IMG/VR virus record: IMGVR_UViG_3300050116_000063
Coordinates: 1 to 32,533 of that record
Reading direction: 5' to 3' (one strand)
Origin: a virus
Length of the DNA stretch: 32,533 bases
Below, piece after piece: positions 1 through 32,533 of this stretch. The translations under genes were made by a program, and so were the position numbers. Numbering within the stretch: the stretch's first letter is position 1; each line of letters begins with the position of its first letter. The notes below the pieces were generated by a model. That model was not told the DNA's origin. It ran no database searches and saw only the letters and a program-made list of their open reading frames with translations.

Positions 1-82
1 CAAGCTCCTGGCTACACTGTCGTAGTGTTAGTCCAGCGCGAATACGAAAGTCCTTTAGGAGCGCGCCAAATGTGATGTTCAT
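1..82 (-). CDS. XRE-type HTH regulator, N-terminal fragment (runs off window)
   Basis: Reading leftward from the ATG at 82, the frame stays open to the window edge (27 complete codons). It gives a peptide beginning MNITFGALLKDFRIRAGLTL followed by RQCSQEL. This is the usual first helix pair of XRE/Cro-type helix-turn-helix proteins (FGxLLxxxRxxAGLTLRxxxxxL). The recognition helix lies outside the window, so the call rests on the N-terminus only. A perfect 8-bp inverted repeat sits 6 bp upstream of the start, as expected for an autoregulated repressor or antitoxin. It is the last gene seen in the leftward block. Confidence 0.5.
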   Translation of the reverse strand, partial: MNITFGALLKDFRIRAGLTLRQCSQEL

Positions 83-87
83 GCCAT

Positions 88-110
88 ATGTGGTACTAAA
101 ATTACCACAT
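88..110. promoter_or_regulatory. Inverted repeat, probable operator upstream of the XRE gene
   Basis: ATGTGGTA (88-95) and TACCACAT (103-110) are perfect 8-bp arms around the 7-base AT-rich spacer CTAAAAT. The site lies just upstream of the leftward XRE start at 82. A perfect TTGACA on the minus strand (116-111) abuts it, but no good -10 is visible at normal spacing. A repressor bound here would cover the promoter region. No U-run follows on either strand, so a terminator is less likely. Confidence 0.45.
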
Positions 111-127
111 TGTCAAACATAAATCAT

Positions 128-156
128 GGCGACTATCCCTTGGCGACAGGTAACGC
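128..156 (+). repeat. 29-bp inverted repeat, left copy of cassette 1
   Basis: The sequence starts GGCGACTATCCCTTGGCGAC. It matches 24 of 29 bases with the minus-strand copy at 533-505 and 22 of 29 with the one at 5763-5735. Together with 505-533 it brackets the 133-504 gene in inverted orientation. The stop codon of that gene (133-135) lies inside the repeat. Confidence 0.55.
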
Positions 157-504
157 TGCGATTTTACGCAGAATCCTAGTCGTGGGTGTGTTCTCGGCAT
201 CGGTCTTGTTGATGTAGTCCATTGCCGAGTCGGTGAGCTTGTTTTTCAGCCCGAGCTTATAGCTCTGCCGACAGAGGCGCGTGATAAGAACACACATGTT
301 TTCGCGCTGCTCCTTTAATTCGGCCACCTTTGGGCCTGCGATGGCTTCAAACATGGCATGGGCTTCGGTGAAGTTGAGCAGGTTCGTGCCGATTCTGCCT
401 TTGCCGTGCTGAGTGGCGCACAAGTCGGCGCAAACGCTCTCAGGGAGTGGCCATTGCAGAAAGGCGTTAGTCATATCGTCGATTTCTTGGATCGGTGTTT
501 TCAT
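133..504 (-). CDS. Conserved small phage protein (FLxWPLPES...GTNLL type), function unknown
   Basis: A 123-aa protein. Residues 14-40 read FLQWPLPESVCADLC followed by GKGRIGTNLLNFTEAHAMFE. I recognise this pattern from many short uncharacterised phage proteins (FLxWxLPxS, then GTNLLxxxEAxxM). The second half is charged and helical. No catalytic motif, signal peptide or membrane segment is visible. The gene lies between the beta-helix gene and the XRE fragment, but unlike its neighbours it is not joined by a 4-base overlap. Instead both ends lie in copies of a 29-bp inverted repeat that also bracket the 65-aa gene at 5537-5734, which suggests the two genes entered as cassettes. No Shine-Dalgarno sequence precedes the start. 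Confidence 0.75.
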   Translation of the reverse strand: MKTPIQEIDDMTNAFLQWPLPESVCADLCATQHGKGRIGTNLLNFTEAHAMFEAIAGPKVAELKEQRENMCVLITRLCRQSYKLGLKNKLTDSAMDYINKTDAENTPTTRILRKIAALPVAKG

Positions 505-533
505 GGGTTACGTGTCGCAATGGGATACTCGCC
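505..533 (-). repeat. 29-bp inverted repeat, right copy of cassette 1
   Basis: On the minus strand this reads GGCGAGTATCCCATTGCGAC and runs directly into the ATG of the 133-504 gene. It matches the copy at 5763-5735, also directly upstream of a start codon, in 23 of 29 bases. Confidence 0.55.
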
Positions 534-553
534 TTTGGTTATGAGATATATTT

Positions 554-1744
554 TCATGCGAAGATTGTCGTGACCTCGAAGTTTGCGATCGCTTGGCCCT
601 TCGGATCGATCGTGCCGATACCCTGCCTTTCGATCTTGTTATTCGGAGAGCCCTTATCGATTTGCACGCCGATTTCATTCCCCAGAATTATATTGCCGCC
701 CTCGATGAATGATCCGCTCGTGCCGCCGGTGAAGAGCACGATCGGAAGCGGCATGCCGGCGTAAAGCTTGCACTTCGAGATCTTGACTCCCGAGGATCCG
801 TTGATCCGGACCATCGTGCCGCCATTCGATGCTTGAGCCCAAAGGCCGTCGATCTTGATGTCGGATCCATATTCAATATCGACACCGCCTTGATAGAGAT
901 TGCCCGAATAGGAATTATCGAGTTGCGCGTCGGTGATCGATATGTCGGCGAGGCCGTTAGGGAAAGCCGCCGGAGTGCCTAGCGCGGTCAAGAGAGCGCC
1001 CATGCTCACGCCTCGGATATGCCCGAAAAAGGCCCCCTGGCAATCGGTGAGCCCATTGCCGGCGTTATCGAGCAGGATCGGAGAATTCCATTGCGACATA
1101 TAGACGCCGAAGATCCGTGGATTGATGCACGAGCTCAAGTGAAGCGGATTGCCCGAGCCCGGCGCTCCCGCGACCGCGGGCGCGGTGAGCGTGCCGCAAC
1201 CGTAAAGAAAGAGATCTTCGAGCGTGAGCGCATGGCACACGTTGAATTTCGGGCCGTATGTCCATCCGGCGCCAGGCGTCGCTTGCACATAGCGCCCCGA
1301 GAAGACGGCTCCAATCGACACGCGCCTCATCGAGCTTCCTCGATTCGTCTCGGCTCCGGTGTCTTCGCCGTTGCCGATCCCGTAATCGACCGAGTAGGGG
1401 CATCCGCATGCGGCGCCGGCGAGAATGGCGAGATCCGAAGTCGCAACCGTATTGAGAAAAGGATAAGTGCCGGTCGATAGATCGAAGCGAAAGCCGTCGG
1501 TCGGATTCACGAAGAGGAATTGCGTGCAGTCGCCCGGATCCCCGAAGATCGAAAGGTTTCCAATGAGCGGCCCAGGAGGCGCAAGCGGCCCTGACATGAT
1601 GTAACGGCCGGCGGGATAATGAAGGGATGCCGGATAGTTGGCCGCCGCCGCCCATGCCGCCGCGAGCGCCGCGTTGGCCGCCTCGGTGTCGTCTGTGGCG
1701 CCATCGCCCTTTACTCCAAAGGTTGTTGCGTCGAAATTATTCAC
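554..1744 (-). CDS. Right-handed beta-helix protein, pectate-lyase-superfamily type (tailspike/depolymerase candidate)
   Basis: A 396-aa protein. The N-terminus has the hallmark of the Pectate_lyase_3 family: FGVKGDGATDDTEAANAALAAAW at residues 9-31 (quoted pattern FGxxGDGxTDDTxAxxxAl), then HYPAGRYIMSGPL. The rest has the Gly/Asn/Ile-rich repetitive look of a beta-helix, with turns such as NGLADISI, GSDIKIDGLWAQ and GSSGVKISKCKLY. In phages such proteins are usually tailspikes that bind or cut host surface polysaccharide; in bacteria some are polysaccharide lyases. Here it sits far from the tail genes, on the other strand, and its start overlaps the radical SAM stop by 4 bases (1741-1744). 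It therefore belongs with the sugar genes. No signal peptide is visible, which favours a virion or cytoplasmic role over secretion. Confidence 0.7.
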   Translation of the reverse strand: MNNFDATTFGVKGDGATDDTEAANAALAAAWAAAANYPASLHYPAGRYIMSGPLAPPGPLIGNLSIFGDPGDCTQFLFVNPTDGFRFDLSTGTYPFLNTVATSDLAILAGAACGCPYSVDYGIGNGEDTGAETNRGSSMRRVSIGAVFSGRYVQATPGAGWTYGPKFNVCHALTLEDLFLYGCGTLTAPAVAGAPGSGNPLHLSSCINPRIFGVYMSQWNSPILLDNAGNGLTDCQGAFFGHIRGVSMGALLTALGTPAAFPNGLADISITDAQLDNSYSGNLYQGGVDIEYGSDIKIDGLWAQASNGGTMVRINGSSGVKISKCKLYAGMPLPIVLFTGGTSGSFIEGGNIILGNEIGVQIDKGSPNNKIERQGIGTIDPKGQAIANFEVTTIFA

Positions 1745-2835
1745 ACAAAATTGTCACTCGATGCGTCGGCTAGTTGATTGAAGAGCTCTACCTTCGAGTG
1801 ATTGGCGCACTCGTGATTGCAAACCTTCGATGGATCGAATTCCTCGAAGACTTTCTTCGCCTCTTCGGAAAACCAAAGCTCGGAGAAAGTGCGATCGCGG
1901 ATCGAGCCGATCAGGCCGTGCTCGGAATAGGCCGTATTGTGGCAGGCATACACGTTCAAGTCGGCACCGACGACAGGCACCGTTTGCATATATAGGCATC
2001 GATGAAACGGCCTATGCGGGATTTTCGAGGGCGAATCGATCTCATAGAACGAATTGACCGTGAAGCTTTCGTCGGTGAAATGCTCCGCGATTTTTTGGAG
2101 CTCATAGTTCACATGCTTTGCGATCGGCGCGTGATACTGGCGAAAGGCTTCGAGATAGACCGGAGAAAAGCGCACGTTTTCAACTCCGATCGATTTGAGC
2201 AGGCGAGCGGCCTCGATCAAGTGAAGGTGATTCTCGCGAGTGACGATGAAATTCACGCCGAGGTCGCAATCCGGATTCTTGTATTTGGCGAAGATCCGCA
2301 TGTTCTCGATCACCTCATCGAAGAAGCGGGCCGGCACGTTGCGGCTAGCAGTCATTTGCTCGGCGTTGCAATAGTCCATCGAGACGCGCACCCATTTGGC
2401 GCCATGAAGCGCTCTTGCCTTTCGGCCGACGAGAGATTGGCCGTTTGTGATGATCGAAACGTCTATGCCGCGGGCGGTCGCATTCTCGATGATGTCTTCG
2501 ATCATCGGATGGATCAGCGGCTCTCCGCCGCCGGAAAAGGTGACAGCCTTCACTCCGAGTTGCGCGAGATCCCGAATGAGCTCGATCGCCTTGCCGACCG
2601 GCATTTGGTCGTGCTCGTGCATCGTCTCGTGCATGTGACTCTGCAAATGCTCTTCCAGCCGATCCTTCGGCCTAGTCGTGCCGTCGGAGTACACGCACCA
2701 ATGGCAAGCATGCGAGCATCGATTCGTCGGCTTGATGCGCACATAGAGGGGGGCCGCGATCTCGCCCATTTGAAAGCTCCGGATCTTCTCAGGGAATTGG
2801 AAGATCTTTAAGTGCGAGTATTTATTATGCTTCAT
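1741..2835 (-). CDS. Radical SAM/SPASM-type enzyme
   Basis: From the ATG at 2835 the product is 364 aa. CSHACHWC at residues 40-47 is the CxxxCxxC motif that binds the radical-SAM [4Fe-4S] cluster. FSGGGEPL further on is the GGEP motif that contacts SAM. The C-terminal third has more cysteines (FHRCLYMQ, VYACHN, then VCNHECANH) in the arrangement of a SPASM domain with auxiliary clusters. Such enzymes modify peptides or small molecules; the substrate is not evident. A longer in-frame start at 2967 exists. I prefer 2835 because the protein fold begins there (MKHNKYSHLKIF) and because it overlaps the preceding short gene by 11 bases, in keeping with coupled translation. The end overlaps the beta-helix gene by 4 bases. 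Confidence 0.8.
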   Translation of the reverse strand: MKHNKYSHLKIFQFPEKIRSFQMGEIAAPLYVRIKPTNRCSHACHWCVYSDGTTRPKDRLEEHLQSHMHETMHEHDQMPVGKAIELIRDLAQLGVKAVTFSGGGEPLIHPMIEDIIENATARGIDVSIITNGQSLVGRKARALHGAKWVRVSMDYCNAEQMTASRNVPARFFDEVIENMRIFAKYKNPDCDLGVNFIVTRENHLHLIEAARLLKSIGVENVRFSPVYLEAFRQYHAPIAKHVNYELQKIAEHFTDESFTVNSFYEIDSPSKIPHRPFHRCLYMQTVPVVGADLNVYACHNTAYSEHGLIGSIRDRTFSELWFSEEAKKVFEEFDPSKVCNHECANHSKVELFNQLADASSDNFV

Positions 2836-2986
2836 GGGGAGAGCTCGAAGATGTGATTTGAAGGAATGCCGTATTGCTTCCGGAGCCAGGGACGGCACAG
2901 CCAACGTCGACGTAAAAGCCTCGATCCGGAAGCTTGAGATTTTCGGCGATCCATCGATCCTCGCCATATTCGGAATAGAAGTTCAT
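2825..2986 (-). CDS. FkbM-methyltransferase-like N-terminal fragment (53 aa)
   Basis: A short frame between the transketolase and radical SAM genes. It begins with a 4-base ATGA overlap with the transketolase stop (2983-2986). The product reads MNFYSEYGEDRWIAENL, then DRGFYVDVGCAVPGSGSNTA. This matches the start of FkbM-family SAM-dependent methyltransferases: a YGED..IAEN lead-in, SAM motif I (VDVGxxxP) and the following GSNT. A whole FkbM protein is usually above 200 aa. Here the family pattern stops after about 45 residues and a short Ser-rich tail leads to the TAA at 2825. I saw no continuation in the other frames. It is either a decayed gene kept for coupling or a minimal protein of unknown role. 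Confidence 0.55.
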   Translation of the reverse strand: MNFYSEYGEDRWIAENLKLPDRGFYVDVGCAVPGSGSNTAFLQITSSSSPHEA

Positions 2987-3450
2987 TCGCGGAGCCCGAG
3001 AAACCAGGGCCGGTCAAAAGGCACGAGCCGAATATAATCGGCGATCTTGTCTTTGTTGCTCGGCCCGATCCAAGCCGGCGGGATATTATGGAATGGCCAG
3101 AGCGTCGACCATGATGGCAATTCAACATGCGTAGGGCCGGCCGACATATCGGAATATCCGACGAGCCCGACAGGCAATTGCATTTGATCGATGTCGAGTT
3201 TGATTTGTTCGAAGGCGCGCTCGATCAGAAACGGCGTGATCGAATAGACGATCGGCCTCAAGCCCTCGCTCGCCATGCCGGCCGCGACCGAGATCATCGA
3301 TTGCTCGCAAAGCCCGACGTTAAGGAAGCGGCTAGGAAAGTCTCGGCGGAATTTCTCAAACATCACGGCGCCGACATCACCGATGACGAGATGAATCCGC
3401 GAGTCGAGCTTCGCCCGCTCATAGAGCGCAAGTTGGAAAGCCCATTTCAT
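2983..3450 (-). CDS. Transketolase-like pyrimidine-binding subunit (short)
   Basis: A 155-aa protein resembling the pyrimidine (PYR) domain of transketolase and DXP-synthase-type enzymes. LVIGDVGAVM is followed by FPSRFLNVGLCEQSMISVAAGMA. Glu49 in GLCEQ matches the conserved glutamate that activates thiamine diphosphate (GIAEQ in transketolases). The usual C-terminal transketolase domain is missing: split C-subunits are normally about 300 aa. It should pair with the ThDP-binding subunit at 3647-4306 in the same operon to move a two-carbon ketol unit; the sugar substrate is unknown. The start at 3450 overlaps the 67-aa gene by 4 bases, and the end overlaps the FkbM-like fragment by 4. Confidence 0.75.
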   Translation of the reverse strand: MKWAFQLALYERAKLDSRIHLVIGDVGAVMFEKFRRDFPSRFLNVGLCEQSMISVAAGMASEGLRPIVYSITPFLIERAFEQIKLDIDQMQLPVGLVGYSDMSAGPTHVELPSWSTLWPFHNIPPAWIGPSNKDKIADYIRLVPFDRPWFLGLRE

Positions 3451-3650
3451 CCGAAGATCCTTTTAAAATCTGCCTTGGTGTACCATCGCTTTCCTTTCGC
3501 AGCCCGCATTGCCTCGTCGACCGCCTGTTTTCGCGTTTCGCAAAACTGTCCCAATGATTTCATGCAAGCCCATTCGATCGTCGGAAATTTCCAACGATAA
3601 CCAAAGATGCTCTCGGTGATTTTAATATCCATTTTTCGGATCGCTCTCAT
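3447..3650 (-). CDS. Small protein between the transketolase subunits, unknown
   Basis: A 67-aa basic protein with aromatic residues (FGYRWKFPTIEWACM, GKRWYTKADFKRIFG). No family was recognised and no membrane segment is seen. It is bounded by 4-base ATGA overlaps on both sides (3647-3650 and 3447-3450), so it is almost certainly translated together with the two transketolase subunits. A second Met at residue 7 is possible as a start, but the overlap favours the first. Its place between two halves of an enzyme suggests a small accessory subunit; this is inference only. Confidence 0.6.
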   Translation of the reverse strand: MRAIRKMDIKITESIFGYRWKFPTIEWACMKSLGQFCETRKQAVDEAMRAAKGKRWYTKADFKRIFG

Positions 3651-4306
3651 TTGAGTTGCTCCATGATCTCGGCGAATTCCTCATCGGTGATCTTGTGCAC
3701 GGTTTCGTCGGGGCGATCCTCGAAGAATTTCACGCCGTCGCCGATTCGGCTGAGATGGATCTGGACAGGGAAGATCGAGTCGAGGCGATTGATCGCGCCG
3801 TCGAGCAAGAGGTCGGCGCCTTGGTGGAGATTCACGTCGATGTGAACGAAGAGCCGGCCCTTGACACCCAGTCGACGCGCGAGGTGAAGAGATTCCCATG
3901 TCGTGCCTTCGAGGCATTCCCCGTCGCCAAGCAGCACGTGCACGATCCCAGCAAAGCCCTGGATCCGCCTTGCATGGGCCATGCCGACGGCGAAGGGCAA
4001 TCCATGCCCGAGGCTTCCGGCGGTCATCGTGACGCCGTGCCAGGGCGCGCGCTCGGGATGGACCTTCGACACGTCTGGCGAATACCCGCGGAAGTGCTCA
4101 AGGCATGCATAAAGGGCGGCGCACGAATGGCCCTTGCTCAAAACGAAAGCGCCGCTCTCGCCTCCAAACTTGTAATTCATCGTCTCGAAGATGTCGGCTA
4201 TGATCGGGAGCGCCGAGAGTGAGGTCGGCGCATGCCGATGACAAAACTTGTAATCGATCTCGATCACGCGCCGGCGGAGCTTGCGAAGTAATTCGGGAGA
4301 GCTCAT
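3647..4306 (-). CDS. Transketolase-like thiamine-diphosphate-binding subunit
   Basis: A 219-aa protein with the classic N-terminal transketolase features. SKGH occurs at 57-60. GSLGHGLPFAVGMA occurs near 97-110. GDGECLEGTTWES at 127-139 starts the ThDP motif, which ends at HIDVN (Asn159), as in GDG...N. These residues bind the diphosphate and Mg2+. Length fits split transketolase N-subunits, which are slightly longer. The start at 4306 is chosen over an in-frame Met at 4342 because it forms a 4-base overlap with the 36-aa gene at 4303-4413. It works with the PYR subunit at 2983-3450. Split transketolases outside central metabolism are often found in sugar or natural-product clusters. Confidence 0.85.
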   Translation of the reverse strand: MSSPELLRKLRRRVIEIDYKFCHRHAPTSLSALPIIADIFETMNYKFGGESGAFVLSKGHSCAALYACLEHFRGYSPDVSKVHPERAPWHGVTMTAGSLGHGLPFAVGMAHARRIQGFAGIVHVLLGDGECLEGTTWESLHLARRLGVKGRLFVHIDVNLHQGADLLLDGAINRLDSIFPVQIHLSRIGDGVKFFEDRPDETVHKITDEEFAEIMEQLK

Positions 4307-4413
4307 GGCGGCCGTATTCTGTTCAAAAGCTTCGGCACCCATTCGGCCAGCATTTGCGCAACCGCATAAGGATCGAGACCGTCATGAAATGAGATTTGTA
4401 CTACCGCGCTCAC
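4303..4413 (-). CDS. 36-aa small protein with GTG start, unknown
   Basis: A short frame reads VSAVVQISFHDGLDPYAVAQ followed by MLAEWVPKLLNRIRPP. It starts with GTG overlapping the stop of the glycosyltransferase-like gene (GTGA, 4410-4413) and ends overlapping the ATG of the transketolase subunit (ATGA, 4303-4306). It thus fills the gap exactly and keeps the chain of coupled overlaps. No homology was recognised. It is predicted to be an amphipathic helix in its second half. Confidence 0.5.
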   Translation of the reverse strand: MSAVVQISFHDGLDPYAVAQMLAEWVPKLLNRIRPP

Positions 4414-5231
4414 AAAAGCCCTTTCGCTTTAAGTACGCTCCGAACGCCGTCGACATTATTCGCATGAATAGCTTCCGGATCCAAATCGACCTTTTCCCGC
4501 CCATTGATGATGACGCGGAGCTCGACAGTCTTTCGATTCCAAATGTTAAAGGTCGGCCAGCTTGGCCCGGTCGAAACCATCAGGATCCGCCGGCAGCGTT
4601 GGGATAGCTGTCCGATTTGCGTCACGGTCCAGTGTAAATCCTCAGTCGTGAGATAGCCGGCGCCGGAGAAGTGGTTTGTGGCCATCAACGAGTAGCCGCG
4701 TTCCCGGAGATCCAAGATTAGTTGATCCATTTCCGAGGGCCGGTATTCAGAAGCTTGGCCGCTCAAGGGCCTTGCATTGACGACGAGAAAATCGAGCTTT
4801 CGGTTTTCCTCATAATCCGGCGATTTGTTTTGGAGTGCCGGATAGTCGAACAACAAATCGCGGGGAGTCGACAGCGCCGAGCGAAGGCCCATCTGGGCCG
4901 CCAGGATCCGAAACCAATCGAGGATGAATGTCGCGTAATTGTTTCGTGTCGCCCTGTCCGCTCGCTCGTAGCGATCGCCTGTATTTTTCCAAGCGTCGAT
5001 CGAGGGCACGCGCGGCTTTGCGAACCAATGCATAGATCCGAATGTCTCGGGGAGCGCAACGAGCTTGATTGGCAGGTCTAAAGTCATCGCCTCAAGCTCG
5101 CGAATATATTCCGCGTGGAGATGGTGCTCAAAGCAATGCCCCGGATTCGCTTCAGCCAGCTTTCGCAAGAAATGCACATGCGCGAGATTGTCGCCGAGGC
5201 GCAAGGCGCAATGAGTCCGGATTGTCTTCAT
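4410..5231 (-). CDS. GT9-like (heptosyltransferase-fold) glycosyltransferase candidate
   Basis: A 273-aa product from the ATG at 5231. The N-terminus MKTIRTHCALRLGDNLAHVHF resembles the start of GT9-type proteins, where a Gly-Asp after the first strand precedes helix 1. The same ALRLGD-like start occurs in the 271-aa protein at 18618. Later parts (PLSGQASEY, YSLMATNHFSGAGYL, ILMVSTGPSWPTFNIWN) look like a Rossmann-type second domain with a Ser/Thr-Gly-Pro loop. GT9 enzymes transfer heptose or related sugars. The catalytic residues are not obvious, so the call is tentative. The start at 5231 (not the frame start at 5267) gives a 4-base overlap with the upstream gene. The end overlaps the 36-aa gene. 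Confidence 0.5.
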   Translation of the reverse strand: MKTIRTHCALRLGDNLAHVHFLRKLAEANPGHCFEHHLHAEYIRELEAMTLDLPIKLVALPETFGSMHWFAKPRVPSIDAWKNTGDRYERADRATRNNYATFILDWFRILAAQMGLRSALSTPRDLLFDYPALQNKSPDYEENRKLDFLVVNARPLSGQASEYRPSEMDQLILDLRERGYSLMATNHFSGAGYLTTEDLHWTVTQIGQLSQRCRRILMVSTGPSWPTFNIWNRKTVELRVIINGREKVDLDPEAIHANNVDGVRSVLKAKGLL

Positions 5232-5524
5232 TCGATGATTGAATGAAAACCGTGATCTTTGAGACAACCATCGGGAATGCGGCCCAAAAAATCTATGAAC
5301 TGCGCCTGGACAGCGACTTTTCTAGCTCTTTCAACAGCCATTCGCGCAAGCAAAATGTCTCGCAAAACGGATTTGAAGCCTTGCGAGCAATCTTGGGCAA
5401 TGGAGTGCGATTCGTCGAGTGTGCCTGTGAAGATGATCTCAATTTCAAATCTGAAGCTATTAGTAACTTGGATCTTGACGAGCGCATCCGGGCTCGCTGC
5501 TTCGTTTTCATGTGGTGAGATCAT
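5228..5524 (-). CDS. Hypothetical 98-aa protein
   Basis: No family recognised. The middle is a predicted helix (DCSQGFKSVLRDILLARMAVERARKVAVQAQFIDFLG) preceded by a short beta region (KIQVTNSFRFEIEIIF). There is no signal peptide or membrane segment. It couples to the glycosyltransferase-like gene through an ATGA overlap (5228-5231). Its start follows the left inverted repeat of cassette 2 by a few bases, and no Shine-Dalgarno sequence is seen. Confidence 0.6.
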   Translation of the reverse strand: MISPHENEAASPDALVKIQVTNSFRFEIEIIFTGTLDESHSIAQDCSQGFKSVLRDILLARMAVERARKVAVQAQFIDFLGRIPDGCLKDHGFHSIIE

Positions 5525-5531
5525 AGGAAAT

Positions 5532-5560
5532 GGCGATTATGCCTTGGGAACAAGTAGATT
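5532..5560 (+). repeat. 29-bp inverted repeat, left copy of cassette 2
   Basis: It starts GGCGATTATGCCTTGGGAAC and matches the minus-strand copy at 5763-5735 in 21 of 29 bases. As in cassette 1, the stop codon of the enclosed gene (5537-5539) lies at the same place in the repeat. Confidence 0.5.
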
Positions 5561-5734
5561 CTTTCTTGGATTCACATAACAGTCCGGGTGTTGGGCGACG
5601 AAGATAACCTTTGGTTTGGGTCCAACGACGGGCGGCCTACTGTGCCACCCGCCTCGTCGCGCGCGCGCTTGATCGGATAGAGCGGAAAATAAATAGCCGA
5701 TCAAAAGAAAACCGACAGCTTCAAGAAATTTCAT
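5537..5734 (-). CDS. Hypothetical 65-aa protein with N-terminal hydrophobic segment
   Basis: Residues 1-19 (MKFLEAVGFLLIGYLFSAL) form a membrane anchor or signal-peptide-like segment, followed by a basic stretch (QARARRGGW) and a Pro/Val-rich tail. Function unknown. The C-terminus (LLVPKA) resembles that of the 123-aa protein (LPVAKG) because both end inside copies of the same 29-bp repeat. The start codon directly follows the right copy. The gene interrupts an otherwise overlapping operon with intergenic gaps on both sides, which fits a cassette inserted later. Confidence 0.55.
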   Translation of the reverse strand: MKFLEAVGFLLIGYLFSALSDQARARRGGWHSRPPVVGPKPKVIFVAQHPDCYVNPRKNLLVPKA

Positions 5735-5763
5735 GGTTTATGTGTTGCCAGGGGATAATCGCC
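5735..5763 (-). repeat. 29-bp inverted repeat, right copy of cassette 2
   Basis: On the minus strand this reads GGCGATTATCCCCTGGCAAC and leads into the ATG of the 65-aa gene. It matches the copy upstream of the 123-aa gene in 23 of 29 bases, in the same position relative to the start. Confidence 0.55.
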
Positions 5764-5771
5764 TAGGAAAT

Positions 5772-6377
5772 TCAGCCGGCGGCCGCGGAGAGCTCGTGCT
5801 CAATGCCGCATCGTCGCTCGATGAGCATATCGAGCCGGATCCGTTTGCCGGCGTCTTTAGGTTCGACCGGATAAGCTGATCCGCCAGGGCGCCGAATAGA
5901 ATCGATCTCGGTTTTCACTTCGGCGAGCTCGGCCCTTAATTGCTTCCTCACCCAAAGCTTTTGTGAAGGGCTTCCCCGCGCGCTTGCGCGCGTTGGTGAT
6001 TCCTTGATGGTTCCCTGACGTACTGGGCGGACGCCGGTGTCCTCTTTTATCGGTCGCAAATGTCCGCTTTTAGTGTCGCAAATGTCCGCTTTTACAAAAG
6101 AGGTCAAATTGTCCGCTTTTACGATGACTCGGTAAATCGTCTTCAATCCGCGGCCTCGGCCGGCGCGAACGATCGCGAGCTCGCCGGATTCTACGATTTC
6201 CCCGATCGTGCGGCGAACCTGACGACCGGAAAGCTTCGATTTCTTGGCGAGAGTTTTTTGCGACGGATAGCAAATTCCCTCATCGTTTGCGAAATCGGCC
6301 AGTGCCAGCAAAACCAGCAGCGAGCCGCCGGCATGCTTCGAGTGCTTCCAAACCTGGGACATGATCGCGATGCTCAT
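5772..6377 (-). CDS. Winged-helix (HTH_36-type) replication-initiator-like protein
   Basis: A 201-aa product from the ATG at 6377. The N-terminus reads VWKHSKHAGGSLLVLLALADFANDEG, then CYPSQKTLAKKSKLSGRQVRRTIGEIVESGEL. This is the HTH_36 winged helix found at the start of many phage and plasmid replication proteins and some regulators. The middle is polar and holds iteron-like DNA repeats (6038-6121), much as lambda O carries its origin. The C-terminus has a charged coiled-coil-like helix (RKQLRAELAEVKTEIDSIRR). The start at 6377 forms an ATGA overlap with the 40-aa membrane protein gene. A transcriptional regulator is the main alternative. Confidence 0.6.
   Translation of the reverse strand: MSIAIMSQVWKHSKHAGGSLLVLLALADFANDEGICYPSQKTLAKKSKLSGRQVRRTIGEIVESGELAIVRAGRGRGLKTIYRVIVKADNLTSFVKADICDTKSGHLRPIKEDTGVRPVRQGTIKESPTRASARGSPSQKLWVRKQLRAELAEVKTEIDSIRRPGGSAYPVEPKDAGKRIRLDMLIERRCGIEHELSAAAG
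6038..6121 (+). repeat. Iteron-like direct repeats inside the replication-like gene
   Basis: Four copies of TGTCCGCTTTTA (first copy TGTCCTCTTTTA, last TTGTCCGCTTTTA context) start at 6038, 6061, 6083 and 6110. Copies two and three are longer: TCGCAAATGTCCGCTTTTA at 6054-6072 and 6076-6094. Spacings of 23, 22 and 27 bp are near two to two-and-a-half helix turns. As 23 and 22 are not multiples of three, the copies fall in different reading frames, so the repetition is a DNA feature and not a protein one. Confidence 0.55.
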
Positions 6378-6496
6378 TTTCGTCGAGGATCCGCGATCAG
6401 AAGAGCCCAAATGCCGAGGAAGATCATGGCAAGAATGCCCAAAATAAAACGCGGAAGGGCGATCGGCGCATCGAGCCATTGCAGGATCGAGCTCAT
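6374..6496 (-). CDS. 40-aa single-span membrane protein
   Basis: The short frame encodes MSSILQWLDAPIALPRFILG followed by ILAMIFLGIWALLIADPRRK. It has one hydrophobic span of about 20 residues and a basic C-terminus, giving a likely N-out/C-in orientation. It is bounded by ATGA overlaps with the ribbon-helix-helix gene (6493-6496) and the replication-like gene (6374-6377), which supports real translation. A pinholin-like or membrane-anchor role is possible but nothing shows it. Confidence 0.55.
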   Translation of the reverse strand: MSSILQWLDAPIALPRFILGILAMIFLGIWALLIADPRRK

Positions 6497-6675
6497 GTGA
6501 ATTTCACGTTGAGCCGGCGGGCTTGGCGAAGCTTAGAGATGCCGATCTTGATCGACTTGCGGATCACGTCGGCTCGTGAAATCTCGTCAAACCTAGCGAC
6601 CTCATCGATTTTCTGCACGATCTCGGGCGAGACGCGCACCGTGAGAGTGGCAAGCTTCTTTGTGAAATCCGGCAT
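6493..6675 (-). CDS. Ribbon-helix-helix (CopG/Arc-type) DNA-binding protein
   Basis: A 60-aa protein. LATLTVRVSPEIVQKIDEVA is the beta strand plus helix 1 of the ribbon-helix-helix fold, and ISRADVIRKSIKIGISKL is helix 2 with the usual SRADVIR pattern. Such dimers bind short operators and often repress their own promoter. It is the first gene of the leftward block, opposite the rightward gene at 6803, with an inverted repeat (6757-6789) in the shared promoter region. It could control both directions. Confidence 0.75.
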   Translation of the reverse strand: MPDFTKKLATLTVRVSPEIVQKIDEVARFDEISRADVIRKSIKIGISKLRQARRLNVKFT

Positions 6676-6756
6676 CGTGTATGCAAATGAATTCGCGCTC
6701 TCATTCGGGCAAGAAAAAAGACGAGCGGTTTTCCGTTTCCTTCTGAAAAAAAGTCA

Positions 6757-6789
6757 TTGATCCAAAGAGCTTCCGCCTCGATGGATCAA
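6757..6789. promoter_or_regulatory. Inverted repeat in the divergent promoter region
   Basis: TTGATCCA (6757-6764) and TGGATCAA (6782-6789) are perfect 8-bp arms with 17 bases between them. They lie in the 127-bp gap between the leftward ribbon-helix-helix gene and the rightward gene at 6803. An operator for one of the two flanking HTH/RHH products is likely. No convincing -35/-10 pair was found. Confidence 0.35.
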
Positions 6790-6802
6790 AAATCTTAAAG
6801 AA

Positions 6803-7492
6803 ATGATCTCGATCCGAAACGGAGCATGCGACGAGATTAAGCCCTCGGTCTTCGACCGGCCCGGCGGCCATGAAGTCGCGCGGCTTAGGGGCGAGACAAG
6901 TCACGCGATCGAGGCGCTCGATTCTCCGGCCGATTTGCTGGCACAAGAGCTCAAAATCCAAGTCGATCGGTATTTCGACGACGGCGGCGAGATTCCGGAA
7001 AGCCGAGACACGTTTTGCCGGTTTGTCGTCGAGCAATTCCGGTCGGCTGCCGGCCCTACGGCTGTTTCCGCGATGCTCGAAAATTTCATCGCGACTGACG
7101 AGATCACTCACATGGCGAATATGGCTAGGCGGATGCTCGTCATCATACGAAGCCAAGCCCGGCCCGCTCTCACGTGCGACGCAATCGCGATCGCCTTTGG
7201 GATGCACATAGGCGAGGGAAGATCGCTCGAAGAGATCGCAAAAGCGCACGGGATCACCAAGCAGGCGCTTTCCAAGCGAGCGATTCGGATTTGCAATGAG
7301 CTCGGCTTGCAACCGTCGACCTTGATGAGATCCGAGAAATCGCGCGAGAGCTATCGGCTTAAGCAGCGGCAGCGGCATGCCGCGGCACGCGAAGCCGGCC
7401 TTGGCCTGGGATCGATCGCCGAATTGAAGGCAAAGCTCGCAGCGGCCCGCCAGCATGTGAACGGAAGCCAGCTTAAACTGATGACCGCTTGA
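6803..7492 (+). CDS. Helix-turn-helix protein (sigma/terminase-small-like HTH), unknown
   Basis: A 229-aa protein. The clear part is a helix-turn-helix near residues 138-165: GRSLEEIAKAHGITKQALSK, then RAIRICNELGL. It resembles sigma region 4 or phage DNA-packaging recognition domains. The N-terminal 130 residues are helical without known motifs. The C-terminus is basic and helical (SYRLKQRQRHAAAREAG). It is the first rightward gene and may regulate or mark DNA; the true small terminase seems to be the gene at 9053. The start has only a weak AAAGAA upstream. Confidence 0.6.
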   Translation: MISIRNGACDEIKPSVFDRPGGHEVARLRGETSHAIEALDSPADLLAQELKIQVDRYFDDGGEIPESRDTFCRFVVEQFRSAAGPTAVSAMLENFIATDEITHMANMARRMLVIIRSQARPALTCDAIAIAFGMHIGEGRSLEEIAKAHGITKQALSKRAIRICNELGLQPSTLMRSEKSRESYRLKQRQRHAAAREAGLGLGSIAELKAKLAAARQHVNGSQLKLMTA

Positions 7493-7508
7493 CGACGCAT
7501 TCGCCGTC

Positions 7509-7778
7509 ATGGCTAGCAGACTTTACGGCGAATTTAGCCTTTCTGAGCTCATAAAAGCCGTCTCCAAGCTTGGCGGCGTTTGCACGCTAAACTCTCGATC
7601 AACCGGCTCAGAAATCATCGTGAGCCGCAAGGGAGCGGGTGATCCGGCCCGTTTTATCATCGCCGGTGCCAATCTGGCCGAATGCTCGAAGAAAGCGGCC
7701 GCCGATCCGGCTCTTTACGATTTCTTGGATCCCAAACATGAAAAACGCAAACGACAACCTACCAGCCCGAAGCGATGA
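7509..7778 (+). CDS. Hypothetical 89-aa protein
   Basis: No family recognised. It has a compact alpha/beta look (LIKAVSKLGGVCTLNSR, ARFIIAGANLAECSKKAA) with a basic tail (HEKRKRQPTSPKR) that might bind nucleic acid. The end overlaps the next gene by 41 bases in another frame, and no Shine-Dalgarno sequence is seen before the ATG. Confidence 0.5.
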   Translation: MASRLYGEFSLSELIKAVSKLGGVCTLNSRSTGSEIIVSRKGAGDPARFIIAGANLAECSKKAAADPALYDFLDPKHEKRKRQPTSPKR

Positions 7779-8613
7779 GCTCGAAGTGCAATTGCGCCTC
7801 AAGTACGGCGTCGAGCTCACCGATATTTCCCTCGAAATGCCGCCGACGCTCGAAGAGAGCGAGATCCTCGAAGTCGGTCAGCGCGTGCGAATGCTCCACA
7901 ATGCGACCGCTTGGTGGATCGCTGATTTCATCCTTTGTTGCCAGCGCATGTTTTTGGAATCCAAGCAGGCGCGCGGCCGTCGGCGCGAGATCTACGATCG
8001 AGTTCTCAAGCTTTGGCCAGAATACAGCCGGCAAAGGCTCAAGGATTTCGCCTCGGTCGCGCGCCGAGTGCCGTTGAAACTGAGATCGCCAGAGCTTTCC
8101 TTCGATCATCACATTTACATCGCGACGCTTGCCGAAGAAGCAAACGCCGAAGTCTTGCAAGCCCTTTACATCAAGCGGGCGCGTGAGAGTGAGGCGACGG
8201 CCGAGCAATTGCGCCTTATGATCGCCGACACGCGCAAGGGAATCGCGAGCGAAAAACCAAAGCGCCAACGCATGAAGACCGTCATGGAAGCCCCGGCTGG
8301 CGGCGCCGATGCTGAAGATGAGCCTGCCGCCGGCGCCGATGCTGACGATGGGCTTCCGATCGCTCGGGAGCCGGAGCCTGCGCTATTGGCCGGAGGGATC
8401 ACGACGCTTGCAAGCGAAGCTCAGAGAGCATGTGCACGTCTCCGTGAATGGTTTGCGTCTCAAGCGCGCAAATCCAAAGTCGAGACATGGACAGATGAAC
8501 GCAAGCAAGCCGTTGTCCATGATCTTGATCCTCTTATCAAAGAGATGCATCTAATCGTCGAGATCTTTACGTCATTGACAAATGCAGAGCAATCCGGCGA
8601 ATGGACACAATGA
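7738..8613 (+). CDS. Hypothetical 291-aa protein, possible DNA-binding
   Basis: The ATG at 7738 is chosen over the frame start at 7639 because the protein-like sequence begins with MKNANDNLPARSDELEVQL and overlaps the previous gene less. The N-terminal 180 residues are helical with aromatic motifs (NATAWWIADFILCCQRM, RVLKLWPEYSRQRLKDFASVA), recalling plasmid/phage proteins that check for whether a cell can be bound or copied, but no family can be named. A Glu/Asp/Pro/Ala-rich linker (about 185-220) leads to a helical C-terminus (ARLREWFASQARKSK). Confidence 0.55.
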   Translation: MKNANDNLPARSDELEVQLRLKYGVELTDISLEMPPTLEESEILEVGQRVRMLHNATAWWIADFILCCQRMFLESKQARGRRREIYDRVLKLWPEYSRQRLKDFASVARRVPLKLRSPELSFDHHIYIATLAEEANAEVLQALYIKRARESEATAEQLRLMIADTRKGIASEKPKRQRMKTVMEAPAGGADAEDEPAAGADADDGLPIAREPEPALLAGGITTLASEAQRACARLREWFASQARKSKVETWTDERKQAVVHDLDPLIKEMHLIVEIFTSLTNAEQSGEWTQ

Positions 8614-8714
8614 TCGCGTGAAACATCGTCGTGGAACATCGATGATCAAAGTGCAAGTCGTGTCTTCCTTCCAAATACAACGCTCGCTATTGCCTGACCT
8701 GCAAGGCCGCCTAT

Positions 8715-8963
8715 ATGCGGCTTTGGCGCAAGAAGCATCCGCTCAACGCCAATCAACGCTTCGAGGCAAACTGTCGAGCCAAGACGAGGATGCTAATCAA
8801 GCGCGGCAAGATGGCGATCCGCACGACATGCGAGCGATGCGGAGCATCCAAGCCGGAGCGGCATCATCCCGATTATAACCGGCCTGAAATTGTGACGTGG
8901 TTATGCAAGAAATGTCACCGCCATCTACACAAAAAGGAATCTCTTCGGGCTCTGATTCAATAG
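8715..8963 (+). CDS. HNH-type/zinc-finger protein, with apparent frameshift at its start
   Basis: From the only ATG (8715) the product is 82 aa with CERCGASKPERHHPDYNRP followed by WLCKKCHRHLHKK, a CxxC...HH...CxxCH set typical of small phage HNH-like proteins. The same frame stays open back to 8646 and encodes KCKSCLPSKYNARYCLTCK, a textbook four-cysteine knuckle (CxxC...CxxC), but a TGA at 8643 closes it and no start codon lies there. Removing one A from the AAA at 8648-8650 would give ATG at 8642 followed by IKCKSC. So either the gene carries a one-base insertion or the read has an error. Endonuclease function is likely but unproven. Confidence 0.65.
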   Translation: MRLWRKKHPLNANQRFEANCRAKTRMLIKRGKMAIRTTCERCGASKPERHHPDYNRPEIVTWLCKKCHRHLHKKESLRALIQ

Positions 8964-9052
8964 GCAGGGGCGGGCGGAGGCGACGATCTCTCTCCCGAGG
9001 CAGACTTTTTTTGATTTCGGTCGGCTTCGGTCGTTTCGTCGCATAAATCGGC

Positions 9053-9817
9053 ATGCCGAAACGCATTACAAAGCTCGCGAAAATGCCGACACGTAATGCA
9101 AAACGCAATACGTCGAAGACCCCGAAACAAAAGAGCGACAAATGGGAGCAGGATCCGCCGGCGATGGTCGAGATCATGGAGTTGGCGAAGCTCGCCGACG
9201 TATCGGACGATACGATACGGAATATGGTGAAAGAGCCGAATTCGCCGCGAGTGATCGGCAAGAAATTCCCGCGCGAGCCCTGGCTTCATTACATTCAAAT
9301 CCGACAACTCTATGGGCCGCAGGCTCTAAAGTTGATGACTCCGGAGGAAGTGCGGCGGGCGGCCGCCGAATCCGCAGAGCCATTTCCGGCCGGCGGATCT
9401 CCTGGCGCACCGACGCCGGCGCCGATCGGCGGCGACGAGTCTGGCAACGTCATTTCGGCGCCCGAGCTTCTCCGGTTGAATCAAGGCGATCTTCTCAAGC
9501 GCAAGACCGCCGAAGAGCTCATCACACGACGCCTCGCAAACCAAGAGCGCAAGCGGCGCCTGATCCAGCGAGCCGAAGTCGAGGAATGGTTTTGGAGCCG
9601 CATGCAAAGCGTTTTGTCATACAAGCGCGAAATCGCATTAGAGCTTCCGCCGCGGCTCGTCGGGTTAGAGCGCCCGGAAATCGAGTCAAGAATTTCCGCG
9701 TCGCTGGACGAGCTATTCCGTAGGATCAATCTTTTCCTTCAATCGATTCAGCCGGCCGCGGCTCCGGTTGACTCAGGGCCGGCGCCGGATGAGAAAGCCA
9801 AGCCAAGAGGAAATTGA
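9053..9817 (+). CDS. terS: Small terminase subunit, Nu1-like
   Basis: A 254-aa protein directly before the large terminase. The basic N-terminus leads to an HTH-like segment (VEIMELAKLADVSDDTIRNM) as in Nu1-type packaging proteins, which bind the cos or pac site. A Pro/Gly/Ala-rich linker follows at about residues 110-135. The last part (LIQRAEVEEWFWSRMQSVLS, then LELPPRLVGL and RISASLDELFRRI) matches the C-terminal region seen in many Nu1-like proteins. It forms the packaging motor with the product at 9789 and overlaps it by 29 bases. The 89-bp gap before it holds a T7 run but no hairpin. Confidence 0.7.
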   Translation: MPKRITKLAKMPTRNAKRNTSKTPKQKSDKWEQDPPAMVEIMELAKLADVSDDTIRNMVKEPNSPRVIGKKFPREPWLHYIQIRQLYGPQALKLMTPEEVRRAAAESAEPFPAGGSPGAPTPAPIGGDESGNVISAPELLRLNQGDLLKRKTAEELITRRLANQERKRRLIQRAEVEEWFWSRMQSVLSYKREIALELPPRLVGLERPEIESRISASLDELFRRINLFLQSIQPAAAPVDSGPAPDEKAKPRGN

Positions 9818-11639
9818 AGAGATCGATTTTTTTTGCCGCTCGCTTTGCCGTGCCGGATTCGAGCCGCGCGAAAAGTTTTCCCCGTCGCAATGGGCCGAGC
9901 GCAACTTCCGACACGGCGCGAATTCGGAGAAATTCGATCTTGAGAGGTTTCCGTTTTTGCGCGAGCCGCTCGATTGCATATCGGATTACCGGATCGAAGA
10001 GCAACTCGCCCTATTGCCTCCGCAAGTAGGAAAAAGCCTCACGGCCGAGGCGGCGATTTGTTACTATATCGTCGAGGATCCCGGCGATTTGGTCGCCTAT
10101 ACTCACACGATCCCCCTGGCGAAAATGTGGAGCGAGCAGCGCGTCATGCCCTCGATCAAAAAGTGCGAGCCGTGCCGCAAATTTCTTCCCCAGGATCCGC
10201 GGCTCATGCGCACGCTCGAAATTTTGATGCCGCACATGGTTATCGAGGTCGCGCCCGCCAATCTCACGCAAACGCAATCTCGATCGAGGCGCCTCGTCAT
10301 TTGCGATGAGCGTTGGCTTTGGGAGAGCGGCCGCTACGACAACGCCAAGCGCCGAGCGGATTCCCCGAATTTCGAGGGGCGCCGGAAGATCATAAGCTTC
10401 TCAAACTCGGGCGATTATGAATCCGACGTTGAAGTTCAATGGCGAGGATCCGATCAGCGCGTGCTTTTCTCGAATTGCCCGGCGTGCGGCCGGGAGGCGG
10501 CCTATAAATTTTCGGAAAAAAAGTGCCGGCGCGTGCCGGCCGCTATCCCCGGCTTTGCAATTCACTTCGATGAGAACGTGACGACGCGCCCGAGCGGCGT
10601 CTGGAACATCAACGAGGTCGTCAAGACCGTGCGCCTCGTCTGTCCGCATTGCGCGGCCGACTTCGAGGATCTCGCCAAGCACCGGGTCAAGCTTCGCCGC
10701 GGCATGCATTATATACCGATGAATCCGACCGCTTCAAGCAAGTCGCGGGCCTGGGCTGTCTCCGGCGTCGCGGTCTATCCCTGGCCGGATCTCGTGAAAC
10801 AATTTTTAAACGCAAACCAGCAACTCGACCTCGGCGACAACAGCGCGATGCGGGAATTCATACTCAAGGGATTGAATGAGCCTTGGAGCGAAGACGTGAT
10901 CTTCGACCTCACGACCAACGTAACCGGCGATTATGAGATGACAGGCGAGGCGTGGAAAGAGAGCACGATGGCCGCGATGACCGTCGATTATCAGGAGCTC
11001 GCGCCTTATTTTTGGTATGTCGTGCGCGACTGGACCGACAACGGCCGATCTCGCTTGCGCAAATGCGCTTTCGCTCACACCTGGGAGCAAATTCGAGAGA
11101 TCCAGCAAACCGAGAAATTGCCCGATCGCTTCGTGCACGTCGATTGCTCTTATCGTCCGGATGAAGTTTATGAGCATTGCGCCCGCTATGGCTGGCTTGC
11201 TCTACGCGGCCGCCCGGAAGAGTATTTCATTCACTCGCGCAAGCTTGATCGCCCCGTGCGCCGATATTTTTCCGAGATGCGGATCGTGGATCCAGCGATC
11301 GGCACCGACCGACAAGCCGACAGGATGCGCCGGCGCGCCATAGAATTCATGTGGGCCGATTCCCCAGTGAAAGACATCCTCGCCCGGCTCTTCGCGGGCA
11401 AAGGGGTTTATTTCGGAGTAGCGAAAGACGCGCCTCAATTCTACATGAATCACATGGCGAGCGAGCGCAAAGCCGTCGTCGAGACGAGGGGAAACAAAGA
11501 GATTAGGAGATGGGTCCGGCTCGGCAAGCGGCCGAATCACCTTTGGGATTGCGAAGCGATGCAAATCGTCTTCGCCCTCATCAAAGGCCCGTTGAGGCTG
11601 GCCGGCGGCGAGGATCCGGCCCCACAAGACCCTTCTTGA
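9789..11639 (+). CDS. terL: Large terminase subunit, GpA family
   Basis: A 616-aa product from the ATG at 9789; a TTG at 9768 is an alternative. SPSQWAERNF starts the GpA family region. LLPPQVGKSLT is the Walker A loop of the packaging ATPase and RRLVICDERWLWE the Walker B with its catalytic Asp/Glu. Two zinc-binding pairs typical of GpA follow: SNCPACGREA and VCPHCAADF. FVHVDCSYRPDEVYEHC starts the nuclease part with its metal-binding Asp, and HLWDCEAMQIV its end. The enzyme cuts concatemeric DNA and pumps it into the prohead. Length fits lambda gpA (641 aa). Confidence 0.93.
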   Translation: MRKPSQEEIEEIDFFCRSLCRAGFEPREKFSPSQWAERNFRHGANSEKFDLERFPFLREPLDCISDYRIEEQLALLPPQVGKSLTAEAAICYYIVEDPGDLVAYTHTIPLAKMWSEQRVMPSIKKCEPCRKFLPQDPRLMRTLEILMPHMVIEVAPANLTQTQSRSRRLVICDERWLWESGRYDNAKRRADSPNFEGRRKIISFSNSGDYESDVEVQWRGSDQRVLFSNCPACGREAAYKFSEKKCRRVPAAIPGFAIHFDENVTTRPSGVWNINEVVKTVRLVCPHCAADFEDLAKHRVKLRRGMHYIPMNPTASSKSRAWAVSGVAVYPWPDLVKQFLNANQQLDLGDNSAMREFILKGLNEPWSEDVIFDLTTNVTGDYEMTGEAWKESTMAAMTVDYQELAPYFWYVVRDWTDNGRSRLRKCAFAHTWEQIREIQQTEKLPDRFVHVDCSYRPDEVYEHCARYGWLALRGRPEEYFIHSRKLDRPVRRYFSEMRIVDPAIGTDRQADRMRRRAIEFMWADSPVKDILARLFAGKGVYFGVAKDAPQFYMNHMASERKAVVETRGNKEIRRWVRLGKRPNHLWDCEAMQIVFALIKGPLRLAGGEDPAPQDPS

Positions 11640-11655
11640 CATCAGCGACGGGGAT

Positions 11656-11913
11656 ATGCCGCTCGAAGTCATCTCTGGACAATTTTTCGGCCTTCCCTAC
11701 GCGACGCTCACCGGTCTTATGAGCGCATACACGCAAGCCCTGACAGATCTTGCGGTCGCGGGCCAGTCTCACGCCGTTTCCGGCCGGAGCTTCACCTTGG
11801 CGAACATAGCCGAAGTTCGCCGGACGATCGCCGAGCTCCAAGCCGCGATCAATCGATCGAACGGCACTCGGATCCGGCGCACATTCGGATATGGCGGAGG
11901 CTATACAAGGTGA
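11656..11913 (+). CDS. Small head-tail connector-type protein (gpW/DUF6148-like)
   Basis: An 85-aa helical protein. The pattern YATLTGLMSAYTQALTDL, then GQSHAVSGRSFTLANIAEVR, AELQAAINR is that of the short proteins found between large terminase and portal in lambda-like phages: a helix, a GRxxTxAxLxEIR turn, a second helix. In lambda the gene at this place is W, which seals the head for tail joining. The Gly/Arg-rich end may be disordered. Confidence 0.6.
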   Translation: MPLEVISGQFFGLPYATLTGLMSAYTQALTDLAVAGQSHAVSGRSFTLANIAEVRRTIAELQAAINRSNGTRIRRTFGYGGGYTR

Positions 11914-11928
11914 CAGTCGTCAACGCAA

Positions 11929-13629
11929 ATGCTCACCCAAGATCTTAGGAAAGACGGGTACAAGCCTTATGCGCCGACGCGGATCGAGCGAGGTTTCGAT
12001 CGCGTTTTGAGCATTTTCGCTCCGCAGCGCGCGTTTTTGAATTCTTTCTATCGTGAAAGGCGGCATGCCTTCGGATATGAAGGCGCGAGGATAACCCGGT
12101 TGCGTGAAAACGCGACGCGGGCCGGCACGATCACGAGCAACACACCGCTTAATTCGTCTGACCGCCTTCAATTGGTTTGGGAGGCGCGCGATCTTGCGAT
12201 GAACGATCCTTTCGTGCACGGCCTGCTCGATCGCTTCGCCGATTACGTGATTGGCCCGAAGTTCAAGATCGAGGTCATCACCGGGGATCCTGGCGACGAT
12301 CACATGCTCGAAGATTGGCTCTATGAGTGCATGGATAATTGCGATCTCACCGAGCGAAGCAAATACACGGATTATAGCCGGCTAACGCTCATATCGATCT
12401 TGCGCGACGGGGATTTCGGCAATGCTTTCCATGAAGTGCCGAGCTCCGCGATGAGTGCGGTCTATGGCAAGCCGCAATCGTATATTCGCCTACAAGCCTG
12501 CGAATCGGATGTGATCGGAGGTTATCACTATTGGATCGAGCACAATGTCGTTAGCGGCGTCGAATTCGATCCTCAGACGGGGAAGGTCTTGGGGTATCGG
12601 ATTTATCCTCGAAATAATTATGGATATTATCTTTCGGATTACACGCTCATCCCCGCGGGCCAATTCCAGTTTCTAGCCTACCGGCAGCGCACCGATCAAT
12701 ATCGCGGAGTGTCGGCCCTGGCGGCCGCGATCCCGACCGCGCGCGACATCAAAGAAATCGTCGCCAATGAAAAGGCCGGCGTGAAATGGGCGAATTCCTG
12801 GGCCGGATTTGTGAAGACCGCGACCGGCGACGCAGAGGCCGCGGATCCGCAAAACATCTATCAGGCCCAAATCCCCTATGGCTCGCAACCGATCGTCGGC
12901 GCCGATGGCAACCCAGGCCAGAGCGTGCGTTATTATGAGGATTTTCGGGCCGGGCAAATCGGATATTTGTCGCCCGGTGAATCGATCGAGGCGGCTAAGA
13001 CCGATCGGCCTTCGTCGAGCTTCGACGGCTTCCTCGCCCTGCTCTATCGCCAAATTTGCGTCTCGCTTGGCCTGCCATTCGGCTTCGCCTTCGATACCTC
13101 GACGTTGGGCGGCGTGCCGGCGCGGCTCGAATCAGCGCAGGCCAAGCGCACGTTTGAAAAATGGCAATCGTATCTCGATGACAATATGCATCAGCCCAAT
13201 TTCCGGCGATGGATCGCGCACGGAATTGTCATCGGCCGAGTTCGCTTGAAGAACCTCAACCAATTGCCGCGCGTTCTTGTCTCGGCGCCGGCGCATCCGA
13301 CGGTCGACGTCGGCCGGGAATCGCGGGCAAATGTCACCGAATACGAGGCTGGCTTGAAGAGTTTCTCGGAGATCGTGACCGAGCAGGGCAAAAACCCGCG
13401 CGAAGAGATCGAGCGGATGGCGAACGATGCTCAATTGAAGATCGACACCGCCAAGCGCCGCGGAATCCCGGTCGAATTGCTGATGCCGAAGCTCGTCGCA
13501 CCAAGCGGCGGCCGCGGCCAGGGCGCCGGCGCCGGCGGAGGATCCTCGGACGCCGGAATCGGCCAGGGGCTTGAGCGCAAAATAGACGACATTGCCGAGC
13601 GGCTCGATCGGCTTGACGACAAAAAATAA
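11929..13629 (+). CDS. Portal protein, lambda (gpB) family
   Basis: A 566-aa protein. Family markers are ARDLAMNDPFVHGLLDRFADYVIG (about residues 85-107; quoted as ARDLAMNDPFVHGLLDRFAD plus YVIG), RTDQYRGVSALAAAIPTARD in the middle, and the stretch PGESIEAAKTDRPSSSFDGF followed by LLYRQICVSLGLPF and PARLESAQAKRTFEKW. These match lambda-type portals, whose dodecamer forms the DNA entry vertex and binds the terminase. The last 60 residues are Gly-rich, then a short coiled coil (KIDDIAERLDRLDDKK). No Shine-Dalgarno sequence precedes the ATG. Confidence 0.9.
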   Translation: MLTQDLRKDGYKPYAPTRIERGFDRVLSIFAPQRAFLNSFYRERRHAFGYEGARITRLRENATRAGTITSNTPLNSSDRLQLVWEARDLAMNDPFVHGLLDRFADYVIGPKFKIEVITGDPGDDHMLEDWLYECMDNCDLTERSKYTDYSRLTLISILRDGDFGNAFHEVPSSAMSAVYGKPQSYIRLQACESDVIGGYHYWIEHNVVSGVEFDPQTGKVLGYRIYPRNNYGYYLSDYTLIPAGQFQFLAYRQRTDQYRGVSALAAAIPTARDIKEIVANEKAGVKWANSWAGFVKTATGDAEAADPQNIYQAQIPYGSQPIVGADGNPGQSVRYYEDFRAGQIGYLSPGESIEAAKTDRPSSSFDGFLALLYRQICVSLGLPFGFAFDTSTLGGVPARLESAQAKRTFEKWQSYLDDNMHQPNFRRWIAHGIVIGRVRLKNLNQLPRVLVSAPAHPTVDVGRESRANVTEYEAGLKSFSEIVTEQGKNPREEIERMANDAQLKIDTAKRRGIPVELLMPKLVAPSGGRGQGAGAGGGSSDAGIGQGLERKIDDIAERLDRLDDKK

Positions 13630-13673
13630 GATTCCCCTCCCTCCTCCAAGCTTTTGACATAGGAAACAAGCTC

Positions 13674-13868
13674 ATGGCCTTCGGACAATACACCGCGACG
13701 ACCGCGGCGGCGGCGGCGCTTTCACCGCAGCTAAAGAAATTGGCGGCGCCGGCGGATCCGGAGTCGTCATCATCACTTGGACTTGAAATTTTGACACGCG
13801 CGGCCAGGACATGCCGCAATTCAATCTCTACTTCGGCCCCGAGCGGATCCGCTTCAAATTCGCGATGA
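13674..13868 (+). CDS. Uncertain small frame between portal and protease
   Basis: A 64-aa frame starting MAFGQYTATTAAAAALSPQL, with an AGGA about 8 bases upstream of the ATG. It overlaps the protease gene by 58 bases and its second half (Ser/Arg-rich) looks non-coding. In the neighbouring frame the same DNA reads KEIGGAGGSGVVIITWT and ends at a TGA at 13784-13786, just before the protease start. That is a more phage-like ending, so a one-base error or mutation in the GCG repeat run (near 13702-13717) may have broken a 37-aa gene. I would not rely on either version. Confidence 0.3.
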   Translation: MAFGQYTATTAAAAALSPQLKKLAAPADPESSSSLGLEILTRAARTCRNSISTSAPSGSASNSR

Positions 13869-14980
13869 CGGATTCGGCCGACGAGACGGTGATCGCCGGC
13901 GTGACGCTCATCACCGAAGGGCCGGCCGAGAGCCATTTCGTGAAGGTCGGCGATGGCCCGGCCGCCGCCGAATTTCAACTCTATATCGACGAGACAACCG
14001 TCGACGGCCTGATCGCGGCCGCGGCCAAGTATGCGAACGGCGTCAAAAGCAAAGCGAATCACCGGAGCGGCGTCGAAGATGTTTTCGCGCGGATCACCAA
14101 TTTGGAAAAAGTGAAAGGCGCAGACGGGAAAGCCCAGGCGAAGGGCGATCTTCATCTCTTCAAGAGCTCGCCGCTCTACGCGCGGCTCTTGAATCTTTTG
14201 AAGACGATCCCCGACACGATCGGCTTTTCTGCTTTCTTCGACGGCCCGGTGCAAAGAATCGGCGATCAATTTTTCGCCCGATGCAAAGAGCTTTTTTCAA
14301 TCGATCTTGTCGGCGAGCCCTCGACCAACCCGAGCGGCGTCTTCGAGGTCAAAGTTGACAGCGAACAAAAGGATCAAGGAGCCGGAACACAAATGACACC
14401 CGAAGACATCAAAACCGCCTGCGAAAACGCAATCAAGCCGCACGTCGATAATATCATGTCGCGGATCTCGAAGCTCGAAGCTGGTCACGCCGCGGTCGCA
14501 AAGAGCATGAAGCTCGAGCCCGACGGCAAGCCGCTCGTCGACGGCCAGGGCGCCAGCGCCCCGATCAATCCGACCGACGAGGCTTCGATGTATTCGCGCT
14601 TCTTGGAAAAGGTGATCGCCGATCCCAAGATCAAGGCGATCGTCACGACCGAGCTCCAAGACACCGCGAAGACGCTCGTCGCCCTGGGGCTCGTGCCCGG
14701 CGTCGGGCCTGGATCCTCGATCGAACGCCAGAGCGGCAGCGGCGGCCAACAGAAGGATCCCGAGAAGCTGGAATTTTTGGAAATCGTGGAGCTCGAATTC
14801 TCGAAGAAAGAAAACGAGGGCAAGCCGGATTATCAGATCATCCGCGAGGTCACGATGAAGTATCCCGGCAAGCATCGCGTCGCCCTCGAAAAGCGCGATC
14901 CCGCGACTCAGAAATTCATCGGCCTTGCCAAGCTTCCGAAGCGCACGGTGCCGTACAAGGCGCCGGCGGCCGCGGCCTGA
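13811..14980 (+). CDS. Prohead protease/scaffold fusion
   Basis: A 389-aa protein. Residues 1-185 match the phage capsid protease/scaffold family: IAGVTLITEGPAESH, KANHRSGVEDVFARITNLEK, AKGDLHLFKSSPLYARLLNL, IPDTIGFSAFF, then FARCKELFSIDLVGEPSTNP and SGVF. The last block (ARCxExxSxDLVxEPxxNPSGxF) is diagnostic. His near residue 79 (ANHRSG) and Ser near 141 (IGFSAF) are the likely catalytic pair. The rest (MTPEDIKTACENAI onward) is a helical scaffold with a charged centre and a basic Ala-rich tail. It shapes the prohead and then trims head proteins. An internal start at 14393 may give free scaffold. Confidence 0.85.
   Translation: MPQFNLYFGPERIRFKFAMTDSADETVIAGVTLITEGPAESHFVKVGDGPAAAEFQLYIDETTVDGLIAAAAKYANGVKSKANHRSGVEDVFARITNLEKVKGADGKAQAKGDLHLFKSSPLYARLLNLLKTIPDTIGFSAFFDGPVQRIGDQFFARCKELFSIDLVGEPSTNPSGVFEVKVDSEQKDQGAGTQMTPEDIKTACENAIKPHVDNIMSRISKLEAGHAAVAKSMKLEPDGKPLVDGQGASAPINPTDEASMYSRFLEKVIADPKIKAIVTTELQDTAKTLVALGLVPGVGPGSSIERQSGSGGQQKDPEKLEFLEIVELEFSKKENEGKPDYQIIREVTMKYPGKHRVALEKRDPATQKFIGLAKLPKRTVPYKAPAAAA
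14376..14395 (+). promoter_or_regulatory. Internal ribosome binding site for a nested scaffold protein
   Basis: AAGGAG (14376-14381) precedes an in-frame ATG at 14393 by 11 bases. The ATG falls at the border between the protease and scaffold parts. A real Shine-Dalgarno sequence is rare in this window, so its presence here is notable. Lambda makes Nu3 from an internal start in gene C in the same way. Confidence 0.5.
14393..14980 (+). CDS. Putative nested scaffold protein (Nu3-like internal start)
   Basis: Translation from the internal ATG would give a 195-aa scaffold identical to the C-terminal half of the protease fusion: MTPEDIKTACENAIKPHVDN, a helical segment, a Gly-rich linker near GPGSSIERQSGSGG, and a charged helical end (EKLEFLEIVELEFSKKENEG). 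In lambda the equivalent Nu3 is the major scaffold, made in excess over the protease. This is inferred from the internal Shine-Dalgarno sequence and domain border. Confidence 0.45.
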   Translation: MTPEDIKTACENAIKPHVDNIMSRISKLEAGHAAVAKSMKLEPDGKPLVDGQGASAPINPTDEASMYSRFLEKVIADPKIKAIVTTELQDTAKTLVALGLVPGVGPGSSIERQSGSGGQQKDPEKLEFLEIVELEFSKKENEGKPDYQIIREVTMKYPGKHRVALEKRDPATQKFIGLAKLPKRTVPYKAPAAAA

Positions 14981-15015
14981 TCCTCTTCATCTCGAAACCA
15001 AATTCCCCTGAAAAA

Positions 15016-15035
15016 GGGGAGCTAAAGAGCTCCCC
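15016..15035 (-). terminator. Perfect hairpin between scaffold and decoration genes (terminator-like on minus strand)
   Basis: GGGGAGCT (15016-15023), loop AAAG, AGCTCCCC (15028-15035). Read on the minus strand the stem is followed by TTTTTC, as in an intrinsic terminator. On the plus strand, where all nearby genes lie, it is followed by GAAAAACC and would not terminate. It may instead be an RNA-processing or stabilising stem ahead of the highly expressed head genes. Confidence 0.4.
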
Positions 15036-15042
15036 GAAAAAC

Positions 15043-15055
15043 CGATAACCTCAAC
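15043..15055 (+). promoter_or_regulatory. Shared 13-base leader motif, copy 1
   Basis: CGATAACCTCAAC ends exactly 11 bases before the ATG at 15067. The identical motif ends 11 bases before the capsid ATG (15517-15529). Neither start has a Shine-Dalgarno sequence, so this may be a translation enhancer or transcript start element for abundant virion proteins. Confidence 0.45.
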
Positions 15056-15066
15056 TCGCCTCCGCA

Positions 15067-15477
15067 ATGGCTTCCTTTAACACTTCCGGGCTCCGATTCT
15101 TCGCCGCGTCCGTGCTTACGGCGATCTCCGCCTTTACGCGCGTCACGGTGAGCGCAAGCGGTTTTGTCTCTTGCGCCGGGCCGACCGGAAACAATGACGT
15201 TGGCGTGCTCGATCTCGACATCGGCCCTGGCGAGGTCACGGCGGCCGTGCGGATGCCGACCTGCCCCGGATCCCGCAAATTCATCGCCGATGGCCCTATC
15301 GCCGCTTGGGGCTACGTCTATAAATCTTATTCGGGATACGTCACCGCCCTTGGAAACACGAGCTACACGGCGCTTTCCGCCGTCGCCGTGACCCTCGGCC
15401 TCGCGGCCGCTCCGAGCGGCCAGGTCGTCGCCGCAACGGCGCTCGGATCGGTCTTGGAAGTCGTGCCGATCGTCTGA
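15067..15477 (+). CDS. Head decoration-type protein candidate
   Basis: A 136-aa protein in the place where lambda has gpD, directly before the major capsid gene. The composition is beta-rich and Ala/Val/Gly/Thr-rich. VTAAVRMPTCPGSRKFIADG, then AAWGYVYKSYSGYVTALGNT and a C-terminus GSVLEVVPIV recall DUF2190-like capsid cement proteins, with ALGNTSYTALSAV as the usual late turn. It shares a 13-base leader with the capsid gene at the same distance from the start, which suggests matched high expression. Function is inferred from position and fold impression. Confidence 0.5.
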   Translation: MASFNTSGLRFFAASVLTAISAFTRVTVSASGFVSCAGPTGNNDVGVLDLDIGPGEVTAAVRMPTCPGSRKFIADGPIAAWGYVYKSYSGYVTALGNTSYTALSAVAVTLGLAAAPSGQVVAATALGSVLEVVPIV

Positions 15478-15516
15478 TTTTTTTCCTCAATCAAATCCAT
15501 CTCTCTTTTCGCGATT

Positions 15517-15529
15517 CGATAACCTCAAC
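15517..15529 (+). promoter_or_regulatory. Shared 13-base leader motif, copy 2 (capsid gene)
   Basis: CGATAACCTCAAC again, ending 11 bases before the capsid ATG at 15541. Same sequence and spacing as the copy at 15043-15055. Confidence 0.45.
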
Positions 15530-15540
15530 AATCTTCGACC

Positions 15541-16518
15541 ATGCCCTATCCTGTTGGTGGAGTCATCATTCGTGCGGATCTACGCACGGCGCTTGAGCAG
15601 GGGCTCGATGAGCTCAAATTCTGCATCGGCGAAGAGGTCGCGCCGATCTACGAGAGCGACGCGAAGGCCGGCATCTATCTCTTCCGATCGCTTGAGCAGC
15701 GCGGAGCCGCTCGGATCGATGAGAATCGCCGTGCTCCCGGCACGAGCTATCCCGAGGTTACGAACACGTGGAGTTCGCAGCAATTCGAGACGCTGGATTT
15801 CGGATACAAGACAACCGTCGACGATTCGCTCAAAGCCTACGCGAATCGCTTCCTCGATCTCGAAACCTCGACAGCCCGTATCCTCGACGCCAAGGCGATG
15901 CTCGCCTACGAGGTCCGCGTGCAAAACGCGCTCTATGGCGGCGGCTTTTGCGCCAACTCGGCGGCTGTCACCTATGGCCCCGCCAATCTCGCGACCGTCG
16001 ATTTCGTCGGCGACGTGCAGAACGCTTGCGAGCGCCAGCGCGCACTCGGCACGATCCCGAACACGATCGTCTTGTCTTATCCGCTTTGGAATTTCATCCG
16101 GCGGGCGCCGCTCTTCCAAAACTACGTGCGCGGCAACTTCCCGACCGTGCTCCCGACGATCATCAAGGCCGAGCAAGTCGCCTCGATCTTCGAGGATCAG
16201 GGCATCGAGAAAATCCTGATCGGCGGCGCCTATCAGGACACCGGAGGCGAAGGCCAGCTTTATCTCGGCGCCCCGATCTGGCCCAATTCGCAATTCTTCG
16301 TCGGCAAGATCACCGGCGGCGACTTTCTGGCGGGCGGCGCCATGCGAACAATCGCATGGAGCGAAGACGGCGGCTTCAAGTCGGTCGAAGCCTATCGCGA
16401 CGAAGACAAGCGATCGGACATCCTGCGCGTGCGGCAATCGGTGATCGAGCAAGTGATCGATCAGCGAGCCGGGCAACTCATCAACACCGGCTCAACGGCC
16501 GGATCTGTTCTCACCTGA
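15541..16518 (+). CDS. Major capsid protein, gpE-like
   Basis: A 325-aa protein at the expected place after the decoration gene and before a strong terminator. Features of HK97-fold capsids of the gpE group are LETSTARILDAKAMLAYEVR in the spine-helix region, LSYPLWNFIRRAPLFQNYVR, IIKAEQVASIFEDQGIEKIL, WPNSQFFVGKI and a late strand with RTIAWSEDGG. It has no obvious N-terminal scaffold part; a separate scaffold is encoded at 13811. No Shine-Dalgarno sequence is present despite the gene surely being highly expressed. Many copies assemble around the scaffold to form the head. Confidence 0.85.
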   Translation: MPYPVGGVIIRADLRTALEQGLDELKFCIGEEVAPIYESDAKAGIYLFRSLEQRGAARIDENRRAPGTSYPEVTNTWSSQQFETLDFGYKTTVDDSLKAYANRFLDLETSTARILDAKAMLAYEVRVQNALYGGGFCANSAAVTYGPANLATVDFVGDVQNACERQRALGTIPNTIVLSYPLWNFIRRAPLFQNYVRGNFPTVLPTIIKAEQVASIFEDQGIEKILIGGAYQDTGGEGQLYLGAPIWPNSQFFVGKITGGDFLAGGAMRTIAWSEDGGFKSVEAYRDEDKRSDILRVRQSVIEQVIDQRAGQLINTGSTAGSVLT

Positions 16519-16547
16519 TTTCCTTGGTTGAATAGGTCGGCAGCTTG

Positions 16548-16580
16548 GAGCCCCGCGAGCCTGACGCGGGGCTCTTTTTT
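16548..16580 (+). terminator. Intrinsic terminator after the capsid gene
   Basis: GAGCCCCGCG (16548-16557), 7-base loop, CGCGGGGCTC (16565-16574), then TTTTTT (16575-16580). A perfect 10-bp GC-rich stem with a T-run is a classic rho-independent terminator. It would separate the capsid transcript from the glycosyltransferase and tail genes downstream, allowing lower expression of those. Confidence 0.85.
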
Positions 16581-16605
16581 GCCCGGTTGACGGCACTTTC
16601 CGGGC

Positions 16606-18621
16606 ATGCCTTCACCAATCGATCCCGATGAGATCCTTCGCCGCTTTGAAGAGCGCCAAAAAGCCGGCCTAGAGCCCGAGGATCCCGACAAGGTGATTCA
16701 TTTTCCCGCCGGCGGGGCCGCGGCAGCGGAGGGCCAGGACGGGCAAAAGACGGCCCCTGGCGGCCGTTTCCCGGCAGGCTTCAAGATTTGGGATAATTCG
16801 GGTATTCCGAATTATTTCTCAGGCGGCAAAAAGCCTTGGTTCTCCCTGGCGGCGATCATGGGCAATGAAGAGCATCACATAGAACGATTTATCAGGACTT
16901 TCGAGCCGATTTTCGACGAAATCGTGCTCGTGCGGGCGATAGGCAACCGGGAGCCCGACGCGACCTTCGAGATCGCCGCCTCGATCGCGACGAAGCCGCT
17001 CTTGCTCGCCGAATATCAGAATTTCCCCGGCTTGGACTGGCCGCATGTCGATGACTTCGCCGCGGCCCGGCAACGGGCCTTCGATCTCGCCCAGGGATCG
17101 TTTATCATGTGGGCCGACGCCGACGACGTGATCGACGAGGAAAGCGCCAAAAAGCTACGGAGCGAGGTCGATCTCGGCAACTTCGACGCGCTTTTCATGC
17201 AATATCGCGTGATCGGAGCTCCAAGCCTCGTCCGTGAGCGCGTCTTGCGCAAGGGCTTCGGCCGTTGGGTCAATCCGGTCCATGAAGCCGTCTCGATGCC
17301 GGCGCATTTCAAGCGGGCGATCCGGCTAGACATGGAAATCTTTCACCTTCCTATGCCAAACAAAGCCGGCGTGCCGAAAGGCCCGGAGGGAATTCACCGC
17401 AACTTGCGGATCCTTGAGCACTCGATCGAGCCGGCGGCGCTCAATTATTTTTACCTTCATCGCGACGCAATGCTCGTGAATGAGATCGTGAAGGCGGTCG
17501 ATTGGGCCAAAATGGCGATCGCTTCCCCGAATCTGACGATCGCCGAGAAATATCGCGTGCATTACAATTGCGCGATGATCTTCATCGGCCGCCAGGATTT
17601 CCAGCAGGCCGAAACTTTCGTGATGAACGGCATGCGGCTTTGCCCGGATCGCCGCGAGTGCTTTTGCTGTATGGCGACGATCGCGATCGAGCAAAAACAT
17701 TACGCGCACGCGCTCCATTGGATCCAAATCGCAAAGTGCATCCAAGCGCCGCAACAGCACAACCGGCCAAATTGGTTTTCGGATGATTGGTATGGCTGGC
17801 GCGCGGATCTCACACACTCATTTTGTTTGCGAAAGCTCGGTCTTCCCGAAGAGGCGCGGCTGGTCGAAGATTCCGAGCACGGCGGCCGGCCGATTATCTC
17901 ACTTCTTCACGCAACCCGCGGCCGGCCCCAGGCGGCGCTCGACGCGCGGGATCGTTTCTTTTCAATGGCATTCAAGCCAGGCCTGATCGAGCACATCCTG
18001 GCGATCGACACCGACGACAAGCAATCGCTCGAAGAGCTCGACGGATTCAACGCGGTCTTGGTCGAGCCCGGCGGCGGATGTGTCCGGGCATGGAACGCCG
18101 CGGCCGCCGCGGCCCGCGGCCGCGTCTTTGTGCAAATGTCCGATGATTGGGATCCGCCCTTTCATTGGGATAACTCGATTTTGTTTGAGTTGCGCGAGGC
18201 GATCGAAAAGAAGCGCCCCGGCGTGCTCGCGATCTCCGATGGGATCCGATCGGACAAGCTTCTTTGCATGGCGATTCTCACGCGCGAGCAATATCGCTCC
18301 CAACGGCACGAGATCACCGGCCAGCCCTATCTTTTTTATCCGGATTATCTCGGCGTTTACTCCGATAATGAATTCACGGTGCGCGCCTATGAGAATGGCG
18401 TCGTCACCGAGGCGCGGCATATCGTCTTCAAGCATCAGCATCCGCTCGCGACCGGCGCCCCGCTCGATGAAACCTATCAAGTGCAGAATTCCCCGGAGCG
18501 ATACGAGCACGGCCGCGAGCTCTTCAATCGCCGGAATCCACGATATAAGATCGAGCCGCCTCCGCCGGTGTCCACTACCATTGACGAAGCGATCGCCTCC
18601 GTCCTTGCGAACACAAAATGA
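16606..18621 (+). CDS. Two-domain glycosyltransferase (GT-A fold at both ends, TPR-like middle)
   Basis: A 671-aa protein placed right after the capsid gene. The N-terminal domain begins at about residue 80 (PWFSLAAIMGNEEHHIERFI), the usual GT2 start, and has the metal-binding DxD as MWADADDVID near residue 172. HEAVSMPAHF further on fits the GT2 acceptor side. The centre (about 320-390: YNCAMIFIGRQDFQQAETFV, then CFCCMATIAIEQKHYAHALH) is TPR-like. The C-terminal domain starts near 425 (PIISLLHATRGRP) with a second DxD-type motif MSDDWDPP near 512. It should transfer sugars from nucleotide donors; the acceptor may be a virion protein or a host glycan. The end overlaps the next gene by ATGA. 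GCCCGG/CCGGGC arms sit directly before the ATG. Confidence 0.8.
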   Translation: MPSPIDPDEILRRFEERQKAGLEPEDPDKVIHFPAGGAAAAEGQDGQKTAPGGRFPAGFKIWDNSGIPNYFSGGKKPWFSLAAIMGNEEHHIERFIRTFEPIFDEIVLVRAIGNREPDATFEIAASIATKPLLLAEYQNFPGLDWPHVDDFAAARQRAFDLAQGSFIMWADADDVIDEESAKKLRSEVDLGNFDALFMQYRVIGAPSLVRERVLRKGFGRWVNPVHEAVSMPAHFKRAIRLDMEIFHLPMPNKAGVPKGPEGIHRNLRILEHSIEPAALNYFYLHRDAMLVNEIVKAVDWAKMAIASPNLTIAEKYRVHYNCAMIFIGRQDFQQAETFVMNGMRLCPDRRECFCCMATIAIEQKHYAHALHWIQIAKCIQAPQQHNRPNWFSDDWYGWRADLTHSFCLRKLGLPEEARLVEDSEHGGRPIISLLHATRGRPQAALDARDRFFSMAFKPGLIEHILAIDTDDKQSLEELDGFNAVLVEPGGGCVRAWNAAAAAARGRVFVQMSDDWDPPFHWDNSILFELREAIEKKRPGVLAISDGIRSDKLLCMAILTREQYRSQRHEITGQPYLFYPDYLGVYSDNEFTVRAYENGVVTEARHIVFKHQHPLATGAPLDETYQVQNSPERYEHGRELFNRRNPRYKIEPPPPVSTTIDEAIASVLANTK

Positions 18622-19433
18622 AGATCATCCTCCAATATCATTTGCGGCTCGGCGACATCATCCGGCTTTTCCCTTTGGCGCGGCACCTCGCCGCCCAGGA
18701 CAAAACCAACGAGATCTTCATCGAATGCCTTCCAAAATATGAGTCGATCTTCGGGCTCGTCGATTATGTGAAATGGAAGCATCCCGACGCACCGCTCAAG
18801 GATGCTTCGGGAAAGCCGCTATACGACGCGCTTTATCCACTCCAAATCTGGCCGGCGCGGGCTCAAGCCTACCGGACGAAGCAACCGCCGCTTCGCTTCA
18901 CCGATTTTTTAACGAGCGGCTTTCCTGACGAGTTTCGCGGAATTCAGAAGGCAATCACCTTCACGAAATTGCCGCCGATCGAGCATGTGCTCGCCAAATA
19001 CAAGCTCCCGGCCGCCTACTCACTCGCCTGTCCGGCCGGCTTTTGCGAGAACATCCGCGGCGATTACGGCCTCTCGCGGCCGATCGATTTCTATATTTTT
19101 GAAAATTGGTGGATCCATTCGATCAAGCCGCGCGGCGCCCTTTATTACCTGTCGCCGCTTTCCTCGGGAATGAATCGGCAATTTGTGCATGTTACCGATC
19201 TCTCGGATCTCGCGACCCTGATTCAGCATGCCCTCGATTTTGCGACGATTCTCTCGGCGCCGGCCGTGATCGCCTCGGCGCGCTTCGAGAAAAAGCCGCT
19301 TCGCGAAAAGTGGCATTACGTTTCCCCGATCGATCCGATCTCTCGGGCCTTGGATGACATCGGCGCCAAAGAGCAAGTGCGATGGGAAGTTGAGCTCAAC
19401 GCTGCGACTCCCCGTATCGTGCCGCAAAAGTAG
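18618..19433 (+). CDS. GT9-like sugar-enzyme candidate, paralogue A
   Basis: A 271-aa protein starting MKIILQYHLRLGDIIRLFPL, where LRLGDII is the Gly-Asp loop of GT9/heptosyltransferase-type proteins. It continues with IFIECLPKYESIF and VDYVKWKHPDAPL, which match IFLECFEAHKKL and AIKWKNPHHP in the protein at 20246; the two are paralogues. A second domain starts near AYSLACPAGF, ending with a helix-rich part. Catalytic residues cannot be assigned. It overlaps the two-domain glycosyltransferase by four bases, so both are made together, probably acting on one glycan. Confidence 0.55.
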   Translation: MKIILQYHLRLGDIIRLFPLARHLAAQDKTNEIFIECLPKYESIFGLVDYVKWKHPDAPLKDASGKPLYDALYPLQIWPARAQAYRTKQPPLRFTDFLTSGFPDEFRGIQKAITFTKLPPIEHVLAKYKLPAAYSLACPAGFCENIRGDYGLSRPIDFYIFENWWIHSIKPRGALYYLSPLSSGMNRQFVHVTDLSDLATLIQHALDFATILSAPAVIASARFEKKPLREKWHYVSPIDPISRALDDIGAKEQVRWEVELNAATPRIVPQK

Positions 19434-19775
19434 ATGGCCGACAACAATCCAACGCTTCGCGCCACAATCGCCCGGCAGGCGGCCGGCATTTTCGGTTTCC
19501 AATTCACATCGACCTTCGAGATCAGCGGCCGCATACCCTCCACTAATGCGATGCTGACGGAGCTCTCCGAATCCGACAAGCTTGAGATCGCCGGCACCGA
19601 TGTGATCCGTGCTCAATCGGTCATGGTTTTGGCGGCCGACTTGCTCGGCGTGAACATCAAGTCGCTGATCGGCTCGACTGTCGTTCTCGACGGGGATCCG
19701 GCATGGCAACTCAAGAATTTCCGGATCTCTCCCGACGGCGCTATTTACACGTTTCTTTTGCTCGATGCTCAATAG
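19434..19775 (+). CDS. Head-tail connector or completion protein candidate
   Basis: A 113-aa protein starting at once after the preceding stop. Beta-rich, with TVVLDGDPAWQLKNFRISPD and GAIYTFLLLDAQ at the end, a pattern seen in small head-completion proteins (a late FxIxxx...G strand pair). Its position after the capsid and before tail genes fits the head-tail joining slot. No diagnostic motif was seen. Confidence 0.45.
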   Translation: MADNNPTLRATIARQAAGIFGFQFTSTFEISGRIPSTNAMLTELSESDKLEIAGTDVIRAQSVMVLAADLLGVNIKSLIGSTVVLDGDPAWQLKNFRISPDGAIYTFLLLDAQ

Positions 19776-19778
19776 CCC

Positions 19779-20249
19779 ATGCCAACAGCCCCGGCAAATT
19801 TCGACGATCCGCGCTATCTGACGGAGCTCGCATTCAAGAACATCCTTCAAAAGCTTTGGGGATCTCAGAATGTTTACATCACCGGCGACACGACGCAGCA
19901 TATTCACCCCTGCATTACCGTGCGCGCTCTTCAAGCGAAAGAGCAACTCGCGCCGGGCACCGGGATCTTCCGGCTTCGCGTCCAACTCGACTTAAAGCAA
20001 AAGATCGACAACCAAACAGCCGAGGTTTCCGAGCAAAGTTTTCGGGCAATGCGGCAATGCTTCTATCGAAACGACACCGATCCGCGGCCGATGGTCGATC
20101 TCGCAAACCGGCTCTCGGCGGCCGTCGCCCCGCCTTACACCGTTTCCGGCATCGTGCCGAGTGACGAGCCGGCGCCCGGAGTAGAGGCCGACGTGCGTGT
20201 GATGACGCGATCGCTCGCCTTTGACGTGTTCGCAACCGCTAACCGATGA
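19779..20249 (+). CDS. Minor tail/tail-completion protein candidate
   Basis: A 156-aa protein. LTELAFKNILQKLWGSQNVY begins it, then strands (ITVRALQAKEQL, FRLRVQLDLKQK) and a helical segment (SEQSFRAMRQCF) followed by the closing strands DVRVMTRSLAFDVFA. The layout of N-terminal helix then beta sandwich is that of tail terminator proteins such as gpU. The end overlaps the next gene by 4 bases (20246-20249). Confidence 0.45.
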   Translation: MPTAPANFDDPRYLTELAFKNILQKLWGSQNVYITGDTTQHIHPCITVRALQAKEQLAPGTGIFRLRVQLDLKQKIDNQTAEVSEQSFRAMRQCFYRNDTDPRPMVDLANRLSAAVAPPYTVSGIVPSDEPAPGVEADVRVMTRSLAFDVFATANR

Positions 20250-21136
20250 AGCACGTCATCAAGAGGCACGCCGGCGATCTTCAAGCCTTCCGGTCACTGG
20301 CTGTCGCACAAGCGGCCGCGGCCGCGGATCCGAAGGCCGAGATCTTCCTCGAATGCTTCGAGGCGCACAAGAAGCTCGTGGCCCTGGCGCCGGCGATCAA
20401 GTGGAAGAATCCGCATCATCCCTATGCCGTGAGCGAGCGGGCTAAAACGCTCGACTCTGAGGGCAAGCAAGTTTCCGGCCGCCCTGGCGGGAAGCTCTAC
20501 GACGAGGTGATCGACCTCGATCCGGATACTCCGCTTGAAACCGAATTTCTCAAATCGGGCCTGCCTTGGTGGAAATTCATCTCGGCGAAGGTGAAAGCCC
20601 AAAGCGAATTCGGATCCAGGCTCAAACCCGCGAATTTTCCCGAGATCATCGATCCGCCATGCCCCTATGCGGCGCCGCCGCAAAATTACGTCGTCTTGGC
20701 GCCGCTTTCCCGCTTTGCCAATCCGAGGGTTTTGAATGTGAACGGCCTCCATGAATTCGCCAAGGCGCAATTCCCAGGAGCGACGATCTATTACATTTCT
20801 GAGGACAATGTTTTTTTGGGCGAAGGCCGCAACCTGCTCCACTATGAGGATTTCGTTTGGCTCGCGTGGATCCTCAAGGCGGCGACGGCCGTTTTTGCGG
20901 TCAACGGCCTCGTCTCGGCCCTTGCTCAAAGCACGATCAAGGGCAAACGGCTTGTCCGAAAATACTGCCATATTCAAACGGTCAAAGCCGGCGACGCCGG
21001 CCGCGACAGCTTCTTGAAGTATTGCGCGATGATGGAAACGGAGCTCGATCGCGACGCCGGCGAGCCCGCATGCGCCATCGCGACGGCCTTGTTGGATCGC
21101 ACGATCAAGACCGAAAGAGGCTTTCAGCCGGATTGA
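20246..21136 (+). CDS. GT9-like sugar-enzyme candidate, paralogue B
   Basis: A 296-aa protein related to the one at 18618: MKHVIKRHAGDLQAFRSLAV keeps the Gly-Asp at the same place, followed by EIFLECFEAHKKLVALAPAI and KWKNPHHP. YVVLAPLSRFANPRVLNVNG begins the second domain, with ATIYYISEDNVF and later WILKAATAVFAVNGLVSALA, the helix-loop typical of the donor-binding side in GT-B folds (xxxxVxxNGxxxxxA). The gene lies between two tail genes and overlaps the first, so it shares their transcript. A role in virion or receptor glycosylation is inference. Confidence 0.55.
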   Translation: MKHVIKRHAGDLQAFRSLAVAQAAAAADPKAEIFLECFEAHKKLVALAPAIKWKNPHHPYAVSERAKTLDSEGKQVSGRPGGKLYDEVIDLDPDTPLETEFLKSGLPWWKFISAKVKAQSEFGSRLKPANFPEIIDPPCPYAAPPQNYVVLAPLSRFANPRVLNVNGLHEFAKAQFPGATIYYISEDNVFLGEGRNLLHYEDFVWLAWILKAATAVFAVNGLVSALAQSTIKGKRLVRKYCHIQTVKAGDAGRDSFLKYCAMMETELDRDAGEPACAIATALLDRTIKTERGFQPD

Positions 21137-21152
21137 CACGCAATCTTAAGTC

Positions 21153-21551
21153 ATGGCAGCGACGACAATCGGCGTGACCGGTACTCAATTCGGGATCCCG
21201 AATCCGGAGGTCGGCGTCATCATCTCGACGATCGATCGCGCGAGCCAGCGACAGAAAAAGGAAGTGATGGGCAATGCCGGCGACATCCTGGCGGTCGGTT
21301 ACTACGCGCCGAAGGCCGTTTACTCGATCGCCGGCGCCCTGCTTTTCCCAACCGGCTTTGCGAGCGGGCTTTCCGGGCTCGCGCTTTCGGCGTATCCCGG
21401 CGGCGTCGTCTCTCTCGCCAACGTGCAAAACGATGCGAGCACGACCGGCGGCCATGTCTATTGCGAGGAATTCACGACGCGCGAGGTCAACGACGACTTT
21501 ATGAAGTTTACCGGCACCCTGGCGCAATTCCCCTCCATCACTTCGCCCTGA
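21153..21551 (+). CDS. Tail tube-like virion protein candidate
   Basis: A 132-aa beta-rich protein: GVIISTIDRASQRQKKEVMG, then GDILAVGYYAPKAVYSIAGA and a C-terminus with CEEFTTREVNDDFMKFTGTL. The shape, with a central KAVYSIxGxL strand and a late E-F-x-x-REVND, is like small tail tube or tube-initiator proteins. Placement before the chaperone pair supports this. No homologue was recognised with certainty. Confidence 0.45.
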   Translation: MAATTIGVTGTQFGIPNPEVGVIISTIDRASQRQKKEVMGNAGDILAVGYYAPKAVYSIAGALLFPTGFASGLSGLALSAYPGGVVSLANVQNDASTTGGHVYCEEFTTREVNDDFMKFTGTLAQFPSITSP

Positions 21552-21596
21552 TCCTCATCGTAGTTGAACAAGCGGCCGCGGCCGCCCAAAATCCAA

Positions 21597-22022
21597 ATGG
21601 AAGTCAAAGACTTCAATCCCGGCGATCACGTTTACACGCGCAATATCCAAGCGGCCGCGGATCTCTTAGCGATCGGATGCCCCTTGCGGGATCCGATGGG
21701 GCTCACCGTGACAGAGACAGCCGATCGCCGGCGCGACGTGATCTTCTGGCTCGAAAACCGAGAGATCGAATGCGGAGGCCTCAAATTCACGACATCGAAA
21801 TGGCTCCAATTGCTTTCGGTGCCGTGGAATCAATTCGATGTTTCTCTTGAGCATCCGATCGCGATGATGAAGGCGGCCGGCGAAAACCGGCAAGTGCTCG
21901 TGCGCGCGGTCAAGATGGCAAGCGAGCGCCCTTTCCGCGTGATTCAGCGCGGCAACCGAGTCGTCGTCATCGGCCCCGATGTCTCGGAAGCAAATGCGCG
22001 CCGACTTATGAGCCAAGGATAG
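21597..22022 (+). CDS. Hypothetical tail-module protein
   Basis: A 141-aa product from the ATG at 21597, preferred over a TTG at 21564. MEVKDFNPGDHVYTRNIQAA, a middle with WLENREIECGGLKFTTSKWL and an end VIQRGNRVVVIGPDVSEANA. The Lys/Arg-rich RAVKMASERPFRVIQRG part suggests it may contact nucleic acid. Function unknown. Confidence 0.55.
   Translation: MEVKDFNPGDHVYTRNIQAAADLLAIGCPLRDPMGLTVTETADRRRDVIFWLENREIECGGLKFTTSKWLQLLSVPWNQFDVSLEHPIAMMKAAGENRQVLVRAVKMASERPFRVIQRGNRVVVIGPDVSEANARRLMSQG
22015..22019 (+). promoter_or_regulatory. Shine-Dalgarno sequence of the Acb2/Tad1-like gene
   Basis: AAGGA five bases before the ATG at 22025. It is one of very few normal Shine-Dalgarno sequences in this window and fixes the start of the gene. 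Confidence 0.6.
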
Positions 22023-22024
22023 CC

Positions 22025-22429
22025 ATGCGAAGAATCACCGATCACCGCCTCAACGGCCTTAATGAACATATCGAGATCGACGCGATCGACGAGCCGAGCG
22101 CCGCCGGCGCCTCAAATGTCTATGAGATCACGCTGCGGTTGCCGGCCGGGAGCCGGATCGCAAACCGGATCCGCGTAGAATTTCAAAACGGGGCCATCGC
22201 CGGCGCTGCCGACATCAACGGCCCCTCGATGGAAGCCTATCTCGCGATCTTGATCGATCGCTTGAAGGGATTCCAGGGGATAAATCAAGCGCAGACCGGC
22301 GCCGCGGCGCCATTCGCGTGCCGGGAAAACGCATGCGCCCTGACGCATCTCGAAGAGGCGCTTCAATGGCTCCGCAAACGCACGCTCGATCGACTCGCCC
22401 GCGGCGTCGACCGGAAGCTAGTCCAATGA
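22025..22429 (+). CDS. Acb2/Tad1-domain protein, probable anti-CBASS/anti-Thoeris factor
   Basis: A 134-aa protein. The stretch IRVEFQNGAIAGAADINGPS, then MEAYLAILIDRLKGFQ, and the end ACRENACALTHLEEALQWLR with KRTLDRLARGV matches what I know as the phage Acb2/Tad1 family pattern (FQNGPIxxxGVNG, EALLAIxIDRLxxFQ, FACRENAxALTxLEEALxWLxxRTxxRxxRGVEG). Acb2 and Tad1 are sponges that bind cyclic nucleotide or gcADPR signals, blocking CBASS and Thoeris defence. The final GVDRKLVQ lacks the usual GVEGTH. The gene has its own Shine-Dalgarno and overlaps the tail chaperone by 4 bases. The family call is from memory and not from a search. Confidence 0.65.
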   Translation: MRRITDHRLNGLNEHIEIDAIDEPSAAGASNVYEITLRLPAGSRIANRIRVEFQNGAIAGAADINGPSMEAYLAILIDRLKGFQGINQAQTGAAAPFACRENACALTHLEEALQWLRKRTLDRLARGVDRKLVQ

Positions 22430-22851
22430 CGGCCGCCGAAAAAGAGCTTTCGCCGGCGCCGGGGGCCGCCGGCATGGATCATTTCGACGAGACGCCGAGC
22501 CCGGCCGGGCTCTCGCCGCCGCTCCGCAGCTTCAAGGGATTGCAGCTTGCGCGCTATTCCTATGGCCGCCGCCTTCTTTGGCGCTCGATCTTCGGCGACG
22601 TTGATGCCGCGGCGCCGCAAATTGCGAGCTTTGCCCTGATCTTCACGCTTTCGCTCTCCCAAGATCAGGCCCGCGAATGGCTCTTCGATGTGCCGACCTT
22701 CAAGGCGGCTTTTGCCCGATGGGTCGATGATCGGGAAGAGGGCGATTACGGGATTGTCGTCGCGCTCGCCGACGAGATTTTGGCGGAAGCGAAGGCGGCC
22801 GAGGTCCGCGCGGCCGAAGAGCCCGGAGGAAAGCCCAAAAAAAAACCTTAG
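22426..22851 (+). CDS. Tail assembly chaperone, gpG-like
   Basis: A 141-aa protein. The start at 22426 is set by the ATGA overlap with the previous gene. After a Pro/Ala-rich head, LARYSYGRRLLWRSIFGDVD and ASFALIFTLSLSQDQAREWL form a helical domain like gpG-type chaperones, which coat the tape measure before tail tube polymerisation. The end is charged and closes in a run of nine A (Gly-Lys-Pro-Lys-Lys-Lys-Pro). This is where a -1 shift leads into the long open frame at 22845. Position before the tape-measure gene fits. Confidence 0.7.
   Translation: MTAAEKELSPAPGAAGMDHFDETPSPAGLSPPLRSFKGLQLARYSYGRRLLWRSIFGDVDAAAPQIASFALIFTLSLSQDQAREWLFDVPTFKAAFARWVDDREEGDYGIVVALADEILAEAKAAEVRAAEEPGGKPKKKP
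22834..22851 (+). other. Candidate programmed -1 ribosomal frameshift site
   Basis: CCC followed by nine A and CCTTAG (22834-22851). In the G frame the codons are CCC AAA AAA AAA CCT TAG, so the site contains the A AAA AAA slippery heptamer right before the stop. A -1 slip gives KKK followed by TLAPSEEAW in a frame open for about 75 more codons. The arrangement is the same as lambda G-T. Confidence 0.7.
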
Positions 22852-23072
22852 CGCCGAGCGAAGAGGCATGGATTTGCGGAGTGATCGGCCGCGAATGGAG
22901 CACGGATCCGGAAGACGTATTTTGGCATTGGCCGATCGCCAAGTGCCTGACGCTTTTGCACGTCTATTTCTTCACCAACAATGTGACATGCGAGCCAGCA
23001 GTTGAAAGCCAGCTTGGCGACGAGTTGGCCGCAATCTATGCTCACGACAACCGAAGATTCCCAACAGCTTGA
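22845..23072 (+). CDS. Frameshift extension of the chaperone (gpT-like part of gpGT)
   Basis: The -1 frame after the A-run encodes TLAPSEEAWICGVIGREWST, then DPEDVFWHWPIAKCLTLLHV, YFFTNNVTCEPAVESQ and ends at 23072. It has no ATG at its start, only a GTG at 22881. So it is expected to exist as a fusion of about 215 aa with the G part, made at low frequency. In lambda the T part binds tail tube protein and recruits it to the coated tape measure. Confidence 0.65.
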   Translation, partial: TLAPSEEAWICGVIGREWSTDPEDVFWHWPIAKCLTLLHVYFFTNNVTCEPAVESQLGDELAAIYAHDNRRFPTA

Positions 23073-23586
23073 TCGCCTGGGCAACGCAATCAAAGCCTAC
23101 CGGCTTGCGAGCGGGCAATCTCTGGCGTTTTCGATGATCCATGTCGCGCGCAATTTGGCCTATGCCTTGCATAGCGAGACGGCGAAGATCGCCCCGAGCG
23201 AATCGAAATTGATGGAGTTGCCCGGCGCCCTGGGCTGGCGGATCAAGCGGCCGATCGGCGGCGGCAAGGGCTCGGCAATGAAAGAGGTTTATCGTCGCAT
23301 AAACGCCCGTAAATTTCTGGCGGCCGGCTGGCTTCCGGCTGTCCGCGGCTTTGTGCAAAATAACACGGTGACGACGCTCGACAAGAGGCTTGGCGCCGTG
23401 CAAGCCCAGGTCGAGACGACGGGAGAAGTGCACATCGTGCTAATCAATCGGGCCGGCGGGATCGAGAAAGAGACGAAGGCCCGCGGGCTTCTCGAAAAGG
23501 CTGTCCGCCGCGTCTTCTTGGACATCGCTCCCTATATCAAGAGCCATTTGGGCGAGGAAGCCCGCAAAGCGTTTTGGAAAATCTGA
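23038..23586 (+). CDS. Hypothetical tail protein before the tape measure
   Basis: A 182-aa product from the ATG at 23038, overlapping the frameshift extension by 35 bases; a TTG at 23002 is an alternative. MLTTTEDSQQLDRLGNAIKA, then SLAFSMIHVARNLAYALHSE and a C-terminal part with GEVHIVLINRAGGIEKETKA and HLGEEARKAFWKI. Predicted mixed alpha/beta; no motif recognised. The location between chaperone and tape measure suggests a minor tail or assembly role. Confidence 0.55.
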   Translation: MLTTTEDSQQLDRLGNAIKAYRLASGQSLAFSMIHVARNLAYALHSETAKIAPSESKLMELPGALGWRIKRPIGGGKGSAMKEVYRRINARKFLAAGWLPAVRGFVQNNTVTTLDKRLGAVQAQVETTGEVHIVLINRAGGIEKETKARGLLEKAVRRVFLDIAPYIKSHLGEEARKAFWKI

Positions 23587-23589
23587 CCT

Positions 23590-24705
23590 ATGGCCGAAGA
23601 GAATGTCAGAATCGATTTGAAGAGCACGGCCGACACCGCCGGCTTTGAAAAATTCGAGTCCAGTTATAACACGCTCCGAGCGGCCAAGCAGTCTCATATC
23701 GGCGTCAATAATGATTTCGTCGAGAGCGAGCGGCGCGTGCGCACAAACCTTGTCGATTTGGTCGGCGGCCTCGCGCAAGCGCGCGACGGGATGGAAGCGA
23801 CCGCCTCCGTCGTCGGGCATCTTTCGGAGGTTTTCAAGGTCGGCTTCGCCGGAACGGTGATCGCCGGGATCGGCGCCGCGATCATCGAGCAATTCGCAAA
23901 GGCCGATCAGGCCATCAAGGCGACAACCGACAACATTCTCAAAAGCATCGACACGCTGAAGGCGCTCAATGACGAGATCACCGGCCGCAAGATCTCCCCG
24001 GATTTAAAAAATGAGCAGGCATTGCGAAAGGAAGAGACTGGCTTTTTGCAAACGAGCCACCAAATCGGATCCGGATTTTTCGGCAAAGCCTCGATCGGCC
24101 TTGAGAATCTTTTCGGAATCGGAAGCGGCGCGACAAACTATCGGCAGGCGCAGGCCGATCAGGCTCTTCGAGGGACGATCCTCCAATCGGACATGACTGC
24201 GGAGGCGATCAAAAAAGTAAACGACGGATTCCAGGCGGCCGGCGACAAGATCAACGATTTCACTTGGAGCAAGGAAAAGCCGAAGACGGGCGAGCTCGGC
24301 ACGATCGATTTTCAAAACGCACTCAAAGCCGACGAAGATAGCGCCGCGGCCGAGCTCAAGGCGGCCGAAGAGAAAGGGCGCTCCGATCGCGCCTCGTCTG
24401 AGGCGAGCAAAAAGAGCGATGAAGCCGCGAAGCAGGAGGCGAAGCAAAGCGCCGAAGCCCAGGATCAGGCGGCGCGCGAGGAAGCCCGCCAGGACACGGC
24501 AGATTCCCGCCCGGAACGGATCAGCGCGCATATTTATGCCGGCAAGCAGCGCGAGCTCGGCGGAGGCGGCGGCGTCTATTCGGTCATCACTCGGGATCCA
24601 GTCTTGGACGAGAATCGCAAACAAACCGGGATCCAGGCCGATATTGCTAACATGCTCAAATCGCACTTCTCATCTGCGGCGCCGGCGGCCGCAACCCTGG
24701 GCTAG
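23590..24705 (+). CDS. Tape-measure-like protein, short
   Basis: A 371-aa protein that is helical and repetitive in charge. One hydrophobic segment sits near residues 78-97 (KVGFAGTVIAGIGAAIIEQF), as in tape-measure proteins, with flanking coiled-coil regions and a long Ala/Glu/Lys/Arg-rich helix in the last third (ELKAAEEKGRSDRASSEASK). It follows the G/GT chaperones, the position of the tape measure in siphoviruses. It is short for that role: lambda gpH is 853 aa. At about 1.5 angstrom per residue a tail of roughly 55 nm would follow. A podovirus-type internal protein is the alternative. Confidence 0.55.
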   Translation: MAEENVRIDLKSTADTAGFEKFESSYNTLRAAKQSHIGVNNDFVESERRVRTNLVDLVGGLAQARDGMEATASVVGHLSEVFKVGFAGTVIAGIGAAIIEQFAKADQAIKATTDNILKSIDTLKALNDEITGRKISPDLKNEQALRKEETGFLQTSHQIGSGFFGKASIGLENLFGIGSGATNYRQAQADQALRGTILQSDMTAEAIKKVNDGFQAAGDKINDFTWSKEKPKTGELGTIDFQNALKADEDSAAAELKAAEEKGRSDRASSEASKKSDEAAKQEAKQSAEAQDQAAREEARQDTADSRPERISAHIYAGKQRELGGGGGVYSVITRDPVLDENRKQTGIQADIANMLKSHFSSAAPAAATLG

Positions 24706-24708
24706 ATC

Positions 24709-25404
24709 ATGGCGCATATAATCATCGGATCGGTTTCGAACACGCTCATGCCGGGCGCGACGCTTTCCTATGAGAGCGATGGGACGATCAACGGCACCGC
24801 GCGCTACGGCTATTTGCAAGGCGCATCGCCCTCGGTCATCGGAAATCAGCATCCAGACGACAGCCGCGCGGTCGTCGTCTCCTATACGTTGGAATACGAC
24901 GAAGTGTTTCTTTACGCAAATTGCGTCTATCGCGGCGTTTGGTCGACCTCCGCGACAAAGGTCGACGTGCAAGCCTCCCTGTCGGCGAATCCGATCGAGA
25001 CGCACCCAAACTTTGTATCGACATTAGGCGGAACGCCGGGATCTGAGCTCAACGGCGCCGTCTTCGATAGCAATGGCGTCTTCCTCGGCTGGCCGGCCGG
25101 CGCTACCCTCGGGCTCGGCGGCGTGCGCTACTATCTCGCGGCCGGCTGCTCGATCCGCTTCACGAGTTCGACGACCTCCGGCTCGGCCGTCGCGTCGGCC
25201 CTGGCGGCTATCGGATCGATCGCAAGCTCGATCTCCGGCGGCGGCTCGACCTTCACGACTGCATACACCTTTCCCGGCTTCATGCTGCAAAACGTGACCG
25301 TCGATTGGCAATATCTAGGGAGCGCGACGACGATTTACACGTATTCGCAAATTTGGGTGATGACTCAGCCCCCCGGCTGGAATTCCAACATTTATCCGCC
25401 TTAA
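24709..25404 (+). CDS. Hypothetical virion protein (tail tip or fibre), Ser/Gly-rich
   Basis: A 231-aa protein with beta-strand and Gly/Ser/Thr/Tyr-rich composition: YESDGTINGTARYGYLQGAS, a middle with VSYTLEYDEVFLYANCVYRG, and a low-complexity linker (ASALAAIGSIASSISGGGST). No catalytic motif. It starts four bases after the tape-measure-like gene and begins a run of three structural-looking genes that ends with the 916-aa protein. Confidence 0.5.
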   Translation: MAHIIIGSVSNTLMPGATLSYESDGTINGTARYGYLQGASPSVIGNQHPDDSRAVVVSYTLEYDEVFLYANCVYRGVWSTSATKVDVQASLSANPIETHPNFVSTLGGTPGSELNGAVFDSNGVFLGWPAGATLGLGGVRYYLAAGCSIRFTSSTTSGSAVASALAAIGSIASSISGGGSTFTTAYTFPGFMLQNVTVDWQYLGSATTIYTYSQIWVMTQPPGWNSNIYPP

Positions 25405-25408
25405 GGTC

Positions 25409-26041
25409 ATGGGCAATCCGATCAGCGGGCAGTCGAAGGCGGCATTTGCGGGCGAGCTTCTTCGAGCTCGCCGGATCAATCGCATGGACGATGCGGACAC
25501 TGCCAATGTGCTCGCGCTGCTCTCGATGGGGTTTTTCGGCGGCCGCTTTCCTGGCGGCAATGTGCTTGTGGCTATTCCGGGCTCGGGAGGCGCCGGCGCG
25601 GCGACGATTTATCCGCCTTGGTTTCCCTTTTGGACGCAAGACGGCTCGGGCAACTATCAGGCCAATTTCTACGCCGGCACCGTCGGCGGCATCGTGCCGT
25701 CGAATATGTTTACGCCGGTCGCGCTCACGCAAAACCAAGTCAATTACCTCTATCTCGCGTGCACGGCCTCGGGCGGAATCATTACCGCGGCGACAATCAC
25801 GGCGAGCACGACCTATCCGACGATCGCGGCTTCGACCTCGGGCGCCCCGCCGACGAGTTTCAACATCCCGATCGGGATCTTTGACCTCACAGGATCGGCG
25901 CCCGTTTTGCACAACATCGTCGGCTTCGGAAACATTTGGGTCCAGCCCTACGTGAGCTTGCTCACGACCGCCGTCTCGCCGACCGTGCTCTCGGCGCCCT
26001 TCACTGTGACATATAATTGGGAATGGGGCGCGGGGAATTGA
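25409..26041 (+). CDS. Hypothetical virion protein (tail tip or fibre)
   Basis: A 210-aa protein. The N-terminus (KAAFAGELLRARRINRMDDA) is helical; the rest is beta-rich with short repeats of Thr/Ala/Ser (IITAATITASTTYPTIAAST) and a closing FTVTYNWEWGAGN. An AAGG lies just before the ATG. It forms a set with its two neighbours. Function unknown, probably particle surface. Confidence 0.5.
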   Translation: MGNPISGQSKAAFAGELLRARRINRMDDADTANVLALLSMGFFGGRFPGGNVLVAIPGSGGAGAATIYPPWFPFWTQDGSGNYQANFYAGTVGGIVPSNMFTPVALTQNQVNYLYLACTASGGIITAATITASTTYPTIAASTSGAPPTSFNIPIGIFDLTGSAPVLHNIVGFGNIWVQPYVSLLTTAVSPTVLSAPFTVTYNWEWGAGN

Positions 26042-26044
26042 GCA

Positions 26045-28795
26045 ATGTTCCTGACGTGCTTCACTTACCGGCAAGCCAACTGGACTCCAGACTGTTCCTG
26101 GCAGGGCCCGTTTGGATACACCGCACAGAGCACGGTCTTCTCCGGTGCTTTTAACACCGGGCAAGGAATTATCTCAGTCACGGCGGGATCGACGATTACT
26201 CTGACTTCGTTCGAGGGATTTCAGGCCTCGCAAAATGCCACTTCGCTTGCGTTCACCTCTACAGTGAGGAGCGGCTCCAGCTATATCGACACCGAAAATG
26301 GTCAGTTTTACACGACGGTAACCGGTGAGACCACAGGCGGCTCTTTCGCGTACGGCGGCGGGTTCTCAGTGGGAGTTCTGAACAGCACGACAAATGCTTT
26401 TGCGTGGTACACCTCGTCGAACACGAGCTTCTGGTATTGGAGCCAGGTCGCCGGATCGACCATTGCGATCACCGAAAGCCGGAGCCTGCAAGGTCTGACC
26501 TCGACGAGTTCGTACGTCTATAAGGCTTCGGTCACCTCCCAGACCGTTTATCTGACCTATGTCGCTTTAACAACGACACCCACGAGCACGACGAAGACCG
26601 GAACGCCCACAAGCACGACGACCACACGGTACACTTGGACGATTGACTTCGGATCTATCACGCAATTGTCGTCGTCCACTCTATCATCGTCATCGAGTGC
26701 CTCGGCATCCGGCACACGCAATTCGACGACTGTTTCTTCGACATTCACGACGACAACCGGCGCCACGGCGACTATCATCTCGACCTCTACAGCCTCGACT
26801 AGCGCAAAGATTTTTTCTGGCAATGCCGGCACGGTCACGCTCACGACCGTTTCAACGGCGACAACGGCGACGACCGGGACAACCGTCACTTTTTCCGCCA
26901 ACACGACCGCCACTGAGTCGATCGCAACGCCGTCTTGGTGGGGTTGGAGCTATGAGAGAGGAACTGTTTTATTAGCCACCGGCAACACCGGAATTAATGA
27001 TCTTCCGCTTTGGCTTGAAAAAAGCAATTGGATCGGATCCATCGCCGGCCTTTGGAATTTCTCGACCGCGACACAAACGACTCTTTGGCCGTCTCAACCG
27101 ACCGCCCAGGTGAACGCCGCAGGCTCGATCCAATCCTCGGCGGCTCCGGCGACAACGACGACGACCCTCTTAACCTCGGGATCTTTCACTTGGTTTGGGA
27201 GCTCGACGACCGGCGTCGTGACCGCTGGCTCTTCGATTGTAGTTTTCTCCGAGTCGACTTCGAGCGGGCCGATCACGGCTTCGGTTCCCTTGGCCCAAAC
27301 ATCGGGAAGTGTGACCTCTTGGGCTAATCTCTCGACCTCGCAAAGCGGATCGATCCTTACGCCGATTAACACGACGACTTCGACCTATGCCCAAACCGGA
27401 GCGACCTCGGGCAATTATACTCCGGATGTTATGACCGTGCTCATCTCGACGATCGGCGGGATCACGACGGCGACGACTTACACCATGACGACGCTCGTCG
27501 CGGGATACTTCACGACCTCGGCGGCCTCCGGATCGCTGGATAATATCTTGACGACAACGGGCATCACGACGGCCTCGATGCAATCGGCGACGACGACGAG
27601 CTCGTCCGACACTTGGTTTTTAGATTGGAGCAATCCGATCCAGACCGTGGCATTTACAAGCGGTCTTTCTTCGACCTCAAAAACCAGCAGCAATAATCCG
27701 GTTGTAAGTACGACTGGGACGAATGGTTTCATCACGACGACCCAGATCACGATCACGTCGAGCCTCTATACTTTCACCGCTCAGAGCGGCGGGACGAGCA
27801 ACAATTTCACTCAAAACCAATTCGCGGCGCCTTTCCTGATTCCGACATTGGTCACCGCGCTTTCGACGACCGCCGGCCTCGCTTTCTATCAGCCGGGATC
27901 CGTCGGAATTTGGTCGGCGATCCCATCGCAACAAGCGTTTGTGAATACTTCGGCGACGAGCATCACCTATCAAAGCGCCTCGATCTCGGCCCCGAGCTCG
28001 GCGAGCTCGATCTCGATTCTCGCCTTGGAAAGCGGCGCCTTCCGCTCGATCAATTCGATAAGCGGCCCTATCATCATGACCTCAACCGGGCTTTGGGTCA
28101 TCGGCTCGGCGCCGTCGACCTTCGGCTCGACCGGCACTTCGAGCACCTCGACCAATCTCACTCAAACCGACACGAGCACGACGATAAACGTCAAAAGCAA
28201 TTCTTGGCGCGGCCCGAGCGTCACCTTCACCAACGCCGTGACGAGCACCTTCATGGAGTCGGCCGGCTTCACGCGCGCGACCTCAGACACACACACCGAA
28301 AGCTTCCTTGGAGTAATCACGCAAGTTTCCGGCTCGATCACCAAGACGAGCAATTATGTATCGACGCAAACCAACAATGCGCCGGTGACTTGGACGCAAA
28401 ACACGACCTCCGGCACCGTCTTCCAATACTTTCCCGGTGCGGGCGGATCCTGCAAATTCAACCCTGGGCCGGTCACGCTCAATGTCTCGGGCGCGGCCGT
28501 GAGCCTCGCCGGCAACTCGACGACGTGGAGCACGGCGAGCCCGGCCTTCCTCCAAGTCGTAATCGGCGGATCCTTCACGACGACGAGCTCGACGACGAGC
28601 TCCCTCGCCGGCGCCGGGGCGTTTTCGATTTGGACGATCCCCGGCATCGCCTCGGTCATCACATCGCCGGCTTATTCGATCTCGACTTGCCGCGATCGCT
28701 TCGTGCCGGCGCTCACCTCGGCGTCGCGCTTCTGGCTCACTCCGGATCCCTTTCTCCTGCCTTTGCAAGTGACTGCTCCGCAACCAGCCAGATAA
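26045..28795 (+). CDS. 916-aa Ser/Thr-dominated surface or fibre protein
   Basis: By eye about 40% of residues are Ser or Thr, with runs such as TTTTGATATIISTSTASTSA and TSTTTTRYTW, interspersed with Ala, Gly, Ile and a few Trp (for example FWYWSQVAGSTIAI). There is almost no Lys, Glu or Asp through most of its length. The N-terminal 110 residues contain a normal beta-rich part (FTYRQANWTPDCSWQGPFGY). The C-terminus ends in a short hydrophobic, Pro-rich piece. It follows two virion-like genes, and a glycosyltransferase gene follows it. A mucin-like, glycosylated fibre or tail surface protein is the simplest reading; receptor binding is possible. Its DNA is full of ACG/TCG/ACC codons. Confidence 0.55.
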   Translation: MFLTCFTYRQANWTPDCSWQGPFGYTAQSTVFSGAFNTGQGIISVTAGSTITLTSFEGFQASQNATSLAFTSTVRSGSSYIDTENGQFYTTVTGETTGGSFAYGGGFSVGVLNSTTNAFAWYTSSNTSFWYWSQVAGSTIAITESRSLQGLTSTSSYVYKASVTSQTVYLTYVALTTTPTSTTKTGTPTSTTTTRYTWTIDFGSITQLSSSTLSSSSSASASGTRNSTTVSSTFTTTTGATATIISTSTASTSAKIFSGNAGTVTLTTVSTATTATTGTTVTFSANTTATESIATPSWWGWSYERGTVLLATGNTGINDLPLWLEKSNWIGSIAGLWNFSTATQTTLWPSQPTAQVNAAGSIQSSAAPATTTTTLLTSGSFTWFGSSTTGVVTAGSSIVVFSESTSSGPITASVPLAQTSGSVTSWANLSTSQSGSILTPINTTTSTYAQTGATSGNYTPDVMTVLISTIGGITTATTYTMTTLVAGYFTTSAASGSLDNILTTTGITTASMQSATTTSSSDTWFLDWSNPIQTVAFTSGLSSTSKTSSNNPVVSTTGTNGFITTTQITITSSLYTFTAQSGGTSNNFTQNQFAAPFLIPTLVTALSTTAGLAFYQPGSVGIWSAIPSQQAFVNTSATSITYQSASISAPSSASSISILALESGAFRSINSISGPIIMTSTGLWVIGSAPSTFGSTGTSSTSTNLTQTDTSTTINVKSNSWRGPSVTFTNAVTSTFMESAGFTRATSDTHTESFLGVITQVSGSITKTSNYVSTQTNNAPVTWTQNTTSGTVFQYFPGAGGSCKFNPGPVTLNVSGAAVSLAGNSTTWSTASPAFLQVVIGGSFTTTSSTTSSLAGAGAFSIWTIPGIASVITSPAYSISTCRDRFVPALTSASRFWLTPDPFLLPLQVTAPQPAR

Positions 28796-28821
28796 TTATC
28801 GTCTTGGATCCAAGACGATAA
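28796..28821. promoter_or_regulatory. Perfect 26-bp palindrome
   Basis: A perfect inverted repeat without a loop, TTATCGTCTTGGA and its complement, starting directly after the stop codon of the 916-aa gene. No T-run follows, so it is a poor intrinsic terminator on either strand. It may be a protein-binding operator for the following glycosyltransferase gene or an RNA stem that limits read-through. Confidence 0.5.
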
Positions 28822-28851
28822 ATGAACTTGACGGCTCTGTACGGCGCATGA
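28822..28851 (+). CDS. 9-aa upstream peptide coupled to the glycosyltransferase
   Basis: ATG at 28822 encodes MNLTALYGA and stops in a TGA that overlaps the ATG of the next gene by four bases (28848-28851). It begins one base after the 26-bp palindrome. The neat overlap suggests a leader peptide that delivers ribosomes to the glycosyltransferase start, which lacks a Shine-Dalgarno sequence. It may also be chance. Confidence 0.3.
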   Translation: MNLTALYGA

Positions 28852-30170
28852 CCGAAATTTCTGAAATTGCCTATATCGAGCCAGAAGGCGAACGCCTCGC
28901 GATCACCGTTTGCGCTACCGAGCGTTATCAATACGCGATGACGGCCCAGGCCCGCGCGATCCATGCCAACGTACGGCATTTGCGCATCCCGATCGCGATT
29001 ATTCTCGCCGGCGACGAGGGATTGAGGAAGACCGAGACGCTATACAAATCGCTATTCAAACAGGGCATCGAGGCCGGGCGCGTGATAGTCGATCGGATAG
29101 CAGGCTTTGAATCTCCGATTGGCGAAAACTATAAAAATGCGGCGCAACTCCTGATCGCCCAAATGCGCACGGCCGCCTTCGAGCGCGCTCGTTCCTGGGG
29201 CGCCTCTTTATGTTGGTCCCTCGACTCCGATGTGATTCCGAAGAGCTCGTCGTGCTATGCGACCTTGCGATGGATCTTGGACATCCCAGGCCGCTTTTAT
29301 GAGGTCGCGATCTCGCCCTATCCGAGCCAGGGCGGCGGCGACATGCTCACCGGCCGCGGCACGCCGGAAAACCCGATCTCGCAAGACTTCCTCGAAACGG
29401 AGCGCAAGATCCCCGATGAGCTCGTGAAGCGGATCGTTGCGCATAAGCTCGCCCTGGCCGAGATCAAGCCGCCGGCGCAACCGTCGAAGGAAATGGTCGA
29501 TGAGGCGAATGCGATCCGCAAGGCGGTCAGCGAATGCGAGCCGCTCGGAAACGTCTTTGAGATGACGGCAAAAAATGGCTGGCGCCGGCGCGGATGGCTT
29601 TCGGCCGCTTATCCCGGCCTCGGGCGCGGCTCGATCGTGCCGACGGATTGGTGCGGCTTCGGATCAACGTTAATGAGCCGCCGTGCGCTCGATGAATGCG
29701 ATTTTGCCGGATACGAGGGCGGCGGCACCGAGGATCTTTATATCGTTTGGCACCGTTGGCATCAAGCCGGGATCCGGATAGCCTCGGCTCTGCATGAGCC
29801 GTCATCGCACGTGAGCCGGCGAAGCGACGGGAAATTCTTCATGTCGATGATCCGGTTCGTTACCGACGCAGACGAAGGCAAGGGCGAATGCGTCGGCCAT
29901 ATCCGCACCTTGCAACGGCCCTTCTATGCCCAGGACAAGGGCGAGAAATTCGATCCGGCAAACGACGGGATCCCGACGGCGCCGGCGGATCGCAAGGTTG
30001 AGGGCAAGGCGATCGTGCCGGCAGCGTCGACGAAGGCGGCCGAGCCGACGGCCGCGACGGGATCAGTCGATAAAACCGTTGCGACCGCGATCGCGGTCGA
30101 GCTGGTCACGACGTGGGCGTCCCCCTGGCGGATCCCAACCGTGACGCGCGATCGCCGGCCGAAGAAATAA
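28848..30170 (+). CDS. Glycosyltransferase-like protein with DxD motif
   Basis: A 440-aa protein. RLAITVCATERYQYAMTAQA begins the nucleotide-binding fold, and SLCWSLDSDVIPKSS near residue 127 holds the DxD that binds metal and sugar nucleotide in GT-A enzymes. GTEDLYIVWHRWHQAGIRIA near 295-315 matches the late acidic motif (GxEDxxLxxRxxxxG) of such enzymes, and HVSRRS follows with the likely metal-binding His. The last 75 residues are Ala/Thr-rich and probably a linker or tail. It follows the Ser/Thr-rich gene and may decorate it; transfer to host polysaccharide is the alternative. Residues near 168 read LTGRGTPENPI, shared with the leftward gene at 30462. Confidence 0.7.
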   Translation: MTEISEIAYIEPEGERLAITVCATERYQYAMTAQARAIHANVRHLRIPIAIILAGDEGLRKTETLYKSLFKQGIEAGRVIVDRIAGFESPIGENYKNAAQLLIAQMRTAAFERARSWGASLCWSLDSDVIPKSSSCYATLRWILDIPGRFYEVAISPYPSQGGGDMLTGRGTPENPISQDFLETERKIPDELVKRIVAHKLALAEIKPPAQPSKEMVDEANAIRKAVSECEPLGNVFEMTAKNGWRRRGWLSAAYPGLGRGSIVPTDWCGFGSTLMSRRALDECDFAGYEGGGTEDLYIVWHRWHQAGIRIASALHEPSSHVSRRSDGKFFMSMIRFVTDADEGKGECVGHIRTLQRPFYAQDKGEKFDPANDGIPTAPADRKVEGKAIVPAASTKAAEPTAATGSVDKTVATAIAVELVTTWASPWRIPTVTRDRRPKK

Positions 30171-30173
30171 AAA

Positions 30174-30203
30174 CCCCTCCGGCGGTCGTCGCGCGCGGAG
30201 GGG
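30174..30203 (-). terminator. Hairpin with T-run on the minus strand
   Basis: CCCCTCCG (30174-30181), 14-base loop, CGGAGGGG (30196-30203). On the minus strand the stem is followed by TTTTTATTTC, so it should end leftward transcripts from the 30462-30812 gene. On the plus strand the stem follows the glycosyltransferase stop codon and lacks a T-run. From here to 30461 there is no rightward gene; the stretch holds repeat copy 1 and a short leftward frame. Confidence 0.6.
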
Positions 30204-30248
30204 GAATTCGGGCGGGGCTACGACTCCCCGCGGCCTTTATCGGCTTGC

Positions 30249-30410
30249 CCGTACTGCACGCCGGAAACGTCGAATTTCCTGAAAGAATTGTCAAGGGCTT
30301 TCCTTTAGGAATCAATGCGTTGCGAGAGATGCGCAATAATACGCACTTTGTTAGTGCTTATGCCCGCGCAGTCGTGCTATGATTGGATCGAGGCCGCGGT
30401 CGGCTTCTCG
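30249..30410 (+). repeat. 162-bp direct repeat, copy 1
   Basis: It is identical, by base-by-base reading, to 30908-31069, offset 659 bp. It contains small dyads: TCCTTTAGGA, TGCGCAATAATACGCA (12 of 16 symmetric) and GCACT-TTGTT-AGTGC, and a TATGAT hexamer near its end. It looks regulatory, not coding. Confidence 0.85.
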
Positions 30411-30465
30411 TTGAGCGGATGCTTCTTGCGAACTCGGCGATTATCTCATCGGCTTCCTTGCTCAC
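30358..30465 (-). pseudogene. Short leftward frame cut by repeat copy 1
   Basis: GTG at 30465 overlaps the stop of the 30462-30812 gene (GTGA). The first 18 residues, VSKEADEIIAEFARSIRS, look like a helical protein. From 30410 on the frame reads into the 162-bp repeat and gives an Arg/Ser-rich tail to a TAA at 30358. It looks like a coupled gene whose body was lost when the repeat joined here. Confidence 0.35.
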
Positions 30466-30812
30466 GGCTTCGGAGGTGTCCAGAACGTGCGCCCGTCGGC
30501 CGCGCGCCAGTAAACGCCGCCGTCATGGTTGAGGAACGCGACCGCATCTTTCGGCGTGTCTTGCACCGGAAAAGCCGGCGGCCCCTGGCCCGTGTCGCCG
30601 GCCGAGAATTCCTTCGCGTACTCGGCTTGAAACTCGACGAGCTCTCGCGGCATCCCTTGCCACGTCGAGAACGCCGGAGCATGCGAGGTCGAGATCCGCG
30701 ATCCGTCGTCGGCGTAATCCGAAAGGATCGGATTTTCCGGCGTGCGGCGGCCGGTGAGCAAAAAAGCGCGCACGCAATGGATCCAACGCGGAGTCGAAAA
30801 TTTGATCTTCAT
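30462..30812 (-). CDS. Hypothetical 116-aa protein bracketed by direct repeats
   Basis: The ATG at 30812 is preferred over the frame start at 30995, which lies in the repeat. MKIKFSTPRWIHCVRAFLLT is followed by GRRTPENPILSDYADDG, a middle with MPRELVEFQAEYAKEFSAGD and an end HDGGVYWRAADGRTFWTPPK. Trp/Tyr-rich, beta-like C-terminus; no family recognised. LTGRxTPENPI is shared with the glycosyltransferase at 28848, and the DNA of this piece matches it in 32 of 34 bases. It is the only leftward gene in the right part of the window and lies between two identical 162-bp repeats, so it was probably brought in as a unit. Confidence 0.5.
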   Translation of the reverse strand: MKIKFSTPRWIHCVRAFLLTGRRTPENPILSDYADDGSRISTSHAPAFSTWQGMPRELVEFQAEYAKEFSAGDTGQGPPAFPVQDTPKDAVAFLNHDGGVYWRAADGRTFWTPPKP

Positions 30813-30907
30813 ATCGCGGGAGTGAATTTTGCGACGATGGCCGGATCGAATTGAATCATGCTCTTCAAACCGGGGCCGGCGTGAGGGAAGGTCGGTTTGT
30901 AATGATA

Positions 30908-31069
30908 CCGTACTGCACGCCGGAAACGTCGAATTTCCTGAAAGAATTGTCAAGGGCTTTCCTTTAGGAATCAATGCGTTGCGAGAGATGCGCAATAATA
31001 CGCACTTTGTTAGTGCTTATGCCCGCGCAGTCGTGCTATGATTGGATCGAGGCCGCGGTCGGCTTCTCG
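30908..31069 (+). repeat. 162-bp direct repeat, copy 2 (upstream of the XRE gene)
   Basis: Identical to 30249-30410. It ends 44 bases before the XRE gene at 31114 and so probably carries its promoter and operators. The 30813-31113 stretch otherwise holds only about 95 bases of unique non-coding sequence upstream of the leftward gene. Confidence 0.85.
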
Positions 31070-31113
31070 GTTTAAGCTGCATCCTTTATGGCAACCGAAA
31101 CGGAATGTGCCGA

Positions 31114-31374
31114 ATGAAACTCTCCTACACCCATCCCGCGGCCTCTAAAGGCCTTCCCGTCTTCTTGGACGACAAAGGCAAAGTGATGGGCTATTCGGAA
31201 GGCTTTTGGGCTATCCGGAAGAAATTCAGGTTGCGCGCGGCCGATCTCGCGGAGATCTGCGGCGTGAGTCACCGGACTATCGACGGATACGCGATCGGCC
31301 GAAAACCGACCGCCCAGGTTTTGGGCATGCTTGCGCGGTATTTGAAAAGCCTTCCCCGAGATAGGGAATTCTGA
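31114..31374 (+). CDS. XRE-type helix-turn-helix regulator
   Basis: An 86-aa product from the ATG at 31114; ATG at 31105 is an alternative. IRKKFRLRAADLAEICGVSH, then RTIDGYAIGRKPTAQVLGML, is a Cro/CI-like HTH (helix 2 DLAEICG, recognition helix HRTIDGYAIG) followed by helices. N-terminal KGLPVFLDDKGKVMGYSEGF resembles a small beta hairpin. The 162-bp repeat upstream contains several dyads that could be its operators. The end overlaps the next gene by one base (TGATG). Confidence 0.7.
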   Translation: MKLSYTHPAASKGLPVFLDDKGKVMGYSEGFWAIRKKFRLRAADLAEICGVSHRTIDGYAIGRKPTAQVLGMLARYLKSLPRDREF

Positions 31375-31784
31375 TGAAACGCTCAACCCCATTGCGCAGG
31401 AAGACGCGGCTGAAGCGCAAGACTTGGATGAGGCGGATCTCGAAGCGCCGCTCAGGCGAACGCGCCAAATATCTTCTCCGGCGAAAAATCTTTCTCGCGA
31501 AACATCCTTATTGCCAATGGTGGCTCGCTGAGCACGGCAAAAGAGAATCGCAAGTGCTGATCCGCGGCGGCGGACTTCCTTTCATCTCGAAGGTCGATAA
31601 ATATCCCGGCTGCTTTGACTTTTGGCGCGTGCCGTATTCTAGGGAGATACACCACAAAAACAAGCGAACTGGCGCTAGGCTTCTCGATGAATCGCAATGG
31701 ATGGCCGTTTCGCGTGCGGGCCACAAATGGATCGAGGCGCACAAATCCGAAGCTCGCGCCAAAGGCTATCTGCTCAATTTCTAA
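31374..31784 (+). CDS. HNH-endonuclease-like protein
   Basis: A 136-aa strongly basic protein. MKRSTPLRRKTRLKRKTWMR and SGERAKYLLRRKIFLAKHPY with a Cys, then REIHHKNKRTGARLLDESQW and MAVSRAGHKWIEAHKSEARA. It follows the layout of the phage HNH proteins with KRSTPLRRK heads: IHHxxxRxGxxLxDESxWMxxxRxxHxWIExHxxEARxxG. Compared with that group it lacks the paired zinc cysteines: single Cys remain at YCQWW and PGCFDF. Nicking or cos-cleavage-linked activity is typical, but the loss makes activity uncertain. Confidence 0.65.
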   Translation: MKRSTPLRRKTRLKRKTWMRRISKRRSGERAKYLLRRKIFLAKHPYCQWWLAEHGKRESQVLIRGGGLPFISKVDKYPGCFDFWRVPYSREIHHKNKRTGARLLDESQWMAVSRAGHKWIEAHKSEARAKGYLLNF

Positions 31785-31785
31785 A

Positions 31786-31899
31786 ATGAGCTATTTCAAA
31801 TCCAGGCCATTTTGCTTCGCCTTCGCTATCGGTTTCGCTGCCGGTGTCGTCTTTGTCTCTGTTGGCGCTGCGATCCTGATCCTCTGTTTTGGCCGGTGA
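31786..31899 (+). CDS. 37-aa single-span membrane protein
   Basis: From the ATG at 31786: MSYFKSRPFCFAFAIGFAAG followed by VVFVSVGAAILILCFGR. It is almost entirely one hydrophobic helix with basic ends. A role as small membrane effector or holin-like peptide is possible. The ATG starts one base after the previous stop, so translation is coupled. Confidence 0.5.
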   Translation: MSYFKSRPFCFAFAIGFAAGVVFVSVGAAILILCFGR

Positions 31900-31908
31900 A
31901 TTTTTGCC

Positions 31909-32199
31909 ATGAAATCAAAACCATTAGTCATTGTTCGCACTCAATCCGCCGGCGTATTTGCCGGTGTACTCGAATCACGCGACGGCTCAGAAGCCGTTGT
32001 ATCTAACGCGCGCCGCCTCTGGTATTGGAGCGGTGCGGCATCACTCAGTCAGCTTTCAATTGAAGGCGTCAGCAATCCCTCGGCCTGCAAATTTCCGGTG
32101 GCCGTGCCGGAAGTGACCCTTCTCGGAGTCATCGAAATTCTCCCACTCAGCGAAAAGGCGAAAGCATCGATAGACGCGGTGCCCGTCTGGAAAGCATAA
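31909..32199 (+). CDS. DUF6948-like conserved phage protein
   Basis: A 96-aa protein. VIVRTQSAGVFAGVLESRDG, then ARRLWYWSGAASLSQLSIEG, and an end with VTLLGVIEILPLSEKAKASI and VPVWKA. I recognise this as the DUF6948 type (VIIRTYSAGVxxGxL, NARRxWYWxGAxSLSQLA, xEVIEIxPxTxxAxxSI). Function is unknown. Its stop touches the ATG of the Gly/Tyr repeat gene, a pairing I recall from other phages. Confidence 0.75.
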   Translation: MKSKPLVIVRTQSAGVFAGVLESRDGSEAVVSNARRLWYWSGAASLSQLSIEGVSNPSACKFPVAVPEVTLLGVIEILPLSEKAKASIDAVPVWKA

Positions 32200-32523
32200 A
32201 TGGCTAAAGCAAATAAAACTGTCGGGTACGGGTCTGGGTCTGGGGATGGGTATGGGTACGGGGACAGGGACGGGGATGGGGACGGGTACGGGGATGGGTA
32301 TGGGTACGGGGATGGGTATGGGTATGGGGATGGGTATGGGTATGGGTCTGGGTCTTGGTATGGGTCTGGGTATGGGTCCGGGGATGGGGATGGGTCTGGG
32401 TCTGGGTCTTGGTATGGGTCTGGGTATGGTTATGGGTCTGGGGATGGGTATGGGGATGGGTATGGGTCTTGGTATGGGTCTGGGTATGGGTCCGGGGCTG
32501 GGGATGGGTCTGGGGATGTGTAA
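32200..32523 (+). CDS. Gly-Tyr-Ser-Asp repeat protein coded by a G-run array
   Basis: A 107-aa protein. After MAKANKTVGYGSGSG it is a series of dipeptides Gly-X, where X is Tyr, Asp or Ser. The unit SWYGSGYG occurs three times. No charge other than Asp and no hydrophobic core, so it should be disordered or form beta-like fibrils. Gly is coded almost only by GGG, although neighbouring genes use mostly GGC; Ser is coded by TCT and Tyr by TAT. The DNA is therefore an array of GGG every 6 bases for about 300 bp. It follows the DUF6948-like gene without a gap. The window ends 10 bases after its stop. Confidence 0.75.
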   Translation: MAKANKTVGYGSGSGDGYGYGDRDGDGDGYGDGYGYGDGYGYGDGYGYGSGSWYGSGYGSGDGDGSGSGSWYGSGYGYGSGDGYGDGYGSWYGSGYGSGAGDGSGDV

Positions 32524-32533
32524 GGGTCCGTGG

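Follow-up and report, generated by a model that had tools for sequence, protein, structure and literature searches.

We found that a Ser/Thr-rich, charge-poor protein of 916 aa (positions 26045..28795, plus strand) and the 440-aa enzyme encoded directly behind it (28848..30170, plus strand), a predicted GT-A-fold glycosyltransferase of an undescribed family, form a gene pair that recurs in divergent phages. The window, meaning the whole 32,533-nucleotide stretch of viral DNA analysed here, also encodes a major head protein (15541..16518, plus strand; phrog_1005, 3e-20), and the pair therefore sits in a cluster of virion genes. We propose that the 916-aa protein is a tail-region surface protein and glycan acceptor, and consider it fairly likely that the enzyme would O-glycosylate it in the cytoplasm, either ahead of particle assembly or in the course of it.

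Threonine makes up 21.3% and serine 17.1% of the 916-aa protein (38.4% together), with 4.8% charged residues (D, E, K and R) and 3.9% proline, in line with the original prediction of about 40% Ser/Thr and few charged residues. The window has 24 ORFs that are 150 aa or longer; their median Ser/Thr content is 11%, and this protein ranks first among them. Its Ser/Thr residues are distributed along the entire chain, with a dense part at residues 180–300, and reach 66% in the densest 50-aa stretch. No regular repeats were found in the ORF beyond short chance matches. The protein had also been called mucin-like; mucin domains consist of Pro/Thr/Ser-rich repeats, and because this protein is not proline-rich and no repeat family was found in it, it is mucin-like in its Ser/Thr content alone. 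No membrane segment is predicted (the Kyte-Doolittle score over 19 residues peaks at 1.58), no export signal was seen, and searches of Pfam, PHROG and PDB gave no matches. Direct searches of viral contigs and of 50,697 phage records with the protein also returned nothing, the sequence being too divergent. Its counterparts in the relatives described below contain 21–44% Ser/Thr and 4–19% charged residues; low charge varies more among them than Ser/Thr content does. The chain is of low complexity and probably trimeric and, judging solely from gene order, we infer that it is part of the virion. Ser/Thr-rich, charge-poor chains can also be plain β-structured fibres, an observation that counts against the glycosylation proposal.

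The next gene had been described as encoding a DxD glycosyltransferase, and both the motif and the predicted fold agree with this. The sequence SLDSDVIP occupies residues 124–131, with the DxD encoded at 29223-29231, and D126-S-D128 comes after strand 121–126 (the end of the fourth strand) in the predicted structure. In the alignment of 25 enzyme relatives, D128, the second Asp of the DxD, is invariant, as are D267, W268, G293-T294, D296, H316 and H321, and D126 is nearly invariant. The conserved domain spans approximately residues 16–375, and the C-terminal tail is lineage-specific. The AlphaFold model built from this alignment has a pLDDT of 83 and a pTM of 0.84, and supersedes an earlier model from nine sequences only (pLDDT 58). 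The top Foldseek matches to the model are all GT-A glycosyltransferases: the best is COLGALT1 (E = 6e-11), followed by LH3 and then by polysaccharide synthases and GnT-I among the PDB fold matches, and the structure matches in BFVD are mostly viral glycosyltransferases. The TM-scores of the closest folds are moderate, at about 0.46, and identity to COLGALT1 and LH3 is about 12%. Assignment of the enzyme to the GT-A glycosyltransferase fold is well supported by this predicted structure, with sugar transfer putative; a fold match of this kind indicates the class of enzyme but neither its donor nor its acceptor. Two points count against the proposal: the TM-scores are only moderate, and the enzymes with the most similar folds use hydroxylysine or polysaccharide as acceptor instead of Ser/Thr. 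Searches of Pfam, PHROG and PDB with the enzyme sequence found no match, tblastn against the 50,697 phage records found none, and the window enzyme did not reach the cut-off of the Pfam GT2 family (Glycos_transf_2), which only 2 of the 25 members approached, at E about 0.05. No convincing membrane segment was found in the enzyme.

Pattern scans of IMG/VR recovered 1, then 8 and then 28 loci encoding relatives of the enzyme, and three further loci were found on contigs of Planctomycetota/Verrucomicrobiota MAGs; clustering at 90% identity gave 25 independent loci, with the window counted in. Enzymes of the main clade are 37–47% identical to the window enzyme, and the pair is carried by uncultured tailed phages that form a scattered group. 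In 23 of the 25 clusters the enzyme is closely preceded by a Ser/Thr-rich ORF, which is its immediate neighbour in 20 and is separated from it by one or two genes in 3. The intervening genes are a weakly sulfotransferase-like ORF in L002, a tailspike in L021 and two small proteins in L038; these three loci count against the pairing, the tailspike being a possible alternative target. An apparent exception, L039, results from a start called too early, and another frame holds a 663-aa ORF with 33% Ser/Thr that ends just before the enzyme. The Ser/Thr-rich ORF is absent from L034 (a short contig) and L035, which form one divergent, long-branch lineage in the tree and in which ESD/EAD replaces DSD, with loss of the first Asp. 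The DxD is thus altered in the sole lineage without the pair, which supports the pairing.

The gaps measured between adjacent pairs range from −65 to +52 bp, and seven independent loci have 4-bp ATGA-type overlaps, which suggests translational coupling. In the window the gap is 52 bp, within which a perfect 26-bp palindrome, TTATCGTCTTGGATCCAAGACGATAA, can be read (28796..28821). Among ORFs of at least 300 aa in the same loci, a Ser/Thr content of at least 25% was found in 19 of the 22 upstream of the enzyme and in 3 of 98 others (Fisher p = 4e-16). Both the composition and the adjacency recur in independent relatives and are therefore not due to chance. Where the contig extends far enough, a common upstream order is a tape-measure-like ORF, an approximately 230-aa protein, an approximately 200-aa protein, the Ser/Thr-rich ORF and then the enzyme.

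The converse arrangement, homologues of the Ser/Thr-rich protein commonly occurring without a glycosyltransferase, was not found among sequence-detectable homologues: each lies on a contig that bears the enzyme or that ends first. Scans with a 5-member subset of the ~200-aa family (the full 17-member set was too poor in conserved stretches) and with the C-terminus of the Ser/Thr-rich protein returned only enzyme-bearing contigs, and because these were mostly the query contigs themselves, the two scans are weak as independent converse tests. The 231-aa tail protein is a better bait for this purpose. It returned 14 loci, two of them already known (L053 is the L051 contig, and L064 the L008 contig). 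In the six independent new loci that have no enzyme and enough downstream sequence (L054, L055/L058/L060, L056, L062, L063 and L065), the next ORFs contain at most 25% Ser/Thr, whereas a Ser/Thr-rich ORF is present in all four bait-positive loci with the enzyme (the window, L006, L007 and L008; p = 0.005, on small numbers and with L006 and L007 mutually related). Loci with the same tail gene and no enzyme thus also have no Ser/Thr-rich gene, the two being lost together, which bears out the co-occurrence of the two genes that the original prediction had put up for checking. At the pair position L063, which belongs to these six, encodes another kind of enzyme, with GT25 and Gly_transf_sug domains, which suggests that this position attracts glycosyltransferases more generally.

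The closest capsid relative of the window is L051/L052, whose contig ends inside the Ser/Thr gene and is outside the judgement of enzyme presence. Identity between the two phages falls from the major capsid protein (76%) through the portal (70%), the 231-aa protein (66%) and the 210-aa protein (50%) to the Ser/Thr-rich protein (31–37%), a gradient that is what one would see with an exposed, adapting outer protein. The Ser/Thr-rich protein of L051/L052, which starts MFLTCSTYR, is 37% identical to that of the window and contains 40% Ser/Thr and 3.8% charged residues, and 165 positions are Ser or Thr in both the window and L052 proteins, compared to 104 expected. Composition is therefore kept much better than sequence. 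The dN/dS of the gene between the two phages is about 0.5, with synonymous sites near saturation.

Three further plus-strand genes precede the pair. They encode a probable short tape-measure protein of 371 aa (23590..24705), assigned only by its position, which is that of the long coiled ORFs in L002 and L005, and with no family match in Pfam or PHROG; the 231-aa protein of the ‘PIETHPxF’ family (24709..25404; alignment, scan and profile search), a companion found in phages that lack the module as well; and a low-charge 210-aa protein directly upstream of the Ser/Thr gene (25409..26041; 17-member alignment, 6e-8 to the L002 counterpart), a conserved companion of the module. The enzyme may act on another tail protein, namely the 210-aa protein, the 231-aa protein or a tailspike, with the Ser/Thr richness being simply the composition of a β fibre. 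The 210-aa family indeed travels with the pair too, and the tailspike of L021 stands between its two genes, but the 231-aa protein is widespread without the enzyme, and the most constant neighbour is the Ser/Thr-rich protein, which keeps its Ser/Thr content and not its sequence; we regard this alternative as unlikely.

The second glycosyltransferase of the window, of GT2 type, lies in the head-tail operon (16606..18621, plus strand) together with two paralogous ORFs, and L051 has conserved all three. This enzyme has a GT2 and a further GT-like domain (Pfam PF00535, 9.5e-11; phrog_13126, 2.5e-18), a PDB match to GmaR at 3e-4 and 60% identity to its L051 counterpart. The ORFs at 18618-19433 and 20246-21136 were considered as heptosyltransferase-like, which Pfam did not confirm. 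The presence of other glycosyltransferases in the operon counts against an exclusive pairing of enzyme and acceptor: it makes a glycosylating phage more plausible and a strict one-enzyme, one-acceptor reading less so. Some relatives have additional sugar-type enzymes next to the pair, which favours the proposal; one is the weakly sulfotransferase-like ORF of L002. Directly behind the enzyme in L003 and L004 (by Pfam) and in L011 (by eye) are a cytidylyltransferase and an RmlD-like reductase, consistent with the making of a special sugar donor.

Alternatively, the enzyme could be a cargo gene beside the tail genes that modifies host surface glycans (LPS or another polysaccharide), perhaps as a barrier to superinfection. 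Enzymes that convert serotype are as a rule anchored in the membrane and carried by prophages, and unlike these the window enzyme has no convincing membrane segment. A cargo gene would moreover be unlikely to retain a Ser/Thr-rich neighbour in 23 of 25 loci that have diverged, in many cases with start and stop codons that overlap. Although polysaccharide synthases are among the PDB fold matches, and some phages are known to change the serotype of their host by means of glycosyltransferases (reviewed in PMC12619734), we consider this explanation rather improbable. Glucosylation of modified phage DNA bases in the manner of T4 is very improbable: phage DNA glycosylation exists (cited in PMC12619734), but a hydroxymethylpyrimidine pathway was not seen among the searched window ORFs, the gene lies in the late tail cluster, and the folds most similar to its product belong to enzymes that act on proteins or polysaccharides.

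Under the explanation that we prefer, O-glycosylation of the Ser/Thr-rich protein, the two genes would constitute a conserved protein-glycosylation pair within the late tail-gene cluster. The long Ser/Thr-rich protein of the tail region, hypervariable in sequence, would be made first; a soluble GT-A enzyme dedicated to it and translated directly behind it would transfer sugar from a nucleotide-sugar donor, provided by the host or partly phage-made, to Ser/Thr side chains; and the resulting particle would carry sugar on its fibres or on a surface protein. Because convincing membrane segments are lacking in both proteins, the modification would be cytoplasmic and would use a soluble nucleotide-sugar. 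The suggestion that the phage itself O-glycosylates its fibre therefore gains from the co-occurrence and from the predicted glycosyltransferase fold, whereas the O-linkage, the Ser/Thr-rich protein as acceptor, its location in the particle and a role of the sugar in binding or shielding are each matters that we infer.

It is possible, and we put it forward tentatively, that the pair represents a widespread undescribed system, in phages of Planctomycetota and Verrucomicrobiota and in others, in which a hypervariable Ser/Thr-rich tail protein serves as a sugar scaffold for its own dedicated GT-A enzyme and host binding, or concealment of the particle, depends on the glycan and not on the peptide. 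The receptor-binding proteins of phages tend to be interpreted as protein folds; if the proposal is true, host range and shielding would depend on sugars that are invisible to comparison of fibre sequences. The products of both genes are apparently soluble, making the pair directly testable by co-expression. The pair, both genes of which are absent from Pfam and PHROGs, also provides a recognisable marker for annotating a set of dark tail genes.

The original prediction held that no case with this layout had been described, which is too strong. In the mycobacteriophages Che8, Corndog and Myrna, virion proteins, namely capsid and tail tube, are glycosylated via phage-encoded glycosyltransferases (Freeman et al. 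2023, as cited in PMC12363180 and PMC12619734). The system proposed here, from the genes alone, is similar in that a phage-encoded glycosyltransferase would target the phage's own structural proteins. It differs in that the C-termini of capsid and tail tube are modified there, whereas the proposed target here is an adjacent, long, hypervariable Ser/Thr-rich tail-region protein, and in that the window enzyme has no homologue detectable by tblastn in the phage records searched. COLGALT1 and LH3, the collagen hydroxylysine galactosyl- and glucosyltransferases, are the closest solved GT-A folds and share a metal-binding motif and, under our proposal, a protein-chain acceptor; they are, however, eukaryotic ER enzymes with a hydroxylysine acceptor, and similarity to them is limited to the identity and TM-score given above. 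GmaR, the Listeria flagellin O-GlcNAc transferase, weakly matches the other window enzyme (16606-18621) and not the enzyme of the pair. GtfA and GtfB of the serine-rich repeat (SRR) systems have a GT-B fold, and the window enzyme, with no Pfam match and a predicted GT-A fold, shows no homology to them. The SRR glycoproteins of Gram-positive bacteria nevertheless present a similar layout, with a Ser/Thr-rich adhesin encoded near dedicated cytoplasmic O-glycosyltransferases (for example PMC5207161, PMC7948813), the acceptor role being putative in our case. Those adhesins have repeat arrays and are exported by accessory Sec, whereas here the enzyme is GT-A and neither an export signal nor regular repeats were seen. 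The cytoplasmic mode with a soluble donor that we propose would resemble the glycosylation of both flagellin and SRR adhesins. Virion glycosylation by phage enzymes is thus already known; what is new is the enzyme family, its Ser/Thr-rich tail-region partner and the tight pairing of the two across divergent phages.

A perfect 26-bp palindrome (28796–28821) lies in the 52 bp that separate the Ser/Thr-rich gene from the gene for the glycosyltransferase; it lacks a T-run and is therefore not a standard terminator. To the right of the enzyme gene, an exact 162-bp direct repeat occurs at 30249–30410 and 30908–31069. The two copies are 659 bp apart and enclose approximately 0.5 kb, within which lies an inverted 35-nt copy (30726–30760, 94%) of the enzyme codons for LTGRGTPENPI (29344–29378). 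This repeat-bounded segment, located upstream of an HTH_3 regulator gene (31045–31371), looks like a recombination scar or a rearranged segment. The right repeat region also includes a 22-nt stretch (30409–30430) with an exact inverted match in the left arm (8727–8748). At the contig end, an ORF of Gly-Asp/Ser-Gly-Tyr repeats (32200–32523) is encoded by tandem DNA with a spacing of 12/18 bp.

The left arm carries a minus-strand cassette (554–5267), consisting of a pectate-lyase-like spike (554–1744), a radical SAM/SPASM protein (1744–2967), a transketolase split in two (Transket_pyr, 2983–3450; Transketolase_N, 3647–4342), and an unassigned ORF (4410–5267). The cassette is of sugar type, which seems unusual for a 32-kb phage.

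Immediately 3′ of the major head gene, 16606–21136 encodes a two-domain GT2 glycosyltransferase followed by two paralogous ORFs (18618–19433 and 20246–21136), all three of which are retained in the related locus L051. In L063, from a phage sharing the 231-residue tail protein, the corresponding place is occupied by a 608-residue protein with Glyco_transf_25 and Gly_transf_sug domains (L063:9547–11373), apparently an independent glycosyltransferase.
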